Assembly: GCA_949710005.1 (NCBI GenBank)
Contig: OX453276.1
Coordinates: 9,817,553-9,881,552, forward strand
Direction: 5' to 3'
DNA from: Ricordea florida
Taxonomy: Eukaryota > Cnidaria > Anthozoa > Corallimorpharia > Ricordeidae
Length of the DNA stretch: 64,000 nucleotides
Part shown: piece by piece, positions 1 through 64,000 of the stretch
Layout: each line of letters starts with the position of its first letter
How positions within the stretch are numbered: the stretch's first letter is position 1
Program-made: the position numbers and the translations under genes
Notes under the pieces: generated by a model
The model's database searches: none
Seen by the model: only the letters and a program-made list of their open reading frames with translations
What the model was told of the DNA's origin: nothing

Positions 1-215
1 AAAAAGCGTATGAACCCTGTACATATCACATATATGGCACATTGATTCCACGTATATGTTCTACATATATGTTACCTTTATATGTCACATATATGTAACA
101 TACACACAGAAAAATTCCTATGACACAGATATGTGGCATATATAATACATGTATGTGACACATTTGGTACATATATGTGACATACATATGTGTATATATA
201 CGTTACATATATGTC
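1..215. repeat. AT-rich degenerate tandem repeat
   Basis: Diverged copies of an ACATATATGT-like palindromic unit, often followed by a CAC or CAT spacer. Nothing coding is seen. It probably continues leftwards beyond the window. Confidence 0.7.
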
Positions 216-1671
216 GACTCGGTAAGTGGGTTAGTACAGGAGGAAGTGCAGTGTTTGATTCAGCTCCCAATCCCTGCGGTGTGTAATTGCTGGGGCTTCT
301 TCCGAAGGAATGCCGAGATATAAATTTGGTTTCGTTCTCTATTTATTCGGCGTTAAGTCACAAATCCCACGACTTACAAACGCACGCACCGTATGCAGTA
401 GACCCACCTTAAATATGACAAGCTTTTTCGTAACGGGTCGGGTGGTTTTCCAGCCCCGTCCTGGTAGATTTTAATCGGATTTTGATTTTCATTTTCATTT
501 TTGGGATTTTGATTTTGATTTTGTTCTGTGTTATTCACTTGAAGTTGTTGAGTTTTCTTATGATCCGATTTTGATTTTATTTTTGGAATTTTTTTGATCC
601 GATTTTTGGGGTTTTTATCCGGTTTTGGGGGTTTAGTTTGATTTTTCTGGATTTGACTGGTTTTTGCTGGTTTTGAGCGGTTTTTAGGTGTAGATTTAAA
701 GAGGTGGCTAGAACCCGCAGGATTATACTACTGGAGCAGTCCAAAGTCGTGCAGCAAGATTTATTAAACATGATTATGATTATGATACCAGCAGTCCAAA
801 TTGAAGAAATTCTTGTTTACATGTTTAGAATCAAACAAGCAAGCTAAGTTGCAAACATGACTAGCGTTTCTAAGTAAGGAAACCCGAGTACACGCAGATA
901 TGCATCTAGTTCTCTAAAATATGAAGTTCAGTACTAGCAGATGCGACCCTTTGTATGGCAAGGAAAGAAGCTGGTTAACAGTTGCATTACTTGTAAACGG
1001 TTGCACAGGTTTGGATGTGAACAAGGGCACCCACGACTATTGTCGGTAAAAATCTGTTCGTAAGCAAGGTGAGCTAGAATTTTCAAATGTCGAACACACA
1101 GGCCCTAGGATTTTGGAACCGTGTTTCAGAATAGATTTTCAGCCTCTAAAACATCTGCTAAAAGTTTCACAAGGGAAAAGTAGTCCCTTACGTTTTCCGA
1201 AAGGCTATTTTTGCAAATTTTGGCACTTAACAAGGTCACCTAGCAATTTCGGATGAGCAAATGGTTCGTTGGGAAGTTTTTAGAAGCTGCCGTCCACCTA
1301 GCAATTTCTGAAATGAGGAAATTATTCCCTAAAATTTTCGTACACTTCAAGTTTAAGCTAAGATATCCGAACAGATCGAATTCTTCTAGGAGATAAAAAC
1401 ATCTCTTTAGAAAGTCTAAACATTACAAGAAGCCTAAAAATGCCTCTCAGAGGTTTTTGGCTCAATCTGCTCGCACCAAAGCTTAAAAGTTTGTGGTAAA
1501 TCGAAAGTTGCTTACAAAGCTAAAAATATATTTTGCAATGTAAGCATTTATATATTTGCAGTACGGATGCAAACGTAGTCAGACGATCCGTCCCTTGTAG
1601 TATGACAACCGAATCTTAAGCAGTTGCGGCATACCACTAAAACCACTAAGCCACACTCTTATCTGCATGAC
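216..1671. other. Gene-less stretch with a T-rich tract
   Basis: No supported gene is visible on either strand. About 470-690 is a low-complexity tract of GATTTT and GGTTTT words, and the open frame across it is compositional. The rest is unremarkable non-coding sequence. Confidence 0.5.
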
Positions 1672-1905
1672 TCAGGGTCTCTTACCTGTTAAAAGGAAAA
1701 AAAGGCTTGCAATTGGGTAGCTGACTGGAAGACCTGGAAGGTCATGAAATTCCACTTCAAGTTTGCCACCATTTAAAGTTTCCCAATCAGATGACGTCCC
1801 CACAAAGACCTTTCGACTTTTCTTGCTTCTCCCAAAGCGAGAGTGCGAGCTTGGTTCAGCCGGGGCCAACAAGTAAGGCTCATTTGACGCAGAACTGGTC
1901 GCCAT
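1672..1905 (-). CDS. Candidate host first exon, unknown protein
   Basis: An open frame begins with ATG at 1905 in a good animal initiation context (purine at -3, G at +4). It runs about 74 codons to a CAG/GTAAGA boundary near 1680 that looks like a splice donor. The peptide has a Ser/Ala-rich start, a basic patch (GRSKKSRK) and a hydrophobic end. I do not recognise a domain. Compositionally it resembles a genuine first exon more than transposon sequence, and no mobile-element signature touches it. If real, the rest of the gene lies to the left, beyond this window. A chance open frame remains possible. Confidence 0.3.
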   Translation of the reverse strand: MATSSASNEPYLLAPAEPSSHSRFGRSKKSRKVFVGTSSDWETLNGGKLEVEFHDLPGLPVSYPIASLFFLLTGKRP

Positions 1906-2540
1906 TTCACTTTGGAGACAATCGAAAGCGGAAGTAGCCGTTTCTACAGCCTGCGTCTGCAGTGAGATCCCCCGTGATAGCTATGACCGTGAACGTCATA
2001 GAACGATATAGCCAATAGCAAGAGAGGTTCTATGTCAGCGCATAGGCTGTGATGAAATATCATGGAATAGAACAGCACCTACCATTGGCCAATGATATTC
2101 ATGACGTAATAGGTCTGTCTTCTCAGAGAGGTCACAGCGGTCTGGAACGACGTCACATTACAAAACGACTAAGATGAAAGATTTTCTTAGAAAAAGTGGA
2201 AGTGGAATACAAAACGCTAGAGCAAAACAAACAGAATACCCGATCGTGACATTTGTTATGAAAATAACTTTCGTTATGTCGGTTCACTTAAAACAGTAAT
2301 ATAATTTACATCCTTCATTACTCCACGCATATCGCGTGATTACGATTATACTGTAGAGACTCCCTGTAATTTTGACAAGACAAGCCAACATTAAAAATCG
2401 GAGTTGACTATCATTCGCTTCTCTCTATATATTCTACTTTTAACATCAGACATGGAACGTCAACACAATTCATTACTTTTCGACACCTTCTCAACGAGGG
2501 CTCACTCCGCTTGCGTGGTTTTAACCGGAGATAACACATT
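1906..2540. other. Gene-less stretch upstream of the candidate exon
   Basis: No supported gene. The first 100 bases could hold the promoter of the minus-strand candidate exon, but no convincing TATA box or other element is seen. The remainder leads into the satellite array. Confidence 0.4.
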
Positions 2541-2976
2541 TAGAACCACAACGAACAGTGCCACAGTACAGCACTGTTCGTTCGCTTCCCAAAGATAAAA
2601 GAACGGTCACACTGCATGGTTTGATCCACAGATGAAAAAGATAGAACCACACTGTATAGTAAAACAAACAGTACCACAGTACAGTACTGTTCAGTAGCTT
2701 TACAAAGAATGGTCACACTCCATGGTTTGATCCACAGATGAAAACGTTAGAACCACACTGTATAGTAAAACAAACAGTGCCACAGTACAGTACTGTTCAG
2801 TTGTTTTCCAAAGAATGGTCACACTGCATGGTTTGATCCACAGATGAAAAAGTTAGAACCACACTGTATAGTAAAACAAACAGTGCCACAGTACAGTACT
2901 GTTCAGTAGCTTTCCAAAGAATGGTCACACTGCATGGTTTTATCCACAGATAAAAAAGTTAGAACTACACTGTAGA
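2541..2976. repeat. 106-bp satellite, about four copies
   Basis: The word GGTCACACTGCATGG recurs at 2605, 2711, 2817 and 2923, giving an exact 106-base period. Each unit also contains CACAGTACAGTACTGTTCAG, whose centre is an inverted repeat. The first and last copies are diverged. No coding frame persists through the units. Confidence 0.9.
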
Positions 2977-3358
2977 TTATATATGTATATAATATATGCT
3001 GATTCTGTGACAGCCGGACATAAATGAATTTTCCATCATTTTTTTCCCAGCTTTCACAGAATCGACAGGCACTTTGCATAATAAATTCCAACCAAACTCC
3101 GCCTAAACGTCATTAAAGTTTAAACCAGCTTTCATAGAACTATGCATAAAATGAAATGGCATCACTAAAACCAGTCATAGAACGATCCAGGAATCCCAGA
3201 ACTATGCATTAACGTCACTAAATTCTAACCATGTCCTAGAACGATCCAGGAATCACAGAACTCTGCATTAACGTCACTAAATGACAGGAAGAAAAAGCGG
3301 AAGAAGACAATGACAGAAGTGACTCGAATCAGAGAAGGCATAACAAAAGCAGACAAAA

Positions 3359-3891
3359 GTGTCCCAGCATTTCGAACAGGAAGAAGACAACAACACCAAA
3401 CAGAAGTTTCCCAGTAAAACAAAGCAGACCATTCCCAAACAGAATGAAGCAGTTCACAGCATCCCCAATCTACGGGGTAATGGAAAGCCGGAGAAGAAGT
3501 GGATACGGAAGACGATGTTGTCAAAACATCCCAAACAGAAGCGCGTCTTGTTCAAGATCATGATTAATACATGACTGACAACCATACTGAATTTATACGG
3601 ATGATAAACAAATCCTGGATCAATCTTTTTACCAACAAAATCGATCATGAACTTGAATGACACTACTGTTCCGACGGGAAAATGGAGACTAAACAATGAA
3701 CTGAAGAAGTCTTGCAATCGTATAATATAAATGGTTTATTCGATCTGAAAGTAAATAATAAAGAAATTCTTATTTGCCAGTAACTTATTAGAGAGGGTAT
3801 AAACGAAGCAGAAATTGAAGAGGAATTCCGCATTACAACTTCATTGCAACAAACTGTGTTCCGCGGTATCACATTTAAGCTCGAATTCTAA
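3359..3891 (+). pseudogene. Decayed coding-like tract, unidentified
   Basis: An open frame to about 3574 (Lys/Gln/Pro-rich, no clear start) is followed, in another frame from 3577, by about 105 codons interrupted by only three stops, two of them TGA. Such a pattern suggests an old coding sequence with a frameshift and nonsense mutations, but I recognise no family. It could also be chance in AT-rich DNA. Confidence 0.18.
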
Positions 3892-4189
3892 GCTTCTATT
3901 GACTAATAGACAAAGAGCATAAACGAATTGATTCCAAGATCAATCGACTTAATTCTGTGGCGAGATTTCTTTTAACTTAGGTATCCTTTATCTGGTTAGC
4001 TGTTCCATAATTGTAACTTAATGGCAATTCGTGTGTGTCCGTGTTGCCCGTAACACTATACTGACTAGGACTCAACTTACTAAGAGCAACAACAACGCTT
4101 TTCTGCGATTTTCTAGGTGTTAACATTTCTCGCTTCAACTACATATTTTGCATTCTCAAGATAGCTGTTTGTTGACTTCAACAACTACA

Positions 4190-4468
4190 ATGTTTATTTC
4201 AAGTTTAAAACAATTAGCTGTTCATAAATATTTTTACCCCAGGTTTAGTAATTCTAAATATGAGAGGACTGTTTTCCGTATTACAAATCCGTTTCATGAT
4301 CATATAACGGCCTATTTTGATGAAATTTTGAATTGTCTGGAAACATTTTTACATATGATCAAACCATATTATTCTTGCTCGATAAATTGTGTTTATGAAT
4401 CATTAAATATAGACCTATTTCAGTTGACAATGGGAGGCTTTGATGGGGAGAATTTCGAGAAAATTTAA
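4190..4468 (+). CDS. Small unidentified ORF, 92 codons
   Basis: Starts at ATG 4190 and ends in TAA at 4468. It has balanced amino-acid use with several Phe, Tyr and Cys residues and no low complexity, which is mildly coding-like. No domain, signal peptide or membrane helix is recognised and there is no neighbouring partner gene. It may be a fragment of a mobile-element protein. Confidence 0.2.
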   Translation: MFISSLKQLAVHKYFYPRFSNSKYERTVFRITNPFHDHITAYFDEILNCLETFLHMIKPYYSCSINCVYESLNIDLFQLTMGGFDGENFEKI

Positions 4469-4866
4469 AAATAAAATATAAATGCTACTATATCTCTAGT
4501 ATTGATATTGTCATCTACTTTGCACCCATATAAAATGGTTTCTACTTATTGTTTAGCATGATGATAGGCTGATTCTGAGATGAATCTTGATTTCTTCGCG
4601 CCATTACTAGCACATATGCATTTCATCATGTATTGACCGTTACTAGTTCTAATATATTCTTCACTACCTTTGATACATTCGGTTTCTTTTCGTTCCCTCA
4701 CACAATAGCTCAACATATATTCATTCTTTCATTGTATGTCTTTAAGCAAAATGATTTAGAAAAATTGAAACTACTTATGATAGTTTATGATGAGCCAGTC
4801 TCCAGATATAATGAATCAGCCCATCCCGGAAATAAACATACCTGTTTTAAGTCTAACACCGGCGAC

Positions 4867-5255
4867 AATCAATCAATCAATCAATACTTTATTTATACAC
4901 GTAACGCCTAGGAGCTGTATAAGCTCGTTCATAATACGTACGTGTGTGAAATTACGTTCACAAATGCCATACCACAACACCGGGAACTACGTCCCCTACT
5001 CTTTGCGAACAGCGTGTGGGTTCTTTAACGTCCCACGAAGTTATTACAACCAAGGGTTGTGAGACGGGACCTACGGTTTATCGTCCTTATCCGAGAAGAC
5101 TAGAAAATCTAACCATTCGCAGATGTCATTACAAAGGCAGCACATTCTCCTCAAATAATTTAAAGACCCTGAGTGATGGTCCGGCCGCGGTTCGAACCCA
5201 CGACCTCCCGCACGATAGTCCAGTGCTCAACAAACTGAGCTAACTGGACGGCGGT
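4867..5255 (-). repeat. tRNA-derived SINE
   Basis: Read on the minus strand, a tRNA-like head lies at about 5255-5180 with an A-box (TAGCTCAGTTTG, 5231-5242) and a B-box (GGGTTCGAACC, 5189-5199), the internal promoter of RNA polymerase III. A unique body follows and the copy ends in a tail of ATTG repeats (4867-4886). Head, body and simple-repeat tail make a SINE rather than a functional tRNA; the acceptor stem is mismatched and the copy looks inactive. Confidence 0.75.
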
Positions 5256-5319
5256 TCAAGTCAAGTCACTGTCGAAGTCAAAGTCACTGTCAAGTCACTT
5301 ACGACAAGTCGCTGAAAGA

Positions 5320-5810
5320 ATGGCAGCTGAAACTAGACGTAGACTGCGTGAATTCACGGATTGGTTATTATCGAGGCCCCATTAGGGGTTTTAGGGATAC
5401 GGGATATTTGCGAAAAAAATTATAGGGATACGGGATATTTCGGGGAAAAATTATATTGATACGGGATATTTAGAAAAGAGATAGAGTGATATAGAACGTC
5501 AAAGTTTTCTTTTTTGACAGGTTAATTGATCAATATAAAAGACACGAAAAGTAAATATTGGCAATGTTACCACTCCCAACACCCCCTCCCCCACCCCCAA
5601 CATATTTTTATCCAGAAGAACCCTCCAGTAACGTCATCAGTATTAACTTGAATTATAGGGATACAAACCACAGGAATTAATGGGATACGGGATATTCAGA
5701 CCCCCCCTAATGGGGCCTCATTATCTTACGTTCCACCTCCTATTCGTAAGACTGTCAACCAACGCATTGAAAAGCTAAAACAACGGGTCAATGAATTATT
5801 TAAGAAATAG
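5320..5810 (+). pseudogene. Fragment like the N-terminal linker of Polinton PolB
   Basis: An ATG at 5320 opens a short frame that resumes exactly after the MITE at 5373-5719 is ignored, ending at TAG 5808. The helical peptide (YVPPPIRKTVNQRIEKLK) has the same pattern as the conserved segment before the exonuclease domain in the window's other Polinton polymerases (YIPEKVKNKTEELAK). This suggests a fourth, tiny Polinton relic. The match is short and judged by eye. The foldback at 5804-5992 abuts its end. Confidence 0.4.
5373..5719. mobile_element. MITE, GAGGCCC family, 6-bp duplication
   Basis: Terminal inverted repeats GAGGCCCCATTAGGGG / CCCCTAATGGGGCCTC bound 347 bp. Both sides carry the duplication ATTATC (5367-5372 and 5720-5725). 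Internal GGGATACGGGATATT words repeat near both ends. It has no coding capacity. Removing it with one duplication restores the flanking frame, which confirms insertion. The element at 27237-27427 belongs to the same family. Confidence 0.8.
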
Positions 5811-5891
5811 AAAACATGTTCTTCGTTTTTCTATCGAGTTATAGAAACACGATTGAAAGTTTGGGAGAACGAGAAATACTATGGGAACACG

Positions 5892-5922
<31 letters not shown>

Positions 5923-5992
5923 GTGTTCTCCCAAACTTTCACGAGTGTTTCTATAACTCAATAGAAACACGAAGAACATGTTTTCTATTTCT
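5804..5992. repeat. Foldback (palindromic) element
   Basis: Two arms of about 70 bases are inverted copies: the left starts AGAAATAGAAAACATGTTC and the right ends GAACATGTTTTCTATTTCT. The centre includes CGAGCCGCAGGCGAGTG. A related short palindrome, GTGTTTCTAT...ATAGAAACAC, stands alone at 6102-6127. It has no coding capacity and is probably a non-autonomous DNA transposon. A target duplication is not evident. Confidence 0.75.
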
Positions 5993-6653
5993 TTTGGAAA
6001 ACACCGCGACGAAAAAAAGGAAAACAACTTTTTAGCTGTGATGACCGAAATGAAAATTCTCTTTGACACGTCATCATTACGTCACAGCTCGTGCTAGTTG
6101 TGTGTTTCTATCGAGTTATAGAAACACGAATTCTAACCAATCAGCGCGCGTATTTTCTTAGGACTGTTTTCTAAATAGGAATTATCAAAATTCGGTTAGA
6201 TATGCAGTCAGAGAACATCAAACGTCAATTCAAAGATATCTTCAAACGTATCGAATTGAGGATGATATTGGTTGAATGTGACGCAGGCTTAACTGAGATA
6301 TGAAGATGAAGCCGCTAATTAATGCTGAATTATGTGGAACACGTTTTAGCTTTAATACTGCAAGGACATAATTCTCAAAAGGGGAAAAAACGGAAGAAGC
6401 AAGTTGTGTACACAATTGTTTAATGACAAACCCTCTGCGCATGTGCTGCCTAAAGCAGTTCAACCAGCAGTGCTCTAAGATTAAATAAGAAGTTTAATAA
6501 GCCACTATGCGTTTTAAGAACAGGTTTGTTTGAAGCCACTGTAACTAAAGCAGTTTTCTTTTCTTTTTCTTTTTTTTTTTTGGGGGGGGGGGCTTTCTTA
6601 ATTAAATGCATGTTGCTGTATTTTAAATTCTTAATGTATTTGCAGATGCCCAC
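5993..6653. other. Gene-less stretch
   Basis: It holds the 26-base palindrome at 6102-6127 (same family as the adjacent foldback) and a T-run/G-run junction near 6560-6592. No gene is supported. Confidence 0.5.
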
Positions 6654-6686
6654 TGATTACTATACTACTACGACTACTACTACTGT

Positions 6687-6750
<64 letters not shown>

Positions 6751-6868
6751 ACTACTACTACTATTACTGCTGCTGCTGCTGCTGCTGCTGCTTCTGCTAC
6801 TACTACTACTACTACTACTGCTACTACTTCTAATTCTACTGCTACTGCTTTTGCTACTGCTGCTAATA
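6654..6868. repeat. CTG/CTA trinucleotide tract
   Basis: Long runs of GCT and ACT triplets (about 6700-6750 nearly pure GCT). The long open frames here (poly-Ala, poly-Ser or poly-Thr) are compositional and are not called as genes. Confidence 0.95.
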
Positions 6869-6904
6869 CTCCTACCACAAATGGTTACCACTACCACTGC
6901 TTTA

Positions 6905-7335
6905 AATACGAATGCTGATGCCAGTGCTAATACTGTTGCTTATTTCAGTTCTAATGCTGATACCAATGCTAATGTTTGTGTTGATGCTATTACCAGTGCT
7001 AATATCGGCACTAATTTTATGCAAATGTCAATGGCGATACTGATGCTAATGCTGATGCCAGTGATTATGGTGGTGCTGATGGTCGTTGTAAAGTTGATGC
7101 TAATACTATTAGTAATTCTGATGGCAATGCGGTTACTAATGCCAATGCTAATGCTGTACTAATGCTGTTACTAATGCTAATGCTGATACTAATGCCAATG
7201 CTAATGCTGTACTAATGCTGTTACTAATGTTAATGCTGATACTAATGTTAATGCTGATACTAATGCCAATGCTAATGCTTATGCTAATTGTGAGGCTGAT
7301 GCTTATGCTAATAGTGATGCTTATGCCAATAGTAA
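6905..7335. repeat. Degenerate AATGCT/GATGCT repeat tract
   Basis: Repeats of AATGCTGATGCTAATGCC-type words with accumulating substitutions. It ends where the Polinton polymerase relic begins, so it may have expanded at the truncation point of that relic. Confidence 0.85.
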
Positions 7336-7337
7336 GG

Positions 7338-7892
7338 CTGCTTTAGAGGGATGGGGAACTCTATGCCGGTCCAGTCGAATTTTTCTGAATTGGATCTCAT
7401 CTCTTTGTTTACTCTCTGGGATCTTTCTCCCTGGTATAAACAGCGGCTGTCAAGGCCCATTTGAAACACTCGTGATCATCCTCGTTCTTGGGATTTATGA
7501 TTGCTTTCTTGTGAGATAACTTCTCTGGTAGTGGTATATATGAGCTCTCTCTTAATGGCTCGAAAGGATCTATATGAATTTTAAAAGAGACGACGTGATC
7601 AAACACCCAGCCTGATACCTCATTCTGAAACTTTTGATTTTTTTCAAGCATCGCCTTAACCTGATCGTCGAACATTTTGTCGTCAGAATCAGTTATCGTC
7701 AGCACATCACTATGAAAATAACCTCTGTTTCTATTAATTTGGCCTGTAGCCGGATTTTCTTTGATGTATTCGCAAGTGAATATGAATTTAAGCTTGATCG
7801 GCTTCTTTATCTCATTGATTAAATCCACGACTCCTTTTTTCGCATACTCTAAAAAATTTTTGGGATCGTATCCAGGCTTGCCGTCGATTATA
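7338..7892 (-). pseudogene. Polinton DNA polymerase B relic, second segment
   Basis: The minus-strand frame 7892-7409 matches by eye the region before the exonuclease domain of the two intact PolB genes in this window. Shared blocks are SSYIPLP, INP followed by ECFKW, and a KLKFIF-type strand. After a stop at 7409 the similarity continues in another frame (FDWTGIEFP) to about 7338, where the simple-repeat tract begins. The catalytic polymerase part is absent, so this is a dead fragment. Upstream it joins the segment at 9751-10104 once the insertion at 7893-9750 is ignored. Confidence 0.7.
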
Positions 7893-9750
7893 GCGGGGCT
7901 CCCGCGCGCGAAGCGCGCGTGGAGCAGAGCCCCATACTCATGGAATACGGTCAACCTGTTTTCTTTTGGTTGTCACGTGACTGACCGAGCGTACGTACGT
8001 ACGTCCGTACGCGTCTACAGATTGTACGGGTAGGGTAGGGGAGACTATCAAAAGGAAGGGAGGGGTATCTCAGGCTTGTCTTGGCAAATCCACATCTCTT
8101 ATATTGGACATTCACAATATGGTCAATTGACAGCTGTCAAAACGGGATAGCCACTGACCAGCATCACATGACCATATTGTGGGCTCACGTGTCAACTCAT
8201 AGAGGTGACGTGATTTATTTGGAAGCTGTTCTGGTAGCCCGCATATTTTTGGCGGGAAATTGCGTTGACGACTGAAAAAGAAATTTTCAGTTCATTGTCT
8301 TTTTGAGACACAATATTACTACTCTACACTGTTAAAGTTTTACTAAAGGATAAACGAAACAGTTTCTATTGCTATGTCAACAAACAAGAGCAGAGAAACT
8401 ATAATTTGCAGAACACAGGGTTCAGGTGAAGAGCAACGGGAAAGAGAGCAAGAATTAACTGAAGAAGAATGAGCGAAGTAGATCGCCAAAGAAGGCGCGC
8501 TCGGGAAAGAGAAAGGAGACGAAATTATAGCGAAGAACGCCGACAAGCAGAAAGAGTCCGGGCTCGAGAAAATAGACAAAATGTTAACGCAGAACGCCGA
8601 GAAGCGGAAAGATTCCGTGCTGTGGAAAACAGACAAAATTGTAGCGAAGAACGGCCGAGAAGCGGAAAGACTCCGTGCTGTGGAAAACAGACAAAATTGT
8701 AGCGAAGAAAGCCGAGAAGCGGAAAGACTCCGTGCTATGGACCACAAATTTGCATAAGTTTTGTCTGCAAAATAATATTTGCTCACTGATGCGTGACTCA
8801 GCACTCGCACTTTCCCTTAAACTTGACACTTGACTTGGAAAACCGACTTCTAAACAAACCTTCTTCAGAAAAATGATCTTCTGAATGCACTACTTTTGAA
8901 TGAGAAGCAAACTGATGAAAGATTTCAAATTTTTATGTCCTTTAATCATATAAACATCTCCCCTGTCGACGGCTAAGAAATACTCCCGCGGGAATTTTCT
9001 CTTGGCGGCAAATTGCAGAATGTAGCGCTTTCACTGGCAGCTTTTCGCGTTGTCGACGTTGTCATTTAGTGTGTCGATTGAGAACTTTGGTTTCAATGCC
9101 GTTGTTTTCGTAAAAAAATGTTCTTCTAAATTGTAAAATGTCTCAAATATATGTTAGTCATTCACGTGTTGCGTTGGACCAGGTCTACTTATAGTTCACT
9201 GCACTTTTACGGTTATTTATTTCTTTTGTTTAAGTAACTACAGCTGATTGTAGTGAATAAATGAAGGCAGTAATTTTTTAAATCGTGAAAAATATTTTCC
9301 GGGCTGGTAGATGTTGGTTACAGCTTGCCCGAAGGGCAATCTGTAAAATTAATTTTCTTTGCACCCAACATGGAGTAAACATCTTTACCGAGGTGTTCGT
9401 TTTAACACGAAAATGACAAGAGTTGTGTCCTGCATTTCCCAGTAGCGTGTACAAATCTTTTAAATACATTAACGCAAATAGAATGGTTAATTTCATCAGG
9501 AATAAAATACAGTACATTGATAATTTGTGTTTTTTGTAGAATATACTCCATGACTTTGTAGGTAGAAAGACCGAACTTATGGCAGACGAAAGTTTAGACA
9601 AAAATCATAGCAAGTTAACCGACCTCGACACTAAACTATAGTTAAAAACGTTTGTAAATTCCTTCGCAATATTTTAAAATGCTTTTACAGTTTAAAGTGA
9701 AATGAAAGTACTAACGGGAGCCCCGCTTTTAGGCTTGGCTAAATCTATAT
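7893..9750. mobile_element. Insertion inside the PolB relic, hairpin end
   Basis: About 1.86 kb interrupts homologous PolB sequence. The left end is a GC-rich hairpin (GGGGCTCCCGCGCGCG...GAGCAGAGCCCC, 7895-7932). Near the right end, GGGAGCCCCGC (9715-9725) is the inverse of the left GCGGGGCTCCC. A subterminal inverted GC motif plus one terminal hairpin recalls Helitron/Helentron-type elements, but no Rep or helicase domain is seen. An Arg/Glu-rich plus-strand frame (8469-8702) lies inside; its imperfect internal repeats look low-complexity. The right boundary is blurred by AT-rich sequence. Confidence 0.4.
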
Positions 9751-10104
9751 ATTATATGTGTTGAGATACCCCTTGAATGCTTCATCATGAAGTTTGGGTT
9801 TAAATTGAGATTCCTTTATGAAAAGCTTATTTATCCTCTCTTTCAACCTCTCAACTCTGCCGTTTACTTCCTTCTTGATTTTCTTCGGCACAAAGGATGC
9901 AATCCAATTCACGCAACTATTTCTATATCTGGATGCTTGAGTTGGCTGGAGAATGGGAACTCCTATATCCGGATTCGGTTGATCGAGTATTTGCGTTGAA
10001 ACCGGAGTTGGTTTGAGAATAGGTGCATTGATCTCTGGATTTCGAACATCTACAGGATTTATTGGACCTCTAAAATTTGGAGCTTATCTTCGTTTTGAGC
10101 TCAT
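9751..10104 (-). pseudogene. Polinton DNA polymerase B relic, N-terminal segment
   Basis: Starts at ATG 10104, 22 bases downstream of a TTTAAAGAT motif like those before E1 and E2 genes. A stop occurs at codon 7. After it come Pro/Ile-rich repeats of the form PEINxPIL and the helical block FVPKKIKKEVNGRVERL, equivalent to YIPEKVKNKTEELAK in the intact E1 polymerase. It continues into the segment at 7338-7892 after the insertion. Unlike the E1 and E2 polymerases it does not start with a SAP-like domain. Confidence 0.6.
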
Positions 10105-10125
10105 GATTTATTAGAATTTTTTTTC

Positions 10126-10134
10126 ATCTTTAAA
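10126..10134 (-). promoter_or_regulatory. TTTAAAGAT motif of the PolB relic
   Basis: Reads TTTAAAGAT on the minus strand, 22 bases before the relic ATG at 10104. It matches in sequence and spacing the putative late promoter of the intact elements. Confidence 0.45.
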
Positions 10135-10146
10135 CCCTATGTGGCC

Positions 10147-10668
10147 TCAATTTTTTTTCTCACGGGGCTGTAAATCAGACTTTATTTTATAAAATTCTGC
10201 CCTCATATTTTCACAAGCTTCACAACGATCTTTCCTGAATCTACACGTGCAATAATCACAAAAGTATTTTAAAACACCGTGCTTGCAATAAGCTCCACGG
10301 CCATATATCCGAAAATGTCTTTCACGCCTCTTCATATCCTTTTCTATAGCTTCTACCAAACGATTTTTGTTCATACTCCATATGTTTTTTATTCCTCTTT
10401 CTTTAGCCTTAGACAATAAATCTTTGCGAGAATATCCTTTCAGAGATTTTTTGACAGACTTTGATTCTAGCATCGGAGTATTTTTGATTATAAGAATCTC
10501 CAGATCCAGGATCATAGCAGACTCATGAATCGAAATCTTAATGAGTATCGGGATCGGTTGAAGAATGGGAGCATCGATTTCCTGATTCCGTCTATCAAGA
10601 ATCTGAATAGGGATCGTGATGGGTTGGAGAATGGGTACGTTGATCTCCGGATTTCGAACATCCTAGTT
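10147..10668 (-). pseudogene. Polinton-relic Cys/His protein with SAP-like domain
   Basis: An open minus-strand frame from about 10668 to TAA at 10147. The first third is Pro/Ile-rich and repeats PEINVPILQP-like words also found in the adjacent PolB relic. Next comes a SAP/Rho-N-like helical motif (YSRKDLLSKAKERGI) and then one Cys/His unit, CKHGVLKYFCDYC, the same C-x-H-x6-C-x2-C pattern as the E1 and E2 terminal proteins. No clear start codon is present at the upstream end, so the gene may be a fusion product of rearrangement. Nucleic-acid binding is inferred from the domains. Confidence 0.5.
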
Positions 10669-10767
10669 CTATTCATGAATTCCATGATATGACCGTTTAC
10701 AAATTAAGGTTTAGTTAGTGCTCATTTTTTCATAGCCAGATTCAAGTTATGAAGCCTTTTTTTATCC

Positions 10768-11066
10768 TTATTGGTCCTTCTCCTCCTCACAAAATCTGCA
10801 GCAATGTTTACGTCTGTTGTGTTCACAGAAAGCCGCACCGCTACCACATTCTCGGCATTGATATTTTAATCGATCGTGTTTACAGAATATTTTTCCATCC
10901 CCACATTCTCTGCATTTGCGTCTAAATCTATCGTGCTTGCAAAAAGCTTTGGGATGACATATTCTGCATTGATATCTAGGACGATCATGCTCGCATTTGT
11001 AAGGACTTTTCATATCCACCTCTCCGATTTCTATGGCTTTGATTAAACTCTTTTTGTCCATCACCC
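10768..11066 (-). pseudogene. Cys/His-repeat gene, main part, split by the LINE
   Basis: Four units of the pattern C-x-H-x6-C-x2-C (such as CKHDRFRRKCREC) encode a probable zinc-binding protein ending at 10768. The true 5' end is not here. It lies at 21899-21850 beyond the LINE, and the frame joins exactly through the 14-base target duplication. The LINE therefore inserted into an open copy of this gene. It is a paralogue of the terminal repeat proteins of E1 and E2 and part of the same Polinton relic. Confidence 0.65.
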
Positions 11067-11168
11067 ATCTGTATTTTATAGAGACTGGGTCGGGCATGGC
11101 GCGGCTGTAGACGCGTTGCTGTGAGCTCCAGCTAAATAATATTTTTATGGAAGGTCTTTAAGTGTTTA

Positions 11169-12020
11169 ATGGCAGATCTACTCCAAAAATTTAAAAGAAA
11201 AAGCAGGAAAAGCAGTTCCACATCAAGTGAAGAGGATAACAGATCACCACGAGATAAAAAACCCAAATTTGAACCACTGGACGAGAATAGCGACCACGAC
11301 GAACTACATTCGGTGTTGGATATGGCGGAGGGAGTTTTACCTAAACTCGACATTGTGCTACAAAAGCTAGAAACGCTGGAAACGAAACTGGACAGTCTGG
11401 AAAAGTATGTGAAAAACGTGGATGCTAAAGTAAATGATTTGAGTTTGAAAGTGGAATCCCTTGATTCAACTACAAAGAAGGCTATAAAGTCGATCGATGA
11501 ATTGGACAAAGGAATGTCATTCCTCAACAGCGAGGTTGAACATCTGAAGAAGCTAGAGAAGGATTGCGCCGCTTTCAGGCAAGAGGTTTTGTACATGGGA
11601 GTTTATCAGAGAAGAGAGAACCTTCGCTTCTATGGAATAGACGAAGACCCTGAAGGTGCGGAAGACACACAACAGGTCCTAGTTGAATTTATGCAGTCAG
11701 AGCTTGGAATTGATGATGCCTTCGACATAGAATTTCAAAGGGTCCACAGAATTGGTACCTTTAATTCCGAAGCTACTAAACCACGACAGATCATCGCGCG
11801 TTTTCTCCGCTACCCGGATCGTGAAAGGGTCCTAAGGAATGCTAGAAAGTTGAAAGGTAAACATTTTGGAATCTCTGCTGATTTCCCTAAAGAAATCGTA
11901 GATCGAAGAAAGGAGTTGCTGCCTAAATTTTTTGCGGCAAAGAAGGCGGGCAAGTCAGCATATTTTAGTCGAGCTGAGCCGGACAAACTATTTATTGACG
12001 GCAGATTAATTTCTTCTTAG
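11169..12020 (+). CDS. LINE ORF1 protein, L1 ORF1p-like
   Basis: 283 codons, intact. Residues 1-45 are Ser/Lys-rich and charged. About 55-135 is a long coiled coil with leucine heptads (LETLETKLDSLEKYVKNV). From about 140 to 235 it follows the L1 ORF1p RRM pattern (RRENLRFYGIDED; FQRVHRIG; RQIIARFLRY) and the end resembles the ORF1p C-terminal domain (FPKEIVDRRKELLPKF). Such proteins trimerise, bind the LINE RNA and act as nucleic-acid chaperones in the ribonucleoprotein. It lies about 90 bases after the LINE 5' end and upstream of ORF2. The start is the first ATG in frame. Confidence 0.85.
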   Translation: MADLLQKFKRKSRKSSSTSSEEDNRSPRDKKPKFEPLDENSDHDELHSVLDMAEGVLPKLDIVLQKLETLETKLDSLEKYVKNVDAKVNDLSLKVESLDSTTKKAIKSIDELDKGMSFLNSEVEHLKKLEKDCAAFRQEVLYMGVYQRRENLRFYGIDEDPEGAEDTQQVLVEFMQSELGIDDAFDIEFQRVHRIGTFNSEATKPRQIIARFLRYPDRERVLRNARKLKGKHFGISADFPKEIVDRRKELLPKFFAAKKAGKSAYFSRAEPDKLFIDGRLISS

Positions 12021-12361
12021 TTTTGCCGCTTGAACTTTATTTTGCTTCCTGTTTTGAAATTTAAATGGAGCCTCCAGTTTTAACTTATACGTTCTTCCTT
12101 GCCATTTCATCTGCAAGACCTCGTTTGTTAGTGGCTTAATCAACAGCTTAGGCTGGCTACTATTTTAGGGTTTTTTCCGATGTTATTGTGTAACCTTATG
12201 TTTGTTGTTAACACCGTTAATTATCGTAATTGTTTTTGTCCTTTTTTCCTTTGGAGAGGCTATATTACCATATTTTAAATTCAGTTCCACATACCCTTTT
12301 CACAGTGTTTTCGTATACTAAACAGCAGGGTAAATTTCTTATTGTCTTTTTTGATGTTTAA

Positions 12362-12608
12362 TTCACAAAGCACAGTATAGACTTTGGATTGTTTTCGCTT
12401 AATGCTCGAGGGATTAGAACATTTGAGAAACGAAAGGCGCTCTTTCAGTGGCTGAACAAAGACAAGGCGGACATAATCTTTTTACAAGAAACTTATAGTA
12501 CGCCAGACGTTGAAAATATATGGAAATCTCAGTGGAAAGGTGATCTTTATTTTGCACATGGCTCGGAACATAGTAGGGGGGTTTCGATTCTTATAAAAGA
12601 AAAGTTAA
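12362..12608 (+). pseudogene. LINE ORF2, start of endonuclease domain
   Basis: Encodes the N-terminal strands of an apurinic-type endonuclease: SLNARGI (catalytic Asn), FLQETY (catalytic Glu) and HGSEHSRGV. This enzyme nicks target DNA to prime reverse transcription. No ATG precedes the domain after the upstream stop, so the start is lost or unrecognised. The frame is broken at the TTAA site 12605-12608 by the 4.7-kb transposon and resumes at 17304. Confidence 0.8.
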
Positions 12609-12905
12609 AGTGCCCCTGCGACGAAAAAACACACTTTTACTTCGGAGCAATTTGTGTAAAGAATGTTGTATTGGGTTTAATACTGTCACTAGAAGTTGAT
12701 AAAAACAAGCAGCAAACCTTCGATCATTGTTTTTTCCGCTTCAAAGTCTCCCAAAAATCGTCCGCCATTACTGAAAACTCGTTCCATCTGAGCCTGCATT
12801 TGTACAGCAGACAACTTGGTCGTGACGTCGTTCGCTGTTTTCCTCCTTGTTTACGACCTAAATTGTTGTTCACGTTCTCATTTGCAGCGCTTTTCGCCCT
12901 CTTTT

Positions 12906-15192
12906 ATGATGTCTACAATATCCGACGAAGAACCTTTGGATAATTTAAGTAGTGAAAATTCTTCTGAAGCGTCTGAGGATAGTTTTGTTTCGGCAAACGA
13001 AGACTTTTTGCCGAACGACGAACCGAACAAGGAAGAGCCGAGTTCTTCGAGCAAGTAGCTCAAGAAGAAGAAGAGGAAATTCTATGGAGCAGGTTTTCTG
13101 GAGTAGAACCCGTGGAAAACTGGTTTGTGTTCTCCTTGTCATGTTTACTTGCCTAATAGACACAAACTCTTTGATCGCTAGCTACCTTAGTTTCTATTAT
13201 TGAACCACGTTCTTTTCGTATCACTTTGATCTCTTTGTATAAAGTGTTACTCTATGTGCAAACGTAAATTTGAGAATTTAACACTTTATTTCTAAGGTGC
13301 AAATGTTCCAACTTGGAATATGTCGTGAACCACGAAGAGTGCAGATGCTGCATAGAGGTGAACCGGTGTTGGGAAAGAATGGAGGGGATAGAGCAAGAAG
13401 GCGAATGCATAACTTTCACATCCTGGTTTCGTTACAGTTTGTTTAAATAGATGAATTCTTCACGCTGCTGGCGCCGGCTTTAAAACGAAACAGAAAAAGT
13501 CCTACACCACAAGGTTGGCTCATGGAGACACAGCATAGCACGAGTAAGTTTACATGAACTTTTGCAGATGTATATGTTGTAGTTCAATTTTATCCTTGGT
13601 TTAATGATCTCTCCTACTAAATTCAGGTACACTAAGTTCTATACTGCTACATTCAATTTTGCCAAACTAAATTTTGAGACTTCTTCAGGGAATAAATACA
13701 ACTAACAAAGGACAAAATACAAAGCATATTCGCGTGCCTAACTTAAACTTTCCGGGGAAGTGAATCATCTCCAGAAATCTTGGACACGCGAGCGATTGCG
13801 TAATCAAATTTCGTGTTTCGGACTGGATCATGTTCGCCAAATTTTATAGGGATTTGTATGGAAATCGTAAATAAACAGCGAATATTTTCCAAAAGAGGTA
13901 AAGATAGCAAAAATGTGCAAGTGTGGCCTAATAGGCTGATATATAATGAGACATTTTTAAGAAAATCATGGCAAAGTAAACGAAATTAATGTGTATTTGC
14001 GAAATTTTTCTTTCCGAGTTGGAGTGCATTAAATTTAACAGGATCTGTATAACATTTTCAACGAAATCGGGAAGAAGCGTAGTTTTTAAAATGCGATTTC
14101 CGAAAAAGTAAGCATGATGGGAGAAATGTGCAACCAGACGTAATAAAAACATGCTTTAACCTAGCTGACAAAACCGTTTATAAGCTGTGTAGTTTACCTT
14201 TCATGTGTATTTGCTCTGATTGAAAACCATCCACAAATGCCGTCGAGCAGAATCCATTGAAATCCCACGGTAAAATCCGCAAAATATGCCGAGTTCAAGA
14301 AGCGATATCTCGGCCACAATTGCCTCACATTTCGCTCAGAAGGCATCATTTGAAAGGTGTTTTCTTCCTTTTGTAAAATATCTATCGATCACGTTGGCCG
14401 GCAGCCTTTATAGGAGCATGCTTTCTGTTTTTCTCAACTGATTTTGAGCATCGGCGTGCCCTAAAACATGAGCCCACACCCAAGCCTTGCGGTCAGTGGA
14501 AATTACCAGTTTGGTAATGGTTCTTTGTTTTCTTCGAAAACGATATAAAACGAAAACAACCGATATGATTTCCCGTAATTATACTAGAACTACAGCACCA
14601 GATACTGCACAAAATTCATGATCACAGTACGTGCGGAGTATTTTTTTAAGCAAAGCCGCGCACCGGTACGCGGGCTCAAATGTCCAAGATTTCTGGAGAT
14701 GATCACTGAAATATGCTGTAAGGGGATGTTGCATAATACATATGTTACTATGTGTTGTTGCATTTTGGGGGTTATACGATCAACTCTAATCAGATGTGCA
14801 AATAACTGTGCATGATTTTGAAGAGTATATTATTATAAACGATTCAATGTGTATATATTGTAGTTCAATTTTATCCTTGGTTCAAATTTTATTTGCCTTT
14901 GTTTTCTGGTATGGTAATGTATGATAATGAGTTTCAAACCGAGGAAAATAAAATTTGAACAACAATTTAGAAATTACATGAGTAATTTTGGCAGGGATTA
15001 CACACAATATAATGTACAACTTGTTTTCCACAGGTTCCTTTGGGCCATTGCTTACAGTTTGTAAGACTTGTATGGGGATATGTTGGGGCATCAAACCGTC
15101 TTCCTCTACCTAGCTGTGTTTACAACAGCATCAGGAAAACTTTTCCAACTGCCAAAGAAGAGGGATTGCAGGGATATGAGGAAGATGATTAA
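12906..15192 (+). pseudogene. P2X7 intracellular-domain-like gene, three exons
   Basis: Exon 1 starts at ATG 12906 with an acidic Ser/Glu-rich segment; after a frame slip it reads VEPVENW and ends in a GT donor near 13107. Exon 2 (about 13298-13543, after TTTCTAAG) completes NWCKCSNL and gives HEECRCCIE, the Cys-rich core of the P2X7 cytoplasmic (ballast) domain, then HPGFVTVCLNR after another slip. Exon 3 (about 15031-15192, after TTCCACAG) encodes FVRLVWGYVG, LPLPSCVYNSIR and FP, the family's end. Stand-alone genes with this Zn/palmitoylated-type domain are common in cnidarians. Several frameshifts and stops make it non-functional. Confidence 0.65.
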
Positions 15193-15649
15193 TGTGATAA
15201 AGTTTAACAAATAATTATTTTTATACCCAATGGCACTTAGTGTAGCTAGGAAGAAGCAATGTAGTTAGGTATATTAACATTGAAAACTTTTTTGGATAGG
15301 AAATTTACAACTAGCAGATTACCAACTGATCCTGTTATTAATAAAAGGTGTATTGGTTGTAATCTCTCACGGCCAATTTACTCTCACTAGTCATTTCTCC
15401 TGGTAACTGGTTGTTTCGCTCCATACCAGTTCACCCCCTATTAGAGGTCATTTTGCCCCCAATTCAGAGTTTTTCAGTTTTGAAAATGTACTGAACTGCA
15501 CACTTCAAAAGTATTGACAAACCTAGAAATAACTCCATACACAAATTCCTTTTTCAATTTAAGCAGTGCAGACAAATGAAACCATCATGAGAAAATTCGA
15601 GTTTGGGGCAAAATCACCCTAGAGTATTTCCAACAACAAAGGTTGTTTC

Positions 15650-16979
15650 TGGTTTTGGTCTCTGTTGATTTATAAATGCCCTAGCTTGCACTTGTACTGC
15701 AGCATTGCCCTTTTTATGGCCTTTCCTTGGATTTCCACAGGTCCTACACACTGGTTATCCTCTTTTTCTTCCAGCAACTGTTGTGTTTTGTGTCATTGGT
15801 TGTAGCTCTGCATCTGTAGAAAAAAGAAGTACTAACTACCCTCTGGAATGTACATTGACAAGTTTGGAACAATTTCATAGTCACTATCACTTGTTTGAGA
15901 AGTTTTTTAATTTATATTCATTTGATTATTTGCACTAGACACGGCCTGTGGGCTAAGCTGTAAACAGCCTCAATCAAATAGCCTTTGAAATTATTATCAC
16001 ATGACAGTGGATTACATAAATCTAACAACTATCAATACCAGAACAGATAGGAGGACATATCACTGTCTCCTTTGCTTTTTGCCAGTTGTATTCGGTTTTA
16101 GCTGCATCTTTGTCCTCCTTGTCCGGGATCATAGTGTGTAGGGCTGCTGGTTCCTGTTCTGCCAGTTCATCCATTACACCCTTTAACTCCTCTCTTGCCG
16201 CTGACGTCCTCCTTCTGCCGCGAATCGTGGGACGATGCAGCTTGAGAATCCAAAATTTCTTTTACGATCTAAGAAAAAATGAAACATTTCCAATCTACTA
16301 CGAAGGAAATTTTAACAGGCCAGTAGAAATGTCAGTTCTACGCACTGATGAAGGACATCATCTCATCGTGTTTATATGTACCATTTACATATGAAGGTAC
16401 AGTCAACCTTGGCATAAAGTGCTCAATGCTGTGATAGCAGAGCTAAGTATACAGTATATAAGTATTTTCAAACTTATATGTACCATTTATATATATTCAG
16501 TATACATCTCATTGGCCACGACATGTGCCACTTTATAACTTATTAGGCGTTTTTGTGTAAGACAGATAATACAGTCGTTATCGGAATATTTTGGAAGCTC
16601 CCACACGACCAAATGCAGTTATCCCTATTATTTATGCAACTTTAATCGAACGTAAACAAACTACGAAAACACGTGGACTTACCTTTCGACGAGATCGCGC
16701 TGAGGATGGTTTTTCTGGTCCTTTTCTATGGATAGTAGGAACTGAACATGGGAGAAGTTTTCGCCTTAATCCTTCCACATGCAGAGTTCTCTCGAAGCAG
16801 TCTTCCAAAAAGCGATATAACAAAAACTCCTTTTGGGTTAAAATTTGCGCAGCGAGTACGCACAAAGCAAACCCACTTCTCCTGCTCCGACTTATTTACG
16901 GGACTACGATGTAATGAAATCCCAGCAGCATGGTTTGAACGATTGCTGCAATCTTGTACTATGCTTGGGCTTCCGTCAT
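15650..16979 (-). pseudogene. THAP zinc-finger gene, decayed, multi-exon
   Basis: Exon 1 (about 16979-16683) shows a THAP DNA-binding domain split over two frames: ISLHRSP, EKWVCFVR and, after a slip, EDCFERTLH and SVPTI. It ends at a good donor (AAG/GTAAGT). Exon 2 starts after TTTTTCTTAG at 16268 and joins in frame (IVKEILDSQAASS); a frame slip follows. A third piece after TTTCTACAG (about 15810-15650) encodes a Cys/His patch, VCRTCGNPRKGHKKG, after a stop. THAP domains occur in transposases and host regulators. I see no transposase catalytic domain here. Confidence 0.55.
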
Positions 16980-17303
16980 TTATGTTGGGTAAGGTACTGG
17001 TGATAAAAGTCGCAAAAAACGATTGTGAATTGAGTACAGAACTCTGTATGGCAATTAGCCATATGCATTTTTCGTGTTGAGCCTTTGACGTCACTTCCTT
17101 TAATCCCAAGGAGGCATTCAGATCTACTTCCGGAACAAGACCAAATAATGGCGGTCGCAAAATCTCGAATAAAACGGTTAGAAAAAGTTGACTTCTGTTG
17201 CTCGAAATGGATCGAAATTTGGCAAGGTAAGTGAGAGAGTCATATTCTACACGAAAATGGAAAAAGATAAAATGTGAAAAATTTGATCACAGGGGCACTT
17301 TAA

Positions 17304-20300
17304 GTTTTGAATTGAAATCGTATACGCATGATAATGAGGGCCGCTTTATTATTTTAAAGGCCAATGTACAGGAGCAACCTTTTATCTTTGTCAATATTTA
17401 CGCTCCAAATAAGGCAAGTGAGCAGAGCATATTTTTCAGGAAATTCAAACTGCGCTTGACAGTTTGAATATAGAAGCTGACTGTGATATAATCATTGGAG
17501 GAGACTTCAATGTAATTCTAAATCCTGAGCTCGGTGGTTTAGGAGGAAAGCCCAAATTAAAAGAATCGGTTAAAATAATAAACCAAATCCGTTCTTCGTT
17601 TGACTTAATAGACATCTGGAGGGTTAGAAATCCAGACGTTAAACGCTTTTCTTGGCGGCAGAAAAATCCCGTAATCCAACGTCGATTGGATTTTTGGTTA
17701 ATTTCTAGTAGCACACAAGATGATATAGAGAGTGCAGATATCATTCCTGCAATTAAATCCGATCACTCGGCAATAACATTGTCTATAAACGGAATCGAAG
17801 AACAACACCACGGTCCTTCCTTTTGGAAATTTAATGCAAGCTTAATTGATGATGAAAATTTTGTATCGCTCATAAGAGATAAATACTGCACATGGATTGA
17901 GGAGGGTAAAGAAACCGACGATCCCCGGGTTCTGTGGGATTATATTAAATATAAAATTCGACAAGAAACGATAGCCTATAGTAAATGCAAAGCTAGGGAG
18001 AGAAGGGCAACATTGCTTAGTCTGGAAAAGCAAATTCAGGAATGTCAACTAGCATGTGATAAATATCCAAGCTCAAAAAATCTGAACGAGTTGGAAATTC
18101 TTCAAACAGACTATGATCGTCAGTACGAGTTTATAGCTCAAGGAGCAATTATAAGATCAAGAGCGAACTGGTACGAATACGGCGAAAAAAGTAATAAGTA
18201 CTTTTTGAATTTGGAAAACTGTCGAAAGAAAAAAAGTTGCATAAGAAAACTTAACACAGAAAATGATAAAATTGCATCAAATCCTAAAGAGATTTTAAAT
18301 GAAATTCAATTCTTTTATGCAAACCTTTATGATAAGAAAGTTGACCATTCTGATGAAGATTTAATGGAAACTTTCCTTAGTAAAGTGGATAACAATACTT
18401 TAACAGACGAACAACGGGATACATTGGACAAAAAACTTACTATAAGCGAATGCTTCGCGGCCTTAAAACCTTTCCAGAAAAACAAAACACCCGGAAACGA
18501 CGGACTTACAGTTGAGTTTTACCTCGCATTCTGGCCCCTCGTTGGAAAATGTCTCGTTGAGTGTCTAAATTTCGCGCATCGTCACGGTGAACTGTCCACC
18601 TCGCTGAAACAAGCAATGATGACTTTACTTGAGAAGAAAGATAAAGATAAAAGACTTTTAAAAAACTGGCGCCCAATTTCATTAATTAATGTAGACGTTA
18701 AAATTGCGTCAAAAGCACTGGCAAAAAGATTGGAACCAATTTTACCCAGTCTCATTCATCATAGCCAAACTGCATTTATAAAAGGAAGATCAATCTTTGA
18801 CGCGATAAGAACAATTGATGATACTCTAGAATATGCAAAGAGAAATAATAGACCCGGGATTTTGGTAGCAATTGATTTTGAGAAGGCTTTTGACTCTTTA
18901 AATAGAAAATTTCTCTTTAAAATTTTGCACAAGTTTTATTTTGGAATCTATTTTAGGCAATGGATCAAGACCCTTTATACAAATTTATCGAGCTGTGTAT
19001 TAAACAATGGTTTTACTACCAATCTTTTCTGTGTTAATCGTGGAGTCCGACAAGGTGACCCGCTTTCACCTTTACTCTTTATTCTTGCCTTGGAAACACT
19101 TACCTGTTATATTCGACAAAATCGTAATATTCATGGATTGACAATTAACAACGAGGAAATAAAACTAACGCTTTTTGCAGATGATATGACGTGTTTCTTA
19201 AGAGACAAGCTTTCTTATTTACACCTATTCGTAACTCTTAAGTTCTTTTCGAGGTTCTCTGGGCTTTTTGTAAATGATGAGAAAACAGAATTATTTGCAA
19301 TCGGACCTCAAAAACTTGTGCGAGAAGAGTTTTATCATAAAGTTTGTACATGAATTAAAATATTAGGCATTTATTTTGATTATCATAAGCCAACAAGAAA
19401 AAGTTCGAATTTTAACTCCATTCTGAAATCTATTAAAAATACCCTTAACATGTGGAAGTGGAGGGGTCTTACATTACTCGGAAGGATTCGGATTGTCAAG
19501 ACGTTTGCAATTCCCAAATTTATGTATAAAGCCTCTCTAATTTCGATCTCAGACGATCTTATAAAAGATGTAAATAAACTGCTCTATGGTTTTATTTGGA
19601 GAGGAAATGACAAGATAAAGCGAACTGCACTTATCAACGATATAGAAAATGGTGGCCTAAAGATGCTCGATATTCAATCTATGATTTTATCACAAAGAAT
19701 TATTACCTTGATAAGATATATTGAAGAATATAGTAGTCCATGGAAAACAATTCAAGACACCTTCTTGGGCGAAGTTGGCGGAAAATTTATTTTGCACTGT
19801 AATTTTGGCACTCGTAAACTTCCTATTTATCTACCGGATTTCTACAAAGAATGCCTTGAAGCATGGTCCGATTTAAACACAACAAACGTTGTTTCCTATG
19901 ACGATGTTATGAATCAAACAATATGGAACAATAAGCATATTCTTATTGAAAAAAGGTCTTGTTTCATAAAATGTCTGGTCGACAACGGAATCTTAAAAAT
20001 AGGAGACTTGATATCTAATACTGGCAGATTTCTCGAGAGTGAAAAGATTTTGCGTTTACAATTATCTCCTATTCTTTATTTCAAATTAATGGGTGTCATC
20101 AATGCCATTCCTAACGAATGGAGACTAATTATCAGACAAAGTCAACAGCATATTTTTTCTCCTTCGAGTGATACTATTCAAATCAACATAGATGGCATAA
20201 ATGTCAATCTATTGAAGGTTAATTCTAAAATGATCTATAATGAATTTAAACGTAAAAAGCAAACTGCACCTTCCGCCCAAATAAAATTAAATAATAAATA

Positions 20301-20428
20301 CCCAGAGCTTTCTGTGGAGTGGAAAAAGATTTACTCTCTACCCTTTACTGTTACTCTCGAAACAAAAGTCAGAGAATTTCAATACAAATTGTTAACTGAT
20401 AACATCGTATTTACGAATGACAAATTAT
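17304..20428 (+). pseudogene. LINE ORF2, endonuclease end and reverse transcriptase
   Basis: Continues the endonuclease (IFVNIYAPN; IIGGDFNVIL; KSDHSAI near the start) and the reverse transcriptase: KTPGNDGLTVEFY, NWRPISLINVD, QTAFIKGR, AIDFEKAFDSL (motif A), GVRQGDPLSPLLF (motif B) and LFADDMT (motif C, catalytic FADD). A frameshift lies near 17431 in a T-run, and a TGA at 19351-19353 stands where Trp would fit. The frame then runs on to the second TTAA insertion. The enzyme would copy the LINE RNA at the nicked target. The order and motifs fit the L1/Tx1 group. Confidence 0.85.
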
Positions 20429-20432
20429 TTAA

Positions 20433-21153
20433 GGTTACGGAACAGGTTCGCAGGTCAAATTTTTACAAAATTGAGATTTTTGGCATACATAAACTATGTG
20501 GTCTAGGCTTTCTTTAGCAGAAAAAATAAATTCGAAATCTCTTTTCGCTCCAGAGATATCGCAAATTTCCTTTTTTGCGTGACTCATTACGTCACAGTTG
20601 ACTAAACCTTCTACGCCGTATTTCTCGGCTAATTTTTTTTTTGAATTTGCCATCTTTGAGCTGATACTTCGCATGCAGGAATTTATCGTAGAATCATGAA
20701 ATTTCGCCCAACGGTGCACGAAACCCTCATCTTCAAAAGTGTGTCGGGCTTTTGCCGATTTCTCTTTCGTTTAGAAGATATAAGTCCTAATGCTGTCTCC
20801 ATCCAAGAAGAGCTCGACAGCCAACTTTAAATTATAATAACTTTGTTTTGAAAGCTGATCTAAAAAATCCCCGACACACTTTTGAAGACAAACATCCGCT
20901 GAGTATCATGCAGTCATTGTTTTCTTGATAAGGTCAAAATCCGACGCGAGTTTGCCGCATTTATAAGCATCGGTCGATTTGCACTTGACTGATCGCAGCT
21001 CGTTTAATATTGAATTTCGCAATTTAAAAACATTTTATCACCGTTCTAGGTTCTATAAGCTTTAAAATGATGTATAGGTTTAGGCAGTTTCCTAAAATTA
21101 CGCGCCCGTGAGGATGGTTTTGCGCAACGCACCCGCGAACCTGTTCCGTAACC
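20433..21153. mobile_element. 721-bp TTAA-target MITE
   Basis: Terminal inverted repeats GGTTACGGAACAGGTTCGC / GCGAACCTGTTCCGTAACC are perfect over 19 bases and are flanked by TTAA (20429-20432 and 21154-21157). Removing it restores the ORF2 reading frame. It has no protein of its own; the minus-strand frame 20719-20435 has no recognisable domain. Its ends differ from the 4.7-kb TTAA element, so it is a second family. Confidence 0.85.
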
Positions 21154-21157
21154 TTAA

Positions 21158-21554
21158 ATTTAAAATGATTGATTCGCCACTTTGCGCCTTTTGTCAAACA
21201 AAAGTTGAATCCCTCGAGCATTTATTTTTCCATTGCGATGTGACAAAAATATTCTGGCAGTCGCTCTCTTCTTGGCTAATCAAACAAAAAATAACTACAA
21301 CTTTCTTAACATTAGAAAACGTCCTCTTTGGAGTGTTTAACGCCATGGATGACTTCCTTATTTTAAATCATCTTATTTTATTAGCTAAATTCTACATCTA
21401 TAAATGTAAATTAGCTATCAAATATCCATCGCTAAATGTCTTCAAAGCGAAAATAAGGGCAACTTTCCAGATAGAGCAAAAAATCGCTTTTAATAATGAT
21501 AAGCTTGACAAACATTACAAAAAATGGAACAAAGTCCTACCCTGTCTGATTTAG
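21158..21554 (+). pseudogene. LINE ORF2, C-terminal region
   Basis: Resumes the ORF2 frame after the MITE with the CCHC-like motif CAFCQTKVESLEHLFFHC, typical of the end of L1/Tx1-type ORF2 proteins, and ends in TAG at 21552-21554. The 3' UTR that follows contains a T-run, a GT-repeat (about 21615-21634) and the A-rich LINE end at 21835. Confidence 0.8.
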
Positions 21555-21849
21555 TTGATAGGCTTAAGCAAGAGAAAATGTAAATTCTCTTGGCTCTAGT
21601 TTTTTTTTTTTTTTTGTGTGTGTGTGTGTGTGTGATTGCGTATGTTGATATTTACTGTATCCGTCCTCTCCTTGGTTTTTTTTTTCTTCGTTTTTCCTCT
21701 ATTTCTTTTTTTTTTTTTTACCAATCAGTTACGTTTTTATGTAAAAGTTTCGATACTTATATTGTTGTAAGTCTTAGTCTTTGTTTATATTATCTACAAA
21801 GCATGTAATAAAAACTAATAAAATACAAACAAAAAATCTGTATTTTATA

Positions 21850-21899
21850 TTTTTTTCTCCAGCGATTGATATCAATTCCTTCTTCGTGAGCTTTTCCAT
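21850..21899 (-). pseudogene. 5' end of the split Cys/His-repeat gene
   Basis: ATG at 21899 opens the frame EKLTKKELISIAGEKN, a SAP/Rho-N-like start matching the N-termini of the E1 and E2 terminal genes. It reads through the 14-base duplication into the repeat region at 11066-10768 once the LINE is ignored. This places the Polinton relic on both sides of the LINE. Confidence 0.65.
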
Positions 21900-22004
21900 T
21901 TATGGCTTAGAATTTCAAGACTTTAATCTGGTTCATTTTTATCACTCAAAAAAAAAATGAGGCTGAGTAATAAAAAAAGATCAGGAAATTTTTAAACACG
22001 AGTC

Positions 22005-22228
22005 ATGCCCAAATCAAAATCCAAAATAAATGTTCCAATCGACAATCTCTTTGACTTCTATAAACAGGGAGGAAAATCATTAGACGTGGAGATGTCTCTT
22101 CTCTCCTTACATACACCGATTCAGAAGGTTATGGAGTCAAAGAAGCAGCTGAGGCACTGGCATCACTCGAATCATTATCTCCAGTACGCGATCGTCTCCG
22201 CAGAAAACTCGAAGTACGAAAAAAATAA
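22005..22228 (+). pseudogene. Unidentified ORF of the Polinton relic
   Basis: ATG at 22005 starts a Lys-rich peptide (MPKSKSKINVPIDNLFDFY). A frame slip near 22100 leads to a second open piece, SEGYGVKEAAEALASLESL, ending at TAA 22226-22228. It lies about 105 bases from, and divergent to, the split Cys/His gene, like divergent gene pairs in E1 and E2. No family is recognised. Confidence 0.35.
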
Positions 22229-22324
22229 TCAGCAGTAGAAACCTCTCTCGCAAACTTCCTATCGCATTGATTGGAAACCCGGCCGACCCTTCGAAACCTT
22301 CTCAACATTCCGATCCAAATGAAC

Positions 22325-22445
22325 TCACGAGAATGATCGCAGAGGGATTTTAATCAGAGCACGAGAATGATCACAGGGGGATTTTGACCACTCTGAGCAG
22401 CTCTCACCAGGGCGCACGAGAATGATCGCAAGGGGATTTTAATAA
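22325..22445. repeat. Three short direct repeats (CACGAGAATGATC)
   Basis: CACGAGAATGATCrCA followed by a G-run and GGATTTT occurs three times at intervals of about 32 and 62 bases. No further function is visible. Confidence 0.6.
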
Positions 22446-22489
22446 CAGAGAATCGTTTTGCGCCAGAATCGGTCTTGTTCGACTACGTT

Positions 22490-23065
22490 GTCTAAGTCTC
22501 TCGCGAACTGACACGCCGCGAGTCCGATGGACTCTTTCCACGGCGATCCGTCTCCATCGGATCCGATGGAGTCCGTTTGCCAACATTTTCCCTGACCCCT
22601 TTCACTATACTCTACGTTGCTGTATATTTTCGAAGTCTCTCGCAAACTGACACGAGGCAAGTCCGATGGACACTTTCCACGGCGACCCGTCTCCATCGGA
22701 TCCGATGGAGTCCGTTTGCCGACATTTTCCCTACCCTTACACTATGCTCAACGTTGCTGTATATTTTCTAAGCCTCTCGCGAACTGACACGCAGCGAGTC
22801 CGATGGACACTTTTCACGGCTACCCGTCTCTATCGGATCCGATGGAGTCCGATTGCCGACATTTTCCCTGACCCCTTTCACTATGCTCTACGTTGCTGTA
22901 TATTTCTAAGTCTCTCGCGAACTGACACGCGGCGAGTCCGATGGACACTTTCCACGGCGACCCGACTCCATCGGATCCAATGAAGTCCGTTTGCCGACAT
23001 TGTCCACCCCTTACAGTATACTCTACGTTGCTGTATATTTTTTAAGTCTCTCGCGAACTTATTTC
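22490..23065. repeat. 137-bp minisatellite with perfect palindrome
   Basis: Units of 136-139 bases are phased by AACTGACACG at about 22505, 22644, 22781 and 22919, with a fifth broken copy at 23055. Most units contain CCATCGGATCCGATGG, a perfect 16-base palindrome. Open frames through it are compositional. Confidence 0.85.
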
Positions 23066-23311
23066 CGGTGAGTCGCTTGTTCATGGCCTTCGTCCATCGG
23101 ACTCAGTTTGGGTGTATTGGACAACCCTTCGGAATTGACATTCCAGAAGAGTGGATGCCGACGATCAAGAAACACAATGACAAACACGCGGCAAGCCAGC
23201 GGACCCTTGAGGATGACACAGGAAGCAGGAACAATAGCAGGATCGAATGCACCAATCAGAGCAGACCACGCATCTACATAATGGTGAGCCGGAATCAGTC
23301 GACCCCATCGC

Positions 23312-23341
23312 CTGAAGAAGACTAGCAGTAAGCAGTCGAAA
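23312..23341 (+). ncRNA. Possible hammerhead-ribozyme core
   Basis: CTGAAGA (23312-23318), a short stem GACT...AGTC (23320-23337) and GAAA (23338-23341) fit the CUGANGA / stem II / GAAA core of hammerhead ribozymes. Such motifs sit in Penelope-like retroelement ends, and the neighbouring phrase CAGTCGAAACGTCG is of that type. Stems I and III are not convincingly resolved, and no Penelope coding sequence is identified. Confidence 0.3.
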
Positions 23342-23391
23342 CGTCGCGATCAACATTCAGTGACCACATCGTGTGACAAATGAACAATTTA

Positions 23392-23934
23392 TATGATCAT
23401 CACATTCACCTCCAAGTTTTCATTTTCTTTTTCTAGCCTCTGAATATCTTCCTTTAGCTTCATATATTCTTCTTCGCATGATTATGCGTAGTCATGTAAC
23501 TTGCGAAGTTGCTCTCCTGTTAGTAAAGTTTGTACTTCTACACTAGTATCAATGCTAAGATTTTCTTTAGAGTGTTCTTCGATTTCAAAGTTTGCTTCCA
23601 GTGGTAATTCAGCCACTGGTAATTTCCTTTTGGTCTGCTCCATTTTCTGCGTTTCTTCAAAGCTGGCCCTCTTTAAAATTCTGCGTGTAACGTGCGGTGT
23701 TGTCCAAGGAAAAACTGAAGGCAAGTGAGTTCTGCTTAATTTTTCCCCACCTTCGAAGTGAGCAGAGAAAATACGCGTGCTTTCCTTGTCTAATTTCAGC
23801 GTTTTGTTCCGTATGAAGACTACATACCTTTTCCGTATAGCAGGCTCTTTAGGAATTCTGTAGTAGTGAAGTTCAGGCGCATTTCTAAAACTATTATTGC
23901 CGTTAGGAACAAAACAGTTATAGTGCGACGCCAT
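23392..23934 (-). pseudogene. THAP-domain gene, decayed
   Basis: From ATG 23934 the peptide follows the THAP pattern: an N-terminal Cys, HYYRIPKEPAIRKRYVVFIR, FSAHFEGGEK, and a Pro-rich SVFPWT close. Two of the zinc ligands appear substituted: Gly where the second Cys is expected, and Phe where the third is expected before SAHF. A stop at 23482 interrupts; beyond it a coiled-coil segment (LKEDIQRLEKENENLE) continues in frame to 23392. An upstream in-frame ATG (24036) would add 34 codons. THAP with a following coiled coil is typical of transposase-derived proteins; no catalytic domain remains. Confidence 0.6.
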
Positions 23935-24047
23935 GTTTTTTCTCTTCGCTGTCCCTCTAAACGATCCTAGCGGCTTTGCGGTCGCAACTCGTACCCAGAT
24001 TACCGCTCGTTTAGAAAATGGCGAATATCCAGCCATCTTGACCGAAC

Positions 24048-24568
24048 GCCGGGGAGGTACTCCCTCGAATTTTGGATAGGGGTGTGCCGGGAAGGTTCGT
24101 GAACCCTAACCCTATTTAAGGACTAAGAAAGCAAAAACTGATACCCTTTTTAAGGCCCAAAGCCGAAAAATGACACCCTATTCAAGGAAAAAACAAAATT
24201 ATTAATAGCATGAAAAGGAAAACTTTATTTCTTCTTTGTAACCTTGGATGTATACACCAAGCATAAAATACTAGAATAAGCCTATTTTAACGGCTATTAA
24301 ACCTCTGTTGCAAAATCACTTTGTTAATACTTAAACGGATACATCAAGTTTAAAAAAAAACCGTTCGTTTAGGCAGGCGTTTTCACACTCCAGTATTAGA
24401 TAATACAATTAAGCTACCCTATCTAAGGACCACACCAGGGACACAGAAACAAAAGGATCAAAAAGGATACCCTATTCCAGGACCGAGAACCTCAAAAATC
24501 ATACCCTATTCCGCGGCACGTACCTATGTAGCCCATATATGGGAGTACCCCCCCCCCCCCCCGGGGAC
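24048..24568. mobile_element. MITE-like element with G-rich ends
   Basis: The left end CGGGGAGGTACTCCC and the right end GGGAGTACCCCCC, followed by GGGG, are inverted copies; the inner flanks both contain diverged ACCCTATTyAAGGAC-type words in inverted arrangement. No coding capacity. The target duplication is obscured by the C-run. Confidence 0.5.
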
Positions 24569-25021
24569 CGAACAGGCTTAGTCAATACAGGGTTACGAGG
24601 ATTCCTTTCTACCAGACGTAATAAATCGATGATATTAATGAGTAATCGATGGTCAATGAGTTGATGAATCATTGACTCGATGAATAATCGGTAAGCCGCA
24701 AAATTTAACAAGCATACCCTGCATGTTAAATTCGTCTTTGTCGATTATCATCGATACGAACCATTACTACAAATGTTTATCACAGAAAGAAAATTATTTC
24801 AAATAAATCGCTAGAAAATTGTATGAGGTGTGATGCATTACAGTCATTGTCACATACTAAAACTGCTTGGAAAGAAAGACCTTTTTGATGGAGTTTTTTC
24901 AGAGCGACGCTGAAAACCTCAACTGTCTTATTCGGGTGCTTTCCACGATGGATAAACTTTTGTTATTTCTTACTTTTTTCTGCTTTGGTGATCTTTTTTT
25001 AAACCATCAAAACTGATAAAC
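24569..25021. other. Gene-less stretch
   Basis: Contains a cluster of ATCGATG and TCGATGA words with local inverted symmetry (24620-24690). No gene or element is supported. Confidence 0.4.
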
Positions 25022-25605
25022 ATGCGATTTCTCCTTACAATGTCAGATCAATGTGAAGCAGAAAGGAATGAGAATGGCAAAGATAATCAGTGTAAGCTTT
25101 TGAAATGTCATGACATCCACTCATTCCAACTTGGTGTATTTATGTTCTCGTTTATAAACTCTGCACTACCGACTAAATTCCATACCTTTCTAAGAAACAA
25201 TCATATCTATAGCTATAACATCAAAAATGCCTGTTCTTCTTATGTACCCCTATGTAGAACCAATATCAGGAAATTTTCTGTTTTCTATCAAGGCCCAAAG
25301 TTTTTTAATTCACTTTCTCCTTAGATTGCTTGTTCTTCTTCTCTCTCTTATTTTAAGAACAAATTTAAGGAATTCCTTATAAGTAAAGTATTAATTTCAT
25401 TGTCATTTTATCTCATTGTTACGTTTGTTGTTCTAGTTTAATCTATCTTATGGCTCTTGTTTTGAGGAATCCTGATTCTGTATATGCGTCGTGGTTTCAT
25501 TCAGGATTCATCGCCATTTACTATTTCAAAATTCCTGCAATTATTCTTTCACAGTTTATGTAATTTTTCAAATTATTATAAAATGAAAAATAAAATAAAA
25601 GTATA
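25022..25605 (+). pseudogene. CR1/L2-like LINE, 5'-truncated RT end
   Basis: The frame to 25324 has the pattern of the C-terminal end of CR1/jockey-type ORF2 proteins: FQLGVFMFSFINSALPTKF, NIKNACSSYVPLCRTNIRK, GPKFFNSL. After a stop it continues with FKNKFKEFLI. The copy ends in an A-rich tail near 25600. All catalytic motifs are missing, so it is a 5'-truncated dead insertion. Confidence 0.7.
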
Positions 25606-26403
25606 TTGATGTTTCGCTTTCCGAATTGCTGCTTAACTCGAAAGAGGATACAGCAAAATTCTTACTCAGAAACTCCGAAATAAATGATCAGGGAACCCCG
25701 CTACTTGCCGCTTTGTCTGCCATTGATAACCTTTATTAGTAAAATCTGACGTCACATTTCAATTGTCTGTGTCTCCTCACTCACTGGCTCTTTCTCCTAC
25801 TTGCCGCGGAATTACTAATAAGATGTTCTATTTTTAACTCAAAACGAGGAAACGCTATCGTACAGACCTAGAGGGGAAGAGGAACGCTCCTGGTAATGGG
25901 CTCCTGTTGATGCTTCGTTTATTAAATGACCATCCAGCGAAATCGCGTAGAATATCGCCGAATGCTTAGCTAAAATACTTCGCTCAAGATTGTGCAGGGA
26001 AATTGTCTTATTATTCAACAAAAACTCGGTTTTATTACAATAAGCTGAATATGAGTAATTTTTTTTTTTATTTGCGAGTTTGTTATTTATTTAAATCTTG
26101 CCGTCACTCCTTTTCCTCGGGAAACTAGGTATGTCAAGGGATGTCATGTACTCGAGAGATATTGCATATTATTGGAAAATGCTACCATAAGTTGGATAAT
26201 AACGCAGGGCAGGAGCGAATCACCCCGGAGCCTCCATCTCTTACTTTGACCCTGTGACACAGCGTATTTACACCTTGTGTTATTTTTAGATTTAAGTTTA
26301 CCGCGATAATATGACGTTGCTCCGCACACCCCCATCCCGCCTACAACATTTAGCCAATCAACAGCTATCATCTTCATTACGCATTCTCATTTGAGTCTTG
26401 AAG
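25606..26403. other. Gene-less stretch
   Basis: No gene or element is recognised. The 100 bases before 26404 could include the promoter of the decayed gene that follows, but no motif is clear. Confidence 0.4.
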
Positions 26404-26895
26404 ATGTCGGGAGACGAGGACTTTTTCTCTGAGAGTCAATCTGAATTTTCCTACTCCAGTGACGGGCTTTCCTCCTTCGAACCAAGCTACACGGATAGTG
26501 AATCCGAAGGAAAGGAAAGTCACGCTGCGGATCTGAAGGGAAATAGTTCCCGTTCAAACCAAAGGAGAAAAAAAAACCACTAATCGAAGTAGTACTATCG
26601 GCAGGAGTAAGCAACATAAACAACCCAAAAATAAGTCAAAATCTACTCATAAAGCAGCTGCACCAAATTAAAGGGGCTAGGTGAACGTGAAATGGAGGAG
26701 TTATCAACATGGGTGTTCTCTTCCGAAGAAGCTGAGAAGGTGGAAAGTGAACTACGGCAACGGCTTCTGAAGTCGCCTAGATTAACGGCGCTCGAGGAAC
26801 GCCGGAAATTCGCCTTTCACTTGGCAAACGAAGAGCAGAAGGAAAATCTGAGTCTTTTAATCACTGGCTTTGCCACTTTATTACACCAATTTTGA
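26404..26895 (+). pseudogene. Unidentified decayed gene, acidic N-terminus
   Basis: ATG 26404 opens an acidic Ser/Asp/Glu-rich stretch (SGDEDFFSESQSEFSYSS). A length change in an A-run at about 26570 shifts the frame into a basic segment (SKQHKQPKNKSKSTHK) with stops. A second open block from 26692 is helical and charged (EELSTWVFSSEEAEKVE) to TGA 26895. The acidic-basic-helical layout resembles N-terminal regions of transposon-associated nuclear proteins, but I recognise no family. Confidence 0.3.
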
Positions 26896-27236
26896 AATCA
26901 CCGGTGATCCCTGCAATTTGATTGGCTCATAGCAGTGCGATTTATTCATAAATTGCACCATTTTTTGCTCTAAATCGCATCATTTTTAACTCGTGGATAC
27001 GCGAAGCGTATTTGCGAGTTTTTGTGGGGACCCCGATATGCAAATTGTCACTCACTCACTCACTCCAGTGTAGACACACTTTGTAATAAGTCGGATAGAA
27101 CTCGGGGGCACCGATATAAAGACGACAATTGTCGTGACCGAAGTCACCGAAGTCTGTTGATGAAATTTCACGCTGAAAGTGTATCCTACCGTTGCCAGAG
27201 TTTGTAATGATTTTGTAGCTTAAGAGGACGATTAGC
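26896..27236. other. Gene-less stretch before the MITE
   Basis: Contains a short ACTC repeat (27050-27064). No gene is supported. Confidence 0.4.
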
Positions 27237-27427
27237 GAGGCCCTGTTAGGGGTAAATTTCGACAAGCGACATGGCCTTGAAACTGCGACATAAAGGAGCT
27301 GAAATGGCGACGAACGACGAGCCGCTCACGGGAAATTACGACAGCGACCTTCGACCTTCCGAAATTGCGACGTGAAAAGGTTTGAAACTCAGACGCGCGA
27401 CATAAAGAATCTCACTAACAGGGCCTC
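27237..27427. mobile_element. MITE, GAGGCCC family, 6-bp duplication
   Basis: Ends GAGGCCCTGTTAG / CTAACAGGGCCTC, 191 bp, flanked by ATTAGC on both sides (27231-27236, 27428-27433). Internal words such as TTCGACAAGCGACATGG occur near the ends. Same end motif and duplication length as 5373-5719. Non-coding. Confidence 0.8.
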
Positions 27428-27866
27428 ATTAGCGGTCTTACTAAAATCAAAAGGAGTTTAAATGTTTCCAGTTAGGACAATGGCCAACTTGGAGACTGAA
27501 TTTCATGAGCCTTTTACTCGGCCAGGCGCTAAACGTGACCAGATGATAACTATTCGCTTTTCCGACATCGACCGCCATCGACCGCCCTTAAGATTACAAG
27601 CAGTATATGAATTTCAGTTGGCTCGAAAGTGATCTGAAGATGAGAAAATCTCTTGCTAATGTAGTAAGCTTTGATGAGAACTTACAGAGCGAAATTAGCA
27701 CTTGAATGAGAACTTATATGAGCGAAATGAGTACTTGTTATTGAACGAAACGACTACTGAAAACAGAATAAATTGACGAATCCATGATGTGAAACCGAAG
27801 AACGCGTACGTCTGTGGCCAACCTGGATAAGAAACATCGCATGTAGGACTTTTCTACTGATTTAAG
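27428..27866. other. Gene-less flank of the LTR element
   Basis: Host or older repeat sequence with no recognisable gene. The LTR starts at 27867. Confidence 0.4.
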
Positions 27867-28453
27867 TGTTAGTACTAACAGGAATGGAGTTGTAGAAGTA
27901 TTGGGACGGCCAAGAAGTATGTCAACATTTACTTGTAAATATGGAGGCGGCTGCCGTGACGGAGAACAATGAAGGTTACAATGTAAGAAAGTCGGAAAGA
28001 GTAAGTCATGCAGAAAATGTATTAAGCGTTATATTATATACAATACACCACAAGCCTTTTCAATGAAAAGTTTTCTGTCTATTGATTTCCGAATTTACCT
28101 TGAAGTGAACTAGATTGTGTTGAAGTAGACATGTTGGAAAAGTAGGCTTACCTGTTTTGCTTACTGTTGTGTGACTCATTATATTTACATTGTAAAAACA
28201 AGAGGTTAATAAGCATAAAAACAGAGATGTATTGCTGTATTAATGATGGCAAGTGTGATTCAGCCTTTAAGTGCAACCCTGAATATATATGGACTTGCTG
28301 TGATCAGTTGTGGTATAGATCATGAGTTACAAAGTGTGATGATAACAAAGACACTAATTCAGTGCACCAGTGTTTTGGATCATTATCAAACGGTACGGTT
28401 TGCCAGGGAAAAGGTCTGGAAGTTTTCTTTTGCGATTATTTTTCACTCTAACA
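27867..28453 (+). repeat. 5' LTR of the BEL/Pao element
   Basis: Begins TGTTAG and ends CTAACA, an inverted pair with the TG...CA ends typical of LTRs, immediately before the primer-binding site. 587 bp. Without the 3' copy in view the left boundary rests on the terminal motif alone. Confidence 0.6.
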
Positions 28454-28456
28454 TTT

Positions 28457-28474
28457 TGGTGCCGAGACCCGGGA
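28457..28474 (+). promoter_or_regulatory. tRNA primer-binding site
   Basis: TGGTGCCGAGACCCGGGA begins with TGG three bases after the LTR end, as expected for pairing with a tRNA 3' CCA end to prime minus-strand DNA synthesis. The tRNA species was not determined. Confidence 0.7.
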
Positions 28475-28519
28475 ACCTCAGAAGAAATGGAGTGATACGA
28501 GGTTTACAACTTGAGAGGA

Positions 28520-29168
28520 ATGTCGGATTTAAAGAAGAAAATCAGGGTAAGGGCCGGTCATAAAGCCTATGTGACCAAAACTATATCAGAGGTAGGGAAA
28601 GTTATCGGTTGTGGCGGTGAAGTTGATTTGAGAAAGTTAAGGTCTCTACAGTCAATTCTGCGGGACAAGCTCAATGAAATCAAAGCTCTGGATCGTGAGA
28701 TCGTCGAAGAATCGGGAGAGGAAAACATTGATAAAGAGGTGGCAGACAGCTGCGAATTCGCGACTTGTATTTACGATTGCATTGAGGATATTGAGGTCGT
28801 CTTTCGTGAAAACGAGTGTGTGGGAAAAGAACGTCCGGCGGCAACACCCCAATTTTCTGCTCATGGATCCTCAATAAATCAACAGGTAACGCAAGGGCAG
28901 GTCAAGCTCCCCAAACTGGAATTGAAAAAGTTCTATGGCAATCCAGTGGAATGGTCACCGTTTTGGGACTCGTTTAACTCAGCTGTGCATCAAAACCCTA
29001 GGTTGAGCGAAGTAGAAAAATTCAACTATTTAAAAGTCTCTACTCCAAGGTCAACCGGCAAACTCCATAAGCGGTTTTTCCTTGACAGGCGAAAACTACA
29101 AGGAGGCGATCCGCCTGTTGACAGATCGGTATGGAAATAAGCAAGTCTTGATATCTGCACACATGGAA
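28520..29168 (+). pseudogene. BEL/Pao gag, N-terminal part
   Basis: ATG 28520 starts a gag-like protein with an N-terminal helical region and the BEL/Pao signature KLPKLELKKFYGNPVEW ... FWDSFNSAVHQN ... LSEVEKFNYL. Near 29040 a one-base shift moves the similarity (GENYKEAIRLLTDRYG) into another frame. The coding sequence stops at the MULE-like element and continues at 45827 after E1. The protein would assemble the retrotransposon particle. The frameshift and the insertions leave it non-functional. Confidence 0.8.
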
Positions 29169-30529
29169 GGCATAGTCTAAAAGCTGGACTGGACCCTACA
29201 CTGGACCCTAGACCCTGGACCCTGGACTCTGGACTCTGGACTCTGGACTCTGGACTCTGGACTCCAGATTACAAAAAACATAAAAAAAAATAAAATAAAA
29301 CTGAAAAAAAAAATTAAAATTGTTGTTCATATCAAACGAATTAAACTGTTACAGCCGTTTTCTAGAATGTCACGCAACGCTACCACCTCCGGGTAAAAAA
29401 AAAATAAAATAAATAAAAATTGAAAAAAAAAATTGAAAAAACAAAAAAATCTACTTTTGAATAAAGATAATGGGTTACAAACATAGTTTTTTGTGTATAA
29501 CACCGGGTTTTTGCCTCACTATAACATGGGGGGTGGGGGTGGGGTGGAGAAGGGAGGGTGCATGCTTATTTTTGGCAAAGTATTTTGTTTACATTTTTGG
29601 CAAAGTATTTTGTTTTTTGATCTGTGGTGCAAAGGGGTGGATGATAGAAAACAATTGCTGATTGTTAGCGAACCCCTAAAACATATTGAAATGATCGTTG
29701 TAGGATATATTGCGACAGTTTTAATATTAAAACGTGACTATACGTTAGCCTACTATTGCAATATTTTCCAGTACACATGCTCTGGGTGTCAACTGAACGA
29801 TTTTATCTTTATTGTATAAACTGTAGTTAGGATATGATAACCACCTCTTGTCGGCACGCACCAGTTTAAACAGAACAACAGCGACATTTCTATTACCCGT
29901 ACAACAAAAAGTGTTTATCTTTCAAGGTAAATGGAATTAAAGAATGTTTCCTATAACCCAGAAAGCTAGCTACGAGTAAAGGAAGCGACGCCCCCAACAA
30001 GTCGTGATAACATATCAAATCATTCTAGAATTATATTTCAAAATGTTCATTCCATTATTTATAGCACGAAGACCTGGAAAAGACTTAAAGAGAGCTTTGC
30101 AAGATTCATATTCTCAAATTAAGAACAAAGGATTTTTATGGCATCGGCTGTAAAAGTACCAACTGGCGTTTTAATTCCTTCTTTCCCTCTCCTCCTCAAC
30201 CCCCTTAACACACACATGCGCTCACGCCACTAAACTAGATCGACATTTCTAATTCTTGTGCCAGGTGCTGGTTGTGCACTGGCAACAGGTGACGACGGAG
30301 GACAGTTGGAATTCTCACAGGAAAGGGCAGAAAAGCTGCTTGCATAGCTCAATCATTTACGATTATTGACGGCTGAATATGAGGGAGCGTTGTGTGACAG
30401 ATCACGCTGTGGTGCCAACCTTGTACAATTTTTAAAATTTTTTTCAGGAGTCCATAGTCCAGAGTCCAGAGTGCAGAGTCCAGAGTCCAGGGTCCAGTCC
30501 AGGGTCCAGTCCAGCTTTTAGACTATGCC
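29169..30529. mobile_element. MULE-like non-autonomous element, 9-bp duplication
   Basis: Ends GGCATAGTCTAAAAGCTGG and its inverse, flanked by CACATGGAA on both sides (29160-29168, 30530-30538). Long inverted ends are built from GGACYCT tandem words. A 9-base duplication and GG ends suit Mutator-like elements. The 1,361-bp interior is A-rich or non-coding with no transposase. It sits inside gag, 15 bases left of E1. Confidence 0.8.
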
Positions 30530-30544
30530 CACATGGAAGGCTTA

Positions 30545-30849
30545 CGAGAGTGATAAAACTGCGGTTTTGGGACACAGGAATTTAATCAGACATTTTTTAG
30601 CTTGTAACCTAAATTTATTTACCAAAACTTAATCAGAGATTTAATCAGAGATTTAATCAGAAAATATTTTACCGATTAAGTTTTGTGAGTCTGCTAATGC
30701 TAGCACACATCAGTAGAATACTAAGCAGTAATAAAAGAAAATTTCTAGGACACAGATAATTGAACCATAAAAAAATTGATTTAAAGTTTAGGCTATATTT
30801 ACAAAAGCAATTATGGATCAATTATATAATTTGAATACAAAACAATTAA
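30545..30849 (+). repeat. E1 left terminal inverted repeat
   Basis: 305 bp, the inverse of 45518-45822. It contains TTAATCAGA at 30582, 30629, 30641 and 30653 (the last three 12 bases apart) and a 12-base perfect inverted pair, CAAAACTTAATC (30623) / GATTAAGTTTTG (30674), which could form a hairpin. It runs 37 bases into the coding sequence of the first gene. Confidence 0.9.
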
Positions 30850-31217
30850 AACAAATTGCTAAAGAGCTTAAAATTAAAGGGCAATCTAAAATATGTGAAC
30901 ATGGAAGGTTTAATTCAATCTGTAAAAAGTGTGGTGGATCTCAAATATGTGAACATAATAAGCAAAAACAACAATGTAAAGAGTGTGGCGGATCTCAAAT
31001 ATGTGAACACGGCAGACAAAAATCTTCTTGTAAAAAGTGTGGTGGATCTCAAATATGTGAACATGGTAAACAAAAAGCTTTTTGTAAAGAGTGTGGTGGA
31101 TCACAAATATGTGAACACAGAAGACAAAAACCTTGTTGTAAAGAGTGCGGTGGATCGCGAATATGTGAACATGGTAAACAAAAAGCTTCTTGTAAGAAAT
31201 GTAGAATAAAATTATAA
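30813..31217 (+). CDS. E1 Cys/His-repeat protein with SAP-like start
   Basis: 134 codons. Residues 1-27 (LNTKQLKQIAKELKIKGQSK) resemble a short SAP/Rho-N-like nucleic-acid-binding motif. Residues 28-134 are six copies of an 18-residue unit, ICEHGKQKAFCKECGGSQ, with pattern C-x-H-x6-C-x2-C, almost certainly a zinc-binding ladder. The start codon and first 12 codons lie in the terminal repeat, so they are identical to the start of the polymerase at the other end. The DNA repeats are 54 bp. Function unknown; DNA or RNA binding is inferred. E2 has the orthologue at 47811. Confidence 0.8.
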   Translation: MDQLYNLNTKQLKQIAKELKIKGQSKICEHGRFNSICKKCGGSQICEHNKQKQQCKECGGSQICEHGRQKSSCKKCGGSQICEHGKQKAFCKECGGSQICEHRRQKPCCKECGGSRICEHGKQKASCKKCRIKL

Positions 31218-31265
31218 AAAAATGAATTATGATAAAAAAATATATATAAAATAAAATAAAATAAA

Positions 31266-31895
31266 ATGGAAATACTAGTACATAAAAAAAATAGCTTTTT
31301 TAGTTTGCAATATTATAATGGGAAAGAATTAAATTTTTGTGATTTTATAGGTTCAATTAAAGAAGATTTGTTAAAAATATTATCAAAAAATCGAAGTTTT
31401 ATTGAAGAAAAAAAGAAAAAAGATTATGCTATTATTTTTAAAATTAGTTATAATACTTTTAGCGATGGAAGTTCTATTTATTATTATTCTGATACAAAAT
31501 TTGGTGTGAATGGTATAAGTGTTGATAAATTTGTAAAAGATTTATTAAATTGCGCTAATAAAGATTATAAACGGCGGCTAAAAGAATATGTTGATGAAAA
31601 TGAAGCAGGTATGTATCATTATGTTAATGGGGAATATGTTCGTTATTTTAATGATTATGATGATTATGTTGATAAAGTTTATGGGTATTATGATAAGGAA
31701 TGTAGTATTAATAACTTTGATAAAAAGTTTACTATTGATTTTTTTGATGTTATCATATATCTAAATTATGATAAGATAATGCATAAAAACAAATTCCACA
31801 AAAAATTACATGATGAAATAGTTGCAGCAGTATGGCAACCAAGTAGATATTTAGATTTTGAAGAGTTAAGAGATTTGGAAGAAAGATGGTCATAA
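31266..31895 (+). CDS. E1 conserved acidic/Tyr-rich protein, unknown
   Basis: 209 codons from ATG 31266, with an A-rich leader. It is rich in Asp, Tyr and Lys and has no membrane segment. The C-terminus KLHDEIVAAVWQPSRYL, followed by ELRDLEERW, matches the E2 protein (48356-48955) closely, and this His/Gln-Pro-Ser-Arg end recalls short motifs in large DNA-virus proteins. An AT-rich hairpin follows. Its isolated plus-strand position, unlike the minus-strand late block, suggests early expression. No enzyme is recognised. Confidence 0.75.
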   Translation: MEILVHKKNSFFSLQYYNGKELNFCDFIGSIKEDLLKILSKNRSFIEEKKKKDYAIIFKISYNTFSDGSSIYYYSDTKFGVNGISVDKFVKDLLNCANKDYKRRLKEYVDENEAGMYHYVNGEYVRYFNDYDDYVDKVYGYYDKECSINNFDKKFTIDFFDVIIYLNYDKIMHKNKFHKKLHDEIVAAVWQPSRYLDFEELRDLEERWS

Positions 31896-31918
31896 AGTAA
31901 ATAATATTATATAATTAT

Positions 31919-31948
31919 GTTATATAACCTAATTACTGGTTACATAAC
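31919..31948 (+). terminator. AT-rich hairpin after E1 unknown gene
   Basis: GTTATATAACC and GGTTACATAAC pair over 11 bases with one G-T, around an 8-base loop, 24 bases after the stop codon. Similar hairpins follow three E2 plus-strand genes. A transcript-end or polyadenylation signal is inferred. Confidence 0.55.
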
Positions 31949-31979
31949 AAAAGACCTGAAGGACCAGCTACGCTGAAAT

Positions 31980-32615
31980 TTATCTGAATCTTAAACTTAT
32001 AGTTATAGGAGAATCCTTAAGATTAAGTTTTTTCCATTCTGCATCTAAGATTGTTAAATCAAAGTGGTTTATTAGCGTATCATATTTTCGAACTGGGATT
32101 GTTGGATAATCTTTTGAGGGTATGTTTGCTAGTAGTTGTGATGGAGTTAGTTTTACAAGTTCTCCATTTTTATTTTTATTCATATATGAAGACTTATTAT
32201 CAACTATACTACACATAAGTCTTAATGGTTCCTTAATCCTAATATTTATTGGGTATAATTTACCAGTATTTAAAATTTCTGGCAGCCCTAAAGAAACTTG
32301 TAAACCTTTAGTAATTTTAATGTCAAATACCTTATTAGAAAATAGATAGTCAATAGTATCACCCCCTATTATTGTTATATTTGATCCCTTTTCACTATTA
32401 GTAATTATTGATTGAATATCGAGAAGTGAATATGTTCCAGGCTGTATTATTACGAGCGGACGATCCCTTTCATCAGTTAATATCTGCTGATCCTTGAAAT
32501 TAATCAATCTTTTGGTTTTTATATTACAATCCAGTAGTTGTATCTCTCGAAGATTTTCCAGAGGAGGATCTAAATAAATCCTAGTTTCAGAATCATACAT
32601 TGTAATACTTAGCAT
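31980..32615 (-). CDS. E1 probable penton (minor capsid) protein
   Basis: 211 codons, start ATG 32615, TTTAAAGAT motif at 32647-32639. Beta-rich with alternating hydrophobics throughout. Blocks LREIQLLDC, GTYSLLDIQSII, NTGKLYPINI, EPLRLMCSIVDN, INHFDLTILDAEW and ITISLRF fit a single-jelly-roll minor capsid protein, including the common close of a hydrophobic strand, D-x2-W and a final I-x-L strand. Such proteins form the five-fold vertices. E2 orthologue: 49006-49641. The assignment is by pattern, length and position beside other virion genes, not by a search. Confidence 0.5.
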   Translation of the reverse strand: MLSITMYDSETRIYLDPPLENLREIQLLDCNIKTKRLINFKDQQILTDERDRPLVIIQPGTYSLLDIQSIITNSEKGSNITIIGGDTIDYLFSNKVFDIKITKGLQVSLGLPEILNTGKLYPINIRIKEPLRLMCSIVDNKSSYMNKNKNGELVKLTPSQLLANIPSKDYPTIPVRKYDTLINHFDLTILDAEWKKLNLKDSPITISLRFR

Positions 32616-32638
32616 TTTGTTTTGATTACATCATATTC

Positions 32639-32647
32639 ATCTTTAAA
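32639..32647 (-). promoter_or_regulatory. Late-type motif TTTAAAGAT, penton gene
   Basis: TTTAAAGAT on the minus strand, 24 bases before ATG 32615. Confidence 0.5.
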
Positions 32648-32691
32648 TCGAGCTTTGCTCGGGATTCGCCGTAATTTCTATAATCAAAACA

Positions 32692-34257
32692 TTAACGAAA
32701 TAGGTACCAAGCTATTGCACCACCAACAACCATAAATACTATCAGATTTTTTTCATGTTCTGTTGGGTCAAAATTAGCGGATAGGGCGGTTCCATCTTCA
32801 TTTTTGTTTAGAGCTGTTGGTGTTGACTCTGTTTTAGTTTGTTGTTTTAGGCTATGCGGCAACTTTACTTTTGAAACACCTAAATTATGGCTTATCCCAA
32901 CCTCTTTTGTTTCAACATTTAATGCATTATTTACTCCAAAATTCATATCTTCAGTGGCTTTCATGAGTTTGTTATTATACCCGACCACGCTCTCCGTGTT
33001 TATGATCATATTACTTGGCATCAACCAAACACCCGGAGCAACAGCCAAATCAAGCCGTAATTTAGTTTTTTGCACAGATTGTTGGTAATTTTGAATAGAT
33101 TTAGAAATATCATTTTCTATAACAGAACTTTCAAATAAGGCTTTGAATTCTTGTTGTGTTTCTATTGCGCCGCCTCCTTTTCCATAAATTGGGTTTCTAG
33201 TATTAACTTGTGCTCCCAATATGCAGTAAACAAAAGCTTCAGCGGATCGATTTAATCTTCCAAGCCCCGCTTTGGTGAGACCATGCCCATCCATAGGAAT
33301 AAACCAAGCATATTTAAAATCACTAAATAGATCATTTCTAATAAACGAGATTTTATTTCCATCCCCATCTTTATATCCCTCATCAGAAAATTTATTTTGT
33401 CCGGGCCAAGTATTTGCATCATGATCATAATTTCTTACAATATATAAATTTTCATTCCCCCCTGAGCTGTAATAAATAAATTGATCTCCCAAACCATGAT
33501 TTCTTCCACCTTTCCACCTAAAATCAGCCAAAGGCCTCCCCGCTCCGCGGAAGTCAGAATTATTACTAACCCCAAATTCTTCGCACAATTTATTATATGC
33601 AACTTTATTATATGGGTTATTTTTTATCGAAAAAGGTTTTTCATCTGGTAAGGGTAGTTTCAATTCATACAATATCCTCCTTATTGTGAAATATATATGA
33701 AACTTTATAAAACTGCTAATTACTTTGGGATAATTTAGACTTTCAAAGAGACTTATACCGCAACCAGATGTAGCACACCAAACTGCAAAGTTAAGTTGTT
33801 GCGGCCAATGATTAAAATCTGGTTTATTCAACCATTTTTTGCATTCCTTTGCGGAATTAAATGTTACAACTTGTGAATTAAATATGTTTCTCATATTTGC
33901 AGTGAATTTCTTAGTATTTGAAACGTATATATCTAGAAATGTTAACGTTTTTGTTACATCAGGTGTAAAGTCATCAAAGTTAATAGCTGGTATAGGATAG
34001 CTTTGATTAGTCATGGTTAAACTCTTTGGGAAAGAACCAACTTTGGGTTTCTTTTCTAAGCCTAAATCTCCCCATAATAATGTTTTCAAATTAGTAGGAA
34101 GATCATCGGTCCAAGTTTTTCCAGTAGGATCATCATTTGACATAACTGTTGTTCCATTAACTTTCCATTTAATAAATCCACCATATGAATCATTCACAAA
34201 TGTAAATTTATCAAGATTAGCGTTTGGGTATCGGTTTTTGAAATCCTCAAATAACAT
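32692..34257 (-). CDS. E1 large conserved membrane-anchored protein, unknown
   Basis: 521 codons from ATG 34257, TCTAAAGAT at 34293-34285. It is globular with one C-terminal transmembrane helix (IVFMVVGGAIAWYLF) and a Lys/Thr-rich linker before it. The core QLNFAVWCATSGCGIS, the segment WPGQNKFSDEGYKDGDG and VWLMPSNMIINTES are almost identical in the E2 protein (50172-51686), so the fold is under strong constraint. E1 has an extra 10 residues (GC-rich insert at 33523-33552). Likely a virion or entry-related surface protein, by anchor and size; no family recognised. Confidence 0.75.
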   Translation of the reverse strand: MLFEDFKNRYPNANLDKFTFVNDSYGGFIKWKVNGTTVMSNDDPTGKTWTDDLPTNLKTLLWGDLGLEKKPKVGSFPKSLTMTNQSYPIPAINFDDFTPDVTKTLTFLDIYVSNTKKFTANMRNIFNSQVVTFNSAKECKKWLNKPDFNHWPQQLNFAVWCATSGCGISLFESLNYPKVISSFIKFHIYFTIRRILYELKLPLPDEKPFSIKNNPYNKVAYNKLCEEFGVSNNSDFRGAGRPLADFRWKGGRNHGLGDQFIYYSSGGNENLYIVRNYDHDANTWPGQNKFSDEGYKDGDGNKISFIRNDLFSDFKYAWFIPMDGHGLTKAGLGRLNRSAEAFVYCILGAQVNTRNPIYGKGGGAIETQQEFKALFESSVIENDISKSIQNYQQSVQKTKLRLDLAVAPGVWLMPSNMIINTESVVGYNNKLMKATEDMNFGVNNALNVETKEVGISHNLGVSKVKLPHSLKQQTKTESTPTALNKNEDGTALSANFDPTEHEKNLIVFMVVGGAIAWYLFR

Positions 34258-34284
34258 CTTATTCTTTATGTTTCAATTAATCTG

Positions 34285-34293
34285 ATCTTTAGA
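34285..34293 (-). promoter_or_regulatory. Late-type motif TCTAAAGAT, 521-codon gene
   Basis: TCTAAAGAT on the minus strand, 27 bases before ATG 34257. Confidence 0.55.
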
Positions 34294-34385
34294 TCTAGAA
34301 TAAGATGTAAAGTATTATCAATTAATTTCATTTCTAATACCCGCAAAACAATTGCAACCAACATCAGTTCTCTCGTATGAAATTT

Positions 34386-35015
34386 TTAATGTGTGGGACC
34401 GGTTAATTGTTTTAATAGATCTGCGCGAACTTCTCTCCTTATAATAGACATGTCGTAGTTTTTTTCTGCTTCTTTCCTAAATTTTTGTCGGATTTCTTGT
34501 TTTAGTTTTTGGAACTTTTTTAACTCTGCTAAAATTATGGAAAATTCTTGATCGGATATAACATTATCTTTCAAAGCTTTTGAAACCAAATCGTTAATGG
34601 TGTTTAATTTTGATATTGCAATTGCAGCGGTTTGTTCGTGTTTACTAACTTTATTTGAAAGTCTTTTTGATGCATAACCAAATCCAACCGATAATCCACC
34701 AAAAACTCCACCCACAACACCCAAAGGCAGCCCTACAATAGCACCAAAACCAGTAAGAGAAGTTCCAAGACCGCTTGCTGATAGAATAACTGAAATCAAA
34801 CCGCCACAAACACTTATTTTTGTAAATATTCCTCTAGCTCTATTGTATTTTTTCCTTACATCTTCGTAATGATTAATTTCTCTCTCAAGATTTTGTAATA
34901 CTTCGCTTGATTTTTGTAGTCTGAAATTAATCACCTGATCGGCTCGAAGGGTCTCCCCGCTATGCGGATCAGCATTATTAGGTAGTTGAGGATAAATTTT
35001 ATTGTAGTCATCCAT
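34386..35015 (-). CDS. E1 Gly-rich hydrophobic coiled-coil protein
   Basis: 209 codons, ATG 35015, TCTAAAGAT at 35049-35041. It has an N-terminal coiled coil (LQKSSEVLQNLEREI), then about 45 hydrophobic Gly-rich residues with repeated small-residue motifs (GAIVGLPLGVVGGVFGGL) consistent with membrane insertion, then a second helical region ending in a basic tail. E2 orthologue: 51783-52403. E1 differs near residues 14-24, where its DNA is GC-rich. Such a layout suits a membrane-remodelling or inner-virion protein; function unknown. Confidence 0.7.
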   Translation of the reverse strand: MDDYNKIYPQLPNNADPHSGETLRADQVINFRLQKSSEVLQNLEREINHYEDVRKKYNRARGIFTKISVCGGLISVILSASGLGTSLTGFGAIVGLPLGVVGGVFGGLSVGFGYASKRLSNKVSKHEQTAAIAISKLNTINDLVSKALKDNVISDQEFSIILAELKKFQKLKQEIRQKFRKEAEKNYDMSIIRREVRADLLKQLTGPTH

Positions 35016-35040
35016 ATTGTATTTTACTGATCACCGTGAT

Positions 35041-35049
35041 ATCTTTAGA
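35041..35049 (-). promoter_or_regulatory. Late-type motif TCTAAAGAT, Gly-rich gene
   Basis: TCTAAAGAT on the minus strand, 25 bases before ATG 35015. Confidence 0.55.
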
Positions 35050-35050
35050 T

Positions 35051-36277
35051 CTACTTTCTCTTCTTTTTTATACTTTCCACAAAATATAGAACCACAGCCA
35101 TTATCAAAAGCCAAGCATTTTCGCCTAAAAATCCAATAACCTGACCAGCTGTTTTGAATAGAAAGCTAACTATTGCGCCAATCATCCCCGGTAATATTTC
35201 ACCCAGTTTTTTACCAAGAGCTTTCAATCCATTTCCAACACCTTTTCCTAAAGTAGATAGACCTTTAGAAAGATTAGAAACTATAACTCCAATGATTACA
35301 CCAACAGCACTCACAACAGCAAATACTGTAAACCCATACTTTTTGAATATATACTTTAACCTCTCTCTTAATGGAAGATTTTTAATTATTTCTTCTTTTC
35401 GACTATCTATAGCTGATAATTGTTCTTCGATTGAAATTTTTTTATTTCTAATTTGTTCTCTTAATTTATCAACCTCAGATTTTAATCGTTCATTGCTTTG
35501 TTATAATTTTGTTAAATTTGATTTTCCCTTCTTATATTTGTCTATTTCTTCTTTGTATAATTTTGTTTCATCCAAAAGTTTCTCACCTTGTATTTTTAAT
35601 TCTATATTCTGTTTAACGGTTTCATCAAAAAGACTTTTATTCTCAGCTTTTTCTACCTGTTGTTTCTCAATGAATTGACGTAGTTCTTTTTCTCTTTCTT
35701 CATATCGGCTAATCTCCTGCGGATATACGTCTGCGGTTGCTTTCAATCCTTGCAATGCATTATCTAATTCTTTAATTTTTTCATTGGCTTTTTTCAATTC
35801 TGACTCGGTATTATTATATTTTTCCAACATTGTTTCATAATCAGAACCTAGTGCTTTTCTCATTGTTTTTGGTAAATCTTCAAGCTTAAGATTTCCATCT
35901 TTATCAACCACTGTATGTGGTGCAGAATTACTCCTATTACTAAATTCTGCGATTAAACTGCCATCTTCTCCAAATGTTACATTAAATGTCCCATCATCAG
36001 GATTGTAATTTGGTAAATAACGTTTTAGTTCTTGCCCCGCTTCTCGCCTTCTGTCATATTCCTCATCTCTTTCTCTTAAAACATCACCTAGATTCCTTTG
36101 TTCAGAAGGTATATCCCATGTAGATCTGTATATAGATTTATTATATTCATTGTAACCAGCATAATCTCTTTCAATAGAGGTTGATGTGTTTGGACTTTGA
36201 TAAAATGTATTATCTTCATCATTATCATCGTTATCAGATCCTTTTGGCAAATCTTCTAATGGTATTTCTTCATCCAT
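35051..36277 (-). pseudogene. E1 coiled-coil membrane protein, one nonsense codon
   Basis: ATG 36277, TCTAAAGAT at 36309-36301. An acidic N-terminus (DLPKGSDNDDNDEDN), a long coiled coil from about residue 150, and two hydrophobic segments near the C-terminus (VIIGVIVSNL; AWLLIMAVVLYFV) before a basic tail. A TAA at 35501-35503 (codon 259) interrupts the frame, which is otherwise open on both sides to 35051. The E2 orthologue (52442-53659) is one uninterrupted 405-codon gene. The membrane anchors would be lost from E1 unless the stop is read through. Probable virion membrane or scaffold protein, by inference. Confidence 0.75.
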
Positions 36278-36300
36278 GATTTTTTACTCATCAGTAAGAA

Positions 36301-36309
36301 ATCTTTAGA
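36301..36309 (-). promoter_or_regulatory. Late-type motif TCTAAAGAT, coiled-coil gene
   Basis: TCTAAAGAT followed by TTCTTACTGATGAGTAAAA on the minus strand, 23 bases before ATG 36277. The same extended sequence precedes the gene at 36938. Confidence 0.6.
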
Positions 36310-36316
36310 CCTCAAA

Positions 36317-36709
36317 CTACAAAAATTTACTAACTGTGTACCCCAGCGCCAACATTCCTCCACCCACATATAACATTTCTCCAGTCTTTTGATTATCGCT
36401 TGGTTTGTAATAATCAGTGAATTTTGGCTCGTGCAATTGGCTATATAATTCAAAAGCTTCATTTGTTTTTGAAATATTTTTTGATGCTTGATATTTTTCA
36501 TCTTTTTGTTGCATTTTCCAATCAATTAGTTTCTGTCTTTTTTCCTGATATTCAGCATAATCTCTTTGATATTTTTCCATTGCTTTATCGTGTCGTATTT
36601 TTTCTGTATCGGTTTTATCTCCTGATAGATATTTTGCAAGATATGATCCGCCAACAAATGTTGTTGCATTCAAAATAGCTCCTCCAACCAGCATTGCTAT
36701 TGTTGCCAT
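36317..36709 (-). CDS. E1 small membrane protein, two hydrophobic ends
   Basis: 130 codons from ATG 36709. Hydrophobic N-terminus (MLVGGAILNATTFVGG), central charged helix rich in Lys, Gln and Asp, and hydrophobic C-terminus (VGGGMLALGYTVSKFL). No promoter motif of its own; it starts 10 bases after the stop of the 72-codon gene, suggesting joint transcription. In E2 the same pair overlaps as TAATG. Function unknown, probably virion membrane. Confidence 0.7.
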   Translation of the reverse strand: MATIAMLVGGAILNATTFVGGSYLAKYLSGDKTDTEKIRHDKAMEKYQRDYAEYQEKRQKLIDWKMQQKDEKYQASKNISKTNEAFELYSQLHEPKFTDYYKPSDNQKTGEMLYVGGGMLALGYTVSKFL

Positions 36710-36719
36710 TTTTTATTCC

Positions 36720-36938
36720 TTAATTTGGTAAGATCTTTTGATCCTCTAAATATGTTTTTAGATACATACTACCAGACAATACAACCACCCATTTTGCATA
36801 ATTTGTAATACTTGAGGATGGGTCGTTCAAAAATGATTCTTTCATTACCTTTTTAGCTACATACCCAACTCCCGATGCTAATCCAATAAGAACCGCAGAA
36901 TCAGTAACAGTTTTCACAAGTTTGTTTTCGTTTGACAT
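36720..36938 (-). CDS. E1 72-codon membrane protein
   Basis: ATG 36938 with TCTAAAGAT at 36970-36962. Two hydrophobic stretches (SAVLIGLASGVGYVAKKV; WVVVLSGSMYLKTYL) separated by a polar turn. Nearly identical in length and sequence pattern to 54455-54673 in E2. First gene of a two-gene unit with the 130-codon protein. Function unknown. Confidence 0.7.
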   Translation of the reverse strand: MSNENKLVKTVTDSAVLIGLASGVGYVAKKVMKESFLNDPSSSITNYAKWVVVLSGSMYLKTYLEDQKILPN

Positions 36939-36961
36939 GATTTTTTACTCATCAGTAAGAA

Positions 36962-36970
36962 ATCTTTAGA
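36962..36970 (-). promoter_or_regulatory. Late-type motif TCTAAAGAT, 72-codon gene
   Basis: TCTAAAGAT on the minus strand, 23 bases before ATG 36938. Confidence 0.6.
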
Positions 36971-37000
36971 TTACTTTAGATTCTTCCCTTCAGTCAGTAA

Positions 37001-37423
37001 TTATTCCATTCCTAAAGATTTTGGAGTTAGAGACAATGGAATTTTTGAAAGTTGGGGTATTTGCGGAACTTGCGATAAATCTGGTATCCTATTTTTATAT
37101 TCAGTGTATCCATCTCTAGCTTTTTCCCGATATCTCATAAAAAGATCAAATGATGTAAACCCTAATCCAACAACAGATAAAACAGTAGTAAAAGATAACT
37201 CTGGTAACCATGATTTTGATTCAATATATGTATTTTCATTTTGATCTTCTTCCTGTTTCATTTTTTGCTCCCTAGCTAATGCTTCTTTCGCTTTTTTATT
37301 ATATTCCGCCAATTTCTTTCCAGCCGCAACCTTTTTAGGGTCTTTTTCCCGTTTTTTGGTATCTTTATTTTCAGGTGCGGGATCAGCAGTAATTTGCTCA
37401 ACTTGTTCATTTTGATCAGACAT
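37001..37423 (-). CDS. E1 Lys-rich single-span membrane protein
   Basis: 140 codons from ATG 37423 (preferred over a non-ATG upstream start at 37438); TCTAAAGAT at 37451-37443. Residues 1-60 are Lys/Glu/Ala-rich (KREKDPKKVAAGKKLAEYNK), like nucleic-acid-binding tails. One hydrophobic span near residue 80 (FTTVLSVVGLGFTSFDLF) and a Pro-rich end (LSQVPQIPQLSKIPL) follow. It could link the genome to a membrane or capsid; this is inference. E2 orthologue: 54712-55155. Confidence 0.7.
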   Translation of the reverse strand: MSDQNEQVEQITADPAPENKDTKKREKDPKKVAAGKKLAEYNKKAKEALAREQKMKQEEDQNENTYIESKSWLPELSFTTVLSVVGLGFTSFDLFMRYREKARDGYTEYKNRIPDLSQVPQIPQLSKIPLSLTPKSLGME

Positions 37424-37442
37424 TATTTTACATATCATTAAG

Positions 37443-37451
37443 AAATCTTTA
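37443..37451 (-). promoter_or_regulatory. Late-type motif TCTAAAGAT, Lys-rich gene
   Basis: TCTAAAGAT on the minus strand, 19 bases before ATG 37423. Confidence 0.6.
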
Positions 37452-37491
37452 GACCACTTAGGATTGATATGTAAATAAAATAATAGTATGC

Positions 37492-38046
37492 TTAGTAAAC
37501 AGTATCAGTACCGTTAGCATCTTGCTTAGTAGTTTGCTCAGTTGTATTTGAAATCTCTTGTGTTTTTTGCTCAGTTGTACTTGTAAATTGTTGATTTTTG
37601 TTGAATTTAACGTGTTTAGCAACCTGAAATAGCCCGCTAGCAAGCGCTGCCAATCTCCCCGCTTTCAATGCTAATAGCCCTACAATGTTTGTCAGTTCGC
37701 GATTGACCAAATCATCATTCTTCAAATCATCGCATAGAGCTTTTATATCATCTACCGGAACCATGTAAGAAATAACTTTAGAAATTAATTGAAGAGATGA
37801 ATCTACTAACCCACCATTTATTTTCTTGCCCAATACTGCTTGGTATCGATTATAATATTTTTCAACATCTTTCGTCGATAGTTTTTTTATATCACCCAGA
37901 CTCATATCAACGCCTAAATATTCTTTTGTAGTTCCTAGAGCTGCGAGAATAGCTAGTGATTCTTGTTTGATTTCAAGATCCTCACTTTGGTTGATATCAT
38001 TTTTTAACTCAGTTTTTTCTTCAATGTAATCTTCAATATTGGCCAT
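37492..38046 (-). CDS. E1 helical virion-cluster protein, unknown
   Basis: 184 codons from ATG 38046, five bases after the ATPase stop; the longer open frame upstream lacks ATG. Mostly helical and acidic at the start, with a conserved block TTKEYLGVDMSLGDIKKLS and a small-residue helix (LLALKAGRLAALASGLFQV), ending in a Thr/Gln-rich tail. No domain recognised. Its position directly after the ATPase in both elements suggests co-expression with packaging or capsid genes. Confidence 0.7.
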   Translation of the reverse strand: MANIEDYIEEKTELKNDINQSEDLEIKQESLAILAALGTTKEYLGVDMSLGDIKKLSTKDVEKYYNRYQAVLGKKINGGLVDSSLQLISKVISYMVPVDDIKALCDDLKNDDLVNRELTNIVGLLALKAGRLAALASGLFQVAKHVKFNKNQQFTSTTEQKTQEISNTTEQTTKQDANGTDTVY

Positions 38047-38051
38047 CTTTG

Positions 38052-38678
38052 TTAAATCACTTCGGGAATCTCTAAATAGCAATTAAATGGGTGGCGCAAA
38101 GATAAACACAGTCTAGAATATTTTTCAGTTTTCAGGAGTTGAACAAACTTTTTACCTAATTCATAATCCAAATCGCCGCCGTAATCCTCGAAAAACATTT
38201 TCATACCTTTCTGAGATGGGTTATGAAAAGTAACAACACAAGCCACATTTTCCCGGAATGGTTTTGCTATCGACGTTAATTGTTGAGTTAGAACCCACAT
38301 TGATAATCCGTGATGCCTGCCAGAGAATGCTAAATCTATAAACTTGTTCGATCTTTTCTTCAGATCAGTGGATACAGCGCAATCATCTAAAATTATTAAT
38401 GTATTTGTTCCGGAGAATAAAGTTTGGCAATCATTTAACAATTCATTAATCTCATCTACATTACTTGCATCAGGTGATAATACAAAGAATCTCTTGTCTC
38501 CGCGCGCAAAATTATGATATGTTTTATTTTTAGAATAAGTTGGACATATTAAAACAATGTATTCAAAAACTTTTCTAAATGAGCCGCGAAGTTGATCTAT
38601 TATGTACTTTGTTTTACCACAATTTGTTGGTCCAGTTATTATACAATGAAAGGGAATTTTATCTCTCAATTCTTCCAT
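38052..38678 (-). CDS. E1 A32-like genome-packaging ATPase
   Basis: 208 codons from ATG 38678; a TCTAAAAAA variant of the promoter motif lies at 38708-38700. Walker A GPTNCGKT at residues 16-23, Walker B LIILDDC near 93-99, followed by the conserved block KFIDLAFSGRHHGLSMWVLTQQ (residue Gln as sensor), typical of FtsK/HerA-group packaging ATPases of Polintons and large DNA viruses. It would pump genome DNA into preformed capsids. Length is usual for the family. E2 orthologue: 55747-56373, very similar. Confidence 0.9.
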   Translation of the reverse strand: MEELRDKIPFHCIITGPTNCGKTKYIIDQLRGSFRKVFEYIVLICPTYSKNKTYHNFARGDKRFFVLSPDASNVDEINELLNDCQTLFSGTNTLIILDDCAVSTDLKKRSNKFIDLAFSGRHHGLSMWVLTQQLTSIAKPFRENVACVVTFHNPSQKGMKMFFEDYGGDLDYELGKKFVQLLKTEKYSRLCLSLRHPFNCYLEIPEVI

Positions 38679-38710
38679 AATTTGTATAATAACTAAAGTT
38701 TTTTTAGATC

Positions 38711-39952
38711 TCAGTACTTTATGGATTGCAAACCTGAATTCATTATTTCCATCACTGCATCAGCAACAACAAACATATAACAAGTCATAATGCCAGATCC
38801 ACTAAGTTTTCTTTTAATTTCTATTTTTACACCATCTTGCGTGTTGTTTAATGGTAGACCGCAACCATGAATGTTATTATCGGGGTGAGTTCTCAAATCT
38901 AACCACAGAGCAAACTTATTACCATAAAAATCCTTTTCCTTTACTGACCATCGAGAAGAATCACTGAAACGTTTCTTTATTGACTCCCAAAGATCTGACG
39001 GCACCATTCCCTTTGAGTAAAAACGATTTGGAACACCATTAACATCGATATTTATTGAGGTTATGCCTGGATTGAAAAAATTCTCAGAATCTCGCGCTCC
39101 TCCACCATATGGTAATGTAAACAAAAATAATATACCCGTAATTGTCCTTCTCGGAAGATTAATATGTTGATTTATTACGCTGTCTGTAGGTCTGGATATG
39201 GTGAAAGTTTTGTGTAGAGTGACATTTTCATAAAAGAATCCCCTACCAACCAGATAAGTTTCCTGTGTCTCACGAGCTAAGTATTCGTTTGATATACAAG
39301 AATATTCCAACTCAAGGTTTGTGATTTTATAAGTTGGTGCTTTGGTTGTATCAGAATAAACAACAATATCATGAACTGGAGCAAGAGTAATTTCAAAGAT
39401 TAGTTGATGATCTAACGCTTTTGGATAGAAAGTTCCATGATCATTTAGAATAGGATGATTTAGTGAGATATGGTACTTGGTGTTGTGTACTACTGCAAGA
39501 GCTACTTCCTTTGCATTTGTGTCAACCTTATCACCTGCATTTGTTCTGAGCTTCCTCATGTTTTCAGAAGAAATACCTTGTCTTAATCTATCCTCCCGTT
39601 CTTCATCTGTTAAGAATAAGTCATGGTATGTTTGAAATAGATCATATCTTTGAGTATCCTGTAATGTTTCACCTCCAAAAAGAACCCTAAGCCTTGATAC
39701 AATATTACTTCCTACATTATTCACAAGGGTGGTATCTTCATGACCATCAACAGTCAAGTTAAATACTAGGTATACACTTCCTGGTACAATCACTAAATTT
39801 TCAGAAAGTTTAGGAATATTTATATATAATGTTTCTCCGGGATTGGCTGATGATGGGTTTAGTGTAATTCTATTCAATGTTGATTCCGCTTTCAAACCTC
39901 GTGGTACTCTCGGAATCCTGTTTGGGTTAATTTTTTCAGATACGGCTGTCAT
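38711..39952 (-). CDS. E1 major capsid protein, double jelly roll-like
   Basis: 413 codons, ATG 39952, motif TTTAAAGAT at 39985-39977. Pattern of the double-jelly-roll fold: VYLVFNLTV strand, VLFGGETLQDT, then NHPILNDHGTFYPKAL between the rolls, LELEYSCISNEYLARE, INLPRRTITGILFLF, VNGVPNRFYSKGM and a final hydrophobic strand before MEIMNSGLQ. These correspond in order to recognisable blocks of major capsid proteins of nucleocytoplasmic viruses and Polintons. It would form the capsid trimers. E2 orthologue 56408-57649 has identical length. Assigned by pattern; structure prediction would decide. Confidence 0.7.
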   Translation of the reverse strand: MTAVSEKINPNRIPRVPRGLKAESTLNRITLNPSSANPGETLYINIPKLSENLVIVPGSVYLVFNLTVDGHEDTTLVNNVGSNIVSRLRVLFGGETLQDTQRYDLFQTYHDLFLTDEEREDRLRQGISSENMRKLRTNAGDKVDTNAKEVALAVVHNTKYHISLNHPILNDHGTFYPKALDHQLIFEITLAPVHDIVVYSDTTKAPTYKITNLELEYSCISNEYLARETQETYLVGRGFFYENVTLHKTFTISRPTDSVINQHINLPRRTITGILFLFTLPYGGGARDSENFFNPGITSINIDVNGVPNRFYSKGMVPSDLWESIKKRFSDSSRWSVKEKDFYGNKFALWLDLRTHPDNNIHGCGLPLNNTQDGVKIEIKRKLSGSGIMTCYMFVVADAVMEIMNSGLQSIKY

Positions 39953-39976
39953 ATTTATTTAAGGAAGGGTGGATTA

Positions 39977-39985
39977 ATCTTTAAA
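39977..39985 (-). promoter_or_regulatory. Motif TTTAAAGAT between capsid and integrase
   Basis: Minus-strand TTTAAAGAT, 24 bases before the capsid ATG. Its last base overlaps the first base of the integrase ATG (39985), so only 32 bases separate the two divergent genes and both must share this control region. Confidence 0.5.
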
Positions 39986-40992
39986 TGAGTTCTACCTTAT
40001 CAAAAAATTTCAGTAGGATATATTATTCAACTGTTGGATATTGGAAAGGATATTCTGCAATTTCTAAATTATCTGAGAGGGTGAAAGTAAGTGAAAATGT
40101 GGCTAAACAATGGCTTCAGAAACAAGCAATATGGCAAATCTATCTTCCAGCTCCAAAATATATACCTAGACCGCACTGGACTGTGGATAAACCGAATCAG
40201 ATTCACCAGGCAGATTTATTATTTTTACCTCATGATAGAGTTGGAAGAAAAACATATAAATATGCATTAGTTGTGGTTGATGTGGCTTCGAGATATAAAG
40301 ATGCTGAACCATTAACCTCAAAAGAAAGTAGGGAAATTTCAAATGCTTTTGAGAAAATATATTCAAGAAAATTAAAATTCCCTAAAACATTAATGGTTGA
40401 TCCTGGGAAAGAATTTATGGGCGACGTTTCAAAACTTATGAATTATCATAATGTTAGAATACAGAGAAGTGAAGCTGGTAATCATAGAGCTCAAGCATTT
40501 GTAGAAAACGCAAACAGAATATTGGGAGAACGATTATTTAGTCACCAATATGCGCAAGAAATGGTTAGTGATGGGGGCTCTGCCCGATCAAGAGTAAGGG
40601 GGAAACGATTACCACATATTTTGAAAACTTTGAATAATACACCAACAAGAATAACTGGTAAAGAACCCGTAAAAGCTATAAAACTGAAAGAGGTTGATAT
40701 TGAAACTAAAAATTATCAGCGAGTTGTTGGACTTGATGAGGATAGATTGCCTCCAGAGGTTAAAGTTAGATACTTGTTATCTCCAGGAGAACTTGAAGGT
40801 GGAGAAAAAAGACGAGCTACTGATCCCATTTGGAGTATAAAAGTTTATGATATTTCTAGAAGTGCGATTTCACCTAATCAACCAGTTTTATATTATTTAA
40901 TAAACGGACCAAAACGAGGATTTGTTAGAGAAGAATTACAAGTTATACCTTATGATACTGAGTTACCTCCTAATTCTGTTTTGACAAAATAA
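39985..40992 (+). CDS. E1 retroviral-type integrase
   Basis: 335 codons. N-terminal helical region (YWKGYSAISKLSERVKVS), then an rve core with Asp in HQADLLF (about residue 75), Asp in LMVDPGKEF (about 139) and Glu in AFVENANR (about 174), giving a D,D-about-35-E catalytic triad. C-terminal SH3-like region (DPIWSIKVYDI...RGFVREELQVIP). It would insert the element and create short target duplications. The 3' end overlaps the convergent polymerase gene by 43 bases, as in E2. E1 carries a 9-base in-frame GC-rich insert at 40573-40581. Confidence 0.9.
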   Translation: MSSTLSKNFSRIYYSTVGYWKGYSAISKLSERVKVSENVAKQWLQKQAIWQIYLPAPKYIPRPHWTVDKPNQIHQADLLFLPHDRVGRKTYKYALVVVDVASRYKDAEPLTSKESREISNAFEKIYSRKLKFPKTLMVDPGKEFMGDVSKLMNYHNVRIQRSEAGNHRAQAFVENANRILGERLFSHQYAQEMVSDGGSARSRVRGKRLPHILKTLNNTPTRITGKEPVKAIKLKEVDIETKNYQRVVGLDEDRLPPEVKVRYLLSPGELEGGEKRRATDPIWSIKVYDISRSAISPNQPVLYYLINGPKRGFVREELQVIPYDTELPPNSVLTK

Positions 40993-43900
40993 TGTCCATA
41001 TGGAAGAGTATTTATCCCATCTTTGCAAATTATTCTCTTATCATCTTCGGCAGATAGTGCTTTTTTATTAACGGTTTTTGTGTAAATATTATGTAGTTTT
41101 GAACCAATTAAATTTTGTAATCTCATTTGTGGTTCTTTAGTATTCAAACAATTTTTAAAGTCATTAAATTTTATTGTTTTCTTAACAACTAATTTCTTTG
41201 TTCCTTTATTCTTCTTTATCTCTTTGCCATTATCCATTAATACAGTATATTGTTTGGCGCCTAAACCGACAAACTCTATAGGTATACTTCCACCAAACTC
41301 ATCTTTGAACATTCCAATTACTTTTTTGTTTACACCAACCTCAATTCCAGATGGATGTTCTTTAGTGTAATTGCTAGTGTCAAACTTTTCTCTTACATCT
41401 GAACTTATATCTTTGTAGAAATCTGCAGTTTCTATAATATATACAAGAGAATCAGTATCAGTCATAAGTAATTCGGCTTTTTCTCCATATTTCTCTTTAA
41501 TATAATTATAATGAAAGTCATACATTATTTGTTTACTTAAATCTAAAATTGAAAACCCTACATAAATTGGTTTATTAAATCTTATTTCTGTTTTCTTCAT
41601 ATTTATGGCGGCTAGATCCTCTGAAAAGATAGTAAAATGATTAAAGTTTGGTTTTCTTATTAATTTTTTAGCTGATTCTATATTATTAACTAATCTAACA
41701 TCTATCCTTTTTCTCATATTTTCCATTGTTTTACCAAATACAGAGTTATTCATAAGTTTAAAGAAATCTTTTTCAAAGTCGTTTTTAGCTTGTGCTCTCA
41801 ATTTTGTATTCAAATCAATGTAAGGTTTTAACCACTCAGACTCTTCAAATTTAATTCCCTTATGAATCTTTGTTATTTTTAATCCCATACTTTCATAAAA
41901 TTTTAGAGTTTCATGGTGAACTACATATCTTTGCTTATTTAATAGGTTTGGTATTAATTTCTTAACTTTATTAACAGTAAGTTTTTCTGAGGCTAAAGGT
42001 AGATCTTTATGATCATCGTGAAGATGCTTTGGGTATTCCAAATCAACCTCAACTATACAAGATATATTCCTCCAATTTTCAAGATCTTCATTTGGAATCC
42101 ATTTAAAACCTCTTTTTGGTAATTTCTTGCTCATTCCAGCTCCATATAAGTTATTTGCGTCAAGATAAATAATATAACTTATAAGTTTATTTATTTCAAA
42201 ATTTGTCATATAGGGGTTATTAGCTTTAGCATATCTTTTTGATACTTGGGATGTACCACCCCTAATCCCTTTCTCAATAAAAAGTAGCATATTAACATCC
42301 GTAAACAATTCTAAACTAGCTTTAGTTAATTTTAACATTGCATCCCAAGATAATCCCGGCGATGTAAAATAGTGAGCAGGATCTAAACCATAATTATTAA
42401 TACATACATCTCTAAAGTTCTCAAATACATCAGCTAGCTGTAATACATCCGTTTTTAGATATAAATCGTGATAATCTCTCATTGTTTTCATATCAAATGA
42501 CGCCCATACATTTTTTGCACGCACATAATCTTCATCTGAAATATCTTGATTATTAAGAATTGATTTAAATTCTTTCTTTGTTGGAATTTCTGTTTCATTA
42601 AGTTTATCAATGCGATCAAAATAATCATAAGGGAACACACCCTTTCTCAACAATAATTTTAACTTTTCTCCCGCAAAATGTTTTTTAGTTTCTTTCATAT
42701 TTTTATCTATTGGTGAAAAACACATACTTCCTAATAACTTACAATTCTTACATTGATCGCAATTACCAACACCCTTAAAAGTAATAATCTTTCCATCTTT
42801 TATATAACTTTTCAAACATTTTCCTGGTTTACATGATTCACATTTTCCGCATTTAGTAAGATTGTCAACTAATCCACTAAGAGAGCTTTGCATAAATTTA
42901 TAAGAATCAATAAATCTTATTTTTCTAGTAATAGGTTTTGTGTTGTCATCTTCATCATCATCTTCATAATTATCATCCTCTTCACCTCCGCAATCATAAT
43001 TAATTAAAATTTTCTTTGAGAAACTAATATACTTTTCATCGGTGTTAGCTAAACATTCTATTTTACCCTTTGTTTTACCAAGATTCTTAATAAATAGATG
43101 TGAATCATACCCCGAAAGATTGTGAATTATTACTGGAATAAATTTAGGAATCACATATTTTAAGTTACACATATTATGCGCTGCTCCTCTATATTTCCCA
43201 GTAAGATGACAATGATCTATTACTTTTTTAAAATCTTCTTCTTCAGTATTTTCATTAAATTTGCGATCACATATATGGCAATTAGTTGCATTTTCATAAT
43301 CTTTTTTATCCATTTCTGGCATATTCTTCTTATTATAAAATTCAAACTTCTTCTTTCTTTCTTCTATTAACATAAAAATTTTCCTAACATCTCTTTCTAA
43401 ATATTCTGTAAATATCTGCGCTACATCCTCATCATCAGATTTTGCGGTATACTTCACACACTTTTTAAAATCATCTGGCAATATACTTTCATCAAAACAT
43501 TTGATATAATAGCAGAATCCTGATGCTTTATGCATTTGGTAATTTTTAGTAAAGCTTTTAATTTCATTTGGTGAACAAGATTGTATTGGAATTAGACAGC
43601 TTTCAAAATCCGCATAAATAACAAAAGGTAATCGCATTTTATTTTTAAAATTTTTAAAGTAAATAAATTTTGGGCTCCCATCATCATTCGCAGGCATTTT
43701 TATTTTAACTTCCCCGTGTGAATCACAGTATTCCTTATGTTCTTGCAAAATCCTTTCATCATAAAATGAGTTGAAACATCTTATACAGAAATGTTTTTTG
43801 TGTTGATTATTATCAATTTCAGATGATAAAAGTCTGCTAACATTTTTTACTAAAATATAGTGGCTTTTTTCGCCATTATTTATTAAAATTAATGTTATAA

Positions 43901-45554
43901 CTTTACAATCGCATAACTTGCATTCATAATTATTACAATCACATTTATTACATCCACATTCTTGACATTCATGTTTTATACAACCTTTTTTCTCACATTT
44001 CTGTTTTTTCTTACAATCTTTTTTCATACAACCGCAATTCTTACATTTTTCTTCTTTCTTGCAATAACATTTATTGCTTAATCTTGCTGGATATATTTTA
44101 TCATCTTCTTCATCATATTTCAATACATTAACTGGATATGGGTTTTGTTTTTCAAACTTGACAAAATCTTTTAATAACATTGGACCTTCAATGTCAGAAA
44201 AGTCTAATTTTTTACAATTTTCCAACAATTCATTATTTACCCTCTCCCTATGGTTTTTTCTTGGGAACACCGCCTCTGTTAATGAAAGTTGACCGCAATC
44301 TTCACACTTATTCTGTATGTTAATAGTAGCTTTTTTTGCTGCTAATCTTTTTGGTGTTGGTATATATGAACTTCCAGAAATAACTGAGTAGGGTGTTATT
44401 CCAACATCAAAACGCGCTACAGAATCAAATTCAAAAACTAAATACTCGTATTTTTCTTGAAATTTTTCAAGCTCATAAAGTATATTTTTAATCATATCAT
44501 CATATTCTTCTGATAAATCGCTTGCTTCAGTAATTATTATTGGATTAGCATGAAAGTATTTTTCGATTTCTTCTTTAATTTGGTTTTTTTGTAAAGGAGT
44601 TTTTACAAACTTAGCTGATAGTATAACCTTAACCTTATTTGGTTTCTTATACTTATTAATAATATCTATAACTTTTGGTTTTATTTTTTTCATGAATTCT
44701 TCAATAGAATATCCTTTTTTACCATCTATAATGTGTTTTTTCAAATAACCCTTTTTGAATTTTTTTACATTTTCTCTAATGGTGAATTCTTCTTCTTTAG
44801 TGCTAACTGGTATATTTTGCTTTCTTTTTGTTTTGGGTCTGGCCCCCTCCTTCTCATAATCTCTTTTAGCTTTTATTTGTTTTTGTTGATTTTTCGGCGG
44901 GTTGGTTTCATTTACTTTTTTATATCTTTCTATAAAATTTTTAGCTAGTTCTTCTGTTTTATTTTTTACTTTTTCAGGAATATATGGTTTTACAAAATTC
45001 CAAAACTTGTTTAATACATTTCCTAAAAAAGGAGTTTGTTTTGTATTTTTAATCGAATCTTGTTTTATTGATTGTTTTTTCATTTTTGATGCTATTGGAA
45101 TGGGCGGTGGCGGTCTTGTTGGTTTAGGTGGAGGGGGTCTTGTTGGTTTAGGTTTATTAATATTTATTGTGGGTTGGTTCGGTGGAGGTGCGCCCGGCGG
45201 TGTTCCTGGTCTATATCGATCTGGTGAGCCTGGGGGTGTTCTTGGTATAAATATTTCATTATTTGGTTGAGGAATATTTAAAGGCGGCAAATTTGGTCTG
45301 TTTCTCGGCCTTATTTGCGGTATTGGAAGGGGTATTTGCGGTCTGTTTGCTCTTCTCATCGGCATATTATCTATCGCTCTAAAAATTTCTCTTCTATTAT
45401 CAACGATTTGTTGTACATTATTAATTATTTCGGGTATATTATTCAATGCTTGTATTTTATCTTCTTTATTAGTCATTCTTGATCTGCCTTGAATTCTATA
45501 CCATGAAAGTAAAGAGCTTAATTGTTTTGTATTCAAATTATATAATTGATCCAT
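40950..45554 (-). CDS. E1 protein-primed family-B DNA polymerase
   Basis: 1,534 codons, intact. Order: SAP-like start (1-45), Pro-rich region (about 70-165), conserved helix (YIPEKVKNKTEELAK), a Cys-rich insert of about 55 residues (490-548) absent from E2, a C2H2-like motif (590-612), exonuclease motif YADFES (about 643), an HNH-like HCHLTGKYRGAAHNMC (about 780-796), HNLSGYDSH (about 815), polymerase motifs YLDANNLYG (A, 1131), NNSVFGKT (B, 1270), TDTDSLVY (C, 1365) and KQY (1430). It replicates the linear genome from protein-capped ends. Start lies in the terminal repeat. Confidence 0.9.
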   Translation of the reverse strand: MDQLYNLNTKQLSSLLSWYRIQGRSRMTNKEDKIQALNNIPEIINNVQQIVDNRREIFRAIDNMPMRRANRPQIPLPIPQIRPRNRPNLPPLNIPQPNNEIFIPRTPPGSPDRYRPGTPPGAPPPNQPTININKPKPTRPPPPKPTRPPPPIPIASKMKKQSIKQDSIKNTKQTPFLGNVLNKFWNFVKPYIPEKVKNKTEELAKNFIERYKKVNETNPPKNQQKQIKAKRDYEKEGARPKTKRKQNIPVSTKEEEFTIRENVKKFKKGYLKKHIIDGKKGYSIEEFMKKIKPKVIDIINKYKKPNKVKVILSAKFVKTPLQKNQIKEEIEKYFHANPIIITEASDLSEEYDDMIKNILYELEKFQEKYEYLVFEFDSVARFDVGITPYSVISGSSYIPTPKRLAAKKATINIQNKCEDCGQLSLTEAVFPRKNHRERVNNELLENCKKLDFSDIEGPMLLKDFVKFEKQNPYPVNVLKYDEEDDKIYPARLSNKCYCKKEEKCKNCGCMKKDCKKKQKCEKKGCIKHECQECGCNKCDCNNYECKLCDCKVITLILINNGEKSHYILVKNVSRLLSSEIDNNQHKKHFCIRCFNSFYDERILQEHKEYCDSHGEVKIKMPANDDGSPKFIYFKNFKNKMRLPFVIYADFESCLIPIQSCSPNEIKSFTKNYQMHKASGFCYYIKCFDESILPDDFKKCVKYTAKSDDEDVAQIFTEYLERDVRKIFMLIEERKKKFEFYNKKNMPEMDKKDYENATNCHICDRKFNENTEEEDFKKVIDHCHLTGKYRGAAHNMCNLKYVIPKFIPVIIHNLSGYDSHLFIKNLGKTKGKIECLANTDEKYISFSKKILINYDCGGEEDDNYEDDDEDDNTKPITRKIRFIDSYKFMQSSLSGLVDNLTKCGKCESCKPGKCLKSYIKDGKIITFKGVGNCDQCKNCKLLGSMCFSPIDKNMKETKKHFAGEKLKLLLRKGVFPYDYFDRIDKLNETEIPTKKEFKSILNNQDISDEDYVRAKNVWASFDMKTMRDYHDLYLKTDVLQLADVFENFRDVCINNYGLDPAHYFTSPGLSWDAMLKLTKASLELFTDVNMLLFIEKGIRGGTSQVSKRYAKANNPYMTNFEINKLISYIIYLDANNLYGAGMSKKLPKRGFKWIPNEDLENWRNISCIVEVDLEYPKHLHDDHKDLPLASEKLTVNKVKKLIPNLLNKQRYVVHHETLKFYESMGLKITKIHKGIKFEESEWLKPYIDLNTKLRAQAKNDFEKDFFKLMNNSVFGKTMENMRKRIDVRLVNNIESAKKLIRKPNFNHFTIFSEDLAAINMKKTEIRFNKPIYVGFSILDLSKQIMYDFHYNYIKEKYGEKAELLMTDTDSLVYIIETADFYKDISSDVREKFDTSNYTKEHPSGIEVGVNKKVIGMFKDEFGGSIPIEFVGLGAKQYTVLMDNGKEIKKNKGTKKLVVKKTIKFNDFKNCLNTKEPQMRLQNLIGSKLHNIYTKTVNKKALSAEDDKRIICKDGINTLPYGHYFVKTELGGNSVS

Positions 45555-45822
45555 AATTGCTTTTGTAAATATAGCCTAAACTTTAAATCAATTTTTTTAT
45601 GGTTCAATTATCTGTGTCCTAGAAATTTTCTTTTATTACTGCTTAGTATTCTACTGATGTGTGCTAGCATTAGCAGACTCACAAAACTTAATCGGTAAAA
45701 TATTTTCTGATTAAATCTCTGATTAAATCTCTGATTAAGTTTTGGTAAATAAATTTAGGTTACAAGCTAAAAAATGTCTGATTAAATTCCTGTGTCCCAA
45801 AACCGCAGTTTTATCACTCTCT
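45518..45822 (-). repeat. E1 right terminal inverted repeat
   Basis: Inverse of 30545-30849. The polymerase start codon is 268 bases from the terminus, exactly the distance of the opposite gene's start. The outermost base differs (A here, C at the left). Confidence 0.9.
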
Positions 45823-45826
45823 CTTA

Positions 45827-47347
45827 TTGAAACTGCCAGCGGCCACGTCAATTAATGAAACCAAGAAATTGAGAGACATTTACGACAAACTTGAATCTCA
45901 CGTACGAAGTCTCCACAATGTTGGCATTAACTCAGAGACGTACGGAAGCTTTCTTTCTCCTGTGATCATGTCGAAGATTCCAGAAGAGTTGAGAATCGCG
46001 ATCACGAGAGATCTTTCAACAGAGGAATGGGATTTGGAGCCTATGTTAGAGATTTTTCGAAAGGAATTACAAATACGCGAGAAGTGTCAATTTATTCCGG
46101 GACATGTCAGCACCCGAGAGCCCCGAACTAATTATCTGCCCAAGCGACACGCAACCTTTGAGCCATCATCGACGACATCTGCCCTCTTCACAGACGGAAT
46201 CCCTCAGGCACAACGGAGTTCTTGGTGTACGTATTGTAAAGGCCCACATCCCTCTTCGAATTGTACTGTGATGACCAATGTTGCAGCCCGGGAGCAGTTT
46301 ATTCGACAGAAAGGCAAGTGTTTTATATGTTTACGCTCCGGTCACGTGGCACGTCGATGTGTTAATGGAAAAAGCTGTCATCTCTGCGGTCAGAAGGGTC
46401 ATCATCCTTCCCTATGCGTGTCACTGGGGATATCAAACCGTAGCGTTCAACAATGGAAGGCCAGTGGCGAGGAAAGTCGAGAAACTCCGAATCTACCAGC
46501 CCATACTTCAACTACAAATATGTTCATCGGTGCAAAAAACAGCGTTCTCCTCCAAACGGCCAGAGCAAACATCTACAAACCAGATGATAATGACACTCCT
46601 GTCAACGCAAGGCTAATCTTTGACAGCTGTAGTCAAAGAAGTTACGTCACAGAGAGCCTACAGAGATTTCTCAATTTGCCAGTTTTGGGACGGGATACGC
46701 TACTCATTAAGACGTTTGGAGAGCCAATAGCAAAGCTAAGAGAGTGCGATACTGTGCAGTTGGCAGTAGAGTCAAAAGACGGAATGAAGATTTACGTCTC
46801 CGCGTATGTAGTACCCTTAATTTGTACGCCAGTGAGCAATCAAATGGTGGAATTCACGCAGACGCACTACCAGCATCTACAGAGTTTAGAATTGGCAGAT
46901 GGCACGCAAGGTACTGACGAGCTAAGCATCGACCTCTTAATCGGAGCCGATTTCTATTGGCAGTTCGTCACCGGAATCACTGTTCGTGGTCAAGAACCAG
47001 GCCCCGCGGCGTTATCTACCAGACTCGGCTATGTCTTATCTGGTCCAGTTGGAATTTCGCCTTCGAGTCCTGAAAATTCTATAGTCAACTTCACGAAGAC
47101 CCATGTCCTTGAGATTTGCACCTCTGTATATGATGAGAAGATAGCCCTTGATCAGGAGGTGAGACGGTTTTGGGATTTAGAGACTTTAGGGATCAAACAA
47201 GAAGAACCAACTGTCTATGAGAAGTTCATCGCAAATATTAAGCATAATGGGGATAGGTACGAGGTCAAGTTGCCCTTCAAGGAATTCCACCCAATTGTAC
47301 CAGACAACTATCAACTAAGCAAGAGAAGGATGGAAACACTCTTAAGA
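45827..47347 (+). pseudogene. BEL/Pao gag end, zinc knuckles and protease
   Basis: Continues gag after E1 with no start of its own (KLPAATSINETKKLRDIY). Cys/His knuckles CTYCKGPHPSSNC and CFICLRSGHVARRC followed by CHLCGQKGHHPSLC bind RNA. An aspartic-protease region follows, with active-site-like LIFDSCSQRSYV and a later LLIGADFYW. The frame runs to the E2 junction, where it would proceed into RT. The long open frame shows that this part decayed little before E2 inserted. It is non-functional because of the insertions. Confidence 0.8.
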
Positions 47348-47853
47348 TGATGATATGTAAGGGGGGTTCTGGCACATTTTCATTACGATTTCATTACGAT
47401 TTCATTTTAAGCGTGGTGCTAGCACATTTTGATGATCTGTGTACAAAGCTTATGTGAAATATACCAAACCTATGCAAAGTCTCGGCCAAGCCCCCGTAGT
47501 CAAGAGGGGCCGACAGGCGGAGCGAGCGGAGGGCGACTCTACCCCCAGAGGCAAAGTCTATGCAAAGTCTCTGGCAAGCGGGTGGGCACCCCTCCGCGAA
47601 ATTGTTAAGTTTCTGTTAATGATACAAAGCTGGTACAAAAAACTATTTTGAAATTGGTAACGGCTGGGATCTGACACATTTTATGAAACTGATACTAAGC
47701 CTATGTGAAACCCTCCCCAGAAATTTGATGATGAGGATCTGGCACATTCGAAAAAAATGATTTTCAAAAGAAATAAAATACCTATTTAAAAAGAAGAATC
47801 ATTACAAAAAATGGAACAAGAATTACGAAGATTAAATGTACCGCAACTAAAAT
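47348..47853 (+). repeat. E2 left terminal inverted repeat
   Basis: Inverse of 62993-63498 with rare mismatches. CTRRCACATT words occur at 47369, 47419, 47671 and 47739. A GC-rich block (about 47475-47605) contrasts with the AT-rich rest. CATTACGATTT is directly repeated at about 47381-47402. It extends 43 bases into the first gene. Confidence 0.9.
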
Positions 47854-48245
47854 TTATTGCAAAAGAGTTGAAAATTAATGGAAGGTCCAGAATGTTTAAA
47901 GATAATTTAATTAATGAGTTGGAAAAATTTACTGATGTGGATATTGATGAGTTAATTACAAAAGCTATTTTAATGTATAATTACTCCTGCGTACATGGGA
48001 TTAAAAAATATTTTTGTAAAGAATGTGGGGGATCACAAATATGTACTCATGGGAAAATAAAGTATCAATGTAAAGAATGCGGTGGATCACAAATATGCGT
48101 TCATAGGAAAAGAAAATCTTACTGTGTATTATGTGATGGGTCACAAATATGTTTTCATAACCATCAAAAAAGTTTTTGTAAAGAATGCGGAGGATCACAA
48201 ATATGTATTCATAATAAACAAAAGTATCATTGCAAAGAATGTTGA
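47811..48245 (+). CDS. E2 Cys/His-repeat protein with SAP-like start
   Basis: 144 codons. Residues 1-42 form a fuller SAP-like motif than in E1 (LNVPQLKFIAKELKINGRS). A short acidic helix follows, then five units such as ICTHGKIKYQCKECGGSQ. The third unit reads CVLCDGSQ, a small deviation. The start lies in the terminal repeat and is shared with the polymerase at the other end. An AT-rich hairpin follows the stop. Likely zinc- and nucleic-acid-binding; role unknown. Confidence 0.8.
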   Translation: MEQELRRLNVPQLKFIAKELKINGRSRMFKDNLINELEKFTDVDIDELITKAILMYNYSCVHGIKKYFCKECGGSQICTHGKIKYQCKECGGSQICVHRKRKSYCVLCDGSQICFHNHQKSFCKECGGSQICIHNKQKYHCKEC

Positions 48246-48252
48246 ACATTAT

Positions 48253-48282
48253 GTTATTAAACCCTTATTTTGGTTTCATAAC
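48253..48282 (+). terminator. Hairpin after E2 Cys/His gene
   Basis: GTTATTAAACC pairs with GGTTTCATAAC (10 of 11), starting 8 bases after the stop codon. Confidence 0.55.
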
Positions 48283-48355
48283 AGAAGAACTTAACGAAAT
48301 AGATATTTTTAAAAATGAATTTTAATTTAAAAGATAAAAGATAAAATAAAAAAAG

Positions 48356-48955
48356 ATGGAAGGTCTAACAATTCAAGAATTTATTGAAAATGGCGTAATT
48401 AAATTAAAGTATTTTAATGAAAAAGAATTGGAAATTGGTGATTTCACTGATTCAATTAATAAGGATTTGTTAAAAGTAATATCAAAAAATTATGGATTTT
48501 TAGATGAAGATAGTCTGGTTGATATTAAAATTAGATATTTTAATAAGAACAACGACGGTGAAAGGTTTGTCTATTATTTTGAAGATGATGTAATAGATTT
48601 TGATAAGGGTCTTATATTATTTGATGAAATTTATGAGTTATTAGTGGATAAAGCAAATTATACTTATGAAATGCGAAATAGGCAAAAATATTTTAGAAGA
48701 ACTTATATTGATGAAGATGATGATGATGATGATGATGATGATTATTATGCTGATAGTATGAATGATTTTATTGTTAGTTCAATTAAAATTACATTATATA
48801 AAAATGCACACAAGGTATTACACAAAAAGAAATTTTATAATGATTTGTATAATGATTTAATGGCCACAGCATGGCACCCATCTAGATATTTAGATTGGTG
48901 TATCGATTTTGTGGAATTAAGAGATTTGAAAGAACGTTGGGGCGAAGAAGATTAA
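48356..48955 (+). CDS. E2 acidic/Tyr-rich protein, unknown
   Basis: 199 codons, orthologue of 31266-31895. It contains a run of Asp residues encoded by a GAT repeat (about 48713-48741), which is absent in E1 and looks like repeat expansion. The conserved end ATAWHPSRYLDWC and ELRDLKERW is kept. The 30-base leader before the ATG (TTTAAAAGATAAAAGATAAA) also precedes the 84-codon gene at 53752. A hairpin follows. No enzymatic motif. Confidence 0.75.
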   Translation: MEGLTIQEFIENGVIKLKYFNEKELEIGDFTDSINKDLLKVISKNYGFLDEDSLVDIKIRYFNKNNDGERFVYYFEDDVIDFDKGLILFDEIYELLVDKANYTYEMRNRQKYFRRTYIDEDDDDDDDDDYYADSMNDFIVSSIKITLYKNAHKVLHKKKFYNDLYNDLMATAWHPSRYLDWCIDFVELRDLKERWGEED

Positions 48956-48969
48956 TATTATATAATTAT

Positions 48970-48999
48970 GTTATATAACTAAAGTAATAGTTACATAAC
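48970..48999 (+). terminator. Hairpin after E2 acidic gene
   Basis: GTTATATAACT pairs with AGTTACATAAC (10 of 11 Watson-Crick, one G-T), 14 bases after the stop codon, in the same position as 31919-31948 of E1. Confidence 0.55.
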
Positions 49000-49005
49000 A
49001 AAAAT

Positions 49006-49641
49006 TTATCTAAATCTTAAACTAAAAGTTATGGGAGAACCCCTAATATCAAGTTTTTCCCATTCATTGTCTAAGATAGTTAAATCAAAGTGGTTTATGA
49101 GGCTCTCATATTTTTGGACCGGAATTGCCGGATAATCCTTTGAGGGTATGTTTGCAAGTAGGTTTGATGGTGCGAGTTTCACAGGTTCTCCATATTTGGT
49201 GTTATTCATATATGACGACTTATTATCAACTAAACTACACATAAGCCTCAAAGGTTCTCTAATCTGTAAATTTATAGGGTATAATTTACCAGGATTTATA
49301 ACTTCAGGCACTCCTAAACCAACCGCTAATCCTCTAGAAAGTCTAATTTTATAGTTCTTATTTGAATAAAGATAGTCAACAGTATCACTCTCAATTATTG
49401 TTATCTTTTCCACGTCCGAATCATTAAGAAAGATTGATTGAATATTACAAAGAGAATATGTGCCGGGTTGAATTTTTATGATGACTTGATTCTTATCATT
49501 GAATAATGTCTGTTGGTCCTTGAAATTAATCAACTTTTTGGGCTTTAAATTACAATCCAGGAGCTGTATTTCCCGAAGATTTTTCAGAGGAGGATCTAAA
49601 TAAATTCTAGTTTCCGAATCGCGCATTGTAATACTGAACAT
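49006..49641 (-). CDS. E2 probable penton (minor capsid) protein
   Basis: 211 codons, same length as E1 (31980-32615), with a TCTAAAAAC motif at 49671-49663. Conserved blocks: ETRIYLDPPLKNLREIQLLD, GTYSLCNIQSIF, NPGKLYPINLQIREPLRL and the closing INHFDLTILDNEW ... FSLRF. Only 38 bases separate its ATG from the divergent Rpb7-like gene. The single-jelly-roll penton role is inferred from the beta-strand pattern and position. Confidence 0.5.
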   Translation of the reverse strand: MFSITMRDSETRIYLDPPLKNLREIQLLDCNLKPKKLINFKDQQTLFNDKNQVIIKIQPGTYSLCNIQSIFLNDSDVEKITIIESDTVDYLYSNKNYKIRLSRGLAVGLGVPEVINPGKLYPINLQIREPLRLMCSLVDNKSSYMNNTKYGEPVKLAPSNLLANIPSKDYPAIPVQKYESLINHFDLTILDNEWEKLDIRGSPITFSLRFR

Positions 49642-49662
49642 ATTTTTGATTAAATTATATTA

Positions 49663-49671
49663 GTTTTTAGA
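49663..49671 (-). promoter_or_regulatory. TCTAAAAAC motif, penton/Rpb7 divergent region
   Basis: Minus-strand TCTAAAAAC, 21 bases before the penton ATG 49641, inside the 38-base gap to the divergent Rpb7-like start at 49680. Confidence 0.45.
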
Positions 49672-49679
49672 TAAGGAAA

Positions 49680-50147
49680 ATGGAAACTAAAATAATTCAA
49701 AAGAGAATATATCTTGAACCCAAATATCTTGATAAAAATATTATGAGTCATTTATTGAGAACAATTGAAAAGAAATTAGAAAGAAAAGTTGATAAGGAAT
49801 ATGGGCATATTATTTCTGTGGAACAAATAATAAAAATTTTGCATAATGAAGATACTACTTTTCTTTTAGAAATTGAGGTGAAAACTTACAAGCCAAAAGC
49901 TAATCAAAAAGTTTACGGGGTAGTGTGCATGGTTTATGATCATGGTATTTTTGTTAATGTTTTTGACAAAGTAAAAACTTTAATCCCGCATATTTATATA
50001 AAAGATTATACTTTTGATGCTGCTTCCAATACATTTGAAAATAATAATAACAGAATTGGAATGGGCGATAAAATAAAAGTAGAAATAAAAGCAGTTAGAT
50101 TTAATGAAGGAGATTTTGAATGTATTGGAACATTATGTTTTGATTGA
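49680..50147 (+). CDS. Rpb7-like RNA polymerase subunit
   Basis: 155 codons from ATG 49680. The first half follows the Rpb7 tip domain (RIYLEPKYLDKNIMSHLL, then a Lys-rich helix and EYGHIISVEQI). The second half follows the S1/OB domain (KVYGVVCMVYDHGIFVNVF; FDAASNTFENNN; GDKIKVEIKAVRFNEGDFEC, ending IGTLCFD). Length is close to cellular Rpb7 (about 170). Rpb7 with Rpb4 forms the stalk of RNA polymerase II and binds emerging RNA; large DNA viruses encode versions. E1 has no counterpart. It is on the strand opposite to its virion-gene neighbours. Confidence 0.75.
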   Translation: METKIIQKRIYLEPKYLDKNIMSHLLRTIEKKLERKVDKEYGHIISVEQIIKILHNEDTTFLLEIEVKTYKPKANQKVYGVVCMVYDHGIFVNVFDKVKTLIPHIYIKDYTFDAASNTFENNNNRIGMGDKIKVEIKAVRFNEGDFECIGTLCFD

Positions 50148-50171
50148 TCTCAGGATTATGTAATGAAAACA

Positions 50172-51686
50172 TTAACGAAATAAAAACCAAGATAATGCTC
50201 CACCCAAAATCAAAAACAAAACAAGATTGGTTTGATGAGAATCCATGTAATTATTTTCTTTATTTGTTCCCGGTTCAGTTTTTGTTTCTGTTTTTGTTTT
50301 ATCGTGATTCGTACTTTGAAGCAAAACCTTTGATGTTCCTAAACTATTAGGTATTCCGACATTTTTTGTTTCAATATTTATTGAATTATTTACCCCAAAT
50401 TTCATATCTTCTGTTGCTATTTTTAGATTATTATTATACCCAACCACGCTCTCCGTGTTTATGATCATATTACTTGGCATCAACCAAACTCCTGGAGCAA
50501 CAGCTAAATCAAGTCGTAATTTAGTTTCCTGTACAGATTGTTGGTAATTTTGAACAGATTTAGAAATATCATTTACTTTAACAGAACTTTCAAATAAGGC
50601 TTTGAATTCATTTTGTGTTTCTATTGCACCGCCGCCGTTGCCATAAATTGGGTTTCTTGTATTAACTTGTGATCCTAATATGCAGTAAACAAAAGCCTCA
50701 GCGGATCGATTTAATCTTCCAAGCCCCGCTTTGGTGAGACCATGTCCTTCCGCAGGAATAAACCAAGCATATTTGAAATCACTAAATAGATCATTTCTGA
50801 TAAACGAGATTTTATTTCCATCTCCATCTTTATAACCTTCATCAGAAAATTTATTTTGTCCAGGCCAAGTATTTGCATCATGATCATAATTTCTTACAAT
50901 ATATAAATTTTCATTTCCACCCGAGCTGTAATAAATAAATATATCACCCAAACCATGATTTCTTCCGCCCTTCCACCTAAAGTCAGAATTATTACTAACC
51001 TCAAACTCTTTACACAATCGATTATATGCGACTTTATCATATTGATTATTTTTTATTGAAAAAGTTTGATCCTCGGGAAAATGCACACCCATTTCATATA
51101 ATATTCTTCTTATTGTAAAGTATATGTGAAACTTTATAAAACTGCTAATTACTTTGGGGTAATTTAGGCTTTCAAAAAGACTTATCCCGCAACCAGATGT
51201 TGCGCACCAAACCGCAAAGTTAAGTTGCTGGGGCCAATAACTAATATCAGGCTTACTCAACCATCTTTTGCATTCCTTTGCTGAATTAAATGTTACAACT
51301 TGTGATTTAAATATGTTTCTCATATTTGCAGTGAATTTCTTTTTATCTGTAACGTATATATCCAGTTCGGTCAGCATTTTTGTCACATCGTTTCCAAATT
51401 GATCAAAACTAGCACCAGGTATTGGATATGTTTCTCTCGTAAATGTTAAACTTTTGGGAAATGAATTTACCTTAACTTTATTTTCTACCCCCAAATCTTC
51501 CCATAATAATGTTTTCAAATTATTTGAGAGATTTGCAGTCCAAGTTTCCCCAGAAGGATCATCATCGGATATAATTGTTGTTCCATTAACTTTCCATTTA
51601 ATATATCCCCCAAATGGGTCATTCACAAATGAAAATTTATTTAGGTTAGCGTTTGGATATCGAGTTCTGAAATCATCAAATAACAT
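50172..51686 (-). CDS. E2 large conserved membrane-anchored protein
   Basis: 504 codons, ATG 51686, TCTAAAGAT at 51722-51714. Orthologue of 32692-34257 with the same CATSGCGIS core, the KFSDEGYKDGDGNKISF block, and a C-terminal transmembrane helix (LVLFLILGGALSWFLF). It lacks the 10-residue insert seen in E1 at the SDFR/WKGG junction. The linker before the helix is Lys/Thr-rich and poorly conserved. Probable virion surface or vertex protein; the family is not recognised. Confidence 0.75.
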   Translation of the reverse strand: MLFDDFRTRYPNANLNKFSFVNDPFGGYIKWKVNGTTIISDDDPSGETWTANLSNNLKTLLWEDLGVENKVKVNSFPKSLTFTRETYPIPGASFDQFGNDVTKMLTELDIYVTDKKKFTANMRNIFKSQVVTFNSAKECKRWLSKPDISYWPQQLNFAVWCATSGCGISLFESLNYPKVISSFIKFHIYFTIRRILYEMGVHFPEDQTFSIKNNQYDKVAYNRLCKEFEVSNNSDFRWKGGRNHGLGDIFIYYSSGGNENLYIVRNYDHDANTWPGQNKFSDEGYKDGDGNKISFIRNDLFSDFKYAWFIPAEGHGLTKAGLGRLNRSAEAFVYCILGSQVNTRNPIYGNGGGAIETQNEFKALFESSVKVNDISKSVQNYQQSVQETKLRLDLAVAPGVWLMPSNMIINTESVVGYNNNLKIATEDMKFGVNNSINIETKNVGIPNSLGTSKVLLQSTNHDKTKTETKTEPGTNKENNYMDSHQTNLVLFLILGGALSWFLFR

Positions 51687-51713
51687 CTTATTCTTTATGT
51701 TTCAAATAATGTG

Positions 51714-51722
51714 ATCTTTAGA
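51714..51722 (-). promoter_or_regulatory. Late-type motif TCTAAAGAT, E2 504-codon gene
   Basis: TCTAAAGAT on the minus strand, 27 bases before ATG 51686, the same spacing as its E1 orthologue. Confidence 0.55.
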
Positions 51723-51782
51723 TCTTTTAAGAATAAGATGTAAAACAATTGCAACCAACTTCGGTTTTCTCATATACAAGTT

Positions 51783-52403
51783 TTAATGTCCTTTCCCTCC
51801 GGTAAGTTCTTTCAATAGATCTTCGCGAACTTCCCTCCTTATCATACCCATGTCTAAGTTTTTTTCTGTATCTTTTCTGAATTTTTGTCGTATTTCTTGT
51901 TTCAGTTTTTGAAACTTTTCCAATTCTGCTAAAATTATGGAAAATTCTTGATCGGATATAACATTATCTTTCAAAGCTTTTGAGACCAAATCACTAATGG
52001 TGTTTAATTTTGATTTTGCAATTGCAACGGTTTGTTCGTGTTTACTAACTTTACCAGAAAGACTTTTAGAGGCAAAACCAAATCCAATCGACAAACCCCC
52101 AAAAACACCCCCAACCACACCCAAAGGCACACCAACAATAGCACCAAAACCCGTGAGGGAAGTTCCTAATCCGCTTGCTGATAGAAGAACTGAAATAAAT
52201 CCCCCAGAAACACTAATTTTTGTACATATTCCTCTTGCTCTATTATATTTTTTCCTAACTTCTTCGTAATGTTTAATTTCCTTCTCGAGATTTTGCAATA
52301 CTTCACTCGATTTTTGTAGCCTGAAATTAATCAAATTATCTCCGCTTTGTGTTTGGAAATTATTATTAGGTAATTGAGGATAAATTCCATTGTATTCGCC
52401 CAT
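51783..52403 (-). CDS. E2 Gly-rich hydrophobic coiled-coil protein
   Basis: 206 codons from ATG 52403, chosen over the longer non-ATG open frame because it matches the E1 start and has TTTAAAGAT at 52437-52429. The same architecture as E1: coiled coil, Gly-rich hydrophobic block (GAIVGVPLGVVGGVFGGL), and a second helical region with basic tail ending GGKGH. The 3' end of the coiled-coil membrane gene lies 39 bases upstream. Confidence 0.7.
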   Translation of the reverse strand: MGEYNGIYPQLPNNNFQTQSGDNLINFRLQKSSEVLQNLEKEIKHYEEVRKKYNRARGICTKISVSGGFISVLLSASGLGTSLTGFGAIVGVPLGVVGGVFGGLSIGFGFASKSLSGKVSKHEQTVAIAKSKLNTISDLVSKALKDNVISDQEFSIILAELEKFQKLKQEIRQKFRKDTEKNLDMGMIRREVREDLLKELTGGKGH

Positions 52404-52428
52404 ATTGTATTTTACTGAACGGCATGAT

Positions 52429-52437
52429 ATCTTTAAA
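52429..52437 (-). promoter_or_regulatory. Late-type motif TTTAAAGAT, E2 Gly-rich gene
   Basis: TTTAAAGAT on the minus strand, 25 bases before ATG 52403, just beyond the stop of the upstream gene. Confidence 0.5.
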
Positions 52438-52441
52438 TTTG

Positions 52442-53659
52442 TTACTTTCTCTTCCTTTTTATACTTGTTCCTCCTTTTAGTCGGTCCACAAAATACAGAA
52501 CTACAGCCATTATCAAAAGCCAAGCATTCTCACCTAAAAATCCAATAACCTGTCCTGCGGTTTTGAAAAGAAAGCTAACTATTGCGCCAACCATTCCTGG
52601 TAATATTTCTCCAAGTTTTTTACCTATAGTTTTTAATCCATTTCCCAAACCTTTACCTAATTTTGTTAGACCTTTGGAAAGATTAGAAACTATAACCCCA
52701 ATTACTAAACCAGCTGCGCTTAAAATAGCAAATACTGTAAATCCATACTTTTTGAAGATGTACTTTATTCGCTCTCGTAATGGTAAATTTTTAAGTATTT
52801 CATCTTTTCTGCTCTCAATGTCCGACAATTGTTCTCCTATTTGCTCTTTCAATTTGTCGTTCTCTGCTTTTAGACGATCCCTGCTCTTTTCTAGCTTTTG
52901 TAAATTTAACTTATCCTTCTTATATTTATCAATCTCCTCTTTGTACAATTTTACTTCCTCCAAAATTTTCTCCGCTTGTGTTTTTAATTCTATGTTCTGT
53001 TTTACGGTTTGGTCAAAAAGGGATTTATTCTCTGCCTTTTTTTCCTGTTGTTTCTCAATGAATAATCGAAGCTCTTTTTCTCTCTCCACATATCCTTCAA
53101 TCTCTTCCGTTCGTGTTGCCAAAAGCGCGTCTATTCCCTGTACTGCGGATCGCAATTCATTATGTTTTTCTTTTTCTTCATTTAAAATATTCAACATGGT
53201 TTCATAATCAACTCCGAGGAATTTTCTCATTGTTTTTGGTAAATCTTCTATTTTGATATTTGAATCTTTATCGATTATTGTGTGCCACTTGTTATCCACC
53301 CTATTACTCATTTTTCCCTCTATAATACCATCTTTACCAAATCTTATAATAAGTTCGCTATTATTTGGATCATAATTTGGAAGATACCGTTTTAGTTGTT
53401 GTCTTGCATCTGTCATTCTGTCGTATTCCTCATACCTTTCTGTAAAAATATTTTTTAGCGTTCCCTCTTGCCATTTATTCCGTTTTGTTTCTTCCATATA
53501 TTCTGAATAACCAGGATAGTCCTGATCAAAAGATGTGTTTGTTTTTGGTATTTCATAATTTTCTCCATCCCAATCCCAGTCATCATTATCATCATCCTCA
53601 TCAACATCATCGTCATCATTATCTCCTGGTAAATCTTTTAATGGTATATATTCCGCCAT
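52442..53659 (-). CDS. E2 coiled-coil membrane protein, intact
   Basis: 405 codons, ATG 53659, TCTAAAGAT at 53691-53683. Acidic N-terminus (DDDDVDEDDDNDDWDWDG), a globular Tyr/Asp region, a long coiled coil at about 150-310 (Lys/Glu heptads), then two hydrophobic segments (FAILSAAGLVIGVIVSNL; LLIMAVVLYFV) and a basic tail KRKRK. It serves as the reference showing that the E1 copy is broken by a single stop. Likely a virion membrane or scaffold component. Confidence 0.75.
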   Translation of the reverse strand: MAEYIPLKDLPGDNDDDDVDEDDDNDDWDWDGENYEIPKTNTSFDQDYPGYSEYMEETKRNKWQEGTLKNIFTERYEEYDRMTDARQQLKRYLPNYDPNNSELIIRFGKDGIIEGKMSNRVDNKWHTIIDKDSNIKIEDLPKTMRKFLGVDYETMLNILNEEKEKHNELRSAVQGIDALLATRTEEIEGYVEREKELRLFIEKQQEKKAENKSLFDQTVKQNIELKTQAEKILEEVKLYKEEIDKYKKDKLNLQKLEKSRDRLKAENDKLKEQIGEQLSDIESRKDEILKNLPLRERIKYIFKKYGFTVFAILSAAGLVIGVIVSNLSKGLTKLGKGLGNGLKTIGKKLGEILPGMVGAIVSFLFKTAGQVIGFLGENAWLLIMAVVLYFVDRLKGGTSIKRKRK

Positions 53660-53682
53660 GATTTTTTACTCAACAGTAAGAA

Positions 53683-53691
53683 ATCTTTAGA
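53683..53691 (-). promoter_or_regulatory. Late-type motif TCTAAAGAT, E2 coiled-coil gene
   Basis: TCTAAAGAT followed by TTCTTACTGTTGAGTAAAA on the minus strand, 23 bases before ATG 53659, nearly identical to the E1 copy. Confidence 0.6.
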
Positions 53692-53751
53692 TCCCTTGGA
53701 GCTGATTAAAAGTAAAAATTGATTTAAAAGATAAAAGATAAAATAAAAAAA

Positions 53752-54006
53752 ATGGACGAAAATATAGCAAAAAGACTTTTATGGGGGTCTATACTTAAAG
53801 ATTTTGATGAGGAAGAAGGGGAAAAAAGAAAAAAATTTGGCTTATTATATGATTTAGCTGTTGGAACAAAAGATAATAAAGAAAAAGAAGAAAAACTAAA
53901 TTTTTTATTTAATTTGGTTAAGAATATTGATGAATTTGAAGAAAAAGAAAAAAATGTGGTAAAAATTATGATAACTGAGGAATTATATGGTATACGAATA
54001 CTTTAA
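53752..54006 (+). CDS. E2-specific 84-codon charged protein
   Basis: Small, Lys/Glu-rich and helical (EEEGEKRKKFGLLYDLAVG). It has a leader almost identical to that of 48356 and a following hairpin, so it looks like an independent plus-strand transcription unit captured or duplicated as a module. E1 has only 39 bases at this position. No domain recognised; small size and charge suit a regulatory protein, but that is a guess. Confidence 0.6.
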   Translation: MDENIAKRLLWGSILKDFDEEEGEKRKKFGLLYDLAVGTKDNKEKEEKLNFLFNLVKNIDEFEEKEKNVVKIMITEELYGIRIL

Positions 54007-54011
54007 TTATG

Positions 54012-54052
54012 TTATATAACTTATTTTGATTGACTTATTACAAGTTATATAA
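54012..54052 (+). terminator. Hairpin after E2 84-codon gene
   Basis: TTATATAACTT pairs perfectly with AAGTTATATAA over 11 bases around a 19-base loop, just after the stop codon. It also lies at the 3' end of the convergent 132-codon gene and could serve both. Confidence 0.55.
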
Positions 54053-54056
54053 TAAT

Positions 54057-54455
54057 TTATAAAAATTTACTGGCCGCGTAACCTAAACCTAACATTCCAG
54101 CTCCAACATATACCATTTCCCCAGTCTTTTGGTCATCGTTTGGTTTGTAATAATCAGTGAATTTGGGTTCTGTCATTTGCCCGTACAATTCAAAAGCCTG
54201 ATTTGTAGTAGAAATATTTTTTGATGCCTGATATTTTTCATCTTTTTTCTTCATTTTCCAATCAAGCATTTTTTGTCTTTTTTCCTGATATGCTTCGTAA
54301 TCTCTTTGATATTTTTCCATTGCTTTATCGTGTCGTATTTTTTCTGCATCAACGCTGCGTCCTGATAAATATTTTGCAAGATAATTTCCGCCAGTAAATG
54401 CCGTTGCATTCAATATAGCCCCGCCAATCATCATTCCTATTGATGCTAATGCCAT
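54057..54455 (-). CDS. E2 small membrane protein, TAATG-coupled
   Basis: 132 codons from ATG 54455, whose A is the last base of the preceding gene's TAA stop. Hydrophobic start (IGMMIGGAILNATAFTGG), charged central helix (DAEKIRHDKAMEKYQRDY) and a hydrophobic end (VGAGMLGLGYAASKFL), as in E1. The stop-start overlap suggests reinitiation after the 72-codon gene rather than a separate promoter. Function unknown. Confidence 0.7.
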   Translation of the reverse strand: MALASIGMMIGGAILNATAFTGGNYLAKYLSGRSVDAEKIRHDKAMEKYQRDYEAYQEKRQKMLDWKMKKKDEKYQASKNISTTNQAFELYGQMTEPKFTDYYKPNDDQKTGEMVYVGAGMLGLGYAASKFL

Positions 54456-54673
54456 TATTTTGGTAAAATCTTTTGTTCCTCTAAATATGTTTTTAGATAA
54501 ATACTTCCGGATAATACCGCAACCCACTTTGCATAATTTGTTATACTTGAGGATGGGTCACTCAAAAATGATTCTTTCATTACCTTTTTGGCCACATAAC
54601 CAACCCCAGCTCCTAATCCGATAAGTACCGCTGAATCAGTCACAGTTTTCACAAGTTTGTTTTCAGTTGACAT
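54455..54673 (-). CDS. E2 72-codon membrane protein
   Basis: ATG 54673 with a TTTAAAAGT variant motif at 54707-54699. Two hydrophobic stretches (SAVLIGLGAGVGYVAKKV; WVAVLSGSIYLKTYL). It is highly similar to 36720-36938 in E1. It heads the two-gene unit with the 132-codon protein. Confidence 0.7.
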   Translation of the reverse strand: MSTENKLVKTVTDSAVLIGLGAGVGYVAKKVMKESFLSDPSSSITNYAKWVAVLSGSIYLKTYLEEQKILPK

Positions 54674-54711
54674 AATTTTTTACTGTATCATTGAGAAACT
54701 TTTAAATGACT

Positions 54712-55155
54712 TTATTCCATTCCCAAAGATTTTGTGGTCAATGGAATTTTTGCCGGTTGGGGTATTTGTGGTACTTGTGATAAATCAGCTATCCTACTGG
54801 AATATCGGACGAAACCCTCCCCAGCTTTTTCTCTATATCTCATAAAAAGATCAAATGCTGTAAACCCCAATCCAACAACAGATAAAACAGTAGTAAAAGA
54901 TAACTCTGGAAGCCATGATTTCGCTTCACTATATGTATTTTCATTTGCTCCGCGGCCCGCCGGGGCAGGCTCTTCTTCTCGTTTCATCTCCCTAGCTAAT
55001 GCTTCTTTTGCTTTTTTATTATATTCTGCTAATTTCTTACCAGCTGCGACTTTTTTTGGATCTTTCTCCCTCTTTTTAGTATCTTTATTTCCGGGTGCTG
55101 GGTCGGCTGTTATTTGCTCAGTATTTTTTACTTCTACTTCAGTTTGTTCAGACAT
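54712..55155 (-). CDS. E2 Lys-rich single-span membrane protein
   Basis: 147 codons, ATG 55155, TCTAAAAAC motif at 55187-55179. Same plan as E1: Lys/Ala-rich tail (KVAAGKKLAEYNKKAKEAL), one span (FTTVLSVVGLGFTAFDLF) and a Pro-rich end. It contains eight extra residues, PAPAGRGA, from a GC-rich in-frame insert (54946-54969) in otherwise AT-rich DNA. It possibly binds the genome through the basic tail. Confidence 0.7.
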   Translation of the reverse strand: MSEQTEVEVKNTEQITADPAPGNKDTKKREKDPKKVAAGKKLAEYNKKAKEALAREMKREEEPAPAGRGANENTYSEAKSWLPELSFTTVLSVVGLGFTAFDLFMRYREKAGEGFVRYSSRIADLSQVPQIPQPAKIPLTTKSLGME

Positions 55156-55192
55156 TGTTATTTAGATGCAACAAATAAGTTTTTAGATCTGT

Positions 55193-55741
55193 TTAATATA
55201 CTGTATCAACACCTTCAGAAGATTGCTTAGTTTCCTGGTCAGTTGTGCTACCATTTACTGGTTCGCCTCTTGAAAATTGTTGGTTTTTGTTGAATTTTAT
55301 GTGTTTAGCTACTTGAAATAATCCGCTAGCAAGTGCTGCCAGCCTTCCTGCTTTCAATGCCAAGAGTCCTACAATGTTTGTTAGTTCACGATTTACCAAA
55401 TCATCATTCTTCAGATCTTTGCAAAGAGATTCTATATCATCAACGGGAACTAAATAAGAAATAAGTTTGGAAACTAATTGAAGGGATGAATCTACTAATC
55501 CTCCGTTAATTTTCTTACCCATCACCGCTTGATAACGATTAAAATACTTTTCAACATCTTTTGCAGATAATTTCTTTATATCACCCAAACTCATTTCGGC
55601 CCCCAAATATTCCTTTGTTGTTCCCAAGGCTGCGAGAATGGCAAGTGATTCTTGTTTTATTTCAAGATCCTCATTATCTTTTACTGTTTCTCCATTAGGT
55701 TGGCCGGTATTTTCTTTAATATAATCTTCTACGTTTGTCAT
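55193..55741 (-). CDS. E2 helical virion-cluster protein, unknown
   Basis: 182 codons from ATG 55741, five bases after the ATPase stop as in E1. Conserved blocks: TTKEYLGAEMSLGDIKKLS, DLKNDDLVNRELTNIVGLL and the Ala-rich helix. The tail is Ser/Thr/Gln-rich and variable. No promoter motif of its own apart from a TTTAGAGAT-like sequence inside the ATPase end; co-transcription with the ATPase is likely. Confidence 0.7.
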   Translation of the reverse strand: MTNVEDYIKENTGQPNGETVKDNEDLEIKQESLAILAALGTTKEYLGAEMSLGDIKKLSAKDVEKYFNRYQAVMGKKINGGLVDSSLQLVSKLISYLVPVDDIESLCKDLKNDDLVNRELTNIVGLLALKAGRLAALASGLFQVAKHIKFNKNQQFSRGEPVNGSTTDQETKQSSEGVDTVY

Positions 55742-55746
55742 ATTTG

Positions 55747-56373
55747 TTAAATCACCTTGGGAATCTCTAAATAGCAATTAAACGGATATCGCAAACTTAA
55801 ACATAACCTAGAATATTTTTCAGTTTTCAGGAGATGCATAAACTTTTTACCCAAGTCATAATCCAAATCACTGCCATAATCTTCGAAAAACATTTTCATA
55901 CCTTTCTGCGAAGGATTATGAAAAGTAACAACGCAGGCTACATTTTCTCGGAATGGTTTTGCTATTGATGTCAATTGCTGAGTTAGAACCCAAACCGATA
56001 AACCATGATGCCTTCCGGAGAATGCCAAATCAATAAACTTATTCGATCTTTTCTTCAGATCGGAGGATACGGCGCAATCATCTAGAATTATTAATGTATT
56101 CGTGCCAGAGAATAAAATTTGGCAATCATTTAACAATTCATTGATCTCATCTGAATTACTTGCGTCTGGCGATAATACATAAAAATGTTCATCTCCTCGA
56201 GCAAAATTATGATAAGTTTTATTTTTAGAATAGGTTGGGCAAATTAAGACAATATATTCAAAAACTTTCCGGAATGGTCCGCGGAGCTGTTCAATTAGGT
56301 ACTTTGTTTTTCCACAATTTGTGGGCCCTGTTATTATACAGTGGAATGGGATTTTATCTCGTAAATCTTCCAT
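55747..56373 (-). CDS. E2 A32-like genome-packaging ATPase
   Basis: 208 codons, ATG 56373, TCTAAAAAC motif at 56404-56396. Walker A GPTNCGKT (16-23), Walker B LIILDDC, and the SGRHHGLSVWVLTQQLTS block. It is one of the best conserved proteins between the elements. It would power DNA entry into the capsid and sits between the capsid gene and the helical protein gene, as in E1. Confidence 0.9.
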   Translation of the reverse strand: MEDLRDKIPFHCIITGPTNCGKTKYLIEQLRGPFRKVFEYIVLICPTYSKNKTYHNFARGDEHFYVLSPDASNSDEINELLNDCQILFSGTNTLIILDDCAVSSDLKKRSNKFIDLAFSGRHHGLSVWVLTQQLTSIAKPFRENVACVVTFHNPSQKGMKMFFEDYGSDLDYDLGKKFMHLLKTEKYSRLCLSLRYPFNCYLEIPKVI

Positions 56374-56407
56374 GATTTTTGTATCATAACATTATGTTTT
56401 TAGACAG

Positions 56408-57649
56408 TCAGTACTTGATTGATCTCAAACTCGAATTCATAATCTCCATCATTGCGTCCGCCACGACGAACATATGGCAAGTTATGGTTCCAGATCCGCT
56501 CTGTTTTCGTTTAATTTCTACTTTTACTCCGTCATGAGTATTATTTAGAGCAAGGCCTCCTCCATGAATTCTATTATCTGGATGAGTTCTAGTATCAACC
56601 CAAAGAGCAAACTTGTCAGCGTAAAATTCTTTTTCTTTCAATGAAATTTGTAAACCATCGTCCCGATGAAATCTTTTTTTCACGGATTCCCAAAGATCGG
56701 AAGGAATCATTCCTCTAGAGTATATTCTATTTGGAACTCCGTCTACATCAATTTCTACGGAGGAAATACCCGGGTTATAAAAGTTTTCAGAATCCCTTGC
56801 TCCCGAAGCTTGAGGAACTAAGAACAAAAATAATACCCCCGTCATTGATCTTCTTGGGAGATTTATATGTTGATTAATAACCCCATCTCCCCCAATGGAA
56901 AATGTAAAAGTTTTGTGCAGAGTAATATTCTCGTAAAAGAATCCTTTTCCCACTTGATAAGTTGATTGCGCTTCGCGCGCTAAATATTCGCTAGAAATAG
57001 AAGAATATTCTAACTCTAAGTTTTTGATTGAATATGATGGCGCTTTTGTTATATCAGAAAAAATAAGAATATTATTAACAGAGGCAAGAGTGAGCTCAAA
57101 TATGAGATGATTTTCTAAGGCTTTTGGATAAAAAACTCCATGATCATTTAGAATAGGATGATTTAATGGTATTCTGTACTTTGTACCATGGATATTAGCA
57201 AGGGCAACTTCTTTCACATCTTGTGTTTTTTTATCTCCCGCGTTTGTTCTGATTTTCCTAATATTTAGTGAGGAAATACCCTGTTTTAATCTATCCTCGC
57301 GCTCTTCTTCGGTTAAGAATAAATCATGATATGTTTGAAATAAATCATATCTTTGGGTATCTTGCAATGTCTCTCCCCCGAAAAGAACTTTCATTCTGTT
57401 TACAAGATTACAGCCTAAATTATTCACAACTGTATTATTAGCATGCCCCTCAACATCCAAATCAAACATTAGAGATACACTTCCGGGCACAATCACCAAA
57501 TTCTCTGCTAGTTTTGGAATATTTATATATAATGTTTCCCCCGGACTGGCTGTGGATGGATTCAGAGTAATACGATTCAATGTTGATTCTGCTTTTAAAC
57601 CAAATGGTTCTTTGGGAATTCTATTTGGGTTAATTTTTCCAGACGTCAT
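56408..57649 (-). CDS. E2 major capsid protein, double jelly roll-like
   Basis: 413 codons, ATG 57649, a TTTAAAGG motif at about 57683-57676. Same ordered blocks as E1: VSLMFDLDV, VLFGGETLQDT, NHPILNDHGVFYPKAL, LELEYSSISSEYLARE, VDGVPNRIYSRGM and a final MEIMNSSLRS. Substitutions are scattered while the length is unchanged, as expected for a constrained structural protein. The 59-codon gene and then the integrase lie upstream. Confidence 0.7.
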   Translation of the reverse strand: MTSGKINPNRIPKEPFGLKAESTLNRITLNPSTASPGETLYINIPKLAENLVIVPGSVSLMFDLDVEGHANNTVVNNLGCNLVNRMKVLFGGETLQDTQRYDLFQTYHDLFLTEEEREDRLKQGISSLNIRKIRTNAGDKKTQDVKEVALANIHGTKYRIPLNHPILNDHGVFYPKALENHLIFELTLASVNNILIFSDITKAPSYSIKNLELEYSSISSEYLAREAQSTYQVGKGFFYENITLHKTFTFSIGGDGVINQHINLPRRSMTGVLFLFLVPQASGARDSENFYNPGISSVEIDVDGVPNRIYSRGMIPSDLWESVKKRFHRDDGLQISLKEKEFYADKFALWVDTRTHPDNRIHGGGLALNNTHDGVKVEIKRKQSGSGTITCHMFVVADAMMEIMNSSLRSIKY

Positions 57650-57678
57650 TGTAATTTATAAGATACTTTGGTTAACCT

Positions 57679-57858
57679 TTAAACCTTTTCTAACTTGGAA
57701 ATATGTTTTAATAAACCCTCTCTCGCCTCGGGAATTAAAATCATAATATTAAAAATTTGGTCGCCATCTTCCATATACAGAATTTTTTTCCTAATAATTT
57801 TTTTCATAATGTTGATTTGGTATTCGGTAAATTTCATTTCTTCTTCCTCCTCAACCAT
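57679..57858 (-). CDS. E2-specific 59-codon small protein
   Basis: ATG 57858 to TAA 57679 in the 239-base gap between capsid and integrase genes. Acidic start (VEEEEEMKF), basic middle (MKKIIRKKILYMEDG) and an amphipathic end. A TTTAAAAAT motif lies about 29 bases upstream on the minus strand, in the same style as other late genes. E1 has only 32 bases between these genes, so it is an E2 addition. No family recognised. Confidence 0.5.
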   Translation of the reverse strand: MVEEEEEMKFTEYQINIMKKIIRKKILYMEDGDQIFNIMILIPEAREGLLKHISKLEKV

Positions 57859-57888
57859 TTGATTTATAAGATAATTGTTTATTTTTAA

Positions 57889-58881
57889 ATGAGCAACGAA
57901 AATATTCTCTCAAAAATATATTATTCAACTGAAGGATATTGGAAAGGATATTCTGCAATTCCTAAATTGGCTGAGAAATCCAAAGTAAGTGAAAATGAGG
58001 TAAAACAATGGTTGCAGAAACAGGCAATATGGCAAATCTATCTTCCCCCTCCAAAGTATATTCCAAGACCACATTGGACTTTGGATAAACCAAATCAGAT
58101 TCACCAAGCAGATTTATTATTTTTACCGCATGATAGAGTTGGAAGAAAAACATATAAATATGCGTTAGTTGTGGTTGATATCGCCTCGAGATATAAAGAT
58201 GCTGAGCCATTAACCTCAAAAGAAAGTCGAGAGATATCAGAAGCTTTTACAAAAATATATTCTAGAAGATTAAAATACCCCGAAACATTAATGGTTGATC
58301 CTGGGAAAGAATTTATGGGAGAAGTTAGTAAACTCATGAATTACCATAATGTGAAAATACAGAGAAGCGAAGCCGGTAATCATAGAGCTCAAGCATTTGT
58401 GGAAAACGCAAATAGAATATTAGGAGAAAAATTATTTAGCCATCAATATGCGCAGGAAATGATCAGTGATGCCCGATCAAGAGTATGGATGAAAAGATTA
58501 CCAGCTATTCTAAAAACTTTGAATAATACAAAAACGAGAATAACCGGTAAAGAGCCTGATGAGGCTATAAAACTGAAAGAGTTTGATATTAAACCCAAAA
58601 ATTATCAGCGGGTTGTTGGGCTTGATGAAGTTAGATTGCCCCCAGTGGTTAAAGTTAGATATCTATTATTTCCCGGTGAACTTGAAGGAGGAGAACGAAG
58701 AAGGGCTACAGATCCTATTTGGAGTCTCAAAGTTTATGATATTTCAAAAAGTATGATTACGCCTAATCAGCCGGTTTTATATTATTTAACTGACGGGCCT
58801 AGACGAGGTTTTGTAAGGGAAGAATTACAAGTTATACCTTATGATACTGTGTTGCCGCCTGATTCTGTTTTGGTGAGATAA
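57889..58881 (+). CDS. E2 retroviral-type integrase
   Basis: 330 codons, ATG 57889. Core Asp in HQADLLF, Asp in LMVDPGKEF and Glu in AFVENANR with the same spacing as E1; the C-terminal region (DPIWSLKVYDI) is SH3-like. It has no GC-rich insert at the SDARS position. Its last 43 bases overlap the convergent polymerase gene, an overlap identical in length to E1. It would explain the TAAGA duplication. Confidence 0.9.
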   Translation: MSNENILSKIYYSTEGYWKGYSAIPKLAEKSKVSENEVKQWLQKQAIWQIYLPPPKYIPRPHWTLDKPNQIHQADLLFLPHDRVGRKTYKYALVVVDIASRYKDAEPLTSKESREISEAFTKIYSRRLKYPETLMVDPGKEFMGEVSKLMNYHNVKIQRSEAGNHRAQAFVENANRILGEKLFSHQYAQEMISDARSRVWMKRLPAILKTLNNTKTRITGKEPDEAIKLKEFDIKPKNYQRVVGLDEVRLPPVVKVRYLLFPGELEGGERRRATDPIWSLKVYDISKSMITPNQPVLYYLTDGPRRGFVREELQVIPYDTVLPPDSVLVR

Positions 58882-61800
58882 TGTCCATATGGCAGAGTAT
58901 GTTTTCCATCTTTACAAATTATTCTCTTATCATCATCAGCTGATAGTGCAACTTTATTGACAGTTTCAGTATAAACAAAATGTTTGTAACTTCTTATTAC
59001 CTGCATCTCCCTCATCTGCTTTACTTTACTTTCCAAACATTCCTTGTAATCATTAAAGCTTATTGTCTTTTTTACTACTGATGACTTTACCCCCTTGTCC
59101 TTTTTTATCTCTTCACCCCCATCCAACCTGTACGAGTAAAGCTTAGCTCGTAGGCCAACAAATTCGGTGATAATTTTTCCACCAGCCTCATCTTTAAACT
59201 TACCAATTACTTTTTTGTTTTTATCAGTCCAAATACCCGATCCATGTTTTTTAGGAAAATTACTCGTATCAAACCTTTCCATCACATCTAGGGCAATATC
59301 CTTATAGAAATCCTCGGTTTCTATATCATATACAAGACTATCTGTATCTGTCATAAGTAATTTAGCTTTTTCACCATATTTCGGTTTAATATAATTATAA
59401 TGAAAATCATACATCATTGCTTTACTTATATCTAAAATACACATTCCTAAGTAAATAGGTTTGTTGTATTTTATATGTGTTTTATTCATATGTACAGCCA
59501 TAAGATTTTCAGAAAAAATAGTTCTTCGATTATAGTTAGCTTTTGTTATTAATTTTCTTGCTTCTTTCTCATTATTAACCAATCTTATATCAACCCTTTT
59601 TCTAAGATTTTCCATTGTTTTACCAAATACAGAGTTGTTCATGAGTTTGAAGAAATCTTTTTCAAACTCATTCTTTGCTTCCGCCCTGAGTTTGGTGTTC
59701 AAATCTATGTAAGATTTTAACCATTTTGACTCTTCAAATTTAATTCCTCTGTGAATCTTTGTTACTTCTAATCCTAGACTTTCATAAAGTTTTAATGTCT
59801 TATGATGAACAACATAATTTTTCTTATTGTTAAGATTTGGTATTAGTTTCTCAACCCTATTTACCTTAATTCTTTCCGGAGCAATCGGATAATCACTATG
59901 TAAATCATGAAGATGTCGCGGATATTCTAAATCAACCTCAACTATACATGGAATATTTCTCCAATTTGCTTTCTCATTTTCACTCATCCATTTTAATCCA
60001 TGAGTTGGTAATGCTTCACTCATTGCCCCGCCATATAAATTGTTTGCGTCGAGATATTCTATGTAATTTACCACCATTTTAGGATCATATTCTTTCATGT
60101 ATTTGTTATTAGCTTTAGCATATCTGTTTGATATCTGAGATATACCCCCTCTAACACCTTTCTCAATCATAATTAGCATATCAATGTCATTTATCATCTC
60201 TAATTGAACCTTAGTTTTTTTCAACATAGCGTCCCAAGCAAGCCCTGGTGCTGTATAATACCAAGCAGGATCTAATCTATAGGCATTTTGACAAACATCT
60301 CTAAAGTTTTCAAATACATCAGCTAATAATAACACATCAGACTTGAGATATAGATCAAGGTAATCTCGCATTGTTTTCATATTAAATGTTCCCCATACCT
60401 TTTTAGCATGTTCATAATCTTCATCTGAAATATCTTCGTCTCTAAGTTTCGAGTAAAACTCTTTCTTCGGTGGAAGTTGGGTTTCGTTTAATTTATCAAA
60501 ATCATCAAGCCAATCATATGGGAATACTCCCTTTCTCATTAATAACTTTAATTCTTCACCTTCAAAATACTTTGTAGTTTCATGTAGGTTTTTATCTGTC
60601 GGATTAAGACACCTCCCTTTTATTTCACCTTTACAAACGTCGCACTTTCCGCATTTAGTAAGATTGCCGGACAAATTATCAAGGCTGGATGGCATAAATT
60701 TTAATGAATCTATGAACCTGATATCCCTTATAACATCTTTCATCTCCCCGCTTTTTTTATCTTTGAAGGTATCAACCACAATCTCTTTTGAGAAAGAAAT
60801 ATACTTTTCCTCATTATTAGGTATAAGTTTTATTTTACCTTCTGTTTTTGCAAGATTATTAATAAATAGATGGGAATCATATCCTGATAAATTGTGAATT
60901 ATAACGGGGAAGAATTTTGGGATCTTATAATTTAAATTGCAATCCTTATGTGCTGCACCTCTGTACTTTCCTGTAAGATGGCAATGATCTATTACCTTAT
61001 CTTTATCCAATTCTTTCTCACAGATATGACAATGAGTTGCGTTTTCATAGTTTATTTTTTCATCTTCTGTCATATTCTTCTTATTAAACTTTTTGAATCT
61101 TTTTACATTATAACTAATGCATTTTTTATAAATTTCCTTAAATTCTTTCTCTAGATATTCCACAAATTTCTGTGCAACATCATCTTCGGGTGATTCAGCA
61201 GTATATCTATAAAATCGGGATTTGCATATTTTTTCATTAAAACTCTTAATATAACATCCGAATGCAACTGGTTTGTGTGCCTGATATTTATTAGTATAAC
61301 TCTTATTTTTATCAAGCAGACCCATTTGTTTTATTTTGTTCAAAACACACTCAAAGTCAGCGAATGCTACAAAAGGCACTCTCATTTTTTTCACAAAATT
61401 TCTAAAAGAAAGAAAACATGGGCTGCCATCTTCATTTTTTAGCATATCAATCCTTACTTCATTGTACAAAAAACAATATCCTTCATGCTTTTCTAATGAT
61501 CTTTTTAAGTGAAAAGGACTCAAACAATTATCACAAAAGTACAACTTACATTTACGTTTAGTAACTTGCCTGCATATAAGTGCGCTAATATTCTTTATTA
61601 AAACGAAGTGTTTCTTTGGTTCTTCATCTTCTGTTTCTTCTGTCAATAAAAGTAATCTGATCAATTTAAATCCTCGTTTACTACTTCTTTTTATAGGATA
61701 TACCCCTATTTTCTCATCATATCCATATATAGCAATATCATAATCATTTTGGTTTTCAAAATTAACAATATCTTGAATTGTGCTCGGGAAATTAATTCCA

Positions 61801-63035
61801 TCCCAATTAAAATTCTTTGATTGTTCTTTCAATTCTTTAGTTATTCTTTGTGGATTTTTAACGGCTGGATAAACTGCGCGTGATACACACCACTTGAAAC
61901 ATTCATCATCATTATAATTCTGTGGATTAATAATCGCATTCCTGTTTAACAATTCTTTTGGTAATGGAATATAAGATCCACCCAAAAGCGGAACAAAACG
62001 ATCAATGAAAATGTCAAAAAATAGTACTTTTTCGAATATCCAACCAGACCCATTATTCATAAAATTTTCAAATAATACAAGTTGTTGTTTTGTTAATCTA
62101 TCAAATAATTCTGATAAATCTGTTGCCTCAAGAACAATTTCTGATTTTTCAGAAGGAAAATTAGCATCGCAGTATTCAAATATTTCTATTTCATTTTTAA
62201 ATATTTTTATTTTGAATCTACATGCAAATATAAATTTAACCTTCAATGATTTTTGTGATTCAACTCTCTTTCTAATTAAATCCATAACTTTTGGTTTTAT
62301 TTTATGTAGGAATGTCTTTTCATCATTATTTTCATTTCCTTCAATCCTATAGCTTATATAATTACCATTAATGGCTGATTCATATTCTCTTGGCGTGAAA
62401 TCTTCCACATTCTCATTTCTTTTTGTTTTTGGTCTTGCCCCCTTTCTTTTTGGTGGTTTTATTTCTTTGGGCTTATTTACTTTTTTGTATCTTTCTATAA
62501 ATTTTTTAGCTAATTCTTCTGTTTTATTTTTTGCTTTTTCTGGAATGTACGGTTTCACAAAATTCCAAAACTTGTTCAATACATTTCCCAAAAAGGGTGT
62601 TTGTTTTGTTTTTGGTTTGGGTGGTGATATATATTTATTAATATTTATTCTAGGTTGATTTGGTGGGGGTGGGCCTGGAGGAGTTCCCGGCCTAATTATA
62701 TCTGGTGACCCGGGCGGTGTTCCGGGAATTGGTGGGGGAATAGTTAAAGGTGGTAAATTTGTTTGTCTTCTTATCCTAATTGGTGGCGGGTTAGTATCCG
62801 GAATTGGAAGAGGTAAATTTGGTTGATTTATTGGCCTCATTGGCTTATTACGTAGCTCACCAACAATTCCAGCAATATTATCAACTATTTCCCGAATATT
62901 ATTAGTTATTTCGGGTATATTAACCAATGCTCCAATAAGTTCTGCTTTATTAAACGCCGATCGTCCACGAATATTATACCATCTAACTAAAGATTTTAGT
63001 TGCGGTACATTCAATCTTCGTAATTCTTGTTCCAT
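58839..63035 (-). CDS. E2 protein-primed family-B DNA polymerase
   Basis: 1,398 codons, intact. SAP-like start (LNVPQLKSLVRWYNIRGRS), Pro-rich region, conserved helix (YIPEKAKNKTEELAK), the ECFKWCVSRAVYP block, a C2H2-like motif (CDNCLSPFHLKRSLEKHEGYC, about 500-520), exonuclease FADFEC (about 561), HNH-like HCHLTGKYRGAAHKDC (about 680-695), HNLSGYDSH (713), motifs YLDANNLYG (997), NNSVFGKT (1138), TDTDSLVY (1231) and KLYSY (about 1300). It lacks the Cys-rich insert of E1. Start within the terminal repeat. Confidence 0.9.
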   Translation of the reverse strand: MEQELRRLNVPQLKSLVRWYNIRGRSAFNKAELIGALVNIPEITNNIREIVDNIAGIVGELRNKPMRPINQPNLPLPIPDTNPPPIRIRRQTNLPPLTIPPPIPGTPPGSPDIIRPGTPPGPPPPNQPRININKYISPPKPKTKQTPFLGNVLNKFWNFVKPYIPEKAKNKTEELAKKFIERYKKVNKPKEIKPPKRKGARPKTKRNENVEDFTPREYESAINGNYISYRIEGNENNDEKTFLHKIKPKVMDLIRKRVESQKSLKVKFIFACRFKIKIFKNEIEIFEYCDANFPSEKSEIVLEATDLSELFDRLTKQQLVLFENFMNNGSGWIFEKVLFFDIFIDRFVPLLGGSYIPLPKELLNRNAIINPQNYNDDECFKWCVSRAVYPAVKNPQRITKELKEQSKNFNWDGINFPSTIQDIVNFENQNDYDIAIYGYDEKIGVYPIKRSSKRGFKLIRLLLLTEETEDEEPKKHFVLIKNISALICRQVTKRKCKLYFCDNCLSPFHLKRSLEKHEGYCFLYNEVRIDMLKNEDGSPCFLSFRNFVKKMRVPFVAFADFECVLNKIKQMGLLDKNKSYTNKYQAHKPVAFGCYIKSFNEKICKSRFYRYTAESPEDDVAQKFVEYLEKEFKEIYKKCISYNVKRFKKFNKKNMTEDEKINYENATHCHICEKELDKDKVIDHCHLTGKYRGAAHKDCNLNYKIPKFFPVIIHNLSGYDSHLFINNLAKTEGKIKLIPNNEEKYISFSKEIVVDTFKDKKSGEMKDVIRDIRFIDSLKFMPSSLDNLSGNLTKCGKCDVCKGEIKGRCLNPTDKNLHETTKYFEGEELKLLMRKGVFPYDWLDDFDKLNETQLPPKKEFYSKLRDEDISDEDYEHAKKVWGTFNMKTMRDYLDLYLKSDVLLLADVFENFRDVCQNAYRLDPAWYYTAPGLAWDAMLKKTKVQLEMINDIDMLIMIEKGVRGGISQISNRYAKANNKYMKEYDPKMVVNYIEYLDANNLYGGAMSEALPTHGLKWMSENEKANWRNIPCIVEVDLEYPRHLHDLHSDYPIAPERIKVNRVEKLIPNLNNKKNYVVHHKTLKLYESLGLEVTKIHRGIKFEESKWLKSYIDLNTKLRAEAKNEFEKDFFKLMNNSVFGKTMENLRKRVDIRLVNNEKEARKLITKANYNRRTIFSENLMAVHMNKTHIKYNKPIYLGMCILDISKAMMYDFHYNYIKPKYGEKAKLLMTDTDSLVYDIETEDFYKDIALDVMERFDTSNFPKKHGSGIWTDKNKKVIGKFKDEAGGKIITEFVGLRAKLYSYRLDGGEEIKKDKGVKSSVVKKTISFNDYKECLESKVKQMREMQVIRSYKHFVYTETVNKVALSADDDKRIICKDGKHTLPYGHYLTKTESGGNTVS

Positions 63036-63498
63036 TTTTTGTAATGATTCTTCTTTTTAAATAGGTATTTTATTTCTTTTGAAAATCATTTTTTTCGAAT
63101 GTGCCAGATCCTCATCATCAAATTTCTGGGGAGGGTTTCACATAGGCTTAGTATCAGTTTCATAAAATGTGTCAGATCCCAGCCGTTACCAATTTCAAAA
63201 TAGTTTTTTGTACCAGCTTTGTATCATTAACAGAAACTTAACAATTTCGCGGAGGGGTGCCCACCCGCTTGCCAGAGACTTTGCATAGACTTTGCCTCTG
63301 GGGGTAGAGTCGCCCTCCGCTCGCTCCGCCTGTCGGCCCCTCTTGACTACGGGGGCTTGGCCGAGACTTTGCATAGGTTTGGTATATTTCACATAAGCTT
63401 TGTACACAGATCATCAAAATGTGCTAGCACCACGCTTAAAATGAAATCGTAATGAAATCGTAATGAAAATGTGCCAGAACCCCCCTTACATATCATCA
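62993..63498 (-). repeat. E2 right terminal inverted repeat
   Basis: Inverse of 47348-47853. The polymerase ATG is 463 bases from the terminus, exactly matching the left gene. The GC-rich block and the CTRRCACATT words are repeated here in inverse order. Confidence 0.9.
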
Positions 63499-64000
63499 TA
63501 AGAAGACTCTCTTCTGAGCCTCAAATCCTCAAACACTATGATGAAGTAATCAAGGATCAACTACGAAACGGAATCGTGGAAATTGTCACTCAAGGAAAGG
63601 AATTGGGTGCGGGCAAGGTACATTATCTCCCGCATAGAGAAGTCATTAGGATGGACAAACAAACTACTAAGATCCGCGTTGTTTATGACGCCTCTACGAA
63701 GTGAAATGGACCAAGCCTCAACGACTGCCTGTATGCGGGACCACCTCTCACCCCTCTAATTCTTGAAGTCTTAATCAGGTTCCGAGCTCATGCCGTTGCA
63801 CACACCGCTGACATAGATAAGGCTTTCTTGAACGTTGCGATTGCACCAGAGCACCGTGAATATCTTCGGTTCCTGTGGATTGATGATATTCTCAAGGACG
63901 ACCCTCAATTACTTGTGATGCGTTTTGCAAGAGTAGTCTTTGGAGTTAGTTTAAGTCCTTTTCTTCTGAATGCAACTATCCGCTTCCATCTGGACACCTA
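63499..64000 (+). pseudogene. BEL/Pao reverse transcriptase, start, partial
   Basis: Continues the BEL/Pao frame after E2: ILKHYDEVIKDQLRNGIVE, GKVHYLPHREVIR, IRVVYDAS, LNDCLYAGPPL and the motif-A-type ADIDKAFLNVAI, in the order of Pao-type RT. A TGA at 63702-63704 interrupts between the two central blocks. It runs off the window edge. Confidence 0.8.

Follow-up and report, generated by a model that had tools for sequence, protein, structure and literature searches.

An Rpb7-like RNA polymerase stalk subunit gene in a subset of the Polinton-like elements of Ricordea florida

The window, i.e., the whole 64,000-nucleotide stretch of Ricordea florida DNA that we analysed, carries two related elements, E1 (30546-45821) and E2 (47347-63499), whose capsid proteins are 74% identical. 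E2 is bounded by terminal inverted repeats of 507 bp (47347-47853, plus strand; 62993-63499, minus strand) that are identical at 506 positions, and TAAGA is found on both outer sides (47343-47347 and 63499-63503), as a short target duplication. The target duplications of Polintons are usually described as 6 bp long. The left end of E2 adjoins a retroelement-like ORF (45827-47350, of the zinc-knuckle type by eye). E1 ends in repeats of 304 bp that are identical at 304 of 304 positions, and no clear target duplication was seen next to them (30520-30560, 45805-45850). The gene content of E2 includes a retroviral-type integrase (rve; 57889-58881, plus strand; Pfam E 2.3e-9), an A32-type packaging ATPase (55747-56373, minus strand; Pox_A32 E 1.2e-11), and a candidate major capsid protein (56408-57649, minus strand), whose Capsid_N match (E 0.0011, 19 bits) stays under the cut-off of 24. 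A 1398-aa ORF (58839-63035, minus strand), for which Pfam returns Endonuclease_7 only, is presumably the DNA polymerase B, a label that we give because of a DTDS stretch spotted by eye. The integrase, the ATPase and the inverted repeats bear out the Polinton setting proposed in the original prediction. No catalytic RNA polymerase subunit was recognised by Pfam scans among the 13 other ORFs of E2 that were scanned, three of which have solely matches below the cut-off. Near the left ends of the two elements (30884-31202 and 47978-48242), tandem 54-nt repeats encode a repeated cysteine-rich CGGSQIC pattern; similar repeats probably also occur in giant viruses.

The gene under study (49680-50147, plus strand) runs from ATG to TGA over 155 codons and encodes a protein of 155 aa. 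It lies between two ORFs of the minus strand devoid of Pfam matches, one of 211 aa on its left (49006-49641) and one of 504 aa on its right (50172-51686), and a divergent intergenic stretch of 38 nt (49642-49679) separates it from the former. These flanking ORFs are 530 nt apart in E2, where they enclose the gene, versus 76 nt in E1, where the equivalent slot (32616-32691) lacks the gene, as had been claimed from the letters of the window. The protein is made of a tip (SHS2/Rpb7-N) domain (residues 1-70; 49680-49889, plus strand), formed of strands and a helix in the structural model and matched by Pfam SHS2_Rpb7-N at residues 10-53 (E 1.4e-5, 25.6 bits for a cut-off of 24.8), followed by an S1/OB domain (residues 71-140; 49890-50099, plus strand) matched over its whole length by Pfam S1 (E 4.7e-6, 27.3 bits for a cut-off of 22), just past which it stops. 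Used as a single-sequence query, it retrieves 17 PDB matches at E up to 10, of which 16 are Rpb7/RpoE-type subunits (best E 7e-4), and a profile match to the eukaryotic Pol II RPB7 reaches E 2.9e-18. The tip domain is predicted with a mean pLDDT of 94.2 when a diverse alignment (A2) is supplied, versus 67.9 with close copies only (A1). In a fold search with the predicted structure, the whole chain takes the Rpb7 fold, which ranks ahead of other OB-fold proteins; the nearest solved structures are cellular Pol II RPB7 rather than the ASFV or vaccinia chains, and the structure alignment gives about 21% identity to the eukaryotic RPB7. The membership of this protein in the Rpb7 family, with both domains, as first proposed, is thus well supported by Pfam, PDB, profile and fold matches. 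Indeed, the result named beforehand as contrary to it, i.e., no Rpb7 match or a better match to an unrelated OB-fold protein, was sought and not obtained.

We scanned the genome (538 Mb, 48 contigs) and found at least 201 loci carrying the Rpb7-like gene, on contigs C1 to C16. This count adds up 150 loci matched along the protein and 51, out of 150 rows, matched by the N-terminal domain alone, after four rows of this second scan had been dropped as host genes. Such a number of loci in one genome excludes a chance ORF. The host's own RPB7 (L053) is a separate, multi-exon gene, with exons up to 95% identical to human, and two further loci (L051 and L052) are, by their look, presumably the host RPC8 and RPA43. 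An internal stop is present in a single one of the 150 scored protein-matched rows, which were scored best-first, so that intact copies are favoured. For 50 loci, namely the 30 best matches (the copy of the window included) and 20 picked across the identity classes of the 150 rows, we computed dN/dS in bands of dS starting at 0.02. Over 1219 of the 1225 pairs, six being outside the bands, the median lies between 0.23 and 0.37 according to the band, single pairs, which are non-independent, going from 0 to 0.70.

The surroundings of the gene are constant. At all of the 30 loci that we opened with 1.5 kb of flanks, including the copy of the window (L002), the gene sits between homologues of the same two neighbour ORFs, stop-free in the parts seen, and with the same divergent layout on its left. 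Compared to E2, the left and right neighbours of these loci are 56-100% and 61-100% identical, versus 92-100% for the Rpb7 protein, a contrast that is inflated by the choice of the loci as best Rpb7 matches. It suggests an exchange of the gene between elements, a stronger constraint on it, or both. At two loci (L018 and L029), the Rpb7 protein is 94% and 92% identical to that of E2 and the left neighbour merely 56%, a pattern that may be a sign of such exchange.

We also looked at presence and absence from the capsid gene. Out of 6183 first-look candidates, 101 were scored, all of them full length, stop-free and at least 93% identical to the E2 capsid; these intact, near-identical copies, together with the number of candidates, imply that young elements may be very numerous in this genome. 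An Rpb7 locus is located within 15 kb of 11 of the 101 capsid genes, 6.5 to 8.1 kb off and always on the same side. The 90 others are without any of the 201 loci within 15 kb, which is what we call absence. In six of these 90 elements, which were opened, the homologues of both neighbour ORFs are present, stop-free in the parts seen and only 43 to 64 nt apart. With both neighbours present and a short gap, the gene behaves as a clean present-or-absent module, and the recent gain or loss that had been proposed from the comparison of E1 and E2 is borne out.

Where does this gene come from? Profile searches of large sequence collections returned 44 proteins with the family profile (E of at most 0.1) and 86 with a wider one (E of at most 0.001); we read these proteins as mostly metagenomic, and the contigs that bear some of them measure 202, 116 and 106 kb. 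The tree has 73 rows, 14 of which are of the Polinton type (the query, 10 copies of its own genome and three ENA proteins). These 14 form one group (100/100), included in a 65-row virus-like group (99/99) that takes in the proteins of the 202-, 116- and 106-kb contigs, while five cellular RPB7s stand apart (95/86). Apart from the Polinton-type rows, this virus-like group is made of unnamed proteins, the tree containing no named giant-virus sequence, and the deep part of the tree is weakened by a long archaeal branch and by several long rows. A constraint that places the Polinton rows together with both animal RPB7s is rejected (AU p 5.8e-13). Two other groupings are absent from the tree but not rejected by the test: one that unites the Polinton rows with the whole set of five cellular RPB7s (AU p 0.0565, above 5%), and one that unites them with the complete nearest set (13 rows, P0006-P0017 and P0019; p 0.392). 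Judging from these comparisons, the Polinton gene was not copied from animal RPB7. As the contigs of its virus-like relatives are known only as figures in kb, we infer, rather than read from them, a nucleocytovirus-like source. Hence, between host capture and a giant-virus origin, which the original prediction had wished to separate by phylogeny, the tree leads away from the animal and toward a giant-virus-like source, the latter being unproven.

The fold matches among viral proteins are consistent with such a source. With a threshold of E 0.001, Foldseek against predicted viral proteins gives 31 matches, composed of 18 named nucleocytovirus proteins, 11 nameless proteins and two ribosomal-S1-like proteins of phages. 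These matches are distant, with 9-21% identity and a TM by query of 0.41-0.76. The 18 nucleocytovirus proteins are mimivirus-like, iridovirus, poxvirus and asfar-type, and several are annotated as Rpb7 or RPO18; examples are Rpb7 or Rpb7-like proteins of Rhinella marina erythrocytic-like virus, Tetraselmis virus 1, Bodo saltans virus and ASFV, and RPO18-type subunits of poxviruses, the iridovirus proteins having no functional name. RPB7 is named as a hallmark gene of the Megaviridae (PMC5127864) and is listed among the genes tabulated for the expanded Mimiviridae (PMC3620924). Scans of the viral_contigs collection with Rpb7 queries and with the capsid pair, in which some patterns matched, revealed no relative, and no helper virus was found; this collection may contain few such viruses, and we draw nothing from this null result.

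The residues of the protein also set it apart from the cellular subunits. We scored the 47 columns that are invariant in four cellular RPB7s and found that conservation exceeds 80% for nine of them in the 14 Polinton-type rows and for seven in 51 virus-like rows. F18 and P20 (human numbering) are present in 0 of the 14 and 0 of the 51 rows, and G19 in 0 of the 14 and 2% of the 51. None of the six residues of the FGP motif (18-20) and of the G57/P61/G64 loop (G-x3-P-x2-G) is found in the Polinton-type rows. Moreover, the tip loop is about six residues shorter than in cellular RPB7, and the final residues of the latter (yeast row) have no counterpart in the Polinton protein. These tip positions probably touch the polymerase core. 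Since both the Polinton proteins and their virus-like relatives lack cellular-invariant tip residues, the fit to be expected is with the core of a virus-type polymerase.

A second line of evidence comes from the sequences upstream of the genes. Within 80 nt upstream of the ATG, a TYTAAARA motif is present for 8 of the 12 listed genes of E1 and 9 of the 13 of E2, i.e., 17 of 25, the first ORFs (30813 and 47811), which share their upstream sequence with the polB ORFs, having been left out of the count. Among these 17 genes, 12 carry the motif at 30-36 nt and 12 have its TCTA form. In 500 dinucleotide shuffles, the mean is 0.84 genes for E1 and 1.18 for E2, with maxima of 4 and 5; as the elements are related, they do not represent two independent samples. 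The eight genes without the motif are Rpb7, both integrases, the E2 capsid gene, the E1 polB ORF and three others. In the 38-nt stretch next to the Rpb7 gene, the motif, TCTAAAAA (49664-49671, minus strand), faces the left neighbour, as TYTAAARA also does in the six opened elements devoid of Rpb7. Within 60 nt before the Rpb7 start codon, this motif is present, as TTTTTAGA, at 48 of 50 loci. In sequence, TYTAAARA is similar to the mavirus/CroV late promoter, TCTA, and is a candidate promoter. TCTA in an AT-rich context is given as the promoter of mavirus and the late promoter of CroV, its giant virus (PMC8547959), and another article interprets the similarity of virophage promoters to those of giant viruses as the use of the late transcription machinery of the virus (PMC10945749).

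Polintons are usually thought to borrow the transcription of their host. We tentatively propose, with a confidence that stays a little under even, that the gene encodes a virus-type RPB7 of nucleocytovirus-like source, which would join the polymerase of a helper virus and transcribe the element from TYTAAARA. A subset of the Polintons of this genome would have obtained the gene from such a source and not from the animal host, and the gene would afterwards have been passed around or lost among elements. As no catalytic polymerase subunit is recognised in E2, the protein should act on the enzyme of another. It could thus join the RNA polymerase of a large DNA virus, co-infecting or activating, and, as its stalk protein, promote transcription of the genes of the element from motifs lying a few tens of nt before their start codons, the tip domain being on the polymerase core and the OB domain on the nascent RNA. 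Rpb7 is indeed described as a stalk subunit, with an OB domain believed to touch nascent RNA (PMC10881513). Expression of the element would then occur in the presence of a viral polymerase, along the lines proposed for virophages (PMC10945749). Both the binding to a viral polymerase and the existence of the helper are conjectural. Counting against this reading, 90 of the 101 scored elements manage without the gene; moreover, mimivirus and ASFV have their own RPB7, so that a helper should not need the Polinton copy. Also unfavourable to it are the solved structures, where the fold comes closest to cellular Pol II RPB7, the AU p of 0.0565 obtained with the five cellular RPB7s, the distance of the viral fold matches, and the eight of 25 listed genes devoid of the motif.

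The same protein could serve other enzymes or other ends. It might replace or compete with the host RPB7 on nuclear Pol II, biasing this enzyme to Polinton promoters, and TYTAAARA, which is short, might serve host Pol II as a TATA-like element. We regard this as rather unlikely, given the replacement of the tip residues that are invariant in cells, the tip loop shortened by about six residues, and nearest relatives that are virus-like and not cellular in the tree. The original prediction had suggested partial control over Pol II or cytoplasmic transcription with a helper virus. The former is weakened by the non-animal grouping, the virus-like clade and the loss of the FGP and loop positions; the latter is somewhat supported by the TYTAAARA motif before the genes, no helper having been found. 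The stalk of a viral polymerase is therefore favoured over that of host Pol II. It is also conceivable, though improbable, that an incomplete stalk occupies the polymerase of a giant virus as a decoy and weakens this virus, to the gain of both element and host. The phylogenetic and motif evidence is the same as for a helper polymerase, the last residues of cellular RPB7 have no counterpart here, and virophages often inhibit giant viruses (PMC10945749); however, the constraint and the rare stops fit any selected role equally.

Further from transcription, the Rpb7 fold could have been reused for RNA binding, e.g., in mRNA fate or for virion RNA. S1/OB domains exist in other RNA-binding proteins, and in the fold search of solved structures residues 71-153 also match RNase R chains, but the tip domain is likewise conserved among the genomic copies and well predicted, and we give this reuse a still smaller chance than the decoy. 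As for a chance ORF or a decayed passenger without function, it would agree with the 90 of 101 related elements that do without the gene, but it has next to no probability and is refuted by the loci (at least 201), the single row with a stop out of 150 and the median dN/dS of 0.23-0.37.

With the helper polymerase as the preferred reading, a viral polymerase may carry out the transcription of some of these elements. A bolder proposal, which we hold unlikely, if slightly less so than a role on Pol II, is that the Polintons of an animal genome are virophages in all but name, answering to a large DNA virus of this animal and transcribed by its cytoplasmic polymerase from TCTA-type promoters, with 11 of the 101 closest copies, about one-tenth, bearing a virus-derived stalk subunit to win this polymerase. 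About 200 open loci with a virus-like subunit, in a fixed slot at 30 of the 30 opened, mean that part of the family has an interest of its own in transcription. The gene and the start-proximal, mavirus-like motif make it testable whether animal Polintons rely on large DNA viruses or combat them.

Several known systems can be compared to this one. The RPB7s of nucleocytoviruses (mimivirus L376, ASFV D339L vRPB7, poxvirus RPO18) have the two-domain Rpb7 fold of the Polinton protein. Mimivirus Rpb7 (L376) is encoded alongside the other subunits of the virus (PMC3058096); these nucleocytoviruses encode catalytic subunits too, whereas none is recognised in E2. ASFV vRPB7 has an additional C-terminal domain and is without an RPB4 partner (PMC10881513), whereas the Polinton protein ends just past its OB domain. 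The eukaryotic Pol II RPB7 shares domain order and fold with the Polinton protein, which is devoid of its FGP and tip-loop positions, and the host RPB7 is multi-exon, whereas the Polinton gene is one uninterrupted ORF. Mavirus and endogenous mavirus-like elements are integrated, like E2, and have a TCTA-type upstream motif (PMC8547959); their host is a protist with a known giant virus, that of E2 an animal. Our search of the open-access literature found no report of an RNA polymerase subunit gene in a Polinton. Finally, E2 shares with animal Polintons/Mavericks the rve integrase, the A32 ATPase, the capsid candidate, the inverted repeats and the short target duplication, and differs from them by carrying an RNA polymerase subunit gene.
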